Positions 1 to 45,216 of a DNA stretch of 45,216 nt are shown here, in pieces (within the stretch, counting starts at the first letter, position 1; each line of letters starts with the position of its first letter). The notes under the pieces were generated by a model. It ran no database searches and was not told the origin of the DNA. It worked only from the letters and a program-made list of their open reading frames with translations. The position numbers and the translations under genes are program-made. Origin of the DNA: Bacteroidaceae bacterium. Its GTDB lineage: Bacteria; Bacteroidota; Bacteroidia; Bacteroidales; Bacteroidaceae. The stretch spans positions 1 through 45,216 of the forward strand of contig JAFRTL010000023.1 of assembly GCA_017427065.1 (NCBI GenBank). Direction: 5' to 3'.

Positions 1-1
1 C

Positions 2-322
2 AACCATGCGTTCCAGCAAACGGAGAGTTATCAGCGCATCATGGCACTGGCAGCGCATAAGGAGGAGAAGGAGCAGATACTGCCTTATCTGAAGGCAAAG
101 GAACTAGAGCGGGTGCATGAAGAGGTGCTGGGCATCTATGCTGACTATATCGAGGAGCTACAGAGCCAATATGAAAAGTTGGACGAGCAGGACATCCTTT
201 ATCTCTGCCTCTCTGAAGCCTTGGCAGACACCCGTTCAGTGGCTATAGGCATGGGGGTAGGGAGCACTAACAATGTGCATCAGCGCAAGAGTAGGCTGAA
301 GAAGAAAGTGATCGAGAATTAG
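2..322 (+). CDS. C-terminal fragment of a TPR/HTH-type regulator
   Basis: The reading frame is open from the left edge of the window, so the true start lies upstream and only the last 106 residues are present. The visible part is mostly charged helix (AHKEEKEQ, HEEVLGIYADYIEELQ). It ends in a segment that resembles a helix-turn-helix: LDEQDILYLCLSEALADTRS followed by IGMGVGSTNNVHQRKSRLKKK. The layout matches the C-terminus of the complete regulator at 37033-38802 (ELSDLEIEISLLRRMGVS, then a serine-rich recognition helix and basic residues). Inference: this is a Bacteroidetes signalling protein with periplasmic TPRs, a transmembrane segment and a cytoplasmic DNA-binding end. It converges on the acetyltransferase gene with only 2 nt between the stops. 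The family call rests on the tail alone. Confidence 0.5.
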   Translation, partial: NHAFQQTESYQRIMALAAHKEEKEQILPYLKAKELERVHEEVLGIYADYIEELQSQYEKLDEQDILYLCLSEALADTRSVAIGMGVGSTNNVHQRKSRLKKKVIEN

Positions 323-324
323 TC

Positions 325-816
325 TTAGATTTTCTGATAGGCCAATCGCTCATCGCCATTGAGCAGATAGATGATGCCACAGTATTGGAAGCCTGCTTTC
401 AGGAGGCAGTGTTGCATGATGTGATTGTCGCGATGGGTGTCTATCTTCAGATTGGGAATCTGCTCGAAGCACCAGTCGAAACAAGCCTGTGCCACCCCTC
501 TGCTTTCTGGCGTACTGGCAAGGCGATGCACCACACCGTATGGGGCATCGGCATCGAGCCATTGGCCTTCATAGATATGTATATAGGTGGGGTCTATGCC
601 TGTGATAAAGGCAAAAGTACCTACCACAATCCCTTCATCATCTGCCATCAGATAACTGTTTCCTTGGCGAATATCATTCTCCACCAATTCATGTCGAGGC
701 TCTCCACCAGCCCATTGGTGCAAGTTTCCATCACTGCGCATGATGGTACGTGCATGGTCGAAAAGCGTAAGCACTACGTCGATTTCTTCAGGCTTTGTAT
801 GGCGGATATGGTACAT
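325..816 (-). CDS. GNAT family N-acetyltransferase
   Basis: A 163-residue protein of usual GNAT length. The N-terminus (MYHIRHTKPEEIDVVLTLFD) is the typical first strand and helix. A central strand (GIVVGTFAFI) precedes the acetyl-CoA binding region around VVHRLASTPESRGVAQACFD, and the motif B helix region is DNHIMQHCLLKAGFQYCGII. The family transfers an acetyl group from acetyl-CoA to an amine; the substrate cannot be read from the sequence. The gene is monocistronic, runs toward the window's left edge, and diverges from the TPR gene at 896, sharing an intergenic stretch of about 80 nt with it. Confidence 0.85.
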   Translation of the reverse strand: MYHIRHTKPEEIDVVLTLFDHARTIMRSDGNLHQWAGGEPRHELVENDIRQGNSYLMADDEGIVVGTFAFITGIDPTYIHIYEGQWLDADAPYGVVHRLASTPESRGVAQACFDWCFEQIPNLKIDTHRDNHIMQHCLLKAGFQYCGIIYLLNGDERLAYQKI

Positions 817-864
817 AGTGGTGGTTTTTTGATGCGAAGATAAGTGTTTGTTTTAAATTATTCG

Positions 865-872
865 TATCTTCG
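865..872 (+). promoter_or_regulatory. Probable -7 element TATCTTCG
   Basis: TATCTTCG fits the Bacteroidetes -7 consensus TAnnTTTG with the common C variant and lies 23 nt before the ATG of the TPR gene. No well-spaced -33 TTTG is visible; the nearest TTTG (847-850) is only 14 nt away, so the promoter is called on the -7 box alone. Confidence 0.4.
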
Positions 873-895
873 CAACATAAAAATAAAAAAGGATT

Positions 896-2233
896 ATGAT
901 TATTACATTACCACTCCAAGAGAATATCTTCCAAGCCAAGACGGTGGAGGAACTGAATGAAAAGATTGTAAAAGCATTTGAGGAATTGGCTTACAAGCCA
1001 GTAATAAAGAGTGCCGATGACCATATAGAGTTGACCGTGGAGGATTCGTCTGCTGGTATGACGGCTTTGGTACAGTTGGGCAACTTATATCTGGCTGCCA
1101 GTAAACCTGCGGATGCTGAGAAATACTACCGGATAGCTATGGAGCAAGACCCGCTGAATTTTATCGCAGTGACCAATGTCGGAGCGGCTTGCTTGGATCG
1201 TAAGGAGTATGGCGAGGCCATCAAGCTCTTTGAGCAGGCACTGGAGCGTAATCCTTATTATGTGAATGCGCACTATGGTCGCACATTGGCTTATTTCCAG
1301 CAAGGAGACACGGAGCGCGCTTTCCAAGTATGTATGGATGGTACGCAGAAGACACTGCAGGCAGTGGATAATTCGGGCACGCGCGACAATCTGCTGCGCA
1401 TGTTGGTTTCGCTGGCAGAGAAGATGGTAAGTGAGACAGATTTCAAGCCTGTGATTGATGGACTGAAGGCTAAGCTGGAACAGGCGGATGGGAAGAAGAT
1501 TGTGATTGAAGCGGATGATAATATCGTGCATTCTGCGACACTTCAAGTAGCTAAGGCTCAAGGGAATGAGGCGCATGAAATAAAGTATCAGTCTAACTTG
1601 CCGTTTACGGATTATCTGATACTGCGGAAGCTGATACGTCTGCAGATGGTACAGGAAGCCCGTAAGCGTGGAAAGAATAAGGTGGTGGAATTTACGGGTA
1701 CCAATCTGGCCAATTTCAACCGTCGTTTTGGGGTGTTCTTCAGCAACTTTTCCACGAAGATGAAGGCCGAGAGTCTGGAAGCTTTTAAGTTGGGTGTGGC
1801 CAATGGGTTCTCGTATCAGTTGATGAACTTTGTGCACGACTTGATCGTGGAGGACCGCATTTATTTCGATTATCCACAGTTGCGTCCCATGCAGTTGCTC
1901 TACCTTACTCGTCAGGAGCAGGAGAGTCTTACTGCCATTCGTCCTAGCAAGGAACTGGATCTCATGCCTCAGACGGTAGTAAATGCCAGTCGTCTGATGG
2001 TACTGATTGCTTCACTGTATTATGCCAATCTTTATGGCATCAATGTGGTGAGCGAGTATCATGGCAATGAGAAGGAATACCAGAAGGTGGATGGACTCTA
2101 TGAAGAGTTTATCGACTATTTGGAAGGTGACCCACAACCAGGTGATGAGTATGCTTTGGTGGAGGACTTTGCCGAGGAATTAGGATTTGGCGATTTAATC
2201 ACCGTTCATGGAGAATCGGGGCTGATTTTATAG
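896..2233 (+). CDS. Tetratricopeptide repeat protein
   Basis: A 445-residue protein without signal peptide or membrane segment, so probably cytoplasmic. Two or three TPR units are visible at about residues 60-155 (LVQLGNLYLAASKPADAEKYYRIAMEQDP, then FIAVTNVGAACLDRKEYGEAIKLFEQALERNP, then YVNAHYGRTLAYFQQGDTERAFQ). The remaining C-terminal 250 residues are a mixed alpha/beta region that I do not recognise. TPRs mediate protein-protein contacts, so a scaffold or chaperone role is likely, but no partner is evident. It precedes nrfH by about 115 nt with a separate promoter between them, so it is probably not part of the nrf transcript. Confidence 0.75.
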   Translation: MIITLPLQENIFQAKTVEELNEKIVKAFEELAYKPVIKSADDHIELTVEDSSAGMTALVQLGNLYLAASKPADAEKYYRIAMEQDPLNFIAVTNVGAACLDRKEYGEAIKLFEQALERNPYYVNAHYGRTLAYFQQGDTERAFQVCMDGTQKTLQAVDNSGTRDNLLRMLVSLAEKMVSETDFKPVIDGLKAKLEQADGKKIVIEADDNIVHSATLQVAKAQGNEAHEIKYQSNLPFTDYLILRKLIRLQMVQEARKRGKNKVVEFTGTNLANFNRRFGVFFSNFSTKMKAESLEAFKLGVANGFSYQLMNFVHDLIVEDRIYFDYPQLRPMQLLYLTRQEQESLTAIRPSKELDLMPQTVVNASRLMVLIASLYYANLYGINVVSEYHGNEKEYQKVDGLYEEFIDYLEGDPQPGDEYALVEDFAEELGFGDLITVHGESGLIL

Positions 2234-2290
2234 GCTGACGAGACAAACGATGAGGTTATTTCTTGTTTTTACAGAATAGTTGCTCTTTTT

Positions 2291-2322
2291 TTTGCGTATA
2301 TGAATATTTATTCATATATTCG
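2291..2322 (+). promoter_or_regulatory. nrf promoter with embedded 22-nt palindromic operator
   Basis: A -33 TTTG (2291-2294) and a -7 TATATTCG (2315-2322) are 20 nt apart, matching the Bacteroidetes promoter pattern. Between them, overlapping the -7 box, lies an inverted repeat at 2297-2318 with perfect 10-nt arms (TATATGAATA and TATTCATATA) around a TT centre. The AT-rich palindrome and its position suggest the binding site of a dimeric regulator of nitrite reduction rather than a terminator. The regulator is not identified. Confidence 0.6.
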
Positions 2323-2349
2323 TCAAAAATTCAGGGAGCTATTGTTAAT

Positions 2350-2952
2350 ATGAATCTAAACCGATACTGGAAAGCATTTACCAGCCTTTTCTCTTACCGA
2401 CAGAAAATAGGCTTATGTCTTATTGCTGGCATACTGGTAGGACTGGGCGGCTTGTTCATGTATCTGCTTCGGGCACACACCTATCTTGGTGATGATCCTT
2501 CGGCCTGTATCAACTGTCACATCATGACCCCTTATTATGCTACGTGGAGTCATTCCAGTCATGGGCGTGATGCAACGTGCAACGATTGTCATGTGCCTCA
2601 TTCCAGCTTGGCAGCCAAGTATGGCTTCAAGGCGATGGACGGACTGAAGCATACGGCTTATTTCGTGACACATAGTGAACGACAGGCGATTATGGCAGAG
2701 GATATGAGTGCTGAGGTAATCATGAACAATTGCATCCGCTGTCACACACAGCTTAATCAGGAGTTTGTGAAGACAGGACGCATCGACTATATGATGTCTA
2801 AAAAGGGAGAAGGCAAGGCTTGTTGGGATTGCCACCGCAATGTGCCACATGGCGGTATGAATTCACTCTCGGGTACGCCGAATGCAGAAGGGGTGACTCC
2901 GTTGCCTCCATCGCCCGTACCTGAATGGTTACAAAGATTAATGGAAAAATAA
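2350..2952 (+). CDS. nrfH: Cytochrome c nitrite reductase small subunit, NrfH
   Basis: NrfH is the membrane-anchored tetraheme quinol dehydrogenase (NapC/NirT family) that passes electrons from menaquinol to NrfA on the periplasmic side. The 200-residue protein has one N-terminal membrane anchor (IGLCLIAGILVGLGGLFMYLL) and four CxxCH heme motifs: CINCH 53-57, CNDCH 77-81, CIRCH 128-132 and CWDCH 158-162. The ATG at 2350 is chosen because AGGGAG at 2333-2338 lies at suitable distance and the promoter is just upstream. A longer in-frame reading from a TTG at 2263 would run through the promoter. nrfA follows after 19 nt and is surely co-transcribed. Confidence 0.95.
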   Translation: MNLNRYWKAFTSLFSYRQKIGLCLIAGILVGLGGLFMYLLRAHTYLGDDPSACINCHIMTPYYATWSHSSHGRDATCNDCHVPHSSLAAKYGFKAMDGLKHTAYFVTHSERQAIMAEDMSAEVIMNNCIRCHTQLNQEFVKTGRIDYMMSKKGEGKACWDCHRNVPHGGMNSLSGTPNAEGVTPLPPSPVPEWLQRLMEK

Positions 2953-2971
2953 CTTAAACTTTACTGATATT

Positions 2972-4459
2972 ATGGCGAAACAACTGAAAAAATGGCAAGG
3001 GTGGCTGCTGTTCCTCGTTGCAATGGTGGTTGTCTTTTGTCTGGGACTACTGGTTTCATCGTTGATGGAACGAAGGGCCGAGGTGGTGAGCGTGTTCAAC
3101 AATAAGCGAACTGTCTTCACTGATTCCATAGTTGCCCAAAACGAGAAGTTCAAGGCCGACTATCCACGTGAGTACAACACTTGGGCAATGACCGAGGACA
3201 CGTCCTTCGTGAGTAAGTATAATAGTTCGCAGGAAGTGGATGTATTGGAGCAACGTCCAGAGATGGTCATCCTATGGGCTGGCTATGCATTTTCTAGACA
3301 TTATAACACACCGCGTGGACATAAGCATGCATTGGAGGATATGCGTAAGATCCTGCGCACTGGCAATCCGGGTGTAGGAGGGGATGCAGATATGCAACCT
3401 GCTACATGTTGGACATGTAAAGGACCAGATGTGCCACGCATGATGCGCGAGATGGGGTTGGAGAATTACTATCATGCCCGTTGGAGTGAACTTGGCAACG
3501 AGATGGTTAATACCATCGGTTGCTCCGATTGCCACGATGCCCGTACCATGGAACTGCGTCCTGCACGTCCTGCGCTCTATGAAGCATGGGAGCGTGCAGG
3601 TAAGGATGTAAACAAGGCTACGCATCAGGAAATGCGCTCACTGGTATGTGCACAATGCCATACGGAGTATTATTTCGTTAAGGGTACTGACTATTTGATG
3701 TTCCCACAAGACAAAGGCTTGACACTGGAGGATGCAGAAGCTTATTATGACGAGATAGGTTTCTACGACTACATCCATCCGTTATCAAAGACTCCAATCC
3801 TGAAAGCACAACATCCTGGGTATGAAATCGCATTGCAAGGCATTCATGGACAACGTGGTGTTTCATGTGCCGATTGCCATATGCCATATATGAGTGAAGG
3901 TGGTGTGAAATTTACCGACCACCACATCATGTCACCATTGGCAAATATTGACCGTACGTGCCAGACTTGCCACCGTCAGGATGCTGAAACATTACGCCAG
4001 AACGTCTATGAACGTCAGGAGAAGTGCAATGAAGTACGCGACCGTGCCGAGGCAGAGCTTGCAACCGCACATATTGAGGCAAAGTTTGCCATTGAAAAGG
4101 GTGCAACGGATGAAGAAATGAAACCTGTACAAGACCTTCTGCGTAAGGGACAGTGGCGTTGGGATTATGCCATCGCATCTCATGGTGCTACGTTCCATGC
4201 ACCGCAAGAGGTAACACGCCTGCTTTCTCACAGTGTGGATTATGCACAGCAGGCCCGCTTGGCGATCTCCAAGATTTTGGCAAAACATGGTTTTATCGGG
4301 GATGTACCTATGCCTGACATTTCTACAAAAGCTAAGGCACAGCAGTATATCGGCCTTGATATGCCGACACTGAACCAGAAGAAACAGGAGTTCTTGGAAA
4401 CTGTGGTGCCTAAATGGATTGAAGAAGCAAAGGCTAATGGAAAACTGATAGAGCTTTAA
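2972..4459 (+). CDS. nrfA: Ammonia-forming cytochrome c nitrite reductase, NrfA
   Basis: NrfA is the pentaheme catalytic subunit that reduces nitrite to ammonia with six electrons in the periplasm. The diagnostic active-site heme motif CWTCK (146-150), where lysine replaces histidine as heme ligand, is present. Four ordinary motifs follow: CSDCH 184-188, CAQCH 226-230, CADCH 299-303 and CQTCH 330-334. An N-terminal hydrophobic segment (WLLFLVAMVVVFCLGLLVSSL) serves as signal or anchor. The length (495 aa) is normal. It lies 19 nt after nrfH and before the ResB/CcsA genes that attach heme to c-type cytochromes, so the locus encodes both enzyme and maturation. Whether a dedicated CcsA is needed for the CWTCK heme, as in some other bacteria, cannot be told here. 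Confidence 0.97.
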   Translation: MAKQLKKWQGWLLFLVAMVVVFCLGLLVSSLMERRAEVVSVFNNKRTVFTDSIVAQNEKFKADYPREYNTWAMTEDTSFVSKYNSSQEVDVLEQRPEMVILWAGYAFSRHYNTPRGHKHALEDMRKILRTGNPGVGGDADMQPATCWTCKGPDVPRMMREMGLENYYHARWSELGNEMVNTIGCSDCHDARTMELRPARPALYEAWERAGKDVNKATHQEMRSLVCAQCHTEYYFVKGTDYLMFPQDKGLTLEDAEAYYDEIGFYDYIHPLSKTPILKAQHPGYEIALQGIHGQRGVSCADCHMPYMSEGGVKFTDHHIMSPLANIDRTCQTCHRQDAETLRQNVYERQEKCNEVRDRAEAELATAHIEAKFAIEKGATDEEMKPVQDLLRKGQWRWDYAIASHGATFHAPQEVTRLLSHSVDYAQQARLAISKILAKHGFIGDVPMPDISTKAKAQQYIGLDMPTLNQKKQEFLETVVPKWIEEAKANGKLIEL

Positions 4460-4476
4460 CAAGAAATATGTGTTTG

Positions 4477-4508
4477 AAAGGCAGGCTCCGAAAGAACCTG
4501 CCTTTTTT
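4477..4508 (+). terminator. Hairpin terminator after nrfA
   Basis: Arms AAAGGCAGG (4477-4485) and CCTGCCTTT (4497-4505) enclose an 11-nt loop and run into a T tract. It sits between nrfA and the ResB gene and would leave the maturation genes at a lower level than nrfHA if read-through is partial. Confidence 0.8.
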
Positions 4509-4521
4509 CAATAATAGGATT

Positions 4522-5760
4522 ATGTGGAAAAAACCTTGGAAACTAAATGAGGGCTTTCTGATAGGAGCGGGACTTATAGTCTGTGGCTTGTTGCTGCAGT
4601 TCAGTGTCGGACCTATTGAGTGGAAGGCTTTTTCTTATCCTGTCAACTTATTGATGGCTGTGCTCATCGTACTGGGTATATTGTTAGCTTATACCCTACG
4701 GAGTAAATCTTATGCCATACGCTTCATGGGCAGTTATGCGGCAGCGATTCCTGCATTGGCATATGCAGTCATCCTAACCGCGATTATGGGTCTGACGCGA
4801 CAAGTAGCCGACGGACAAGAGGCTGTGGATTTTCTTGGCATTACGCATATGCTTTCTTTCTGGCCCTTTGTGTTGATTTATGTGTATATCGCCGTAATCT
4901 TAGGATTGGTCATCTTGCAGCATCTGACGCATTTCAAGTGGAAGCGTGACATTCCTTTTTTGTTGAATCATCTGGGACTATTTATCGTGCTGCTTAGTGC
5001 CACTTTAGGTAATGCTGATATGCAGCGCCTCACCATGACTGTCACGAAGGAACAACCAGAATGGCGGGCGATAGATAATCAGGGCTATGTCAAAGAATTG
5101 CCCATTGCCATCCAACTGAATGATTTTACCATCGATGAATATCCTCCTAAATTGCTCTTAGTGGACAATACTACGGGACAGGCTCTGCCAGTGGGTAATC
5201 CCATGACAGTGGTGGCAGATAGTGCTGAAGCTGATGCTGAGGGATATATTGGTACATTGGACGAGTGGCGTGTCAAATTGTTGGAGTCGATAGATATGGC
5301 TGCACCACAACTCTCTGAGGATTCCACGACGTATGTGTCATGGGAGCAAAGTGGGGCCACAAGTGCCGTTCGCGTATCTCTGACCTCTACGAAGACTGGT
5401 CGTGAAGTGGAAGGGTGGGTGACCTGTGGAAGCTATCGATTCCCTTATCAGTTGCTTCCTGTGACGAATCTTGTAAGTCTGGCGATGGCAGAACGTGAAC
5501 CTCAACGTTATACTTCCAATGTGGAGGTGCTTACCGTTTCGGGGGAGCATTACCAAACCGATATCCAAGTGAACAAACCCTTTGAGGTAGAAGGTTGGAA
5601 AGTGTATCAGCTCAACTATGATATCGAGAGGGGCAGGTGGAGTGAAATCAGTGTGTTGGAACTGGTGCGCGATCCGTGGTTGCCAGTGGTCTATACGGGC
5701 ATCATCATGATGTTATTAGGAGCCGTTTGTATGTTTGTTTTAGCACAGCGAAAGAAATGA
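4522..5760 (+). CDS. ResB-like cytochrome c biogenesis protein (System II)
   Basis: The product (412 aa from this start) is the ResB/Ccs1 half of the System II machinery that exports heme and ligates it to apocytochromes c. About four membrane segments occupy residues 10-190 (for example LIGAGLIVCGLLLQF and VLIYVYIAVILGLVILQHL). A periplasmic domain follows to about residue 380, then a last helix LPVVYTGIIMMLLGAVCMFVL. The HLGLFIVLLSATLGNADMQR region is typical of the family. An upstream in-frame ATG at 4468 is rejected because its codons form the nrfA terminator hairpin. The stop overlaps the ccsA start (ATGA), showing translational coupling. Confidence 0.85.
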   Translation: MWKKPWKLNEGFLIGAGLIVCGLLLQFSVGPIEWKAFSYPVNLLMAVLIVLGILLAYTLRSKSYAIRFMGSYAAAIPALAYAVILTAIMGLTRQVADGQEAVDFLGITHMLSFWPFVLIYVYIAVILGLVILQHLTHFKWKRDIPFLLNHLGLFIVLLSATLGNADMQRLTMTVTKEQPEWRAIDNQGYVKELPIAIQLNDFTIDEYPPKLLLVDNTTGQALPVGNPMTVVADSAEADAEGYIGTLDEWRVKLLESIDMAAPQLSEDSTTYVSWEQSGATSAVRVSLTSTKTGREVEGWVTCGSYRFPYQLLPVTNLVSLAMAEREPQRYTSNVEVLTVSGEHYQTDIQVNKPFEVEGWKVYQLNYDIERGRWSEISVLELVRDPWLPVVYTGIIMMLLGAVCMFVLAQRKK

Positions 5761-6542
5761 GTTGGAGTCAGTTTATAATCTTTGCAGCTGTAGCCGTGCT
5801 GTTTTGGGTATATGGTGCCTATGCCGCATGGAAGGACCGTTCTAAGACTGCCTATGTGAGCACTGCGTTCGGCTTGTTGGTGTTCTTTGCCTTTATCTTA
5901 GGCATGTGGATTTCTTTGGAGCGTCCACCGCTTCGTACGATGGGTGAGACGCGTCTGTGGTACTCCTTCTTCCTTCCAATGGCAGGATTGATCGTCTATG
6001 GCCGATGGAAGTACAAGTGGATTTTGTCTTTCAGTACGTTGTTGGCCATCGTGTTTATTTGTGTCAATCTCTTTAAGCCTGAGATACACAACAAGACGCT
6101 GATGCCAGCCTTGCAGAGTCCATGGTTTGCGCCGCATGTCATCGTCTACATGTTTGCTTACGCCTTGCTGGGTGCTGCCACCGTGATGGCGCTCTATCTG
6201 TTGTTCATCAAGAAAGAGGAGGTGGCTGAGAAGGAAATGGACATTTGCGACAATCTGGTGTATGTGGGGTTGGCGTTCATGACTATCGGCATGCTGTTTG
6301 GAGCCTTGTGGGCCAAGGAAGCATGGGGGCATTATTGGGCTTGGGATCCGAAGGAGACATGGGCGGCTGTCACTTGGTTCGCGTATCTGGTGTATGTGCA
6401 TTTCCGCATTTATCGACCTATGCAATATCGACGGGCTTTCTGGATATTGTTGGTATCATTTATACTGCTACAGATGTGTTGGTGGGGTATAAATTACCTT
6501 CCGTCGGCACAAGGTACCAGCGTACACACCTATACATCATAA
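5757..6542 (+). CDS. CcsA-like cytochrome c heme-ligation protein
   Basis: CcsA is the membrane partner of ResB, binding heme at the tryptophan-rich WWD region and presenting it to apocytochromes. The 261-residue protein is almost entirely transmembrane. It carries the signature region AWGHYWAWDPKETWAAVTW followed by conserved aromatic and basic residues, plus candidate heme-ligand histidines (HVIVYMFAYALLG, and one near the WWD motif). The start at 5757 overlaps the ResB stop by 4 nt; a longer in-frame reading into the ResB gene is unlikely. Together with ResB it forms a complete System II pair, placed to mature the nine hemes of NrfHA. A strong hairpin terminator follows the stop. Confidence 0.9.
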   Translation: MSWSQFIIFAAVAVLFWVYGAYAAWKDRSKTAYVSTAFGLLVFFAFILGMWISLERPPLRTMGETRLWYSFFLPMAGLIVYGRWKYKWILSFSTLLAIVFICVNLFKPEIHNKTLMPALQSPWFAPHVIVYMFAYALLGAATVMALYLLFIKKEEVAEKEMDICDNLVYVGLAFMTIGMLFGALWAKEAWGHYWAWDPKETWAAVTWFAYLVYVHFRIYRPMQYRRAFWILLVSFILLQMCWWGINYLPSAQGTSVHTYTS

Positions 6543-6547
6543 TACAA

Positions 6548-6577
6548 AAATAGCGAGGACAATGCCTCGCTATTTAG
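6548..6577. terminator. Bidirectional hairpin terminator
   Basis: A perfect 11-bp stem, AAATAGCGAGG (6548-6558) and CCTCGCTATTT (6565-6575), has a 6-nt loop, with A and T tracts on the two sides. It serves ccsA from the left and the small winged-helix gene from the right. Confidence 0.9.
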
Positions 6578-6581
6578 TTTT

Positions 6582-6788
6582 TCATGCTATCAGATAATAG
6601 ATACATCCAGATTCTCTTCGTTGGGTCAACTTGCCCTCTTGCATTAACTGGCCTATAGCCAAACAAAGATCTGTGTCATTCAGATGGCTCTGTCCTTGCA
6701 AATCATCGAAAGAATACTGACTTGTCTTCTTCATGACAGCATACAGTTTTCTACTGTTGTTAACGATACTCTCTTTGTTGAACATCAT
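6582..6788 (-). CDS. Small winged-helix protein (DUF2582-like)
   Basis: A 68-residue protein with the pattern of a single winged helix-turn-helix: an N-terminal helix (NKESIVNNSRKLYAVMKK), a short YSFDDLQG turn, a helix pair (LNDTDLCLAIGQLMQEGKL) and a two-strand wing (TQRRESGCIYYLI). It resembles the DUF2582 group of small bacterial wHTH proteins, whose role is unknown; DNA binding is inferred. Two adjacent ATGs (6788 and 6785) are possible starts. An unusually good AGGAGG (6798-6803) sits 9 nt before the first. Confidence 0.6.
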   Translation of the reverse strand: MMFNKESIVNNSRKLYAVMKKTSQYSFDDLQGQSHLNDTDLCLAIGQLMQEGKLTQRRESGCIYYLIA

Positions 6789-6828
6789 AGTTTAAATCCT
6801 CCTCGTGTTTATGTTTGTTTCACTTCGT

Positions 6829-6859
6829 CAAATTTAAGAAAAAGATTTTATATATCAAA
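6829..6859 (-). promoter_or_regulatory. Promoter of the winged-helix gene
   Basis: Read on the minus strand, TTTG (6856-6859) and TAAATTTG (6829-6836) are 19 nt apart, an exact Bacteroidetes promoter about 40 nt before the start codon. Confidence 0.65.
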
Positions 6860-6921
6860 TACTTATATGTTAAAAAGATGATACTTTTAAAAAAATGGTA
6901 TAAAAAGTCAGTTATTTAGCA

Positions 6922-8685
6922 CTATTTAATGATATTTTTCAGCGCTTCGGCTACTTTTTCATACCCTTTTGTCGCTGGATGCAGTCCATCGGTACCATAA
7001 AGGGTAGGATCAATCTGTCCGTTGCTCAGTGTCAGTACAGGAGTAAGGTCCACGAGCTCTGTCAATGCATCTGTCTTTAGCTTCTGTTCCAACAGTCGGT
7101 TGACTTCTTTCACGGCATTGTTCATATCCTTTCGTGGGAAGATCTTCAGTACATGGATGTGTGCCTGTGGTTGTTTGTGACGAATGATCTCCACCAATTC
7201 CACAATGCCTTGCGCTATCTTTTCATTGCTCTCGCGTATGCTGATATTGTTGGTACCAATCATCAGACAGATGTGTCGTGGCTGTATATCGTCCAATTCG
7301 CCGTGTTGTATGCGCCACAGCACGTTTTCTATGCGGTCCCAACCAAATCCCATGTTCGTCACTTTTAACCCCTCAAAGAGCTTGTTCCAAGCCTCTGTGC
7401 CACGATGTATGCGGTGCGATGGTTCGCCAGCCCAGTAGTGGGTGATGGAATTGCCTATCATCACGATATCTGGTTTCACCATCCGATGGCGCTGCAGCAC
7501 TGATTCATGTCGCTCGTTCCACTCATATACCCCAGGTTCTCGACGTTGTCTGACGGGCATATACTCACTCAGAGGATGCAAGTCTAGTATGTCCGTAATC
7601 TTCTTCATGTAGGCTTTGGCATAAAGCTCCATGCCCACGTCGGTAGGATGACTCCCGTCGATCTGCGCATCAGGAGTGATGCCAATCTCCTCGAGCGTCA
7701 GGTAATAGATATCTTTCACGCCTTGGGCCACGAGTGCTTCATAGGCTTTACGAAGTTCCTGATTAAGTGCATTCCCATCGTTCGTAGCATGCGGATTGGT
7801 CTTGCCATGCATGTAGCCGTCGTTCTCCACAAGTAGGATAGGGGCTTGGTTCTTTGCACGCAGTTTCTTCACTCCAGCGATGGTGCGACTCATAATCTCG
7901 TCTTTCCACTGGTGCATGTTAGGCATGCAATCGAGGATATACAGACGCGCATCCAGTTCGCTGAGTGCATCGAACACCTCTTCTTCCATCCAGCCATTTC
8001 CAGAGAATCCGAAGTTGAATACAGGTGCATCTAGTTGTCGTTGCAGGATGTTGGTCCATGCCATCGCGGGTCTGGAAGCCGATGCTCCTTGCAAGATGCT
8101 GGTACCATAAGCCACAATGGGTTTCTCTGTGGATAGCGGACTCCATTTGAACGAAGCACCTTCATTTGTGCCGATTTCCATCCAGGTGACCGTGTTGTAG
8201 AGTGGAAGAAACAGGCGGAATTCGCTGCCCATCTTATGAGCGTTATGATAGACTAGTCGCTTGTAGTAAAACGTGATAGTGTCACTGATGGCATTGCCAA
8301 ACGTGTATTGTCCAGGACAGGCACACCAGTCCGTCACACCATTGCTGTCAGTCGCATAAAGGTCGATGCCGCTTGTACCAATGGCAGTCATGTTGGGAAG
8401 CGCCTTACGTCCTGATACCGTGTAGCGCACCGTGATGTCTGTGGCATTGGTGTAGAAATCAATATGAAGTCCCGCACTGTTGGTCGAAAGGTTCCACAGC
8501 GCCTCTCTCATTGTTGGTTTCATTCGATCCGGAAAGCGATGGTAGTTTCCTTTCATTTCAGTGTTCCATCCACGTCCCTGTACCCTTGCCGTATCTCCTT
8601 GCTGAGGGTTATGCCACACCACTTGCGCCTGTACGCCAAGCAACAAGCAGCAGAGCACGCACATTATAGTCAGTCTTTTACACAT
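6922..8685 (-). CDS. Secreted two-domain SGNH/GDSL esterase
   Basis: The 587-residue product starts at MCKRLTIMCVLCCLLLGVQAQ, a signal peptide. A longer reading from 8712 overlaps the likely -7 box and is rejected. Three parts follow: an N-terminal beta domain with the GxDLY motif (GIDLYATDSNG); a first SGNH hydrolase with GTSILQGASA and a late DGSHPTD block; and a second SGNH hydrolase with GNSITHYW, the GTNN block and DGLHPATKGYEK. Each hydrolase keeps the nucleophile serine and the Asp-x-x-His pair, so both look catalytic. The order matches Pfam-style GxDLY/GDSL_3/GDSL_2 proteins. Likely role: removal of acetyl or other ester groups from glycans in the periplasm or outside. The neighbours give no substrate. 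Confidence 0.85.
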   Translation of the reverse strand: MCKRLTIMCVLCCLLLGVQAQVVWHNPQQGDTARVQGRGWNTEMKGNYHRFPDRMKPTMREALWNLSTNSAGLHIDFYTNATDITVRYTVSGRKALPNMTAIGTSGIDLYATDSNGVTDWCACPGQYTFGNAISDTITFYYKRLVYHNAHKMGSEFRLFLPLYNTVTWMEIGTNEGASFKWSPLSTEKPIVAYGTSILQGASASRPAMAWTNILQRQLDAPVFNFGFSGNGWMEEEVFDALSELDARLYILDCMPNMHQWKDEIMSRTIAGVKKLRAKNQAPILLVENDGYMHGKTNPHATNDGNALNQELRKAYEALVAQGVKDIYYLTLEEIGITPDAQIDGSHPTDVGMELYAKAYMKKITDILDLHPLSEYMPVRQRREPGVYEWNERHESVLQRHRMVKPDIVMIGNSITHYWAGEPSHRIHRGTEAWNKLFEGLKVTNMGFGWDRIENVLWRIQHGELDDIQPRHICLMIGTNNISIRESNEKIAQGIVELVEIIRHKQPQAHIHVLKIFPRKDMNNAVKEVNRLLEQKLKTDALTELVDLTPVLTLSNGQIDPTLYGTDGLHPATKGYEKVAEALKNIIK

Positions 8686-8709
8686 AGCGTTTTCATGTAT
8701 TGATTGATA

Positions 8710-8717
8710 CAAATGTA
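8710..8717 (-). promoter_or_regulatory. Probable -7 box of the SGNH esterase
   Basis: TACATTTG on the minus strand fits TAnnTTTG and lies 24 nt before the chosen ATG at 8685. No clear -33 TTTG was found. Confidence 0.4.
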
Positions 8718-8759
8718 ATAAAAAATTGAGAGAATGTCGTGCATATTGAAAAAATACTG

Positions 8760-8767
8760 TAACTTCG
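8760..8767 (+). promoter_or_regulatory. Probable -7 box of the YkvA-like gene
   Basis: TAACTTCG fits the -7 consensus and lies 22 nt before the ATG at 8790. The -33 box is not evident. Confidence 0.4.
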
Positions 8768-8789
8768 CAGAGATTAAAAGCCTACTACG

Positions 8790-9173
8790 ATGAAATGGAA
8801 TATTGAAAAGATTCAGAAGTATGCCCCCCATTTCTCAGAGAATAAGCTGTGGAAGAAGTTGGGCAAGATGGCCAAGAAGGCAGGTGTTCATACCATTTAT
8901 GCAGTCTTGCTGTGCTACTATGTGCTGAATAGTCCTAACGTTACCACGCAGGACAAGGCCATCATTTGGGGGGCGTTGGGTTATTTCATCTTTCCTCTCG
9001 ATCTGATTCCCGATGCCATTCCTGTGGTAGGTTTCACAGACGATCTTGCCGCTTTGGTCTATGCCTTGCGTACCATCTGGGTAAATGTGACACCTGAGAT
9101 TAAGCAGCAGGCCCATGAGAAGCTGAAAACCTGGTTTAGCGACATCGATACCGATTCCATAGAGTTGTTCTAA
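8790..9173 (+). CDS. YkvA/DUF1232 family membrane-associated protein
   Basis: A 127-residue protein with the DUF1232 core: a hydrophobic stretch TIYAVLLCYYVLNS, then KAIIWGALGYFIFPLDLIPDAIPVVGFTDDLAALVYAL. The FPLDLIPD...GFTDD signature is very characteristic. The family is small, probably membrane-associated and of unknown function. The N-terminal 35 residues are basic (KKLGKMAKKAG). It stands alone between divergent and convergent neighbours. Confidence 0.88.
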   Translation: MKWNIEKIQKYAPHFSENKLWKKLGKMAKKAGVHTIYAVLLCYYVLNSPNVTTQDKAIIWGALGYFIFPLDLIPDAIPVVGFTDDLAALVYALRTIWVNVTPEIKQQAHEKLKTWFSDIDTDSIELF

Positions 9174-9174
9174 C

Positions 9175-9209
9175 AAAAAACCGCCGGGAGCATTCACTGC
9201 TGCCGACGG
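9175..9209 (-). terminator. Terminator of the TonB receptor gene
   Basis: Read on the minus strand, arms CCGTCGGCAGC and GCTCCCGGCGG pair over 11 positions with one wobble and one mismatch around a 7-nt loop, followed by six T (A tract 9175-9180). It lies 29 nt after the receptor's stop. Confidence 0.7.
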
Positions 9210-9238
9210 CTCGTAAAATCAGACTTAAAATAAAGTGG

Positions 9239-11116
9239 TTAGAAACTGAGATGAACGCCTCCCATAAAAGTTGCCTTTGGCATTGGGAAACCTGCGTTTA
9301 TCTCGTATTTTTGCGCCAGTAAATTCTCTCCCTTCACATAGAGGGTAGCAAAGTTACTCAGACGATAATTCACATCGGCATTCCAGATCACGAAGCTCTC
9401 TTTTTGAGGATTGTCGCCCACAGCTGTATAAAGGTTGCCAATCCACTGCACACCCGTATTGAATGCCCAGCGGTCTTGACTGTAATTCACACCAGCAAAG
9501 AGTTTCTTCTCAGGTGCAGCAATCACTGGATTCTCCATGTCGAGGGTGCTGGCATTGGCGTTCACTCCCCAATGCTCGTCTATCTGGTATGCCACGTTGG
9601 CCTCAATACCCCAGTTCTCTATCTCACCTGTATTCACGTTGCGAGGCTTTCCATCGATACGCATGGTTTGGATCATATTGTCGCCCTTGATGTAGTACAC
9701 GTTCAAGCCATACGTCAAGGCACCGTCAAGGTCACGCTTGGTGAAAGACAGTTCGTAGTTCATCAGGCGTTCTGGTTCCAACTCTGCATTTTGTGGAGGG
9801 AACATATACATCTCACGGATGGATGGGTTACGGAAGCCCTTGCTTATCATCGCCTTGATTTGGGCATCTTGTGGCAAACGGAAAGAAAGACCACCTTGTG
9901 GCACCCATTCCGTTCCTGCTTGTGAATGGTTATCCAGACGGATACCAGCATCCAGTGTCAGCCAAGAGGTGAGGTCCTGACGAAAATCGACGTAGCCTGC
10001 AATGTCGTTTTCAGACTTGTCCGCATAGGTATTGGTTACCTCACGTGTGGCACGACTCTCATTCCAGGCATGTCCCTTGATGTGCTGGAAGTCGATACCG
10101 CCTGTCAGACGGTTGCCTGGGAAGAGCTGTACACTCTGATACCAGGAGAAGCCCATCATCGCATCGTCAGAGAGGTAGTAAGCCTTCTGTGGCGTACCTC
10201 CCGTAGAAGGTGTGTAGCCATCGTTAATCTTGTGATGCCCCCAGTTGATGAAGAAACTCAATGATCCAGAGGTCTTGTCGTAATGATTCTCTATCGCTGC
10301 CTGAGCGGCACCACGGGTAACCCATTGGTCGCCCTCGAGCATAGGTGCCTGCACGGTACCAGGATTGGTGGCACTGAAATGTGTCAGATTAATGTCCGCA
10401 AATGCTTTCCAATTATCTGTAAAATCATAGCCCAGTTTTCCATAGCCGCCAAACTGCTCGAACTCCATGTTGGGACGATGCCCATCAGTACGGTTGTAAG
10501 AACCAGAAATCACACTGTTGAACTTCCCAGCTTTCACACGGTTGGTGGCTTCAGTCTGTAGCGTATTATAAGAACCATAACCCACGTTCACGTCAGTCTT
10601 CACGCCATCTTCCTGCATCTTGCGTGTCACGATGTTGATCACGCCTCCCATGGCGTTGGAACCATAGAGCACGGAAGCAGGGCCACGCAGCACTTCCACC
10701 TTCTCCGACATCAAGGTCTGGTAAACATCAGCGATAGGATGTCCAAAGATACCCATATATTGAGGATGGCCGTCGATGAGGACCATCAGCTGTCCGCTAC
10801 TGCCATTGATACCACGTAGGTTGATACCTCCCGCAGCACCACCCGAAACGCCATAACCCATCACGCCACGACTGGTGACGAAGAGGCTTGGCACTTGCTC
10901 TGTAAGGGTAGGGAGGATAGAGGTACGATGAGATTCCGTCAGTTTCTTGTGGTTTACTGTGGTAATGGTCATAGGCAGATGACGGATGTCTGTCTCGTTG
11001 CGTGTACCTGTGACAACCACCTCGTCGATGGTACGCGAGGGTTCTTCTTCGGGGGTCTGTGCATAGACACCCAGACCAATGCCCAACATCAGGGACATTA
11101 AAATCGTTTTCTTCAT
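9239..11116 (-). CDS. TonB-dependent outer-membrane receptor
   Basis: The 625-residue protein has a signal peptide (MKKTILMSLMLGIGLGVYAQ), a TonB-box-like EVVVTGTR just after it and a plug domain to about residue 165 (LRGINGSSGQLMVLIDGHPQ, VEVLRGPASVLYGSNAMGGVINIVT). A beta-barrel rich in alternating aromatic residues follows and ends in phenylalanine. The size and the lack of an N-terminal carboxypeptidase-like extension place it among BtuB/siderophore/heme-type receptors, not SusC. The substrate is unknown. It follows the DUF1893 gene by 60 nt on the same strand and probably shares its transcript; the AraC regulator further upstream is a possible controller. Confidence 0.9.
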   Translation of the reverse strand: MKKTILMSLMLGIGLGVYAQTPEEEPSRTIDEVVVTGTRNETDIRHLPMTITTVNHKKLTESHRTSILPTLTEQVPSLFVTSRGVMGYGVSGGAAGGINLRGINGSSGQLMVLIDGHPQYMGIFGHPIADVYQTLMSEKVEVLRGPASVLYGSNAMGGVINIVTRKMQEDGVKTDVNVGYGSYNTLQTEATNRVKAGKFNSVISGSYNRTDGHRPNMEFEQFGGYGKLGYDFTDNWKAFADINLTHFSATNPGTVQAPMLEGDQWVTRGAAQAAIENHYDKTSGSLSFFINWGHHKINDGYTPSTGGTPQKAYYLSDDAMMGFSWYQSVQLFPGNRLTGGIDFQHIKGHAWNESRATREVTNTYADKSENDIAGYVDFRQDLTSWLTLDAGIRLDNHSQAGTEWVPQGGLSFRLPQDAQIKAMISKGFRNPSIREMYMFPPQNAELEPERLMNYELSFTKRDLDGALTYGLNVYYIKGDNMIQTMRIDGKPRNVNTGEIENWGIEANVAYQIDEHWGVNANASTLDMENPVIAAPEKKLFAGVNYSQDRWAFNTGVQWIGNLYTAVGDNPQKESFVIWNADVNYRLSNFATLYVKGENLLAQKYEINAGFPMPKATFMGGVHLSF

Positions 11117-11176
11117 TGAACTAATACTTATATAATTATTAAAACTTTCTAAGCCATTAGTTCAAGCATCCTGTAT

Positions 11177-11593
11177 TCACTTCTTTTGTTGCGACTCCAC
11201 AAACTCCTTGATGATTGGCAGCATATCCTCCACCGTTTTTTCATTGTAGCATTCCGATTCCATGGGACACCAGTCCGTGAGTCGATGGTTCTGGATGTAG
11301 CTCACCACCTGTCCGTATTCCACAGGAATGCCTGCTTCTCTGAGAAGCACCAAGGCTGAGAGACTGATAAGGTCGGCATACACCTGCTTGGCTCCTCCAG
11401 CGATGAGGATGGCAGCGGCTGCTTTACCTACCACATGGTCGGCCACCTGTGCACCGTTCAAGAAGTTGCGTTCCTGGTCGTAAAGACCATACAGATCCAT
11501 GATGCCACGACGGTGGAATTTCTTGACCTCCTGATTCTCTATCACGCAGGAGCAGTCTTCATTGTGCAAGATGTGAATAAGGTCTTGAACCAT
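11177..11593 (-). CDS. DUF1893 domain protein
   Basis: A 138-residue protein matching DUF1893: an N-terminal CSCVIENQEVKKFHRRGIMDLYGL region, then the core VADHVVGKAAAAILIAGGAKQVYADLISLSALVLLREAGIPVEYG and a C-terminal CPMESECYNE segment with cysteines that could bind metal. The fold is related to cytidine-deaminase-like proteins in general descriptions of the family, but the function is unknown and I assign none. It has no signal peptide. It sits between the AraC regulator and the TonB receptor on the same strand, which hints at a role linked to uptake of the receptor's substrate. Confidence 0.75.
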   Translation of the reverse strand: MVQDLIHILHNEDCSCVIENQEVKKFHRRGIMDLYGLYDQERNFLNGAQVADHVVGKAAAAILIAGGAKQVYADLISLSALVLLREAGIPVEYGQVVSYIQNHRLTDWCPMESECYNEKTVEDMLPIIKEFVESQQKK

Positions 11594-11670
11594 AGTCTTT
11601 CTTTTCGGTTACAAAGTTCTTAATAATACTTATAAGGTGTTAGTGTGAATCAAACCAAGGGTTGTCTGTT

Positions 11671-12519
11671 TCAAACAATTTTTCGTTTTCGATGCTCCGA
11701 AGGCGAGAAACCTGTATGCTTTTTGACGAATTTACTGAAAGAGGCAGGTTCTTCAAATCCTAAGGAGAGGGCTATCTCTGCAATGCTTTGCTCTGGATGG
11801 TTCTCCAGCAAAGACACGGCCCTGCTTACCATGCGACTGGCAATGATGTCCGAAGTGGTCTTTCCTGTCACTTGTCTCACTACACGATTCAGGTGGTTCA
11901 CGTGCACAGCCAACTTATCGGCATATTGTGCGGGTGTGCTAAGCATGATGGAGTGGGAGGAAGCATCGATAGGAAACTGACTGTCGAGCATGTTCAGAAA
12001 CAATTCCACGATGCGTTGGGCGGCACTCTGGTGTACCTCTATCTGCTCCGTAGTCTGAATCTTGTTGACCTCATGAACCAGCAAGTGAAGGTAGCTGCGT
12101 AGCATATCCATCTTCTGGCTGTATGCAGAACACGCTTCATCATACATGCGTTGGAAAAGCGCCTTGAAGAGTTGCATGTTCTCATACGTAAGGAATACCA
12201 GCGGTTCTCTTTGCAGATTCAGAAAAGGCGCATCTGCCAGTGTATCCGTCTTTTCCTCTGGACGTAGGAACGCTTCGTTGAACAGGCAATGAAAACCCGT
12301 CCCGCGCTCGTTGTTCACAGCCTCCCAGGCATAAGGCATCAGGGGACTGGCAAAGACGAGTGCGGGACGGTCTATCTCTACCCACTTGTCGGCATAGTAC
12401 AACCTGCCTTCTTCAAGCAGGAGGGCGATGGTATAGAAACTACGATGACTAAAACTCACACGTCGGGGATGAAACTCGTTCATCCCCACGCTAAAATGTG
12501 GTTCTTCTATCGCGTTCAA
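11671..12519 (-). CDS. AraC family transcriptional regulator
   Basis: A 282-residue regulator. Residues 1-140 form a cupin-like sensing domain (FHPRRVSFSHRSFYTIALLLEEGRLYYAD, GTGFHCLFNEAFL). The last 100 residues hold the two AraC HTH motifs (YADKLAVHVNHLNRVVRQVTGKT and SIAEIALSLGFEEPASFSKFVKKHTGFSP). The first possible start is a TTG at 12519, overlapping the aldo/keto reductase stop as TTGA. The first ATG is at 12483, and the short N-terminal tail makes either plausible. The overlap implies co-expression with the reductase, which is the likeliest target; the downstream DUF1893/TonB pair is another. Confidence 0.88.
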   Translation of the reverse strand: MNAIEEPHFSVGMNEFHPRRVSFSHRSFYTIALLLEEGRLYYADKWVEIDRPALVFASPLMPYAWEAVNNERGTGFHCLFNEAFLRPEEKTDTLADAPFLNLQREPLVFLTYENMQLFKALFQRMYDEACSAYSQKMDMLRSYLHLLVHEVNKIQTTEQIEVHQSAAQRIVELFLNMLDSQFPIDASSHSIMLSTPAQYADKLAVHVNHLNRVVRQVTGKTTSDIIASRMVSRAVSLLENHPEQSIAEIALSLGFEEPASFSKFVKKHTGFSPSEHRKRKIV

Positions 12520-13934
12520 AGCGTTTCTTGCTTTAATGCCTCCACGTAAGCATCGATGCGTTGCATCTGTGCTGGAATGTCAATGCGTTGCGGACATTCG
12601 GGAGAACATTGGTTGCAACTGGTACAATGGCTGGCCTGACGGAGTTTTGGCACGCTGCGGTCATAACCCACCAAGAAAGCACGACGTGCCTTCCTGTAGT
12701 TCGGGTCTTGCTGACTCTCTGGTATGTTTCCGTCGTTCACGCACTTGTTGTAATGCACGAAGATGCTTGGGATATCAAGCCCATACGGACAAGGCATGCA
12801 ATACATACAACTGTTGCATGGAATGGTAGGATAAGTTACCATCAGGCTTGCCGTATCCTCCAGATAAGTCAAATCCTCTTCTGTCAATGGTTTCAGTGGA
12901 GCCAGACTTCGGATATTATCCTGCAAGTGCTCCATATAGGTCATACCACTCAAGGCTGTCAACACACCAGGATAGGTGCCACAGAAACGGAAGGCCCATG
13001 AAGCCACGCTTCTTTCTGGCTCTTGTTGTTTGAAGCGCTGCACGATGTGCACAGGCACGTTAGAGAGTCGTCCGCCAAGCAGTGGTTCCATAATCACCGC
13101 AGGAATGTTACGCTTCTCCAGTTCCCCATAGAGGTACTCTGCATTCACATTACGAGCATTGGTCGCCTTCGCATGTCTCCAATCCAGGTAGTTCATCTGG
13201 ATCTGCACGAAGTCCCACTTATACTTCCCCTCGTCATGCAGTTGCAGCATGTGGTCGAAAACTGACACCTCACCATGGAACGACCATCCCAAGTGACGGA
13301 TGCGTCCTGCTTCACGCTCCTTCACCAGAAAGTCGATCAATCCGCAGTCGAAGAAACGCTCGTAAAGCAAAGGGATGCCACTGCCACCACCAATGGAGTG
13401 CAGCAAGTAGTAATCTATGTAGTCGGTTTGCAGCTCTTTGAAGGAGGTATTATACATATCAACAGAGCGATCATACATCTGCTGAGGTGTGAGACCTTGA
13501 CCTGCAAAGCGCTGATTAGACATCTTGGTAGCTATGAAATACTCATTCCTAGGATGGCGTTTCAGGGCGATACCCGTTGCACGTTCCGACTGTCCCTGTA
13601 CATACACAGGCGCTGTGTCGAAATAGTTCACGCCATGCTCTAAGGCATAATCTATCAGTCGGTTCACCTGCTCTTGGTCTATCACATTCCCATTAGCATC
13701 AGGTTGTGGAAGGGTAGGCCAGCGCATACAACCATAGCCCAGCAATGATACCTTGTCGCCCGAAGCAGGCGTTGTTCTATAAGTCATCTGTCCTACGGGC
13801 ACCTCTGTCGTATAGTGTCCAGCGGGGTCATATTCAGCAGGCTTCTTAGGAGCACAGCCAGTCATCGTAGCGGCACCAGCCACCGTACCAACCCCAAGGG
13901 CTTTGATAAAATCTCTACGGTTTACTTTCTTCAT
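12516..13934 (-). CDS. Aldo/keto reductase lipoprotein with two Fe-S motifs
   Basis: The 472-residue product starts at MKKVNRRDFIKALGVGTVAG, carrying a twin-arginine-type motif (NRRDFIK) and a lipobox-like MTGC. It is therefore probably exported folded and lipid-anchored. A TIM-barrel aldo/keto reductase domain follows (YGCMRWPTLP, YFDTAPVYVQGQSE, YIDYYLLHSIGG). The C-terminus has two cysteine clusters: C373-x2-C-x2-C-x-C382-P and a ferredoxin-like C437-x2-C-x2-C-x3-C447-P. The first is a shortened version. The family reduces carbonyls with NAD(P)H or uses Fe-S electrons; the substrate is unknown. An upstream start at 14051 is rejected because a promoter lies inside it. Confidence 0.88.
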   Translation of the reverse strand: MKKVNRRDFIKALGVGTVAGAATMTGCAPKKPAEYDPAGHYTTEVPVGQMTYRTTPASGDKVSLLGYGCMRWPTLPQPDANGNVIDQEQVNRLIDYALEHGVNYFDTAPVYVQGQSERATGIALKRHPRNEYFIATKMSNQRFAGQGLTPQQMYDRSVDMYNTSFKELQTDYIDYYLLHSIGGGSGIPLLYERFFDCGLIDFLVKEREAGRIRHLGWSFHGEVSVFDHMLQLHDEGKYKWDFVQIQMNYLDWRHAKATNARNVNAEYLYGELEKRNIPAVIMEPLLGGRLSNVPVHIVQRFKQQEPERSVASWAFRFCGTYPGVLTALSGMTYMEHLQDNIRSLAPLKPLTEEDLTYLEDTASLMVTYPTIPCNSCMYCMPCPYGLDIPSIFVHYNKCVNDGNIPESQQDPNYRKARRAFLVGYDRSVPKLRQASHCTSCNQCSPECPQRIDIPAQMQRIDAYVEALKQETL

Positions 13935-13960
13935 AACCACTTTATTTAGTATATCAGAGC

Positions 13961-13991
13961 CAAATGTAAGCATTTTCCTTGAATAAACAAA
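13961..13991 (-). promoter_or_regulatory. Promoter of the reductase/AraC operon
   Basis: On the minus strand TTTG (13988-13991) and TACATTTG (13961-13968) are 19 nt apart, 26 nt before the ATG at 13934. This supports the shorter reductase start. Confidence 0.7.
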
Positions 13992-14080
13992 TAATTGCCT
14001 ACTCAAAACGAAAAAGAAGATAATAAAAACGAAAACTGTTTGCCTGTTCAAAAAGCCCCAAGAGGGTTTTTACGATTTTA

Positions 14081-14112
14081 CTTGTAGATTAACTGCAGAT
14101 TGACTAACTTTG
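14081..14112 (+). promoter_or_regulatory. Promoter of nhaD
   Basis: CTTG (14081-14084) and TAACTTTG (14105-14112) are 20 nt apart and end 39 nt before the ATG of the antiporter. Confidence 0.6.
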
Positions 14113-14151
14113 TACCCATGATAAAAAATAACTTCTAATAATTCACTATTT

Positions 14152-15501
14152 ATGTCATTTGCATTTTACCTGATTATCTGTGTTTTCATAGTAGGATATA
14201 TGTGCATTGCGCTGGAGCATCCCTTGAAAGTCAACAAGGCCGCTACGGCGCTTTTCCTTTGCTTCATACTATGGACTATCTTTGCGTTTGCTGGCACGGG
14301 TGCCATGACTCCCGAATTTGCGGCTAAGATTGGCTCTGAAGACATTCACACGTTCATTACAGAGCATATCCTTCACCATCTTGGAGAGACAGGAGAGACG
14401 GTCTTCTTCCTGCTGGGTGCCATGACCATTGTGGCAGTGATAGACACCTGGGGAGCATTCCGCATCATCACTGATAAGATCAGCGCCACCAGCAAGGTGT
14501 CACTGCTGTGGATCCTCGGCACACTGGCCTTCTTCATGTCAGCCGTGCTCGATAATCTTACCACTACCATCGTGATGATTACCCTGCTGAACAAGCTGAT
14601 CGCCAATAAGGACGATCGCTGGTTCTTCGCTGCCATGATCGTGATAGCTGCTAATGCTGGTGGTGCATGGACACCTATTGGTGATGTGACTACCATCATG
14701 CTTTGGGTAGGTGGAAAGGTAAGTGCCCTCAACATTATGGCCATGACTTTGGTTCCAAGCCTCTTCAGTGTTTTGGTACCTTTCGCCATCCTGTCATACA
14801 CCATGCGTGGTGGCCATGTAGAGGTTCCTATCATCATCGAGGATGACAACAGCCCTGCCAGTCGTGTATCTCACTCACAACGCAAGCTCATGCTTATCCT
14901 GGGTGTAGGTCTGTTGCTCTGCGTGCCTGTCTTCAAGAGCGTGACGCACCTGCCTCCATACATTGGCATTCTTGGCGCCCTGAGTATCCTCTGGATCACT
15001 ACAGAGATCTTCCGTCCAAAGGCCAGACAGAATCCTAACAGAGCGGCTCTGAAGGTGTCACACATCCTTCCAAAGGTCGATATCGATACCATTCTTTTCT
15101 TCCTGGGTATCCTGATGGCAGTAGGCGTGCTGCAGATCTGCGGTCACCTCTCCATGTTGGCTAGTGGTCTCGACCAGATCAGCCTCGCTGAACCAGGCAA
15201 GTACTTCCTGATTGACATCATCATTGGTATCCTCTCCAGTATCGTGGACAATGTGCCTCTGGTGGCTGGTACCATGGGTATGTACAGCTTCCCAATGGAT
15301 CACTACTTCTGGGAGATGTTGGCCTACTGTGCTGGTACGGGTGGTAGCATCCTCATCATTGGTTCTGCTGCTGGTATCGCTGCCATGAGCATCGAGAAGA
15401 TCGATTTCATTTGGTACGTGAAGCGCATCACTTGGATTGCTTTCGTAGGTTATCTGGCTGGTGCCTTGATATATATCCTTCAGTATAATCTGATACATTA
15501 G
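14152..15501 (+). CDS. nhaD: NhaD-type Na+/H+ antiporter
   Basis: A 449-residue integral membrane protein with about 11-12 hydrophobic segments. It matches the NhaD branch of the ion transporter superfamily: GAMTIVAVIDTWGAFRII, SAVLDNLTTTIVMI, AANAGGAWTPIGDVTTIMLW, and in the second half SSIVDNVPLVAGTMGMY and CAGTGGSILIIGSAAG. The paired DN(L/V) motifs (LDNLTT and VDNVPL) are the inverted-repeat ion-binding sites. It exports sodium in exchange for protons at the inner membrane. The gene has its own promoter and is followed by a hairpin without a T tract. Confidence 0.9.
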   Translation: MSFAFYLIICVFIVGYMCIALEHPLKVNKAATALFLCFILWTIFAFAGTGAMTPEFAAKIGSEDIHTFITEHILHHLGETGETVFFLLGAMTIVAVIDTWGAFRIITDKISATSKVSLLWILGTLAFFMSAVLDNLTTTIVMITLLNKLIANKDDRWFFAAMIVIAANAGGAWTPIGDVTTIMLWVGGKVSALNIMAMTLVPSLFSVLVPFAILSYTMRGGHVEVPIIIEDDNSPASRVSHSQRKLMLILGVGLLLCVPVFKSVTHLPPYIGILGALSILWITTEIFRPKARQNPNRAALKVSHILPKVDIDTILFFLGILMAVGVLQICGHLSMLASGLDQISLAEPGKYFLIDIIIGILSSIVDNVPLVAGTMGMYSFPMDHYFWEMLAYCAGTGGSILIIGSAAGIAAMSIEKIDFIWYVKRITWIAFVGYLAGALIYILQYNLIH

Positions 15502-15522
15502 TATATTCATCCCCCCTCCTTT

Positions 15523-15560
15523 GTGAGGCTGTAAGTGGTGCATGCTGCTTGCAGCCTCAC
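15523..15560 (+). terminator. Strong hairpin after nhaD, no T tract
   Basis: Arms GTGAGGCTGTAAG (15523-15535) and CTTGCAGCCTCAC (15548-15560) pair over 13 bp with one G-U and a 12-nt loop. Only GTTTAAC follows, so it may act as a weak terminator, an mRNA 3' stabiliser, or a control element for the small gene that starts 13 nt later. Confidence 0.5.
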
Positions 15561-15573
15561 GTTTAACTGAACA

Positions 15574-15759
15574 ATGTGCATGAAGAAAAAACGAACGACA
15601 AAAAGCATCACGATGGAGGATTACATCAAGGCTGCGAAGCGCGGAAATCGTGAAGCAGAGCAGGAGTTGCTGGGACCAGGGTTCCACTCCAAGGATCGTG
15701 CACATCGTTCCAAGAAACTTTATACCAGAAAACTAAAGCACAAGGGAACGGATTTATGA
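15574..15759 (+). CDS. Small basic protein of unknown function
   Basis: The 61-residue protein (59 if the second ATG at 15580 is used) is rich in Lys and Arg, with TMEDYIKAAKRGNREAEQELLG followed by a basic tail (HSKDRAHRSKKLYTRKLKHKG). I do not recognise a family. The composition suggests nucleic acid or ribosome contact, which is only inference. Its TGA overlaps the ATG of the DUF4421 gene (ATGA), showing that the frame is translated and coupled to that gene. Confidence 0.6.
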   Translation: MCMKKKRTTKSITMEDYIKAAKRGNREAEQELLGPGFHSKDRAHRSKKLYTRKLKHKGTDL

Positions 15760-16781
15760 GCAGCATGAAACAGAAGATGGTGAGCCAACTGCTTCGCATG
15801 GTGCTGTTGGCATGTGTGTTGAATCTGATGCCTGCAACGGCTTTCGGACAGAAGGAACTGCTGCAGCAGGTGGATAGTATTCTGGCAAGTTTCCAAAAAG
15901 TCACGACGGATACGAATTACATCGTCAGGCCTAAGAGTAGGCTGACTATAAGGTTGCTTAGCAACTTCTCAGGCGCCAGATTTAAGTTGGTGGATCGCGA
16001 GAGAGGACAGGAAAATGAGGTGTTGAACTTGCGAAGCGACATGAAATGGACGCTTACCAGCAGTATCAACTATCGGGGTATCAACGTAGCGCTTTCCGTG
16101 AATCCAGGACATATCTTCGACTGGTATCATGATTTGGAGTTCAACATCAATGCGTATGGCAACAAGATGGGGGCCGACTTGATTTATCAGCGTGCAGATG
16201 ATGTGGGAGGTGTGCAAACCATCGATGATTATAAGATGGAGATTCCTGAGGATATGCTGACAACCACAACGTGGGATGCCAATTACTACTATGTGTTCAA
16301 CCATCGTAGGTTCTCTTATCCTGCGGCTTTCACACAGACATATATCCAGAAACGCAGTGCAGGTAGCTTCATCGCTGGGGTCAGCTACGAGTCAGTAGCC
16401 ATGGATATCGGAAAGAAATGGCGTATTCTGGAAGGTGAAGACTACCGTGTGATGGACACCAAGATGTTGGGCGTTGGCATAGGCTATGGGTACAACATCG
16501 TTCCTACGAGAAGGTGGCTGGTGCATCTTTCTGTCTTGCCCACCATCATCATCTGGAAGGATCTGAGCATGGAGAGCGACGGATATTCGTCAAGAGGTAG
16601 CCATCCGATGTCTTTACCCAATATGCTGGTGACGGGGCGCATCTCACTGATCCATTACTTCGACAACCAGTTTGCAGGCTTGTTGGCTGTGCTGAATCAT
16701 AGCCATCTGGGACAGAGTGGGGCAGATATGGTGGATCACACGAAATGGCGTGTTAGGGTGCTTTATGGTATTCGATTTTAG
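15756..16781 (+). CDS. DUF4421 family exported protein
   Basis: A 341-residue protein with an N-terminal signal peptide (MVLLACVLNLMPATAFGQ). The body is full of alternating hydrophobic and aromatic strands (INYRGINVALSVNPGHI, FEFNINAYGNKMGADLIYQ-like segments, VGIGYGYNIVPTRRWLVHLSVLPTI), pointing to an outer-membrane or periplasmic beta structure. The pattern fits DUF4421, a Bacteroidetes family of unknown role. It overlaps the preceding small gene by 4 nt. The stop is followed within 10 nt by the repeat copy at 16791, whose first hairpin may act as its terminator. Confidence 0.7.
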   Translation: MSSMKQKMVSQLLRMVLLACVLNLMPATAFGQKELLQQVDSILASFQKVTTDTNYIVRPKSRLTIRLLSNFSGARFKLVDRERGQENEVLNLRSDMKWTLTSSINYRGINVALSVNPGHIFDWYHDLEFNINAYGNKMGADLIYQRADDVGGVQTIDDYKMEIPEDMLTTTTWDANYYYVFNHRRFSYPAAFTQTYIQKRSAGSFIAGVSYESVAMDIGKKWRILEGEDYRVMDTKMLGVGIGYGYNIVPTRRWLVHLSVLPTIIIWKDLSMESDGYSSRGSHPMSLPNMLVTGRISLIHYFDNQFAGLLAVLNHSHLGQSGADMVDHTKWRVRVLYGIRF

Positions 16782-16790
16782 TTTTTTATT

Positions 16791-16978
16791 ATTCTTTTCT
16801 TCGCTACAGCTCGAAGAAAAGAACCAAAAGAAGCGCCGCCGTCTGCATTTTTTCCACTAAAAATCACTCACGTTTTCCTAAAGCGCGAAAACTCGCAAGC
16901 TAAAGCTTGCTCAAACAGCCCGCGCTTTTTAACGTAAAACTTTCCTGATTTTCTTCACGCTCCAAAAATGAGGCCGGA
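16791..16978 (-). repeat. Structured dispersed repeat, copy A
   Basis: First of four copies of a non-coding repeat of about 185 nt. It has a 12-bp hairpin (TTCTTTTCTTCG 16792-16803 with CGAAGAAAAGAA 16812-16823). It also has a two-level hairpin: outer AAAGCGCG/CGCGCTTT at 16880-16887 and 16921-16928, inner GCAAGC/GCTTGC at 16895-16900 and 16905-16910. Its far end reads CACGCTCCA then TGAGGCCGG. Orientation is opposite to copy B. Confidence 0.85.
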
Positions 16979-17052
16979 ATCTTTGGGGCAACATCGCTTC
17001 GCTCGTTGGTTTCCAACTGATTATATTCCTTACCTTGGTTCTAAAGTATAGA

Positions 17053-17116
17053 CACTAAACACTAAACACTAAACTCTAAACTCTAAACTCTAATCCCTAA
17101 ACTCTAAACTCTAAAC
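17053..17116. repeat. Heptamer tandem array (CTCTAAA)n
   Basis: Nine consecutive 7-nt units, CACTAAA then mainly CTCTAAA, sit between repeat copies A and B. The same heptamer recurs inside the DUF3987 gene at 40638-40671 and 41026-41130. Confidence 0.9.
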
Positions 17117-17125
17117 AAAGATGAT

Positions 17126-17178
17126 TCCGTCCTCACATCTGGAGCGTGAAGAAAATCGGGAGCGTTTTCGAAAAAGAG
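17126..17178 (+). repeat. Partial, degraded copy of the structured repeat
   Basis: TCCGTCCTCACATCTGGAGC and the following GTGAAGAAAATCGGG match the outer end of copy B (TCCGACCTCATTTTTGGAGC) but break off before the hairpin. The rest of 16979-17212 holds nothing gene-like. Confidence 0.6.
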
Positions 17179-17212
17179 GGATGAGCAGCAAAAACATCGC
17201 GCAGCCTATCTT

Positions 17213-17394
17213 TCCGACCTCATTTTTGGAGCGTGAAGAAAATCAGGAAAGTTTTCCGTTAAAAAGCGCGGGCTGTTTGAGCAAGCTTTAGCTTGCGAGT
17301 TTTCGCGCTTTAGGAAAACGTGAGTGATTTTTAGCGGAAAAAATGCAGTCGGTGTGTTTTCTTTGGTTCGTTTCTTTTGCACAAGCAAAAGAAA
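17213..17394 (+). repeat. Structured dispersed repeat, copy B
   Basis: Inverted relative to copy A. The outer stem is AAAGCGCG (17263-17270) with CGCGCTTT (17304-17311), the inner stem GCAAGC (17281-17286) with GCTTGC (17291-17296). The terminal hairpin is TTTCTTTTGC (17371-17380) with GCAAAAGAAA (17385-17394). The tip of the terminal hairpin differs from copy A but remains paired. Confidence 0.85.
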
Positions 17395-17436
17395 TGAATA
17401 AACACTGCTACGAGCAAAGAAATGAATAATAAATAA

Positions 17437-18716
<1,280 letters not shown>

Positions 18717-18740
18717 ATAGAAGTTTGCAGAAAAAAATAG

Positions 18741-18769
18741 GGCGCATCTGTTTGGGTGCGCCTTTTTTT
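18741..18769 (+). terminator. Terminator of the esterase gene
   Basis: GGCGCA (18741-18746) pairs with TGCGCC (18757-18762) and is followed by seven T. The next gene's promoter boxes overlap this hairpin. Confidence 0.75.
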
Positions 18770-18780
18770 GTTTATATTTG
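18751..18780 (+). promoter_or_regulatory. Promoter of the RyR operon
   Basis: TATATTTG (18773-18780) is an exact -7 box 28 nt before the ATG at 18809. A TTTG at 18751-18754 is 18 nt upstream, slightly short, and lies in the loop of the preceding terminator. Confidence 0.5.
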
Positions 18781-18808
18781 CAAGAAAGAAACTTTAAAAT
18801 CTGAAATC

Positions 18809-19246
18809 ATGGAAGAATATATCCCAAAACCTATCGACCTGAGCGACGTATCGCTGACAGACGACCTCATCGAACTGCGTGAAGCCATAGCTGAGAATGC
18901 CCACGAAATCTGGGCAGAGAACCGTAGGCTGGAAGGATGGACCTATGGTCCTGTGCGTGATGACAAGAAGAAGCAGACGCCTGATATGGTGCCCTACAAA
19001 GACCTGTCGGATGGCGAGAAGGAGTACGACCGTGCCACTGCCATGCGTTCCATCAAATTGCTGAAGAAGCTGGGTTACGATTTGGTGAAGGTTCAGGAGA
19101 CTGCACTCTATAAAGAGATGATCGAGCGCATCCGCAACAGCAAGGAAGAGTATCACTGCAGCAACTGTGGTGGCTATATCTTCAAGCATCAAGTATTCTG
19201 CGAGCACTGCGGACATAAGATTGAAAAGAGCGATTGGGAGGATTGA
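18809..19246 (+). CDS. RyR domain protein with C-terminal zinc ribbon
   Basis: A 145-residue soluble protein. Residues 15-95 are an unmistakable RyR domain: ENAHEIWAENRRLEGWTYG, then RDDKKKQTPDMVPYKDLSDGE, KEYDRATAMRSIKLLKKLGY. RyR is the short repeat found in ryanodine receptors and in scattered bacterial proteins, where it is proposed to bind nucleotide-type ligands. The C-terminus has four zinc-ligand cysteines, C117-x2-C120 and C131-x2-C134. The ATG at 18809 follows the promoter directly; an earlier in-frame start would lie in the terminator. The membrane-protein gene begins 3 nt after its stop, so the two are one operon, and a second RyR protein is encoded convergently just beyond. Confidence 0.88.
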   Translation: MEEYIPKPIDLSDVSLTDDLIELREAIAENAHEIWAENRRLEGWTYGPVRDDKKKQTPDMVPYKDLSDGEKEYDRATAMRSIKLLKKLGYDLVKVQETALYKEMIERIRNSKEEYHCSNCGGYIFKHQVFCEHCGHKIEKSDWED

Positions 19247-19249
19247 TGA

Positions 19250-20608
19250 ATGTTTGACGACATCCTCGCTTACATCTTGCCTGCCATATCAGTAGGCACT
19301 GTACTTGGGGCTGTATTTACAGTGGTGCTGACATTCTTTATCTTGTCGTTGCCACTGCGATTGCTTATCGTCTATTCCAATAATTATAAGGTAGCCATCT
19401 TTTGCAGAAAGTTGGCCGATTGGCTGTTGCTGTTTATCCTCGCGGTGGTGGTGCTACAGTCGCTCTCAGCTTCTATCCAGGCATCCTTGTATCTCCTTTC
19501 CGATGAAAATGTATTCATAGGTATGATGGAACGTGTCATCGCAGCGCTGATGACTCTCCCACCATTCTACCTGATTGTGAAGCACATGGTCAACAAGGTA
19601 GAGTTTTATGAGGCCAAGCATCAGAAATACCTGGAATACTTCATTCTCTATCTGCGCAGCTTCAAGGACGACAAGAAAACCAAGTCGGAGAAGAAGCTGA
19701 TGAAAGCCTTGAAGCGTCTCTATTACCCTTTTGCCATAGGCAGGCCCAACGAGTTCATGCCTCAGCAAGGTGCCAAGCGCATCTATGTGGGAGAGGACTG
19801 GAGGCAGGTCGTGATAGAGCTTCAGAAGAAGGCACCACTGATTCTGCAACGGGTGAATACCAGCGAGAACTTCCTGTGGGAATTCGACCAGTGTGTACAG
19901 GGTGGACATCTGCCAAAAGTACTTTTCTGGGTGGCTGATTACCAGGAATATGCGCAGTTCCGTGAGCTTATAGCTAGCAAGTATGGGCTAGTTTTCCCTG
20001 AGTTGGATGCCCGCATGAAGTGTGAGCAGGTGTTCTATTACCTGCCTGATGGCAGTTTCCGCATCTATGCCTTGAAAGATGATCAGGCTTACCATGATCT
20101 GGCGAAGAGTTACCTCAAGGACCATCCCATGCACAAGGAGCAATACAAGGATTACCTCTATGGACGTAGTTGGTGGAAACAGTTAGGACTGGCCTTCCGT
20201 AGGACGTACGACAAGCACATCATGCCAGGTGTGAACCGTTGGAGCTGGATAGGCTTTCTCTGTGCCGATTTCTATCTGATTTGCCAACCCATCAAGTGGC
20301 GCATCCTCTGGTATGGCATACTGATGACCATGCCTTTACTGTGCATTCACGCCAATGTCAGTTGGTGGTACATGAGCATCATGTATGGACTTCTTTCTTT
20401 GGTGATGGGAAAGAACGGCCGCACTCTGGTATGGGTATCGCAGAAGTGGGAGAGTGTGGCCCTCTTCAACAAGAGTGTACATAGTCGCAATGTCCTGGTC
20501 GTAATCCTAGGCATTGGCAGAGTCCTCATAGGCGTGGGCATCTGGTTCTTCCTGCTGTTCAACCCCTTCGGATGGGACCTTCCGCACTTCCCGTTCGCCT
20601 TCTGGTAA
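19250..20608 (+). CDS. Multi-pass membrane protein with a possible TIR-like domain
   Basis: A 452-residue protein. About three hydrophobic segments lie in residues 5-112, a soluble domain spans about 112-320, and three or four more membrane segments follow (IGFLCADFYLICQPI, LMTMPLLCIHANVSWWYMSI, VLVVILGIGRVLIGVGIWFFLLF). The soluble part carries YLRSFKDD, then IGRPNEFMPQQGAKRIYVGEDW and LILQRVNTSENFLWEFDQ. I have a sense of this RSFxDD...GRP-E...G...LWE pattern from bacterial membrane proteins. The order of elements recalls TIR folds, with the WE glutamate in the place of the NADase glutamate; that is inference from pattern only. Operonic with the RyR-zinc ribbon gene and convergent with the RyR channel gene. 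Confidence 0.6.
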   Translation: MFDDILAYILPAISVGTVLGAVFTVVLTFFILSLPLRLLIVYSNNYKVAIFCRKLADWLLLFILAVVVLQSLSASIQASLYLLSDENVFIGMMERVIAALMTLPPFYLIVKHMVNKVEFYEAKHQKYLEYFILYLRSFKDDKKTKSEKKLMKALKRLYYPFAIGRPNEFMPQQGAKRIYVGEDWRQVVIELQKKAPLILQRVNTSENFLWEFDQCVQGGHLPKVLFWVADYQEYAQFRELIASKYGLVFPELDARMKCEQVFYYLPDGSFRIYALKDDQAYHDLAKSYLKDHPMHKEQYKDYLYGRSWWKQLGLAFRRTYDKHIMPGVNRWSWIGFLCADFYLICQPIKWRILWYGILMTMPLLCIHANVSWWYMSIMYGLLSLVMGKNGRTLVWVSQKWESVALFNKSVHSRNVLVVILGIGRVLIGVGIWFFLLFNPFGWDLPHFPFAFW

Positions 20609-20615
20609 TCCCAGC

Positions 20616-22619
20616 CTATTGCAGCTTCTGCTTGATGATCAGTGGCAGGCATCGCACCATGATGCGGTCCAAATCCTTCGAATATTCCGACAGATCCTCA
20701 TACGGACGAATGTCCTGATGGATGAACAGCAGACGGCACAGTTTGCGTATAGACTCATCCGTCTCCATGTGTTCCAGAATCTTGTCGTCAGGCTTGCGGA
20801 ACCCTAAGAGCAGCTTCTCCATGCTCCAGCGGTTGTGCTCCACCTGTGCGATGGTGTTCACCTCATCCTCTGTCAGAGTCTCTGGACACCTGTTCTCGTC
20901 ATACCCCAGCGCACGCAGCTTAGGCCCTATGGAGTAGCTGTTATAGTAATTGCTCCACTGCAAGGCCACAGGCAATTGTATCCAGAGGTTGTGCATCGTC
21001 TTCTCGTCAGGCAGCTCCGTAGGCGTGGCATTGTGCTTGAAGAAATAGTCGTAGATATAGTTGATGGTCTGTGCCACCTGTATTTCGCGACTGTTCAGGT
21101 CGAAGTAGTTGTCCATCATGCCAAATGGGAACAGATGGCTGAACTTCGACACCTTGTCCTCCTTCCACTCGCAGTTCAGCATGCTCAGCAGGGCAGCTGA
21201 CGACTGTTGTTGCAGCAGGATAGGGATGTTGCGCTCATACACCACGTCAGGCAGGTAAAGCCCCACGTCCATGTTCAGCCTAGGCTTCTTCAGGCAGACG
21301 GCTATGGTCAGCAGCTGACCCTCGTCACAGGCCCACTGAGCCAACAGTTGCTGTATGGCTACCGATTCTGCCCTGGCCTTGATAAACTCAAAATGAATAT
21401 CCAGAAAGTCGGCATCCTTCCCTTTGAACAGGGTAGGAGGCAATACCTGTTCCTCCCCCGTGCCACTCTCATAGTCGCGGTAGGTCGATGACATGATCTG
21501 GAACAGATGGCGATAGCGGTTCTTGAAGATATCCATCTCCCTGTCCGCATGGATGTCGATAAAAGTGATACGCGTTTTCAGTTCCTTGTTCTTGAAGTAG
21601 TTGGGGAAGTGCATCAGATGAGCAGCTTCCGTGCCCAGCGCCACCCCTAAGCGGCTCATGCCGAGGATGGCCAGATGCACGTATTTCTGACAGTCGGGCC
21701 CCATCTGCTCCCTGTCCAGAGGCGGATACTCCGTCTTGCTGTAGCCATCGGTATAGAAGCGGCTGATGAGCACCTTCTTCGCCCAACCCTCGTAGAAGTT
21801 GAACGGACGGAATTCGATGTACTTGCGCCACTCCTCAGCCAAGTCAGTCACCTGGAACACAGAGAACGTGTTATGGTAAGCAAAGAAGACGGTAAACGGA
21901 ATGATGGGGCAGTCCTTCGCCCGCTTATGAATCTCCACGATCTTCTTCAGACAGTCTATGTTCATCGAGTCATGATCCACTTCATCACGATTACCTATCA
22001 CGAACACTTCACGAGCCTTCGTTGTACAGAGTCGTTGCAGGTCCTCCTCCGAGTCACGACGGGCGTTTGCCATCAGCACGCGCCCCTCCTGCTTCTTAGG
22101 CAGATTACGGTCTATGTAACCCTTCACCGTCTGGGCAGGCTCTGTGGTCTGCACCAAGATGTGGCAACCTTTATAGCGAGGGTCGCGACAGATCTGGGCA
22201 ATCAGTGAAGGCACCATCTCGTCGAACCCGATGATCACCACGTGGTTCTTCAGCTTATAAGAAATACCACCTTCCTTGAAATTCTCCACATGGCGTTGCA
22301 ACATGTTTGATATCACAGAGATAAGGCAGCCACCAAAGAGGATGGTACCTATCAAGGCCAAGATCTGAGCCACCAAGTGATGGTCGGCCGAGACATAATC
22401 CACAGCACCCGGATCGATGAGCAACTGGAACAGGCGCTGATGCCACGTCAGGCCACTCAGGTCGTTATACGTAGCCCCTGAGATGAAGAAGAAATGCATC
22501 AGCCATCCTATGATGAAAACCAGCACAATGGCAGCCACCAGCCAAGCCAACTGTTTCCAGCCTTGAGCAGCAAAAGTGCGGTCGAAAAGTATGCGGAATC
22601 TCTGTATAATGTTTCTCAT
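20616..22619 (-). CDS. CASTOR/POLLUX-like ion channel with C-terminal RyR domain
   Basis: A 667-residue protein. Two membrane helices (residues 24-47 and about 82-104) flank a pore-like segment with LLIDPGAVDY (DPGA at 69-72), as in bacterial CASTOR/POLLUX relatives. A first RCK/TrkA-N nucleotide-binding domain begins at about 125 (HVVIIGFDEMVPSLIAQIC) and a second at about 315 (VHLAILGMSRLGVALGTEAAHL). The C-terminal 100 residues hold a RyR-type domain (VEHNRWSMEKLLLGFRKP, HNRW at 595-598). The likely role is a ligand-gated cation channel in the inner membrane; ion selectivity is unknown. The gene is convergent with the RyR/TIR-like operon, 7 nt between stops, and has its own promoter. Confidence 0.82.
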   Translation of the reverse strand: MRNIIQRFRILFDRTFAAQGWKQLAWLVAAIVLVFIIGWLMHFFFISGATYNDLSGLTWHQRLFQLLIDPGAVDYVSADHHLVAQILALIGTILFGGCLISVISNMLQRHVENFKEGGISYKLKNHVVIIGFDEMVPSLIAQICRDPRYKGCHILVQTTEPAQTVKGYIDRNLPKKQEGRVLMANARRDSEEDLQRLCTTKAREVFVIGNRDEVDHDSMNIDCLKKIVEIHKRAKDCPIIPFTVFFAYHNTFSVFQVTDLAEEWRKYIEFRPFNFYEGWAKKVLISRFYTDGYSKTEYPPLDREQMGPDCQKYVHLAILGMSRLGVALGTEAAHLMHFPNYFKNKELKTRITFIDIHADREMDIFKNRYRHLFQIMSSTYRDYESGTGEEQVLPPTLFKGKDADFLDIHFEFIKARAESVAIQQLLAQWACDEGQLLTIAVCLKKPRLNMDVGLYLPDVVYERNIPILLQQQSSAALLSMLNCEWKEDKVSKFSHLFPFGMMDNYFDLNSREIQVAQTINYIYDYFFKHNATPTELPDEKTMHNLWIQLPVALQWSNYYNSYSIGPKLRALGYDENRCPETLTEDEVNTIAQVEHNRWSMEKLLLGFRKPDDKILEHMETDESIRKLCRLLFIHQDIRPYEDLSEYSKDLDRIMVRCLPLIIKQKLQ

Positions 22620-22660
22620 GATATCACATATAATAAATTAGGTATATTCACAAATCTGTG

Positions 22661-22692
22661 CGAAGTTACGTTTTTTATTTTAGGTTTGCAAA
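22661..22692 (-). promoter_or_regulatory. Promoter of the RyR channel gene
   Basis: On the minus strand TTTG (22689-22692) and TAACTTCG (22661-22668) are 20 nt apart, 41 nt before the ATG at 22619. The -33 box abuts the terminator of the inositol phosphate synthase gene. Confidence 0.65.
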
Positions 22693-22731
22693 AAAATAGG
22701 AGGCAACTTCCCTTTTCTGGAAATTGCCTCC
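22691..22731 (-). terminator. Terminator of the inositol phosphate synthase gene
   Basis: A 13-position stem with one mismatch (GGAGGCAACTTCC 22699-22711 with GGAAATTGCCTCC 22719-22731) is followed on the minus strand by a run of T. It lies 22 nt beyond the synthase stop. Confidence 0.85.
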
Positions 22732-22753
22732 CAATATCATGTAGAATGAAAGA

Positions 22754-24082
22754 TCAATCGATCTCCTCGTCAGCCTCATAGCCACCCATCTCGCGGATAG
22801 CGTTCTTCAGCATGGTGTACTGCTGATACAGGTGGTTCACAGCCTCTTCACCCTGCGTATAGTCGTGCATAGGGCTCTTCAGGAAGAAGCTCAGGAAACG
22901 CTGCGTACCATAACGACCAGCACGTGCAGCCAGGTCGCTCAGCAAGCAGAGATCCAAGCAAAGAGGAGCAGCCAGGATAGAGTCGCGGCACAGGAAGTTG
23001 ATCTTGATCTGCATTGGGTAACCCATCCATCCGAAGATATCGATGTTGTCCCAACCTTCCTTATTGTCATTGCGAGGAGGATAGTAGTTGATACGTACCT
23101 TGTGGTAGTACTGCGTATCCTCATCGTTGCCATGTCCGTAGAGGTCTGGCTGCCAGTCTGGCTTCAGGATAGTCTCCAATGTAGAGAGCTTAGACACCTC
23201 CTTGGTACGGAAGTTGGCAGGCTCGTCCAGCACCAGTCCGTCGCGATTACCCAGGATGTTGGTAGAGAACCAACCGCTCAAGCCTAAGCAGCGAGTGCCG
23301 ATGATAGGAGAGAAGCCACTCTTCACCAGTGTCTGACCCGTCTTGAAGTCCTTGCCAGCGATAGGCATCTTGGTCTTCTCAGCCAGTTCCCACATGGCAG
23401 GAATATCCACAGTAGTGTTAGGCGCACCCATGATGAAAGGAGCACCCTCTGTCAGTGCAGCATAAGCGTAGCACATAGAAGGAGCGATGTGCTCACGGTC
23501 GTCAGCCTTCATAGCAGCCTCCAGGTCGCTCAGCTTGTAGTGTACCTCTTCGCAAACAGGCACGTAGATCTCAGTAGAAGCAGCCCACAGCACCACGATA
23601 CGGGCGCAGTTGTTAGCCTTCTTGAAGTTGCGGATATCCTCACGCAGCGCCTCTACCATCTCCCAACGCGTCTTGCAATCCTTCACGTTGTCACCGTCCA
23701 GACGCTTAGCGTAGTTCTTGTCGAAGGCAGCCTTCATAGGCACGATCTTCTCCAGCTCGTCGCGCACTGGCTCAATGTCCTTCTCCTTCAATACTTCTGC
23801 ATACATAGCAGCCTGATAGGCATTCTGAGGATACACATCCCAAGAGCCGAACACGATATCATCGAGCTTGGCTATCGGAACGATTTCACTGTATGGGAGG
23901 TATTTTTTGTTTTCGCCTTTTCCTATACGGATCTTGTCATACTGGGTCATCGACCCTACTGGTTTGGTTAGTCCTTTTCGTGCCATCAGCACACCTGTCA
24001 TAAATGTAGTTGCCACAGCACCGCAGCCCACTACCATTATGCCCAATTTCCCTTCTGCAGGTTTTACATTGTTCTGATTCAT
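22754..24082 (-). CDS. Myo-inositol-1-phosphate synthase
   Basis: The enzyme converts glucose-6-phosphate to 1D-myo-inositol-3-phosphate using bound NAD+, the first step toward inositol lipids. The 442-residue protein has the NAD-binding VVGCGAVATTFMTG (about 17-30), then the catalytic/Rossmann region LWAASTEIYVPVC and the conserved MGAPNTTVDIPAMWELAEKTKMPIAGKDFKTGQT, LVKSGFSPIIGTRCLGLSGWFSTNILGNRDG and a lysine-rich segment near YYHKVRINYYPP. Length and motifs fit the bacterial/eukaryotic type also found in inositol-lipid-making Bacteroides. No phosphatidylinositol synthase or inositol phosphatase gene is adjacent. It is transcribed alone. Confidence 0.92.
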   Translation of the reverse strand: MNQNNVKPAEGKLGIMVVGCGAVATTFMTGVLMARKGLTKPVGSMTQYDKIRIGKGENKKYLPYSEIVPIAKLDDIVFGSWDVYPQNAYQAAMYAEVLKEKDIEPVRDELEKIVPMKAAFDKNYAKRLDGDNVKDCKTRWEMVEALREDIRNFKKANNCARIVVLWAASTEIYVPVCEEVHYKLSDLEAAMKADDREHIAPSMCYAYAALTEGAPFIMGAPNTTVDIPAMWELAEKTKMPIAGKDFKTGQTLVKSGFSPIIGTRCLGLSGWFSTNILGNRDGLVLDEPANFRTKEVSKLSTLETILKPDWQPDLYGHGNDEDTQYYHKVRINYYPPRNDNKEGWDNIDIFGWMGYPMQIKINFLCRDSILAAPLCLDLCLLSDLAARAGRYGTQRFLSFFLKSPMHDYTQGEEAVNHLYQQYTMLKNAIREMGGYEADEEID

Positions 24083-24386
24083 TTAATGGTAAAATTTAAA
24101 TGTTTTATTTAATCAGGCTGCAATATTACAAAAAAACTTTAATTCAGAAAAATGTTTTATGGAATAATTATACACTTTTCTTGCTTTTAGCGTTTTTCGG
24201 ACAAAATTTGGTGTTTTTAGAGCATCTTCATCTCCGATTTCGGACAAAATGATCCCCTTTAATAAATATTAACGAATAAAATTAGTTTGGAAACGAAATT
24301 ATTTAGTTAATTTGTTGGAGTAAGAACTTAGGCAGCGTGAAAAGTTCTTGCATATTACTTGAATAATTTTATAAAACCCGCTCAAT
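24083..24386. other. Divergent intergenic region upstream of blaI
   Basis: No gene is seen in these 304 nt. They contain two direct copies of TTTCGGACAAAAT about 43 nt apart (around 24196 and 24239). Nearer blaI is an inverted repeat AAGAACTT (24322-24329) and AAGTTCTT (24342-24349) with a 12-nt spacer, a candidate operator for the repressor or an mRNA hairpin. No confident promoter boxes were placed. Confidence 0.5.
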
Positions 24387-24743
24387 ATGAAAGGATTAAC
24401 CAACAAAGAAGAAGAGGCTATGAACCATTTTTGGGAACATGGTCCCATGTTTGTGACGGATATGCTCGAACTCTATCCCGACCCCAAGCCCCATTTCAAC
24501 ACCCTCTCCACCGTGGTACGTGGTTTGGAAGAAAAAGGCTACGTGTCGCACCATGCCTACGGCCCCTCTTTCCAGTACTACGCAGCTGTGAGTCGTGAGG
24601 AGTTCAGCAAGCGCACCCTGAAGAGCGTCATCAGTAAGTATTTCAACAATTCCTACCTTGGTGCCGTCTCCTCCCTCGTCGAAGAAGAAGACCTCTCCCT
24701 CGATGATCTAAAGAAACTGATAGAAGCAGTCGAAAAACATTAA
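24387..24743 (+). CDS. BlaI/MecI/CopY family transcriptional repressor
   Basis: A 118-residue winged-helix repressor: LTNKEEEAMNHFWEHGPMFVTDMLELYP, then PHFNTLSTVVRGLEEKGYVSHHAYGPSFQYYAAVSREEF (recognition helix and wing), and a C-terminal dimerisation helix region (LVEEEDLSLDDLKKLIEAVEK). The family represses its own operon until cleaved after activation of a BlaR1-type sensor protease. The sensor gene follows 63 nt downstream, so the pair is a complete two-gene sensor/repressor unit of the kind common in Bacteroidetes, generally not linked to beta-lactamase. Confidence 0.92.
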   Translation: MKGLTNKEEEAMNHFWEHGPMFVTDMLELYPDPKPHFNTLSTVVRGLEEKGYVSHHAYGPSFQYYAAVSREEFSKRTLKSVISKYFNNSYLGAVSSLVEEEDLSLDDLKKLIEAVEKH

Positions 24744-24797
24744 TTGACAATTCACAATTGACAATTCACAATTCACAATTGATTTAATTCTCAATTT
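24741..24797. repeat. AATTGACAATTCAC short tandem repeats
   Basis: The gap between blaI and the BlaR1 gene is filled by repeated AATTGACAATTCAC and AATTCAC units. A 25-nt stretch (24756-24780) is identical to the reverse complement of 40703-40727 inside the DUF3987 gene. Confidence 0.85.
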
Positions 24798-24806
24798 TAT
24801 AAAATA

Positions 24807-26897
24807 ATGGGAACCTTCTTAGTTTATATAATAAAATCAGCGCTTTGCCTCATAGCCTTCTACCTCTTCTACAAAGTGTTGCTCAGCCGTGAGACGTTCT
24901 ACCGTTTCAACCGCTTTGCCTTGCTCAGCCTCATGGCCTTCTCTGCCGTGCTGCCCCTGGTGCAGATCTCGCTGAAGTCCGAAGTAGGGCAGACCATCGT
25001 CAGTGTAGAAGACTGGCTCGTCGAGGTGGTCAGCGTGGAGGAGGCCGCTCCCGTACTCACATGGCCACAGGCATTGGTGCTCATCTACCTCATAGGCGTG
25101 CTGTTCTTCGTCCTGCGACAAGCCTATTCCGTCGTCCGACTGCTACAGCTGCTCCGCAAGGGCAAGAGGGTAGATGCAGGGCTCTATCTCCCTGAGGCAG
25201 AAGGCATCCACCTCATCGCTGTAGATGAAAAGCTGGCACCCTTCAGTTGGATGAACTACATCGTTGTCAGCGAGAATGATTTGCATGAGAATGTCCGCGA
25301 GATACTGCTGCATGAGAGCGCCCACATCCGTCATCACCATTCGTGGGACCTGCTCGTAGCAGAAGTCTGCATCTTCCTGCAGTGGTTCAATCCCGCTGCG
25401 TGGCTCCTGAAGCAAGAGCTCCAGACCATCCATGAATACGAGGCCGATGACTGCGTGCTGCGTGAAGGCATCGATGCCCGCCATTACCAATTATTGCTAA
25501 TAAAAAAGGCTGTTGGCACAAGGCTCTACTCTATGGCCAACAACCTGAATCACAGTAATCTTAAAAAACGTATCACTATGATGATGAAAAGAAAATCCAA
25601 TCCATGGGCACGCCTGAAGTACGCCTACGTGCTTCCGTTGGCAGCCATTGCCGTGGCCGCCTTTGCCCGTCCCGAGGTGCAAAACGCCTCCAGTGAGATT
25701 TCTGCCGTCAAAGTTAATGATTTGGTAGGAAATCTGGTAACAAATCTGGAAGAAAATTTCACCCTTCTCGATGCCAACGTTCAGCTGCCTCAAGACAGCA
25801 TCTATGAAATCGTAGAAGTCATGCCCATCTTCCCAGGTGGCGAAGCAGGTATGATGAAGTACCTTTCAGACAATATCAAGTACCCCGAAGAAGCTATGAA
25901 GGCAGACATCGAGGGACGTGTGTTCACTCGTTTCATCGTCAACGAAGATGGCTCTGTGAGCGATGTGGAGATTCTTAGAAGCGTTCATCCATTGCTCGAT
26001 GCCGAGGCTATCCGTGTAGTGAAGGCCATGCCTAAATGGACACCTGGAAAAGTTGGTGGCAAGGCTGTGAAAGTGAGATATTCATTGCCTCTCGTTTTCC
26101 GTCTGCAAGGTGAAAGCACTCCTCAAAACAATACCCCAGTGGCCAATAAAATTGGCAAAGACGGCATTTATGAGATAGTTGATACGCCACCTATCTATCC
26201 TGGTGGTGAGGCTGCGTTGCTGAAGTTTGTTTCAGACAATATCAAGTACCCAGAAGAAGCTTTCAAGGCAGGAACCCAGGGACGTGTGACGACTATCTTC
26301 ATCATCAATGAAGATGGCTCTGTGAGTGATGTGGACGTTGTAAGGAGCGTTCATCCGTTGCTCGATGCTGAGGCAGTTCGCGTAATAAGCTCTATGCCGA
26401 AGTGGACGCCAGGAAAAGCTGGTGGCAAAGCTGTCAAAGTGAGATTTACGATGCCTGTTACTTTCAGGCTGCAGGGTGGTGAAAGCACTTCTCAAACCAA
26501 TGCCCCAGTGGCAAAGCTCTCCAAAACCCCTGAATATGTAGGTGGCGATAAAGCCTTATATACCTTCTTAGCACAGAATATGAAATATCCCACAGATGCA
26601 CAAGAAGCAGGTGTTCAGGGTAGGGCAGTCGTTGAGCTTACCATTGCTGCAGATGGCAGTATGGTCAATCCGCATGTTACCAGCTCTGTACATCCACTCC
26701 TTGAAAAGGAAGCGCTCCGCGTAGTAAGCATGCTGCAGCGTTGGAACCCAGCTGTGAATGAAAATGGTCAGGCCGTGAGTGCTACCATAACGCTGCCTTT
26801 CAGCTTCTTCGTTACAGATGCCAATGGCAACATCACCCAGCGTGATAAGTCTGTAGAGTCTAAGAATGAAATCATTGTCGTAGGAAAAAGCATTTGA
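24807..26897 (+). CDS. BlaR1-type M56 peptidase with three TonB C-terminal domains
   Basis: A 696-residue inner-membrane protein. Residues 1-300 form the M56 sensor: several membrane helices, the zinc motif H169-E-S-A-H173 and the downstream HEYEADD (209-215) that supplies the third ligand. After a last helix near 280 (YVLPLAAIAVAAFA), three periplasmic TonB C-terminal domains follow at about 332-433, 454-553 and 571-660. Each has a proline/glycine opening (MPIFPGGEAG, PPIYPGGEAA, TPEYVGGDKA), NIKYPEEA or NMKYPTDA, and the VHPLLDAEA/W(T/N)P core. It should sense something in the periplasm and cleave the partner repressor; the TonB domains may contact outer-membrane receptors or peptidoglycan. 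Confidence 0.88.
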   Translation: MGTFLVYIIKSALCLIAFYLFYKVLLSRETFYRFNRFALLSLMAFSAVLPLVQISLKSEVGQTIVSVEDWLVEVVSVEEAAPVLTWPQALVLIYLIGVLFFVLRQAYSVVRLLQLLRKGKRVDAGLYLPEAEGIHLIAVDEKLAPFSWMNYIVVSENDLHENVREILLHESAHIRHHHSWDLLVAEVCIFLQWFNPAAWLLKQELQTIHEYEADDCVLREGIDARHYQLLLIKKAVGTRLYSMANNLNHSNLKKRITMMMKRKSNPWARLKYAYVLPLAAIAVAAFARPEVQNASSEISAVKVNDLVGNLVTNLEENFTLLDANVQLPQDSIYEIVEVMPIFPGGEAGMMKYLSDNIKYPEEAMKADIEGRVFTRFIVNEDGSVSDVEILRSVHPLLDAEAIRVVKAMPKWTPGKVGGKAVKVRYSLPLVFRLQGESTPQNNTPVANKIGKDGIYEIVDTPPIYPGGEAALLKFVSDNIKYPEEAFKAGTQGRVTTIFIINEDGSVSDVDVVRSVHPLLDAEAVRVISSMPKWTPGKAGGKAVKVRFTMPVTFRLQGGESTSQTNAPVAKLSKTPEYVGGDKALYTFLAQNMKYPTDAQEAGVQGRAVVELTIAADGSMVNPHVTSSVHPLLEKEALRVVSMLQRWNPAVNENGQAVSATITLPFSFFVTDANGNITQRDKSVESKNEIIVVGKSI

Positions 26898-26920
26898 TCA
26901 TCCGTATATTTTTAAGGGTT

Positions 26921-27068
26921 ATGGAAACAGCTCTTAAAATTGTTGTAGCAGCATGGATTGTATGTCATGTGATGGCATGCAAACATGTTGAGGGGACAGG
27001 AGCATCTTGACGTAGAAACCTACGATGATGAGTTTGGAGGTTTCCGATTAGCAATGAATGTGAAATAA
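26921..27068 (+). pseudogene. Small lipoprotein-like frame with a probable frameshift
   Basis: From the ATG at 26921 a 29-residue frame encodes a lipoprotein-like signal (METALKIVVAAWIVCHVMAC, lipobox VMAC) and stops at 27008-27010. Just before that stop, another frame opens and reads LDVETYDDEFGGFRLAMNVK to a TAA at 27066-27068, 6 nt before the first propeller start. Joining the two gives a plausible lipoprotein of about 48 residues, so a one-step frameshift or a sequencing error is likely. Alternatively the short frame is a leader peptide. I do not recognise a family. The position directly upstream of beta-propeller lipoproteins is where Bacteroidetes often carry tiny exported proteins. Confidence 0.4.
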
Positions 27069-27074
27069 GGAAAA

Positions 27075-28217
27075 ATGATGAATAAGAAACTAATTATATT
27101 TGCTTGTATACTAATGACATTCATTGGTTGTAAGCTGGCGAATGACGATGAGTTTATCACGGTTGATGTGGCAGCAAGTGTGCCAGAGAAAGAACTCACT
27201 GTGCAAGACTTCATGGATGTGGAGTATGTGCCACTGGAGACCAACGATGATTTTGTGGTGCCAAACAATGTGGCAGCCATTGGCGAGAGCTACATCGTGA
27301 TGCGTAGTCGTGGCAATGAAGGTTCGCTCTACTTTTTCGACCGTCATAGTGGCAAGGCCCTCCACAAGTTCAATCATCGTGGACAAGGCCCTGAAGAATA
27401 TGCCTATGTGACAGGTGTCATCCTCGATGAGGAGAACCAAGAGGTCTTCATCAATGATGCAGGAACAGCCAAGATGGTGGTCTATGACCTTCAAGGGAGC
27501 TTCAAGCGTAGCTTTGCCCACAGGGAAGGAGGCTACTACATGACGGCAGTCAGTTATGACAGCGACCATCTTATCGTGTATGATGCCTCCCAGATGAGCA
27601 AAGGTGGCGAACCTCGTGATAAGAACTATTACCTTATTATCTCCAAGGCCGATGGCTGTGTTACTGACGAGGTGCCATTGCCCTATGAGACCATCAAGAG
27701 CACTATTGTAACCAGTGGTGAAGTCACTGCAGCCTTCAGTGTAGAAGCCATTGTGCCTTATCAGGATGATTTCCTCATTTGCGAAGCCTCCACAGACACA
27801 ATCTATCGCTATACCCGTCAGCATAAGCTTATTCCCTTCATGGCAATGGAGCCAACTGAGAATCCAGAGCAGGTGCTGGCTATGGGGGCATCTACCCGCA
27901 GGTATCAGTTCTTCACGGCCTTCCGCAAGGAATTGATTATGCCACAGATGATGATACCCTCCACTCCCTTTGTGTATGACAAGGAAGAGCATCGTCCTTA
28001 TGAAGTCACTGTTTATAATGCCGACTTCAAGAGTCCTTTAGAAGTGAGGCTTAACGAAATGAATGCCAATTCTGCCACAGCCTATACTGCCATCAATGCA
28101 GATAAGATAGTCGAAGCCTATGAAGAGGGTAAGCTGCAAGGTCCCCTTTTAGATCTAGCTGCAAGCATTGATGAGGAAGACAATCCCGTGATAATGTTCA
28201 TGAAAGAAAAACAATAA
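27075..28217 (+). CDS. 6-bladed beta-propeller lipoprotein (unit 1, A type)
   Basis: A 380-residue protein with lipobox signal (IIFACILMTFIGC). The family signature is present: VEYVPLETNDDFVV after the signal, the blade motif FNHRGQGPEEYAYVTGVILDEENQEVFINDAGTAKMVVYD and repeated beta blades to the end. These NHL/6-blade proteins of Bacteroidetes are lipid-anchored in the periplasm or outer membrane and their ligands are unknown. The C-terminus (DEEDNPVIMFMKEKQ) resembles the GEDDNPILLIAVLK end of the A-type paralogues. It lies 12 nt before the B-type partner at 28230. Confidence 0.85.
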   Translation: MMNKKLIIFACILMTFIGCKLANDDEFITVDVAASVPEKELTVQDFMDVEYVPLETNDDFVVPNNVAAIGESYIVMRSRGNEGSLYFFDRHSGKALHKFNHRGQGPEEYAYVTGVILDEENQEVFINDAGTAKMVVYDLQGSFKRSFAHREGGYYMTAVSYDSDHLIVYDASQMSKGGEPRDKNYYLIISKADGCVTDEVPLPYETIKSTIVTSGEVTAAFSVEAIVPYQDDFLICEASTDTIYRYTRQHKLIPFMAMEPTENPEQVLAMGASTRRYQFFTAFRKELIMPQMMIPSTPFVYDKEEHRPYEVTVYNADFKSPLEVRLNEMNANSATAYTAINADKIVEAYEEGKLQGPLLDLAASIDEEDNPVIMFMKEKQ

Positions 28218-28229
28218 AATCAGCATACT

Positions 28230-29483
28230 ATGAGAAACATTATAATATTCTGTTCAGTGGCTTTCTGCATGTCACTGCAGACTAGTTGTCAGTCAAGGAA
28301 TGCCTCCGATACATTGGATGAAAGCCCTATTGTAGCAGAGACGAAGACTATAAACAGTGAGGGCGACAGACTGATGGTAATAGATTTCGAGAAGTTCGAT
28401 CGTGAGCATCCCATAGATTTTCCTCTGAGTGATTTTTGTGACTATCGACTAGTAAAACTAGATGGCAGTGATAAAAATTACATGCTCAGTGCAAGTACGC
28501 AGATATGTGCCTCAGATAACTACATAATTGCTAAAAGCATCAACGAGTTACTATTGTTCGACAAAGAAGGTAAACACCTCCTTACCATCGATGGCAGAGA
28601 TGGGCCTGCAGGTTTTGAGGGCTATTGTTGGCAAGCCTCCATCAACGAAGAGGCTGGGGAGATTTATGCCTACCTATTCCGTAAAATGAAAATCTATGAT
28701 TTGAAAACAGGAGCCTATAAGCAAGATATCCTTTATAATAACCCAGAAGAGAGCAGCATGCTACGCTATCCCATTTCTGCCATTTATAAAGATCGTCATG
28801 TGTTTGCTGCAGGTCCTTTAGAGGCAGCTGGTACTAAGAAGTTTATTTGGCAGACAGACAAAACAGGAAAAGAACTATGCAACTTCCCCGCATCTTATTT
28901 TTTTCACATGAGTTGGGTGGAAGACCAGTACGAGGGTCGTTTCTGGATGGAGGCTAAACCATTTTTGTCTTTTGTGGACGATGATTGTCTCTCTGTTTCT
29001 ATGCCCAACATGGAGATCCCTGTGCAAGACAGCATCTACCATTATTATCCAGAAACCAATCGACTGGCACCTGCCATTGTGATGAAATTCCCTGATCCTG
29101 CTCATGCACCACAGCATTTCCATAATGAAACCCCATCATTCTATTTCTCCATGTTGATGGAAGTCAATACCCTACCAACGCAAGGTGATGGATGGGGCAA
29201 TCATCCTGTGGCGCGTCTGCTGGTAGATAAGAAAACCATGCGAGGCAGTGCCGCACAGTTATGTTTGGACAAACACGGAATGTTAGATATAACAGGAGAG
29301 CGTACTTGGATAACTGGAGATTATTTTTGGGTGAACATCACTCCTGATCGTATGGATGAATTAATTGCCAATAGGCTGAATAGTGGCAAAGCCAGTGAGA
29401 GTGACAGAGAGTTTCTAGAATCATTCCTGAAAACTATTGGCCCAGATGACAATAACTATGTGATAGTGGGGAAGTTGAAATGA
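28230..29483 (+). CDS. 6-bladed beta-propeller lipoprotein (unit 1, B type)
   Basis: A 417-residue lipoprotein (signal IIFCSVAFCMSLQTSC). The B-type hallmarks are an early VIDFEKFDREHPIDFPLSDF and a propeller core IDGRDGPAGFEGYCWQASI followed by KMKIYDLKTGAYK. Near the end is a VDKKTMRGSAAQLCLDKHGM segment, and the C-terminal tail is DDNNYVIVGKLK. It is clearly paralogous to 33005-34243 and 35707-36954, but less close to them than they are to each other. It is co-transcribed with the preceding A-type gene. Confidence 0.85.
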   Translation: MRNIIIFCSVAFCMSLQTSCQSRNASDTLDESPIVAETKTINSEGDRLMVIDFEKFDREHPIDFPLSDFCDYRLVKLDGSDKNYMLSASTQICASDNYIIAKSINELLLFDKEGKHLLTIDGRDGPAGFEGYCWQASINEEAGEIYAYLFRKMKIYDLKTGAYKQDILYNNPEESSMLRYPISAIYKDRHVFAAGPLEAAGTKKFIWQTDKTGKELCNFPASYFFHMSWVEDQYEGRFWMEAKPFLSFVDDDCLSVSMPNMEIPVQDSIYHYYPETNRLAPAIVMKFPDPAHAPQHFHNETPSFYFSMLMEVNTLPTQGDGWGNHPVARLLVDKKTMRGSAAQLCLDKHGMLDITGERTWITGDYFWVNITPDRMDELIANRLNSGKASESDREFLESFLKTIGPDDNNYVIVGKLK

Positions 29484-29506
29484 CTATTATCTTGCAATTT
29501 TGGGGA

Positions 29507-29566
29507 CCACTGAACTGTGGACTTAACTGAAAACTTACCAAATTCCTCCTTCTACAGCTATATTTG
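29507..29566 (+). promoter_or_regulatory. Shared propeller promoter/operator module, copy 1
   Basis: Box CCACTGAACTGTGG (29507-29520, itself able to form a small hairpin) is followed by ACTTAACTGAA and, exactly 52 nt from the box start, by the -7 element TATATTTG (29559-29566). Two more copies have the same spacing. Downstream, an inverted repeat CGCAAAC (29568-29574)/GTTTGCG (29584-29590) ends 2 nt before the ATG. Confidence 0.75.
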
Positions 29567-29592
29567 TCGCAAACTTTTAAAATGTTTGCGTT

Positions 29593-30930
29593 ATGAAAAA
29601 GCACTTATTTTATTCCCTCTTGATGCTGATAAGCCTCATGGGATGCAACGCTGCCAAAGCCAATCCAGAATCAGAGGTGGTGGAAGAAGTCGAAGAAGGA
29701 TTGCCAGTGATTAACCTCTCAGAAAACATAGAGGAAGTTTCTGCTCTGAATCTCAGCGATGCAGCAGAGCGTGTGGAGATAGTGAAGTTGGAGACTTCTG
29801 ATAATCTATACTTATCTAATGTGGAAAAAGTAGAAATTACTGATGACAATATCTATGTTAGTACAATGAGAAGTGTATCTGTGTATCGCTTTACCCGTGA
29901 TGGCAAGTTCTTGAATACCATCGGCAAGAGAGGTCAGGGACCAGGTGAATATATATCGTTGGCCGATTTCTTAATAGACAATGATACCAAAGAAATCTAC
30001 ATAGAAACAGGGTCACAAGGTATATTGGTATTTGACTTTGAAGGGCATCTCAAAAGATATGCAAACAAAGAATGGCCTGAAAAGCTGTTTGATGGTGTAT
30101 ATGCTAAGTTAGTGGTATATAAAGGGAATTACTTAGTCTTTAGGAATATACCAGTGTTTCAGATGTCTCACCCTAATGATCCACTATGGTCAGTAGCTAT
30201 CACTGATAACACTTTTACCAAACAGAAAATATTCAAGAATCCTGCACATATAGGTCATGAAAAAGACATCCTGTCTGATGAACATAGAGGACATGGGGAA
30301 GGATGGTATCAATATTGGAGAGAAGAGCTGACTACAGTTGATTTTACAAATAATGAGCTTACATTCAAACTTCCAGATACAGATACCATCTATGTCTATG
30401 AGACATCAACACAAACATATAAGCCTAAATATTCCATTTATACTGGTGAAGAAAAGGGAGATTATGAACTGATGCATGAGTGGGTAAAGCAAAGAAAGTC
30501 TTTTGACTATTACACTTATGGTAGTTATCATCCAACTCCCACCAGTATATATTTCATAGGTAGTAAAGGTGAACAGATATATACTTATCGCTATGATAAG
30601 ACGAGTCACTCTGTAAGTATGGTAAAGCGTAAGGGGATAATAACTGAGAGAAAAGATCCATTTGTACAACATTATGGCCGTCCGCTCTTAAGGTTAGAGC
30701 GTAACTTTATCCTAACTAATGACATAAATGGTGGTGACTTCTTGGCAAAATTCCGTTCTAATGGGAGATACTGGATTCAACCTTTAATCCCTGGTTCTTC
30801 CGATTATGAGAAATTTGTGGAAGGCCTAAAGAAAGCCCCCGCTGCTCCACAGAAGCAGCAGCTGCTGGATGTGATAGCGAGGACAGGGGAGGACGATAAC
30901 CCGATACTTCTAATTGCCGTGCTAAAATAG
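29593..30930 (+). CDS. 6-bladed beta-propeller lipoprotein (unit 2, A type)
   Basis: A 445-residue lipoprotein (MKKHLFYSLLMLISLMGC). After an acidic linker it carries INLSENIEEVSALNLSDAAERVEIVKLET, the strand pattern of this family, then IGKRGQGPGEYISLADFLIDNDTKEIYIETGSQGILVFDFEG. The C-terminus KKAPAAPQKQQLLDVIARTGEDDNP-ILLIAVLK matches the unit 4 paralogue at 34375. The first 200 nt are also very close to that gene while the middle is divergent. No B-type partner follows; a terminator and the ORF6N gene occupy its place. Confidence 0.85.
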   Translation: MKKHLFYSLLMLISLMGCNAAKANPESEVVEEVEEGLPVINLSENIEEVSALNLSDAAERVEIVKLETSDNLYLSNVEKVEITDDNIYVSTMRSVSVYRFTRDGKFLNTIGKRGQGPGEYISLADFLIDNDTKEIYIETGSQGILVFDFEGHLKRYANKEWPEKLFDGVYAKLVVYKGNYLVFRNIPVFQMSHPNDPLWSVAITDNTFTKQKIFKNPAHIGHEKDILSDEHRGHGEGWYQYWREELTTVDFTNNELTFKLPDTDTIYVYETSTQTYKPKYSIYTGEEKGDYELMHEWVKQRKSFDYYTYGSYHPTPTSIYFIGSKGEQIYTYRYDKTSHSVSMVKRKGIITERKDPFVQHYGRPLLRLERNFILTNDINGGDFLAKFRSNGRYWIQPLIPGSSDYEKFVEGLKKAPAAPQKQQLLDVIARTGEDDNPILLIAVLK

Positions 30931-31000
30931 TATTTCCTCCAAAAGTAAGAGGGCTTCGGTGTGATCACTGAAGATTTTTGCGACTTATTAGGGGGATACA

Positions 31001-31037
31001 AAGAATCCCGATGCAAACTTTGCGTCAGGATTCTTTT
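31001..31037 (+). terminator. Terminator after unit 2
   Basis: AAGAATCCCGATGCA (31001-31015) pairs with TGCGTCAGGATTCTT (31021-31035) with one mismatch and one G-U, then T tract. Its sequence is closely related to the hairpin after the ORF6N gene. Confidence 0.85.
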
Positions 31038-31151
31038 TTCCCATATCGCTGGTGAAACCAAAATTGTAAAAATAATATGGAATAGTTTGTATTAATTATT
31101 ATTTGAACTATTTTTGTCGCCGAATTGCAAACCATTAAAATAAAAACGGCA

Positions 31152-31721
31152 ATGAATGAAATCGAACTAATCCAAAACAAAATCTATGAGATTCGAGGCC
31201 AGCGCGTCATGCTGGACCGTGATTTAGCAGAATTATATGGAGTTGAGACCAAGCGTCTGAATGAACAAGTGAAACGTAATATCGAACGTTTCCCTATAGA
31301 CTTCATGTTCCAACTGACAGAAAAGGAAATGGAAGATTGGAAGTCGCAATTTGCGACATCCAATTCAATTAAAATGGGTTTACGCAAACGACCTTTAGCA
31401 TTTACTGAAAGTGGCGTAGCTATGCTCAGTAGTGTGTTGCATTCATCATTAGCAATTCAGGTTAATATTGGAATCATGCGAGCCTTTGTAACACTGAGAC
31501 AAATGTCAGTCCTTCCATTACCAGAAAACAATGCGGAACTACGAGCCGAGATTCAAGCTTTACGAAAAGAATTGAATGACATTCTTCGTGATCAGAACGA
31601 CATCAACGAGGAAACCCGAATGCAGCTGGATGCCATCACTATCGCCCTTGCAGAGCTGCAAGCAAAGCCCAAGGAAGAGAAACCTCGCCGTCGCATTGGT
31701 TTTATCCAAGATGACAAATAG
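31152..31721 (+). CDS. ORF6N domain protein
   Basis: A 189-residue protein with the ORF6N domain typical of phage and mobile-element DNA-binding proteins: IYEIRGQRVMLDRDLAELYGVETKRLNEQVKRN, then RFPIDFMFQLTEKE and KRPLAFTESGVAMLSSVL. A coiled-coil tail follows (LRAEIQALRKELNDILRDQNDINEETR) with a basic end (KPRRRIGFIQDDK). The ATG at 31152 fits the domain start better than an upstream TTG. The gene stands alone between units 2 and 3 of the propeller array, framed by two related hairpins, and looks like an insertion. Its role is probably transcriptional control or phage-related; nothing more can be said. Confidence 0.85.
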   Translation: MNEIELIQNKIYEIRGQRVMLDRDLAELYGVETKRLNEQVKRNIERFPIDFMFQLTEKEMEDWKSQFATSNSIKMGLRKRPLAFTESGVAMLSSVLHSSLAIQVNIGIMRAFVTLRQMSVLPLPENNAELRAEIQALRKELNDILRDQNDINEETRMQLDAITIALAELQAKPKEEKPRRRIGFIQDDK

Positions 31722-31726
31722 CATAG

Positions 31727-31762
31727 AAGAATTCCGATGCAGTCTTTGCATCGGAATTCTTT
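31727..31762 (+). terminator. Terminator after the ORF6N gene
   Basis: A perfect 15-bp stem, AAGAATTCCGATGCA (31727-31741) and TGCATCGGAATTCTT (31747-31761), has a 5-nt loop, followed by T. It is nearly the same hairpin as at 31001-31035. Confidence 0.9.
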
Positions 31763-31795
31763 CTCACATACAACTTGTCAGACCACTTCTTGACC

Positions 31796-31855
31796 CCACT
31801 GAACTGTGGACTTAACTGAAAAAGCACCAATTTCCTCCTCCCACAGCTATATTTG
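31796..31855 (+). promoter_or_regulatory. Shared propeller promoter/operator module, copy 2
   Basis: CCACTGAACTGTGG (31796-31809), the CTTAACTGAA half and -7 TATATTTG (31848-31855) are at the same 52-nt spacing as copy 1. The start-proximal inverted repeat is CGCAAAC (31857-31863)/GTTTGCG (31873-31879), 2 nt before the ATG. Confidence 0.75.
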
Positions 31856-31881
31856 TCGCAAACTTTTAAATTGTTTGCGTT

Positions 31882-32991
31882 ATGAAGAATTACTTATTTT
31901 ATTCTTTCCTGATGCTGATAAGCCTGTCGTTTTATGCATGCTCATCTCAGAATAAGAAGACTGAGGAAACTGTATCTAAGGCTCTTTCTGAAGAAAATCC
32001 GATAGAGCAGAAAAAAGAACTGCCTCCATTAGAAGAAGGTGAAGTGTTCTTGAAAGGAGAGCATCCTTTCGGTGATGAAATACCATTGACAGGGCATCAT
32101 GTAGAAGAGGTAGATACATTTATTTTCAAGCCACAAGAACCTCGCATGATTATAGAGGGTGATAGGCTTTACATGAGTAGTATGGGGGCTCCCTATTTTG
32201 TGTTCAACTTCCCTGAACTAACATATAGGCAGACGATTGGTACAGTTGGTAATGGTCCCGATGAATTCTTCCTACCTTATGTGCTTAAGTCACCAGACGG
32301 CATTAATTCGTGCTATTTATATGAAAGGAGTAGAAATAACCTTTATGGACTTGATGCTCATGGAGAGATGCATTTCATCAAGAAGCTGTTCGATGGTAAG
32401 TCGCCTTTCGGAGAGACAGAGAATCTATATGCCATAGACGACCATACGTTCATGTATGTCAAAAATGCCATTATGCGATTGACAATAGAAGGGGATAGCA
32501 TTGTGACGAAAGATATATACCCTCTGCGCCTTAAAAACGCCAGAGGGGTGCCAATCACTGGTACATTTGCAGTAAACCCTACTCATAATAGGATGGTTTA
32601 TGCTTACAAATATGCCAAGATTGTCAAGTTTATGGATCTTGAAGCACAAACTATCCGCACATTGAATTTTCAGCAATCTTCATTTGATGAGAAAACGCTC
32701 AATATCGCAGATGGGTTGGATCAAAATGTGACTTATTATATGGAAGCTATTCCTACAGAAGATTACGTATATATCACCTATTCTGGTCGTACTCCGATGG
32801 TTGTGGCCAATGAAGTAAACAAGGGGAATCGATATATGTATATAGAAAAATATGACTGGAATGGGAATCCCATCAGTATTTATAAATTGAATGAGTTTTC
32901 CGTATATCCTGCTATAGATGAAGATTCCCTCCAACTGGTTCTTTGCTGCTATTACTATGATGATCCTTTTGTGGTATTCCATTTGGAGTAA
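31882..32991 (+). CDS. Divergent beta-propeller lipoprotein (unit 3, first gene)
   Basis: A 369-residue lipoprotein (MKNYLFYSFLMLISLSFYAC; lipobox FYAC). After a charged linker, the body is a TolB-like 6-blade protein: MIIEGDRLYMSSMGAPYFVFNF, then IGTVGNGPDEFFLPYVLKS and a series of strands up to the C-terminal LQLVLCCYYYDDPFVVFHLE. It shares the promoter module and the signal-peptide style of the A-type genes but not their body or tail, so it belongs to another branch. It precedes a B-type gene by 13 nt in the same transcript. Confidence 0.8.
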   Translation: MKNYLFYSFLMLISLSFYACSSQNKKTEETVSKALSEENPIEQKKELPPLEEGEVFLKGEHPFGDEIPLTGHHVEEVDTFIFKPQEPRMIIEGDRLYMSSMGAPYFVFNFPELTYRQTIGTVGNGPDEFFLPYVLKSPDGINSCYLYERSRNNLYGLDAHGEMHFIKKLFDGKSPFGETENLYAIDDHTFMYVKNAIMRLTIEGDSIVTKDIYPLRLKNARGVPITGTFAVNPTHNRMVYAYKYAKIVKFMDLEAQTIRTLNFQQSSFDEKTLNIADGLDQNVTYYMEAIPTEDYVYITYSGRTPMVVANEVNKGNRYMYIEKYDWNGNPISIYKLNEFSVYPAIDEDSLQLVLCCYYYDDPFVVFHLE

Positions 32992-33004
32992 ACATTGAAA
33001 TGAT

Positions 33005-34243
33005 ATGAAAACAGACCTGAATTTAGCATTATTAGTAGGAACTTGCAGCCTGATAATGGCTGGCTGTAGCTCAAAGACAGGGGAGGGCGTTACGCTGGAC
33101 GACTGCCCCGTGGTGGCAGAGAGAGTGCCGTTGAAGAACGGTACAGACTCCCTGATAGTGGTGGACTATGATAACTTCGACTTCGACCATCCCATAGATT
33201 TCCCGCTCAGTGAGTATTGCGACTATGAGATTGTGCAGTTGGAAGGTAGCAGCAAAGACATTATGGTGGGGGCAGGTAGAGTCTACTCACACGGTAACTA
33301 CTTAGTGTGGATAAACAATATGAGTCTAAGGATCCTAATCTTCGACAGGCAAGGGCACTATGTCTCTACCATCAACGGGGGAGAGGGGCCTGGAAATTTC
33401 GAGATGGTCTGCAACTCTGTCTATATCGATGAAGAGAAAGGGGAACTCTATGCCAACTTGCCAAGGAGTACCAAAGTCTATGACTTGAAAACGGGAGAGT
33501 TCAAACGCTCCATAAACCAGGGATCTACCTACTACCTCATGTCGGCACCCTATAAGGATAAGCTGATCTATAGCCATACCCCACTGTATAATTATGAAAA
33601 GGTCATCTGGATAGAAGATAAAGAGGGTAACGTGGAGCAGACCTTCCCTGCATCTTATTTCTGGAATATGGACATTGTGGACCCTATCTATGGCGAAAGT
33701 TTCTGGGTAGATGCCGAGTCCGTCCTGCTGGATGTAGGAGAAGACTATTACATGTATTCCCTCTTTTACTATCTCACGGAACGAGACAGCACTTACCATT
33801 ATTACCCAGCTACCAACAAGCTGATACCTTCTGCTACGCAGGTGAACTATGTGAAGAAGAACGATGGTGACTATTACGGTCAGGAAGAAACGCCCTCTTA
33901 TTATTCTGCGATTTACGTGGAACGTGGGAAGATTATTCCGCAGTATGGTACCTATGAACACTATGTAGCCCATCGTGTGATAGTAGATAAGAAGACCTTG
34001 AAAGGCAGCGCCATCAATCTGTGTGTGGACAAGCTGGGAATGATAAACATAGGGCAGGATTACTGGATTACCAGTAATGGTGACTTCTGCCTCAATCTGC
34101 CTCCAGATATCCTGATGCAACGCATAGAAGAGCGTCTGAACAAGGGTGGCCTGGATAGTGATGAGTGGCTGAAGCTCCGTACGCTCTATGATTCCATCGA
34201 TGATGACGATAATAACTATGTAATAGTGGGGAAACTGAAATAG
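33005..34243 (+). CDS. 6-bladed beta-propeller lipoprotein (unit 3, B type)
   Basis: A 412-residue lipoprotein (ALLVGTCSLIMAGC). B-type features: VVDYDNFDFDHPIDFPLSEY, the core INGGEGPGNFEMVCNSVYIDEEKGELYANLPRSTKVYDLKTGEFK, then VDKKTLKGSAINLCVDKLGM and the tail DDDNNYVIVGKLK. Its first 200 nt are nearly identical to those of 35707, after which identity falls sharply, a pattern expected from recombination between paralogues. Predicted periplasmic or surface lipoprotein of unknown ligand. Confidence 0.85.
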   Translation: MKTDLNLALLVGTCSLIMAGCSSKTGEGVTLDDCPVVAERVPLKNGTDSLIVVDYDNFDFDHPIDFPLSEYCDYEIVQLEGSSKDIMVGAGRVYSHGNYLVWINNMSLRILIFDRQGHYVSTINGGEGPGNFEMVCNSVYIDEEKGELYANLPRSTKVYDLKTGEFKRSINQGSTYYLMSAPYKDKLIYSHTPLYNYEKVIWIEDKEGNVEQTFPASYFWNMDIVDPIYGESFWVDAESVLLDVGEDYYMYSLFYYLTERDSTYHYYPATNKLIPSATQVNYVKKNDGDYYGQEETPSYYSAIYVERGKIIPQYGTYEHYVAHRVIVDKKTLKGSAINLCVDKLGMINIGQDYWITSNGDFCLNLPPDILMQRIEERLNKGGLDSDEWLKLRTLYDSIDDDDNNYVIVGKLK

Positions 34244-34287
34244 TAATCCTACCATCCAGACAAGTCGAATAACACTAAGGAAGCCAT

Positions 34288-34347
34288 CCACTGAACTGTG
34301 GACTGAACTGAGAACGTAACGTTTCAGCCCTTCCTATGCTATATTTG
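34288..34347 (+). promoter_or_regulatory. Shared propeller promoter/operator module, copy 3
   Basis: CCACTGAACTGTGG (34288-34301), then GACTGAACTGA and -7 TATATTTG (34340-34347), again 52 nt from box start to -7. The start-proximal inverted repeat is degraded here (GCAAAC against TTTTACG), which separates the conserved upstream box from the less conserved hairpin. Confidence 0.7.
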
Positions 34348-34374
34348 CAGCAAACTATTAAAATTTTTTACGCT

Positions 34375-35700
34375 ATGAAGAAGCACTTATTTTATTTTTT
34401 CCTCATGCTGATAAGCCTCACGGGATGTAATGCTGCCAAAGCTAATCCAGAAGCAGAGGAAGTGGAAGAAGGTCTGCCTGTGATTAACCTCTCGGAGAAT
34501 GTGAAGGAAGTTTCTACTCTGAACCTCAGTGATGCTGTGGAGAAGGTTGAAATTGTGAAACTGGAAACTACTGACAAAAGCCTGATTAGAAGAGTTGATA
34601 AGATTGAAGTCACAGAGAATGATATTTTTATTCAAAACGGCTTGACGAATATTCTACACTTCTCTCGAGATGGTAAGTTCCTGAATACTATAGGGAAGGT
34701 AGGGCAGGGTCCTGCTGAATATCCACAATTAGGAGATTATATTGTAGATGACTCAAGAAAAGAAGTTTATATCATATCTTTTACAACGGGTATTCAAGTT
34801 TATGATTATGAGGGTAATCATCTTCGAAGGGAATATAAACAGAGTGTCAGTAGGCTTTTCTCAACAGGATATTACGAAATGTTTCGATATGACAACACTT
34901 GGATGTCAAAGCAAAATACTACTGTTTTGGATGGCATGATTAGCAACCCGAAGGATTCGCTATGGTCTTTTGCTGTATTTGATGATGAATTCAACAAACA
35001 ATATCTGTTTAAGAATCCAGCTCATATAGGAAGGGAAGAAGAAATTGTTAATCATGGATATAACAATACAGAAATGTGGCCGAATCCTTGGTGGGAGAAT
35101 ACGACAGTCTTTGATTTATATAATGATGAGCTAACAATAAAGTTCCCTGATACAGACAGCATCTATATTTATAAAGACAAAGCATTAGAGCCATTGTATG
35201 CTATCGAGACTAATGAAGAAAAAGGCGATTACGGATTGACACATGAAATGTATAAATTGCGCCGGGCTTTCAACTATTTTGACCTTGTTAATTATTATCG
35301 TTCAAAAGACTATATCTATTTAATAGGAAATAAAGATGAAATAATATATACCTACGCCTACAGTATCAAAGATCACTCTGTCAGATTATGGAAACGTCAA
35401 GGAGAAATCGAAGCAAGTGGCATGCAAAGAATGATAGATGCGATAGGTAGGGATTTCTTGAATCTCCGTTGTAATTTCATCCTTGCAAATGATTTGAATG
35501 GTGGAAGTTTTTATGCTCGCTATCGCTCACAAGGCAAATGCTGGATATATCCTTTGCAGCCAGACACAGAGGACTATGAGAAGTATGTGGAAGAATTGAA
35601 GAAATCACCTGATGCTCCCCAGAAGCAGCAGCTACTTGATGTGATTGCAAATACGGGAGAGGAAGACAACCCAATTTTGCTGATTGCTGTTTTAGAATAA
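34375..35700 (+). CDS. 6-bladed beta-propeller lipoprotein (unit 4, A type)
   Basis: A 441-residue lipoprotein starting MKKHLFYFFLMLISLTGC; the ATG at 34375 follows the promoter module, and a longer in-frame reading would include the -7 box. It has INLSENVKEVSTLNLSDAVEKVEIVKLET, IGKVGQGPAEYPQLGDYIVDDSRKEVYIISFTTGIQVYDYEG and the C-terminal LKKSPDAPQKQQLLDVIANTGEEDNP-ILLIAVLE. It is the closest relative of the unit 2 A-type gene. The B-type partner starts 6 nt after its stop. Confidence 0.85.
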   Translation: MKKHLFYFFLMLISLTGCNAAKANPEAEEVEEGLPVINLSENVKEVSTLNLSDAVEKVEIVKLETTDKSLIRRVDKIEVTENDIFIQNGLTNILHFSRDGKFLNTIGKVGQGPAEYPQLGDYIVDDSRKEVYIISFTTGIQVYDYEGNHLRREYKQSVSRLFSTGYYEMFRYDNTWMSKQNTTVLDGMISNPKDSLWSFAVFDDEFNKQYLFKNPAHIGREEEIVNHGYNNTEMWPNPWWENTTVFDLYNDELTIKFPDTDSIYIYKDKALEPLYAIETNEEKGDYGLTHEMYKLRRAFNYFDLVNYYRSKDYIYLIGNKDEIIYTYAYSIKDHSVRLWKRQGEIEASGMQRMIDAIGRDFLNLRCNFILANDLNGGSFYARYRSQGKCWIYPLQPDTEDYEKYVEELKKSPDAPQKQQLLDVIANTGEEDNPILLIAVLE

Positions 35701-35706
35701 GACGCT

Positions 35707-36954
35707 ATGAAAACAAATCTGAATTTAGCATTATTCGTAGGAGCTTGCAGCCTGATAATGGCTGGTTGTGGCTCCAAGACAGGGGAGGGCATCACGCTGG
35801 ACGACTGCCCCGTGGTGGCAGAGAGAGTGCCGTTGAAGAATGGTACAGACTCCCTGATAGTGGTGGACTATAATAAATTCGACTTCGACCATCCCATAGA
35901 CTTTCCACTCAGTGAGTTTTGCGACTATGAGTTGGTGAAGTTAGAGAACAGCAGCAAGGAGATGATGGTGGGCCCTGGGCGTTTTTACGTCTTTGGCAAC
36001 TATATGGCATGGAGAGACCCGTATGGTCGTAGAGTGTTGGTCTTCGATAGGCAGGGGAACTATATTCGCACTTTTAACGATAGTGGAGGGCCAGAAGGCT
36101 TTGAGGGATTCTGCTCCTCAATCTATATCGATGAAGAAAATGATCAGATGTATGCTATTCTACTCCGAAAGACTAAGGTGTATAATATTAAAACGGGTGA
36201 CTATTTAAGGAGTATTGACCATGAGAAGGAATTGCGCTTGCCTTTGATGACAGCTATGCAGGATAAGCTACTCTATGTGCAGGCTCCAGGACAAATGGAG
36301 TATTTAAATAAAGATGCTATCTGGCAGACAGATAAGGAAGGGAACCAGGTGAAGTCTATCCCTTCTTCCTATTTCTGGGATATGAATTTAGTGGATCATC
36401 AATATATTGAAGATTTCTGGATGTCGTCCTTTCCGCTCATCAAGCCTTCTGGTGAGGACTATCTGCTGTTTTCCTTGAATAACCGTTACGCAATATGTGA
36501 TACTACCTATCATTACTATCCTTCCACCAATAGGCTGGTGCCTGCTACCACGATGAAGAACCCTTATACAGAGAATGGAGGGCTTTACACACAGGAGGAA
36601 ACTCCTACTTATTATACTGCTTATTTCACAGAGATGAATACAGGTCCTCTCCAGCTCGACGGCTATATAGATCGCATCACCAAGCGTGTGATGGTGGATA
36701 AGAAGACTCTTAAGGGTAGTGCTGTTCATCTCTGTTTAGACAAGTTCGGCATGATAGACATTACGGCAGAATATGCACAGACCTTCTCAGGAGACTTTGC
36801 GCTTAATCTCTCGCCCGATCGCTTGCAGCAGCTTATTGAGGAACGCCTCAGCAAAGATGGTCTGGATGACAATGAACAGATGAAACTCCGCACACTCTAT
36901 GACTCTATAGATCCAGATGACAATAACTATGTGATAGTAGGGAAGCTAAAGTAA
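35707..36954 (+). CDS. 6-bladed beta-propeller lipoprotein (unit 4, B type)
   Basis: A 415-residue lipoprotein (ALFVGACSLIMAGC). VVDYNKFDFDHPIDFPLSEF, FNDSGGPEGFEGFCSSIYIDEENDQMYAI, KTKVYNIKTGDYLRS, VDKKTLKGSAVHLCLDKFGM and the tail DDNNYVIVGKLK define it as B type. Its 5' end is almost the same as that of 33005; its middle (GPEGFEGFC) is closer to 28230, so the B genes are mosaics. It is the last gene of the array, and the TPR-HTH regulator follows with its own promoter. Confidence 0.85.
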   Translation: MKTNLNLALFVGACSLIMAGCGSKTGEGITLDDCPVVAERVPLKNGTDSLIVVDYNKFDFDHPIDFPLSEFCDYELVKLENSSKEMMVGPGRFYVFGNYMAWRDPYGRRVLVFDRQGNYIRTFNDSGGPEGFEGFCSSIYIDEENDQMYAILLRKTKVYNIKTGDYLRSIDHEKELRLPLMTAMQDKLLYVQAPGQMEYLNKDAIWQTDKEGNQVKSIPSSYFWDMNLVDHQYIEDFWMSSFPLIKPSGEDYLLFSLNNRYAICDTTYHYYPSTNRLVPATTMKNPYTENGGLYTQEETPTYYTAYFTEMNTGPLQLDGYIDRITKRVMVDKKTLKGSAVHLCLDKFGMIDITAEYAQTFSGDFALNLSPDRLQQLIEERLSKDGLDDNEQMKLRTLYDSIDPDDNNYVIVGKLK

Positions 36955-36977
36955 TAGGGCAAAAAAACAAGCATTTA

Positions 36978-37010
36978 TTTGCATGGTTCTATGTTTTTAC
37001 CTTACCTTTG
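36978..37010 (+). promoter_or_regulatory. Promoter of the TPR-HTH regulator
   Basis: TTTG (36978-36981) and TACCTTTG (37003-37010) are 21 nt apart, 22 nt before the ATG at 37033. It lacks the CCACTGAACTGTGG box, so the regulator is controlled differently from the propeller units. Confidence 0.7.
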
Positions 37011-37032
37011 TTCTAAATTGTTGGTGGCACTC

Positions 37033-38802
37033 ATGAAAAAGTACATTGCTTACGTCATATCCTTATGCATGCTCTGCCTGGCAGCTTGTAGGCCTGAAGC
37101 AGATCCACGTCCTGAGTCGGCCCAGATGGCATATCCCACCATTCTGAAAGAGATAAACAGACTGGCCGATGTGGATGCCGACCATGCCATGCATCTGATA
37201 GATAGCATAGATGCAGAGATGGCTCATGCCTCAGAGCCTGTGCAGATGTACTACAAGCTGCTCACCGTAAAGGTGCAGGATAGGCAGGGAGTGCCCCACT
37301 CCTCCAGTGGCATGATGCGCTCTGTGCTCGACTACTATGAGCAGCAGGAGAACTCCTTGCTGCTGCCTGAGGCTTATTACTATATGGGATGCACTTATCG
37401 CGACTTGAAGGTCTATGGCCTGGCTTTGGAGAACTTCCAGAAAGCGATGGATTTTGCCATCGAGACTGGGGATGCGCCTCAGATAAGCCACCTCTACAGC
37501 GAGATGGGAGCCCTTCTTGTCAAACAAGAGCTCTACGACAACGCGCTCTATGCCTTCAGACAAGCCTATAGGCAGGATAGCCTACGACACCACGTTCCTG
37601 GCATGGTTTATGCCCTGCGTGACATCGGACTGGTGCATCGTGAGCGACGCACCTACGACAGCGCTTATCACTATTTCCACAGGGCAGAGCGGATAGCCAA
37701 GGTGCAGGGCGACCTGCTGCTACGCAATGTGGCTGCCCTTGAAATAGCCGACCTTCTGACAGACAGACGACAGTATGACCAAGCTTGGGAAACCCTGCAA
37801 CCCGTATTGGCCCGCCTCACTCCTGAGAACCGTGGCAAGGCCAACCTGATAGCGGCCCAAATCTTCAGACATACCTATAGATATGAGAAGGTGCCTCCCT
37901 ACGCATCAGAAGTGATGCTCTATGGCAACTATGCAGAGAAAGCCGAAGTCTGCCGCATCATGGCACAGATAGCCCATTGGCGTAAGGACTATGATGAATA
38001 CGGGCGCTATATGTTGCAGTATGCCGACTACAAGACACGTGGTCACGATGGAGAGACCGCTGCCGTAATGGCAGAGATGAACTCGCTCTACAACTACCAG
38101 CAGGCACTGAAGGAGAATGCTGCACTTGCCCAGAAGGGAGAGCGCAAGAGTCAGACCATCGCCCTCCTGGTGGGCATCATTGCCGTCCTTACCTTCTTGG
38201 CGCTCATCGCCTACATGTTCTATCTGCGTAAGCGTGATGCCATGCGTGCCAAGCTACACGAGCTGGAGAACGACCAGCAGGAGCAGAAGCGCGCTGCAGA
38301 GCGCTCTGTGGCTGAGAAGATGGAACGTATCAGCGATTTGGAAAACCTCCTCCAGCAGTCGGGCAGTGAGAACAGCACCTTGCGCCAGCATGTAGAGGAG
38401 ATGCAGCAGGCACTTAATAAGCAGGTGGCCCATGAGATGAAACAGATCAAGGCGCGTGAGGATGCGGATAGCGAGCTGAAAGACTCAGAGATCTATCGTC
38501 GCGTCATTTACCTGATCAATCGTAAGCGCCTGCTCACGCACAAGGACTATGAGCAGTTGCGCGAAACTTTCGAGGCACTCTATCCCGACTTCATGAAACG
38601 CCTGATGGAGCTTTGCGAACTGAGCGATCTGGAGATAGAAATCAGCCTCCTGCGTCGCATGGGTGTGTCTCCCAACGATATCGCCTCCCTGACCGACTAC
38701 AGCAAGGCCCATATCTCAGGTGTCCGTCGCTCGCTCTACACCAAGGCCTTCGGCACCAAGGGCGCCCCCTCCGACTGGGACGACTTCATCGCCTCACTTT
38801 AG
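37033..38802 (+). CDS. Membrane-anchored TPR regulator with C-terminal HTH
   Basis: A 589-residue protein starting MKKYIAYVISLCMLCLAAC; an earlier in-frame TTG at 36979 lies in the promoter. A lipobox (CLAAC) is followed by periplasmic TPRs (for example YYYMGCTYRDLKVYGLALENFQKAMDFA and HLYSEMGALLVKQELYDNALYAFRQAY). A membrane helix at about 374-397 (IALLVGIIAVLTFLALIAYMFYL) precedes a long cytoplasmic coiled coil to about 500. The C-terminus is LuxR-like HTH (LSDLEIEISLLRRMGVSPNDIASLTDYSKAHISGVRRSLYTK). This Bacteroidetes design should relay a periplasmic signal to DNA in one protein. Being directly downstream of seven propeller lipoproteins, it is the best local candidate for reading the shared box in their promoters. 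Confidence 0.82.
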   Translation: MKKYIAYVISLCMLCLAACRPEADPRPESAQMAYPTILKEINRLADVDADHAMHLIDSIDAEMAHASEPVQMYYKLLTVKVQDRQGVPHSSSGMMRSVLDYYEQQENSLLLPEAYYYMGCTYRDLKVYGLALENFQKAMDFAIETGDAPQISHLYSEMGALLVKQELYDNALYAFRQAYRQDSLRHHVPGMVYALRDIGLVHRERRTYDSAYHYFHRAERIAKVQGDLLLRNVAALEIADLLTDRRQYDQAWETLQPVLARLTPENRGKANLIAAQIFRHTYRYEKVPPYASEVMLYGNYAEKAEVCRIMAQIAHWRKDYDEYGRYMLQYADYKTRGHDGETAAVMAEMNSLYNYQQALKENAALAQKGERKSQTIALLVGIIAVLTFLALIAYMFYLRKRDAMRAKLHELENDQQEQKRAAERSVAEKMERISDLENLLQQSGSENSTLRQHVEEMQQALNKQVAHEMKQIKAREDADSELKDSEIYRRVIYLINRKRLLTHKDYEQLRETFEALYPDFMKRLMELCELSDLEIEISLLRRMGVSPNDIASLTDYSKAHISGVRRSLYTKAFGTKGAPSDWDDFIASL

Positions 38803-38823
38803 CTTAAGTGATTATAGAACAAG

Positions 38824-38855
38824 AAAAGCAGGAGCCTATGCCCCTGCTTTTTTTT
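38824..38855. terminator. Bidirectional terminator
   Basis: AAAAGCAGG (38824-38832) and CCTGCTTTT (38843-38851) with a 10-nt loop, T tract on the right and A tract on the left. It ends the regulator gene and, on the other strand, the P5-like gene. Confidence 0.85.
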
Positions 38856-38863
38856 GCATTATC

Positions 38864-39313
38864 TCAGCGAGAGAACGCCAGTTGATACCCTTGCAGTATC
38901 GCAGACACAGGCACCTCCTCAGGTTTGATGCCATTCTCCACACAAGTCATCGCGATAAGGATGGGCGTGAACTTCTTGCGACCCATATATGAGTTAGGGT
39001 TGGGGAGTCGTTCCTGTCCTCCGATACTTGCATGCAGGGCCACAAACTTGATGTACGCCTCAGTGTCATTGCCATCGTTTGGAGGCGCCCATCGATAGAT
39101 TAGCTTACTTAGTGTGAGAGGTTGCATTTTCTTATTGAAATGTTGCCAATAGCGTAGCATCAGTATCCATGCAGCTCGATAGCCCCATCGCATGTGTTCG
39201 AACTGGATGAAACTAGGGTCGTCTTGCTGCCATTCCATTCCCTGCCACTTATCTCCTGTACGACGGATATTCAGCGGATTACGATTTCTGATACCTCTTG
39301 GTATTTTATTCAT
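38864..39313 (-). CDS. P5-like phage structural/lysozyme-type protein
   Basis: A 149-residue protein whose N-terminus (MNKIPRGIRNRNPLNIRRTGDKWQGM) is the GIRNxNPxNI motif of phage virion-associated muramidase-like proteins, annotated in Bacteroides as structural protein P5. Further family features are FEHMRWGYRAAWILMLRYW, a WAPPNDGNDTEAYI segment and a C-terminal MTCVENG region. The ATG at 39313 is chosen over a TTG two codons earlier. The fold should act on peptidoglycan, but I see no confirmed catalytic residue. It lies downstream of the DUF3987 gene, from which it is separated by one arm of the 22-bp inverted repeat. Confidence 0.75.
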   Translation of the reverse strand: MNKIPRGIRNRNPLNIRRTGDKWQGMEWQQDDPSFIQFEHMRWGYRAAWILMLRYWQHFNKKMQPLTLSKLIYRWAPPNDGNDTEAYIKFVALHASIGGQERLPNPNSYMGRKKFTPILIAMTCVENGIKPEEVPVSAILQGYQLAFSR

Positions 39314-39326
39314 AGGCAAAAATAAT

Positions 39327-39348
39327 TGTAACTGATATAACTGATATA
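39327..39348 (+). repeat. Left arm of a perfect 22-bp inverted repeat
   Basis: TGTAACTGATATAACTGATA plus TA, built of two AACTGATAT units. Its exact reverse complement is at 45121-45142, so the pair brackets about 5.8 kb. The flanks beyond 22 bp do not match well. Confidence 0.85.
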
Positions 39349-39352
39349 CGCA

Positions 39353-41797
39353 TTAGATTAATCTGGTTATCCTTTTTGTTTCAGGATCCTCACTGACCAG
39401 TCCTCTGTATTTCCATATGGACAATAGTCTTTCTGCAGGTGTCATAAATCCTTCCTGTTGTACCCTGAAGACCAACTCTTTGATAGTGAAGCTCTTCCCC
39501 ATTTTCTCCAGTAAGTTGCGCGGACCTCTTCTAGGTGACATGCCTTCCGATTTCATCTCATCTTCCATCATCTGGCCGAAGAAATGCATCTTGCACCAAA
39601 GGTCGTACTTCTCACTCCAAATCACGAACTGCTCTATCTCATCACTCCATTGCCGTTCATGTGCCAGCCATAGCATCACGGCACGCTGATGGGCGATGAC
39701 GTTTGCACGCTTGCAGAGGATTTTGAACACCTCGTCGAGGCTGGTAGATACAATCTGCTGATTCTCCTCGTTGAGCCGCCATGCCAGCGCATCGGCTTCC
39801 TCGCAATGCACCTCTCCGGTAGCCTCGTTCAGTCGGTCCACATAGGGCTTTAAGGCATCCGCGTAGCTCTCGTCGTAAGGCTTGAACATCGGCATACGGC
39901 CCAACGGGTCCTCAGTGATAGTACTGAAGCTGATGCGCGAGAGTGTGCCGTCGCTTACCGCACCGCGGAAGAAGCGCTGTGCCTTTGCCACCGTACAGCC
40001 CGCATTCCAGTTCCAACGCACCTGCACACGCGCCGTCACACTGTCGGCTCCCACACGCTCCTGACCATAATAACCTTGGTCGAACGCCAGTCGGATGAGC
40101 TGCGTTACCTGATTGCCACGTGCCCCGCTGCGCAGATTGTTGAGCAGTTCCAACTCATCCATGTTGGTGAAGAGGAACTTTCCATCCACATCGTCCAGAC
40201 GCTGCACCAGTGCCGCATTCGTCATGTCGGGCTCGGTGATCTGGATGCGCAGCCCTTCGGGACGCTTCGGTTTCTCCTTGTTGGCACCCTTGCTGCTGCG
40301 CGACTGCTTCCACTCCGCCTCCCGCTGTCGGTTCACCTCATCCGTCAGTCGAATGTCCTCCATTAGGTACTCTAATGGCTTGTTCACGCAACTCTTACCG
40401 ACTGACTGCGGAGCCACTACCACGTGCATGAATGCCGGTTCGTGGCGACGCTGGTCGATGTAGTTCCACCACAGCCCTTCGGGATGGCAGCCCATGGCGA
40501 CGAAGCCCGACATTGCTACCGATGGCTTGCATTCCTCGGGAACCCTGGAGACCAGCACTTCTATGAAGGGTGGGAGGGGAGATGGCAATGGTGGGGGCGT
40601 TTCTGCGTTCAGGTAAGCGTTAAGGGCGTCAACGCCATTTAGTTTAGAGTTTAGAGTTGAGAGTTTAGAGTCTGATTGCGCGGTGTCTCCATCCGGATGG
40701 TTAATTGTGAATTGTGAATTGTCAATTGCCAATTTCTCTAAACTCTTATCCAGTTTCAAGCTTTGCGCAAACAACTTCCGCTGGAAGGCAGTCATGCGCT
40801 GACTGGGATCGTTGTAGCTCTTGTAGAAGTCGTCCACCAGCTGCACGATGTTAGGATCCTGGAAATTATTTGGCATTCTTATCGCCAGCACCGCTTTCAG
40901 TTCCTCCTTCGTCAGCAGTTGCGCAGCTCCCACACTCAGGATGCTTTTCAGTGAATTGTGGCGTGCTCCTTCTACCACCAGATGCTCTGGTCTCAATCCT
41001 GCTTCCTGCATACATTTATCGAAGATAAATAGTTTAGAGTCCTCTGGTTTAGAGTCACTTAGTTTAGAGTTTAGAGTTTCTGGTTTAGGGTTCTCTAAAC
41101 TCTTATCTCTTAACTCTAAACTCCTATCCACATCCCACGGCTCTCGACCATTCAACGCCTCAAACCTGCGCTCTACCTCTTCCTTCGGCAGCAGCGCATA
41201 CCAATCTGGGGAGCGGAAGATCTGTTCGCTGCGTCCAGAGATAAAGATGATGCGCTCGGGAGAGAAGCACGTGGTGTCAGGTTTCACGTCGATGCCCAGC
41301 GCCTCGATGAAGGCCAACTGCGCCTCCTGGATGGTCATGCCGATAGGCATACGAATATCCATGTGTACCTTGCCACGTGCAGAGCGCTCCATCTGCAACA
41401 CCATGCCTTGCCACGCCCCATCCGTCTCCTCGTTCAACTGCAGCGCCCGTTCCAAAGCCGCCTGCTGCTTCTCCGCATCCACATCGTCGATGTCCACGGT
41501 GGTCTGCCACAAGAACGCCTCCTTTAGGAGCGACTTCTGGTTTCTTCGGCCGAAGGCAAAGCGATAGAAGTGCGCACAGCGGAAAGGCAGCCACGACTTC
41601 TTCCATTCCTCGCCGTTCCGCACATCGTGAATCAGATCAGCCACCCACGGTTCGTTTGCCAGACGGTCATAATCGGCTATCGTGGCAGTGTTGGCCGATC
41701 CCCAATGATTCACCTTCGCCGCTACCATCTCTTTCGAGAGGTTGGCTGGGGGGCATTTTCTTGCCCCCAGAGCCATTCTTCTTTCAACCTCTCCCAT
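39353..41797 (-). CDS. BT4734-like/DUF3987 (VirE-type) ATPase
   Basis: An 814-residue protein. The first 200 residues resemble the BT4734-like N-domain (PFRCAHFYRFAFGRRNQKSLLKEAFLWQTTVDID, IGMTIQEAQLAFIEALGID), often tied to primase-like proteins. The rest is DUF3987-like with a P-loop at about 460-468 (APQSVGKS) and ITEPDMTNAALVQRLDDVDGKFLFTNMDELELL downstream. Such genes occur in Bacteroides mobile regions, presumably in replication. Two linkers, residues about 222-257 and 354-386, are encoded by dispersed mini-repeats read in frame (NSKL, DSKL, DNSQFTINHPDGD). The gene is the third of an operon-like series on the minus strand, with a 2-nt gap to the one before. Confidence 0.75.
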   Translation of the reverse strand: MGEVERRMALGARKCPPANLSKEMVAAKVNHWGSANTATIADYDRLANEPWVADLIHDVRNGEEWKKSWLPFRCAHFYRFAFGRRNQKSLLKEAFLWQTTVDIDDVDAEKQQAALERALQLNEETDGAWQGMVLQMERSARGKVHMDIRMPIGMTIQEAQLAFIEALGIDVKPDTTCFSPERIIFISGRSEQIFRSPDWYALLPKEEVERRFEALNGREPWDVDRSLELRDKSLENPKPETLNSKLSDSKPEDSKLFIFDKCMQEAGLRPEHLVVEGARHNSLKSILSVGAAQLLTKEELKAVLAIRMPNNFQDPNIVQLVDDFYKSYNDPSQRMTAFQRKLFAQSLKLDKSLEKLAIDNSQFTINHPDGDTAQSDSKLSTLNSKLNGVDALNAYLNAETPPPLPSPLPPFIEVLVSRVPEECKPSVAMSGFVAMGCHPEGLWWNYIDQRRHEPAFMHVVVAPQSVGKSCVNKPLEYLMEDIRLTDEVNRQREAEWKQSRSSKGANKEKPKRPEGLRIQITEPDMTNAALVQRLDDVDGKFLFTNMDELELLNNLRSGARGNQVTQLIRLAFDQGYYGQERVGADSVTARVQVRWNWNAGCTVAKAQRFFRGAVSDGTLSRISFSTITEDPLGRMPMFKPYDESYADALKPYVDRLNEATGEVHCEEADALAWRLNEENQQIVSTSLDEVFKILCKRANVIAHQRAVMLWLAHERQWSDEIEQFVIWSEKYDLWCKMHFFGQMMEDEMKSEGMSPRRGPRNLLEKMGKSFTIKELVFRVQQEGFMTPAERLLSIWKYRGLVSEDPETKRITRLI
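40638..40735. repeat. Mini-repeat block inside the DUF3987 gene (second linker)
   Basis: The order is heptamers TTTAGAG/TTGAGAG (40638-40671), a core ATTGCGCGGTGTCTCC then ATCCGGATGGTTAAT (40675-40705), and AATTGTGA-type repeats (to about 40735). The 25-nt stretch 40703-40727 is the exact reverse complement of 24756-24780. All of it is open in the coding frame. Confidence 0.85.
41026..41130. repeat. Heptamer block inside the DUF3987 gene (first linker)
   Basis: TTTAGAG/TCTAAAC heptamers and near copies in both orientations, the same unit as in the intergenic array at 17053-17116, here translated as SLEN, ETLNSKL and DSKPEDSKL. Confidence 0.8.
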
Positions 41798-41799
41798 AA

Positions 41800-42174
41800 T
41801 CAGCGTTGTTCTGTGATGAAGTATTCTACTATCTGAGCAACCTGGTCGCTCAGTGCCTGGGCCTTCTGAGCCGCAGAGAGTTTCTTGCTCATGCAGAAGT
41901 TCACCACGATGTTTTTGTTGGTCTCTTTCAGCGAGCCATTGGGCACACTGAAAAGTATCTTAAAATGGCTTGGCGTGCCCACATTATAAGCCACGAAACT
42001 GGTGGTGCCGTCTGCCTGCACGGTCATTCTTCCACGCATTGCGACTGCCTTACCGCTCTCAGTCATCGGAGCCTTGGATTGTTCCCAACTGTTGGCATGA
42101 CTAGTGATGTTGCCATTCTCATAAAACGTTGTTTCACTGTCCATCTTTAAGGACTTCAAAATGTTTTTCTTCAT
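41800..42174 (-). CDS. Hypothetical protein of the accessory block
   Basis: A 124-residue protein with no signal peptide. The N-terminus MKKNILKSLKMDSETTFYENGN leads into beta-rich segments (GRMTVQADGTTSFVAYNVGTP, FKILFSVPNGSL) and a helical C-terminus (SAAQKAQALSDQVAQIVEYFI). I do not recognise a family. The stop is 2 nt before the DUF3987 start, so the two are translated from one message. With the DUF3127-like gene upstream it seems to form a small DNA-processing cassette, but that is inference from position. Confidence 0.65.
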   Translation of the reverse strand: MKKNILKSLKMDSETTFYENGNITSHANSWEQSKAPMTESGKAVAMRGRMTVQADGTTSFVAYNVGTPSHFKILFSVPNGSLKETNKNIVVNFCMSKKLSAAQKAQALSDQVAQIVEYFITEQR

Positions 42175-42203
42175 AATAATACTTTGTTTGTTGAATTTAT
42201 ACT

Positions 42204-42290
42204 ATTGAACATTGAACATTGAACATTATTGCTGCGCAGTGTTTCCCATCCGGATGGTTAATGTTCAATTTTCAATTATTAATTTTAAAC
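42204..42290. repeat. Composite mini-repeat between two accessory genes
   Basis: Three ATTGAAC heptamers (42204-42224) are followed by the core ATTGCTGCGCAGTGTTTCCC then ATCCGGATGGTTAAT (42228-42262), then TGTTCAATTTTCAATT. The order heptamers, CCGGATGG core, AATT-type repeats is the same as at 40638-40735. Confidence 0.75.
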
Positions 42291-42553
42291 ACCTCAGTTA
42301 CAAGTACATCCTGATACGTCTTCCCTTCATGATTCGAAGTGGTGAAGCGGATGGCGGCGTACACCAGATCATTCTCATAAAACGCACACTCGGCGTTGTT
42401 GCCGAGGCATGAGCACACGAACTTGTCCTCATACTGACCGCCAAGTTCTTGCAGTACCAGCGTCCGCTTCTTGAAGTGTCCGCCATTCTCTGAGTTCTTC
42501 TGCAGCGTAAAGACGTCGCTGCATGACACTACCTTAAAAATACCTTTTACCAT
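42272..42553 (-). CDS. DUF3127-like OB-fold protein
   Basis: A 93-residue protein whose pattern fits the small single-strand-binding-like DUF3127 group: KGIFKVVSCSDVFTLQKNSENGGHFKKRTLVLQELGG, then the DKFVCSCLGNNAEC strand pair, a YENDLVYAAIRFTTSNHEGKTY turn and QDVLVTEVFKI. An OB-fold DNA-binding role next to a VirE/primase-type ATPase makes sense but is inferred. A hairpin (GTCGGG/CCCGAC, about 42574-42595) lies just upstream of the start. The gene's 3' end overlaps the AT-rich end of the composite repeat. Confidence 0.5.
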   Translation of the reverse strand: MVKGIFKVVSCSDVFTLQKNSENGGHFKKRTLVLQELGGQYEDKFVCSCLGNNAECAFYENDLVYAAIRFTTSNHEGKTYQDVLVTEVFKINN

Positions 42554-42642
42554 AACTTTGTTTAATTGTTTTACGTCGGGTCCTTTTTCCCCGACAATAA
42601 AAAGGTTAGTAAAAATTGTTTAGTTGTCTTTGTATCTGTTCA

Positions 42643-42820
42643 TTCTTTTCCGCAGGGAAAAGAACGAACCAAGAAAAGCTGCCGACTGCACTTCCGCAGC
42701 TAAGATTACTTCGATTCTCGCTAAGCGCCGCAAGACGACCCCCTTCGGGGCTCTTATTGGTGCGGCGCTCTTAACGCGATAATCTCGTAATCTTTTTACG
42801 CTGCTCCAGTGAGGTCGGGG
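42643..42820 (-). repeat. Structured dispersed repeat, copy D (diverged)
   Basis: Same layout as copy A with largely different sequence. The terminal hairpin is TTCTTTTCC (42643-42651)/GGAAAAGAA (42656-42664), the outer stem AGCGCCGCA (42724-42732)/TGCGGCGCT (42761-42769), and the inner stem CCCC (42740-42743)/GGGG (42747-42750). It then has TTAACG and a CGCTGCTCCAGTGAGGTCGG end. It lies head to head with copy C. Confidence 0.75.
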
Positions 42821-42840
42821 TTTGGCTGCGCAGCCATAAT

Positions 42841-43022
42841 CCGGCCTCATTTTTGGAGCGTTTAGAAAATCGGGAAAGTTTTCCGTTAAAAAGCGCGGGC
42901 TGTTTGAGCAAGCGGAGCTTGCGAGTTTTCGCGCTTTAGGAAAACGTGAGTGATTTTTAGTGGAAAAAATGCAGCCGGCGGACTTTCTTTGATTCGTTTC
43001 TTTCCTCCGCGGGAAAGAAATG
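42841..43022 (+). repeat. Structured dispersed repeat, copy C
   Basis: Close to copy B: outer AAAGCGCG (42890-42897)/CGCGCTTT (42930-42937), inner GCAAGC (42908-42913)/GCTTGC (42917-42922). The terminal hairpin is TTTCTTTCC (42997-43005)/GGAAAGAAA (43012-43020), its tip different from copy B but still paired. The rest of the 707-nt gap (42554-43260) holds copy D, the TGTATGCA boxes and the higA terminator, and no gene. Confidence 0.85.
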
Positions 43023-43112
43023 AATATAAAACTTTTGTTCTCAAAATGTCAAAGATCGTTTCTGAATTGCGCTGCAAAGTTATAGCGAGAAAATAAGCTA
43101 CACTGCCTACAA

Positions 43113-43239
43113 GTGCATACAATTGGGAAAATGTATGCACCACTTAAACGTAATTCTCTGAAAAATAAGGATATAAAAAAAGCCCGCGAACGGGCTGTTT
43201 TGAAAAATGTATGCACTTTTGTATGCACTTTTGTATGCA
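43113..43239. repeat. Cluster of TGTATGCA boxes
   Basis: An inverted pair GTGCATAC (43113-43120)/GTATGCAC (43133-43140) is followed by three direct TGTATGCA copies at 43208, 43220 and 43232 with a strict 12-nt period. A further copy lies at 43751-43758 in the higA promoter region. Confidence 0.8.
43174..43200 (-). terminator. Terminator of higA
   Basis: AGCCCG (43181-43186) and CGGGCT (43191-43196) with a CGAA loop, followed on the minus strand by a T run (A tract 43174-43180). It lies 60 nt after the higA stop. Confidence 0.85.
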
Positions 43240-43260
43240 GTGCAACCTATGTTTTAGGGC

Positions 43261-43605
43261 TTAAAACACGGCAGCAATTTTACGAATGTCTTTCAGACGT
43301 TCTGAAAATGTCTTATTGCGCTTGGCAGAAAGCAGATTGTATTCCATTTGCATTGTCAGAAGAGGAGTTGCGTCAATCCCCAGAGCCTTCTCAATGAGCA
43401 ATGCCATCTCGGTACTTAACGCACGCTTGCCATTAAGCACCTCGTTCAATTGGCTAACAGGAACACCTATTTCGCTGGCTAGACGGCGTTGACTGATGCC
43501 ACGATATTCCAACTCGTCCTTGATTACCTCACCAGGATGAGTCAAGTAAAACGGTTCCAGATTATTGGCCACCATTTTATCGTCTATTCCTTCTACATGT
43601 ACCAT
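43261..43605 (-). CDS. higA: HigA family antitoxin (XRE-type HTH)
   Basis: A 114-residue protein with the HigA signature: FYLTHPGEVIKDELEYRGISQRRLASEIGVPVSQLNEVLNGKRALSTEMALLIEKALGI, an XRE helix-turn-helix at about residues 26-80. A C-terminal helix region follows (YNLLSAKRNKTFSERLKDIRKI). HigA normally neutralises the RelE-fold mRNA interferase HigB and represses the operon. Here only a truncated higB remains in front of it (43612-43719), so this is an orphan antitoxin. The palindrome at 43781-43796 over the promoter is its likely operator. Confidence 0.9.
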   Translation of the reverse strand: MVHVEGIDDKMVANNLEPFYLTHPGEVIKDELEYRGISQRRLASEIGVPVSQLNEVLNGKRALSTEMALLIEKALGIDATPLLTMQMEYNLLSAKRNKTFSERLKDIRKIAAVF

Positions 43606-43611
43606 AATAAC

Positions 43612-43719
43612 CTATTTATAATTATTTGACAACTCTGTTATACTCACAATTTCAGCAATAGCTTTTTCGTCTTTTATAATCTCTCGGAATTCAACCCGAT
43701 ACTGATCGTTTACCCTCAC
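43612..43719 (-). pseudogene. Truncated higB toxin remnant
   Basis: The frame ends VRVNDQYRVEFREIIKDEKA and continues to ELSNNYK with a TAG 6 nt before higA. VRVNDQYRV-F is the conserved core near the C-terminus of HigB (usually S-I-R-V-N-D-Q-Y/W-R). The N-terminal two thirds of the toxin, about 60 residues, are missing. A GTG at 43719 preceded by AGGAGG (43731-43736) would allow translation of a 35-residue peptide, and a good promoter lies directly upstream, so the remnant is probably still transcribed with higA but not a functional RNase. Confidence 0.65.
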
Positions 43720-43756
43720 TGAAGATAAGCCCTCCTTGTTACTTCGTATTTGTATG

Positions 43757-43796
43757 CAAAGGTAAACTAAATATTTTGTATTCACAAATTTGTGAA
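43757..43796 (-). promoter_or_regulatory. higA promoter with 16-bp palindromic operator
   Basis: On the minus strand TTTG (43785-43788) and TACCTTTG (43757-43764) are exactly 20 nt apart. TTCACAAATTTGTGAA (43781-43796) is a perfect 16-bp palindrome covering the -33 box, well placed for autorepression by HigA. Confidence 0.75.
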
Positions 43797-43818
43797 CACT
43801 TTTTTAAGGCCAACTCTT

Positions 43819-44964
43819 TTAGCCCAATATTTGACGAATCTCTTCCCTAAACAAAAAAGAGTTCTCCTGATCTAGACTGCGGCTATTATACCCTCGCATG
43901 TTCTTCTTGTTCCATAGCTTCTCAAAGTACGTCCACTTCGCCTTTATGCCCAACTTGGCACAAAACTCGTCAGCAATGATAGCTAGTTGTGTATTTGACA
44001 TATTAGGCATCGGTTGCAAGCTCTGGTCAATATATCTTGCTTTCTGCAGTTTCTCCCACAGCACCATGGCAGCTGGTTGCTTCAAGATGTTCATCTCCTT
44101 TTCATCGTTTTGCTCAGCAATCTGGCATAATACCTCCTTCATATTAGGATTATACAGATTCAAAGCCTCTTCCAGATAGGATATGGAAAATTTATCATAA
44201 TCAGAAAGATTCAAGTAATTACTTAAAAGATATTTTCCAAGCTTTTCTGTATCCAGATACACGGTATATTTGTCTGGCATTATCAGATAATGATTCACAG
44301 AAATGCAGAAACGGATAGTTTCCGGGCTTTCCTTCGCCTCACTAGAGATAAGGTCGAACTGGAATTTAAACTTATGGCCATGTGGTTTTTCAAGCGGACA
44401 TTGGTCGTATCGCAGAAAGTCTCTCTCGTATAATATGTATATGATTTTCTGTAGGTAATGTTGATAAGACCGCAGCAGATCATCCTTATACAAGTATTCG
44501 CTTTTGAATTCCTTAAAGTCTCGCCTTGCTTTTTCTGCCCCTGCTTTTGAGTGGCAAAGCTTGAAAAAACGAGCGTAGCACTCCTTGGGAGCATCCAGAA
44601 GGTTGTAATTCAGTTTTCCGAAATTCTCCTGCATCAGTTTCAAGGCCTCACGGAGTCTTTCGTGTGCTGCTAATCCTTCTGGAAAGTTACAGTCTTTGTA
44701 TAGCTTTTTTGCATTATACCATGTTTTCTCATCTAGCCAGTGGTCTATGTCAATGCGAGCCATTTCAAGGGTGATATTCCCTTTGCCAACCTCCTCATTT
44801 AGTTGTTTGATTCTTTCAGTACACAGATGAATTTCATTGACGAGTCCATCAGTGAAGTGGGGGATAGTATTATTATCGTTGCAGAGATCTAAATTAGAGA
44901 CAGTATTATCAATGAGTTTTACTAGCTTTTTTAGCATTTCATTAAGTTCTAAACCTTCTGTCAT
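43819..44964 (-). CDS. Unknown 381-aa protein of the accessory block
   Basis: I do not recognise this 381-residue protein. It has no signal peptide or membrane helix. The N-terminal 150 residues are helical and charged (ELNEMLKKLVKLIDNTVSN, ERIKQLNEEVGKGNITLEMARIDIDHWLDEKTW, HERLREALKLMQENFGKL). The middle has a CPLEKPHGHKFKFQFDLISSEAKE strand region and CISVNHYLIMPDKYTVYLDTEKLGKYLLSNYLNL. The C-terminus (NTQLAIIADEFCAKLGIKAKWTYFEKLWNKKNMRG) looks like a small helical DNA- or protein-binding module. It is the first gene inside the right inverted repeat. AT content is higher than in the chromosomal genes, consistent with transfer. Confidence 0.7.
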   Translation of the reverse strand: MTEGLELNEMLKKLVKLIDNTVSNLDLCNDNNTIPHFTDGLVNEIHLCTERIKQLNEEVGKGNITLEMARIDIDHWLDEKTWYNAKKLYKDCNFPEGLAAHERLREALKLMQENFGKLNYNLLDAPKECYARFFKLCHSKAGAEKARRDFKEFKSEYLYKDDLLRSYQHYLQKIIYILYERDFLRYDQCPLEKPHGHKFKFQFDLISSEAKESPETIRFCISVNHYLIMPDKYTVYLDTEKLGKYLLSNYLNLSDYDKFSISYLEEALNLYNPNMKEVLCQIAEQNDEKEMNILKQPAAMVLWEKLQKARYIDQSLQPMPNMSNTQLAIIADEFCAKLGIKAKWTYFEKLWNKKNMRGYNSRSLDQENSFLFREEIRQILG

Positions 44965-45022
44965 AGTTAAATTATTTTGTTAATAATAATAGCACCCGTT
45001 GGCGCTTTTCGATTTTGGGGTG

Positions 45023-45030
45023 CAAAAGTA
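45023..45030 (-). promoter_or_regulatory. Possible -7 box of the 381-aa gene
   Basis: TACTTTTG on the minus strand fits TAnnTTTG and lies 58 nt before the ATG. No well-spaced -33 was found. The rest of 44965-45216 is very AT-rich and shows no gene. Confidence 0.35.
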
Positions 45031-45120
45031 GTAAAAATAAACGAATAAAAGAAGATATTAACAAAAAATCGTCAAACAACGGCTCTATAAGAGTCAACAT
45101 AATACAGGAAAAGACATTTC

Positions 45121-45142
45121 TATATCAGTTATATCAGTTACA
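45121..45142 (-). repeat. Right arm of the perfect 22-bp inverted repeat
   Basis: TATATCAGTTATATCAGTTA plus CA, two ATATCAGTT units, the exact reverse complement of 39327-39348. It lies about 160 nt upstream of the 381-aa gene. Confidence 0.85.
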
Positions 45143-45216
45143 GTTTTTTTTCTTGGCATGTATAAAGGGCTGTTTTTAGGTCACTATTTATAATTATTTA
45201 ATTTATATTATATATA

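Follow-up and report, generated by a model that had tools for sequence, protein, structure and literature searches.

A locus of three genes in a Bacteroidaceae bacterium may encode a nucleotide-controlled ion channel. The locus lies in a window of 45,216 nucleotides, the whole stretch of DNA that was analysed, and it comprises three open reading frames: RyRzf, a small protein with a ryanodine receptor (RyR) domain and a C4 zinc ribbon; TIRm, a membrane protein; and CHAN, a channel with two transmembrane segments, an RCK gating region and a C-terminal RyR-like domain. In the reading we prefer, with a probability of about 0.4, the channel would be gated by an ADP-ribose-type nucleotide, RyRzf would handle this ligand and TIRm would be a candidate for its source or sensor. 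The protein families, their conserved residues, their recurring pairings and the purifying selection acting on them are established at the level of sequence.

Results

Layout of the locus and its RyR protein

RyRzf (145 aa, 18809..19246, forward strand) was recognised by its Pfam match and PDB relatives. It is followed after 3 nt by TIRm (452 aa, 19250..20608, forward strand), which was delineated from its ORF, hydropathy and an alignment of 43 soluble-domain sequences. CHAN (667 aa, 20616..22619, reverse strand), identified by profile comparison and alignment, converges on this pair with the 7 nt between stops that had been noted (20609-20615).

The RyR domain expected in the first protein was found at aa 4-92 (18818..19084, forward strand), where PF02026 matches with an E-value of 3.1e-31 and 107.9 bits, against a gathering cut-off of 27.4. 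The expected zinc ribbon is also present as a CxxC...CxxC pattern (19148..19228, forward strand), with zinc-ribbon Pfam models matching below cut-off at aa 114-138/140 (Zn_ribbon_3, 1.4e-4). The relatives of RyRzf in the PDB are 3nrt, 4n05 and 6uag ('putative ryanodine receptor') and RyR1-3, and the zinc ribbon is what RyRzf adds in comparison with the bacterial 3nrt.

RyDEP, a phage RyR protein described in a 2026 preprint (PMC13232231), holds or cuts 2'/3'cADPR by means of H75, W78, H100 and D117, which form a His/Asp dyad, an adenine Trp and a phosphate His. Residue roles were taken from this source and from PMC12627627, and RyDEP positions were mapped onto RyRzf and CHAN by motif and spacing, without RyDEP's own sequence. 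RyRzf, which shares the PF02026 domain, keeps H32, W35, R39, R50 and D74; the first, second and last of these correspond to H75, W78 and D117 with identical spacing, but T57 stands at the position that fits the phosphate His100, a point against the preferred reading. Furthermore, W35, R39 and R50 correspond to Trp880, Lys884 and Arg895 of RyR3, the residues holding AMP-PCP. The adenine-stacking Trp and the phosphate-binding basic residues of the animal RyR Repeat12 are thus kept, and in animals too the RyR domain is tied to a cation channel, although the architecture of that channel is unlike CHAN and the shared part seen is the RyR domain.

Since the phage RyR proteins act against Thoeris (PMC13232231), RyRzf might itself be a phage-derived sponge or hydrolase blunting foreign ADP-ribose signals, and its PHROG matches (best 6e-11) are to families whose function is unknown. 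Unlike RyDEP, RyRzf is a bacterial protein with a zinc ribbon. This counter-defence role is highly improbable, as RyRzf is kept in synteny in three genomes, beside TIRm and CHAN instead of recognised phage genes, and a scan of viral contigs found no relative of CHAN. In PADLOC, RyRzf gave weak matches to Csx1 (0.015) and CARF (0.016).

A channel with its own RyR-like domain

The call of a CASTOR/DMI1-like RCK channel was upheld. Hydropathy predicts two transmembrane segments in CHAN, and alignment A3 places the pore stretch IDPGA between them (aa 28-104, 22308..22538, reverse strand). A profile of 20 CHAN homologues matched the structures of DMI1 (7vm8, 6e-5) and CASTOR (6o6j, 7e-4) over the first RCK (about aa 122-240, 21900..22256, reverse strand), and Slo-like_RCK was detected in 12 of the 20 family members at E-values up to 0.1. 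Of the two RCK domains originally proposed, the first is therefore matched to known structures, and the second is suggested by the sequence pattern. CASTOR is reported to conduct Ca2+ under Ca2+ regulation and to lack the TVGYG filter (PMC6697748). CHAN shares the RCK channel plan of plant CASTOR, POLLUX and DMI1, whereas the RyR-like C-terminal domain and the RyR neighbours are its own.

This C-terminal domain (aa 551-667, 20619..20969, reverse strand) remains below the Pfam RyR gathering cut-off when CHAN is searched alone (12.3 bits, E 0.2). Profile comparison with hhalign supports the RyR domain claimed for the channel: aa 551-667 cut from A3 matched RyR at an E-value of 9.6e-6 (probability 63%) and the re-aligned C-terminus at 3.3e-4 (17%), against 0.069 or worse for the ten other slices. 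Moreover, His595, Trp598, His634 and Asp651 are invariant in 20/20 homologues in A3, and this quartet fits all four ligand positions of RyDEP (H75, W78, H100 and D117), here as part of a channel.

The idea of an NAD-derived ligand is made concrete by the phage RyR domains, which bind or cut 2'/3'cADPR (PMC13232231). In the same study, two of eight phage homologues failed to bind and none of the others that were tested showed cleavage, so RyR homology alone is no proof of cADPR binding. Repeat12 of the animal receptor binds adenine nucleotides, and plain ATP sensing is therefore possible as well.

Distribution and conservation of the three genes

Co-occurrence beyond the strain itself is evident from family counts, from loci of close relatives and from a syntenic trio in two more genomes. 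Among 201 genomes of the family, RyR (over cut-off) was found in 29 and CHAN in 30; the two occur together in 22, against 4.3 expected (Fisher 5e-17, not corrected for kinship), on the same contig in 15 and within 2 kb in 13. RyR over cut-off is missing from 8/30 CHAN genomes, and CHAN from 7/29 RyR genomes. TIRm was found in two family genomes (G000 and G160), both with CHAN and RyR, leaving 28/30 channel genomes in this sample without it. At loci of close relatives, a RyRzf-like gene lies directly upstream of TIRm in seven of nine, and six of the eight genomes with a close TIRm show no channel, although these assemblies may be incomplete.

Two other genomes have orthologues of all three genes, arranged alike (three genomes in total), with identities of 93-94% for RyRzf, 83-90% for CHAN and 55% for TIRm. 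Ratios of dN/dS against the window orthologues range from 0.03 to 0.17, consistent with purifying selection, and this conservation, together with synteny, makes the locus more than a chance assembly. Arms-race selection was considered as the cause of the fast divergence of TIRm and set aside, given its dN/dS of 0.09-0.17 and saturated dS; the same values make replacement by another TIRm lineage equally possible.

The view of the trio as one system stands as far as the arrangement kept in three genomes goes, and is weakened as an obligate unit by the relatives with TIRm and no channel or with a channel and no TIRm. Because RyR-TIRm and RyR-CHAN are also found apart, the trio is best described as a composite. 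Two separate modules, RyR-TIRm on one side and RyR-CHAN or CHAN alone on the other, could have come to converge by chance, and the existence of each pair without the third partner, the convergent orientation of CHAN and the far greater divergence of TIRm all agree with this. We regard it as distinctly unlikely in view of the conserved three-gene arrangement, of the single RyR match in the genome, which adjoins both TIRm and CHAN, and of two distant loci, L119, which combines RyR and a TIRm-like gene, and L115, where a TIRm-like gene accompanies a CHAN-like C-terminus. Three paralogues of TIRm in the genome lie beside ordinary genes, and this, with the single RyR match, counts against the preferred reading.

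On a broader scale, none of 12 sampled genomes of the same genus carries CHAN or RyR, and a phylum-wide search gave CHAN matches in 19/296 genomes, the own genome included; wide stretches around the matches were obtained for 11 of the 18 others. At ten of these loci (L191-L200), significant similarity extends no further than the first RCK, and a nearby RyR gene was detected at none of them (0/10), for which reasons they were treated as ordinary CASTOR-like channels. The eleventh, L201, encodes a protein that resembles RCK proteins and contains two RyR-like stretches.

Gene neighbourhoods

A defence-island setting, which the original note proposed to look for, is not supported for the window itself. 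Some relatives have TIR, SIR2, Macro or STAND genes nearby. PADLOC recognised no known defence system among the 29 other window proteins, where the matches at an E-value of 1e-10 or better were to three PDC-S05 candidate models, each matched by a single protein. No Thoeris system (a ThsB-type TIR with a ThsA effector) was recognised in the window, PADLOC gave no match for TIRm and CHAN, and the TIR models PF13676, PF01582 and PF08937 (TIR_2, TIR, ThsB_TIR) had no match in the genome, which is 83% complete. The lack of a recognised TIR there is a point for the preferred reading.

Within 5 kb of the 20 CHAN homologues, TIR_2 was the commonest Pfam family (5 of 125 ORFs; the set excludes ORFs <110 aa, small RyR genes among them, and one of 126, L050:9957-13826, was left out for size). 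One neighbourhood contains SIR2-TIR and nSTAND1-WD40 (L048) and another PrsW, with TIR-FGE about 9 kb away (L037); distant TIRm relatives have TIR-FGE, Macro-TIR and SIR2 nearby.

These surroundings bear on a role in housekeeping ion balance, in which CHAN would conduct cations and read adenine-nucleotide (ATP/ADP/NAD) status through its RyR domain, with RyRzf as a regulator and no immune role. Such a role agrees with the binding of ADP and AMP-PCP by Repeat12, with the metabolic or envelope genes that make up the scanned window neighbours, and, in genome G535, with a codirectional Na_H_Exchanger gene (1.3e-52) that shares 4 nt with the start of CHAN. It is nevertheless unlikely, considering the patchy distribution, with CHAN and RyR absent from the 12 sampled congeners, the occurrence of TIR, SIR2 and STAND genes close to certain relatives, and the distant CASTOR-like channels, which match to the first RCK only and lack a RyR gene beside them.

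The TIRm protein

TIRm has three N-terminal hydrophobic segments, the third weak, and one at the C-terminus, enclosing a basic soluble part predicted to be cytoplasmic. The landmarks noted earlier in this soluble domain (19547..20149, forward strand) are confirmed as RSFKDD (136-141), GRPNE (164-168) and LWE (209-211). In alignment A4 (43 domain sequences, the window's included; L131, L134 and L135 of 43 loci left out, as the locus comparison gave no TIRm entry for them), F138, G164, G174, W184 and E211 are invariant. AlphaFold2 models the domain as alternating alpha/beta (pLDDT 88.9, pTM 0.83), with the invariant Glu211 (19880-19882, forward strand) in the helix that follows the LILQR strand.

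TIRm alone had no significant match in Pfam, NCBIfam, PADLOC or the PDB. None of the 43 domain sequences matched the TIR Pfam models at E 0.1, SLOG models were absent among their Pfam matches, and the TIRm profile matched no TIR in the PDB. Its matches there to designed TIM barrels (best 2.9e-5) and, weakly, to 'anti-bacteriophage protein B' (8zue, 0.88) were set aside as not meaningful.

Profile-profile comparison with hhalign matched TIRm weakly to 28 TIR domains (E 0.0057-0.006 at 6% probability, over some 50 columns), with no alignment in global mode (0.9), and to a set of nine at 0.092 (0.6%). The larger set joins the nine of A6, of which L111 and L115 are TIRs by interpretation, not among the Pfam matches listed, to 19 of 21 sequences extracted from 24 TIR_2 matches (L171 and L166 dropped). 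Nucleoside deoxyribosyltransferases (NDT; eight of nine matches used, L189 left out as it contains a stop) scored 0.007 in local mode, the TIR match being no better, and unrelated controls 0.13-0.72.

That TIRm is not TIR-like, its soluble domain being of some other alpha/beta kind that serves in binding or structure, and the ligand coming from elsewhere, is a serious possibility, somewhat short of even. It accords with the lack of TIR matches in Pfam and the PDB and with a profile score no better than that of NDT. Against it, the conserved Glu of TIR domains falls on the invariant Trp-Glu of TIRm in the hhalign alignment, the unrelated controls score worse, and the modelled strand/helix order and Glu position, compared with TIR topology, appear to fit TIR/NDT. 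We treat the soluble part of TIRm as a candidate TIR/nucleosidase-like domain with one invariant Glu. A Nuc_deoxyrib_tr gene is found elsewhere in the genome, so TIRm is not the sole conceivable nucleoside enzyme there.

Discussion

In the preferred reading, the RyR domain of CHAN would bind an adenine-containing nucleotide, most likely of ADP-ribose type, such as a cADPR isomer, and binding would move the RCK ring and the pore. TIRm could make or sense the nucleotide. RyRzf, which belongs to a separate class of soluble RyR proteins, may bind, buffer or cleave the same or a related nucleotide and so end or limit the signal. Once the system is triggered, by stress or phage for example, the ions passing through CHAN might depolarise or arrest the cell.

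A fuller version, in which a cyclic-ADP-ribose-type messenger made by a membrane TIR-like enzyme gates the cation channel through RyR, with a RyR signal-handling protein, would constitute an NAD-derived immune effector arm whose output is ion flow; we consider it unlikely. It resembles Thoeris, which joins a TIR synthase to a cADPR-type effector, in that a signal derived from NAD would open an effector, and in the TIR, SIR2 and Macro genes near some relatives. It differs in that the window has no recognised ThsB TIR or ThsA, and the effector would be an RCK channel.

No description of a RyR-bearing bacterial RCK channel was recognised in the literature searched, a non-exhaustive search that leaves room for one in earlier print. 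In that literature, ryanodine and Thoeris came up together in a review of axon degeneration and in the RyDEP preprint, which concerns phage proteins.

It has long been asked whether ryanodine receptors are a direct target of cADPR. The question is likewise raised by the RyDEP preprint (PMC13232231), and it would become testable in a simple system with a small channel from bacteria that carries its own RyR domain, the conserved residues of which fit those holding cADPR isomers. The proposed mechanism also gives bacterial RyR proteins a role that can be put to the test. If it is true, ion channels would count among the effectors through which NAD-derived signals act in bacteria, and the coupling of a RyR domain, an ADP-ribose signal and a cation channel would exist outside animals.

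Layout of the locus

The three open reading frames (ORFs) of the original prediction were confirmed, together with the sequence landmarks listed for their proteins. In Pfam, RyRzf (145 aa; 18809-19246, + strand) matches RyR clearly and zinc-ribbon models weakly. TIRm, a membrane protein with a soluble domain (452 aa; 19250-20608, + strand), begins 3 nt past the RyRzf stop, and the two therefore probably share one transcript. The RCK channel CHAN (667 aa; 20616-22619, - strand) is convergent with this pair, with 7 nt separating the stops. The proposed defence island was not borne out: no known defence system was found by PADLOC among the 29 other proteins of the window, in which three PDC-S05 candidate models each hit a single protein with E no higher than 1e-10 (best 2.9e-57). 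Among other window genes, a BlaI-type repressor precedes an M56 peptidase of the BlaR1 type that carries three TonB_C stretches (24387-26897), and a tandem paralogue array occupies 27075-36951, where the Pfam scan covered seven ORFs (not ORF 31125-31721) and assigned six to DUF5128 (6-bladed beta-propeller) and one to TolB_like.

Conservation of the gene pairs

Among 201 family genomes, CHAN was found in 30 and RyR above cut-off in 29, and both occurred together in 22 versus 4.3 expected (Fisher 5e-17, uncorrected for kinship), on the same contig in 15 and less than 2 kb apart in 13. The nearest RyR in one genome (G160) is fused to CHAN, and a separate RyR also lies within 2 kb. An RyR protein was present in 8 of the 20 fetched CHAN loci. 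RyR also lies directly upstream of TIRm in seven of nine close-relative loci, all Bacteroidales assemblies and several with a ruminant gut label; six of these RyR genes encode the 145-aa form with a zinc ribbon, and the seventh is RyR-only (L095). CHAN was found in two of eight close-TIRm genomes, and in those two the full trio is syntenic with the window, at identities of 93-94% for RyRzf, 83-90% for CHAN and 55% for TIRm; dN/dS versus the window is 0.03-0.17, with dS saturated for TIRm. The locus is more than a chance cluster, and the trio is a composite of two recurring pairs. The eight CHAN genomes with no RyR over cut-off and the seven RyR genomes with no CHAN speak against the RyR-CHAN pairing. 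Chance adjacency remains a rival reading.

CHAN and its RyR-like C-terminus

A profile of 20 CHAN homologues found DMI1 (6e-5) and CASTOR (7e-4) as top PDB matches, over the first RCK. Slo-like_RCK was matched in 12 of the 20 members and RyR in four, one of them via an N-terminal RyR fusion (E up to 0.1 in both cases). By hydropathy, CHAN has two membrane segments; the intervening pore stretch and the second RCK were read off the homologue alignment. As far as sequence goes, CHAN is a CASTOR/DMI1-like RCK channel; CASTOR is described in PMC6697748 as a Ca2+ channel that does not have the TVGYG filter. In L049 (5463-6902), a pore-less relative covering CHAN residues 292-662 adjoins a full channel gene, and G113 and G127 hold similar short matches. 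In G535 (L204, 5604-7055), a Na_H_Exchanger gene overlaps the CHAN start by 4 nt, which hints that the two act together in ion transport.

CHAN alone scored under cut-off against Pfam RyR (E 0.2). Profile-profile comparison against 20 RyR domains gave E 9.6e-6 (probability 63%) for the C-terminal 117 residues and 3.3e-4 (17%) for a re-aligned C-terminus, versus 0.069 or worse for ten other CHAN slices, 0.054 for the TIR set and 0.48 for TIRm. E594, H595, R597, W598, L603, H634 and D651 are invariant in 20/20 homologues.

Ligand residues and two classes of RyR protein

According to sections of a preprint (PMC13232231), the phage RyR protein RyDEP cleaves 2'/3'cADPR using H75 and D117, W78 bracing the adenine and H100 holding the phosphates; six of eight homologues bound ligand, and the others tested showed no cleavage. 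RyRzf positions 32, 35, 57 and 74, matched to RyDEP by HxxW motif and spacing rather than by sequence alignment, have identical spacing, and transfer through the hhalign alignment places CHAN H595, W598, H634 and D651 at the four ligand positions. Trp880, Lys884 and Arg895, which hold AMP-PCP in RyR3 according to PMC12627627, fit RyRzf W35, R39 and R50 (mapped from match coordinates, RyR3 848 = RyRzf 3). An ATP-type sensor with a housekeeping role remains as a rival to the nucleotide-gated channel.

The fetched loci yielded 45 RyR stretches, including two fragments. The H100 position is Thr in nine and Ser in one of the ten full zinc-ribbon forms, and Thr in the window RyRzf as well. It is His in 25 and Asn in one of 26 forms with no zinc ribbon and fewer than 100 residues ahead (including the G160 CHAN fusion), and His in four, Thr in two and Asn in one of seven full C-terminal RyR fusions. 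The zinc-ribbon and His forms are adjacent in three loci (L047, L052, L084). RyRzf thus retains both dyad residues and the Trp for adenine but not the phosphate His; it may have a different ligand, or it may bind without cutting.

The soluble domain of TIRm

The soluble domain is widespread (43 loci, many phyla), and its Glu is invariant in 43 aligned sequences, window included. AlphaFold2 gave a confident alpha/beta model (pLDDT 88.9, pTM 0.83), with this Glu in the helix following the LILQR strand. The predicted TIR identity is unproven, with no TIR match in Pfam or PDB. Profile comparison with 28 TIR domains gave E 0.0057-0.006 (probability 6%), the TIRm Glu falling on the TIR Glu, and no alignment in global mode; nine TIR domains gave 0.092. 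Nucleoside deoxyribosyltransferases gave 0.007 locally and 0.024-0.026 globally, versus 0.13-0.72 for unrelated controls and 4e-8 for the positive control of TIR against nucleoside deoxyribosyltransferases. The domain is tentatively classed as TIR/NDT-like. Because the window's own genome (83% complete) has zero matches to PF13676, PF01582 and PF08937, and holds four TIRm genes and one Nuc_deoxyrib_tr gene, the best candidate for the origin of any TIR-type signal present there is TIRm.

Company of the relatives

In a set of 125 ORFs lying no more than 5 kb from one of 20 CHAN homologues, TIR_2 was the commonest Pfam match (5), followed by RyR (4) and PrsW protease (3), and the majority matched none of the families named in this section. 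One locus (L048) combines CHAN with a C39-like-RyR protein (labelled from a weak match in its L037 homologue), SIR2-TIR and nSTAND1-WD40; in L037, PrsW adjoins CHAN, and TIR-FGE and a TIRm-like gene lie about 9 kb away. An ORF interpreted as sigma-factor-like, with no significant Pfam match, precedes the C39-like-RyR fusion in both (L037 4919-5506, L048 8350-8907). Near distant TIRm-like genes are SIR2 and a WD40 protein interpreted as TIR-WD40 (L111), another so interpreted (L115), a protein kinase, TIR-FGE and further TIRs (L119), and Macro-TIR (L123). Just 5' of the TIRm-like genes in these four loci and L037 lies a conserved 111-114 aa protein, with no Pfam match in the two scanned (L037, L111).

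The likeliest reading of the locus is a nucleotide-gated RCK channel, and we put the full scheme at a probability of roughly 0.4.
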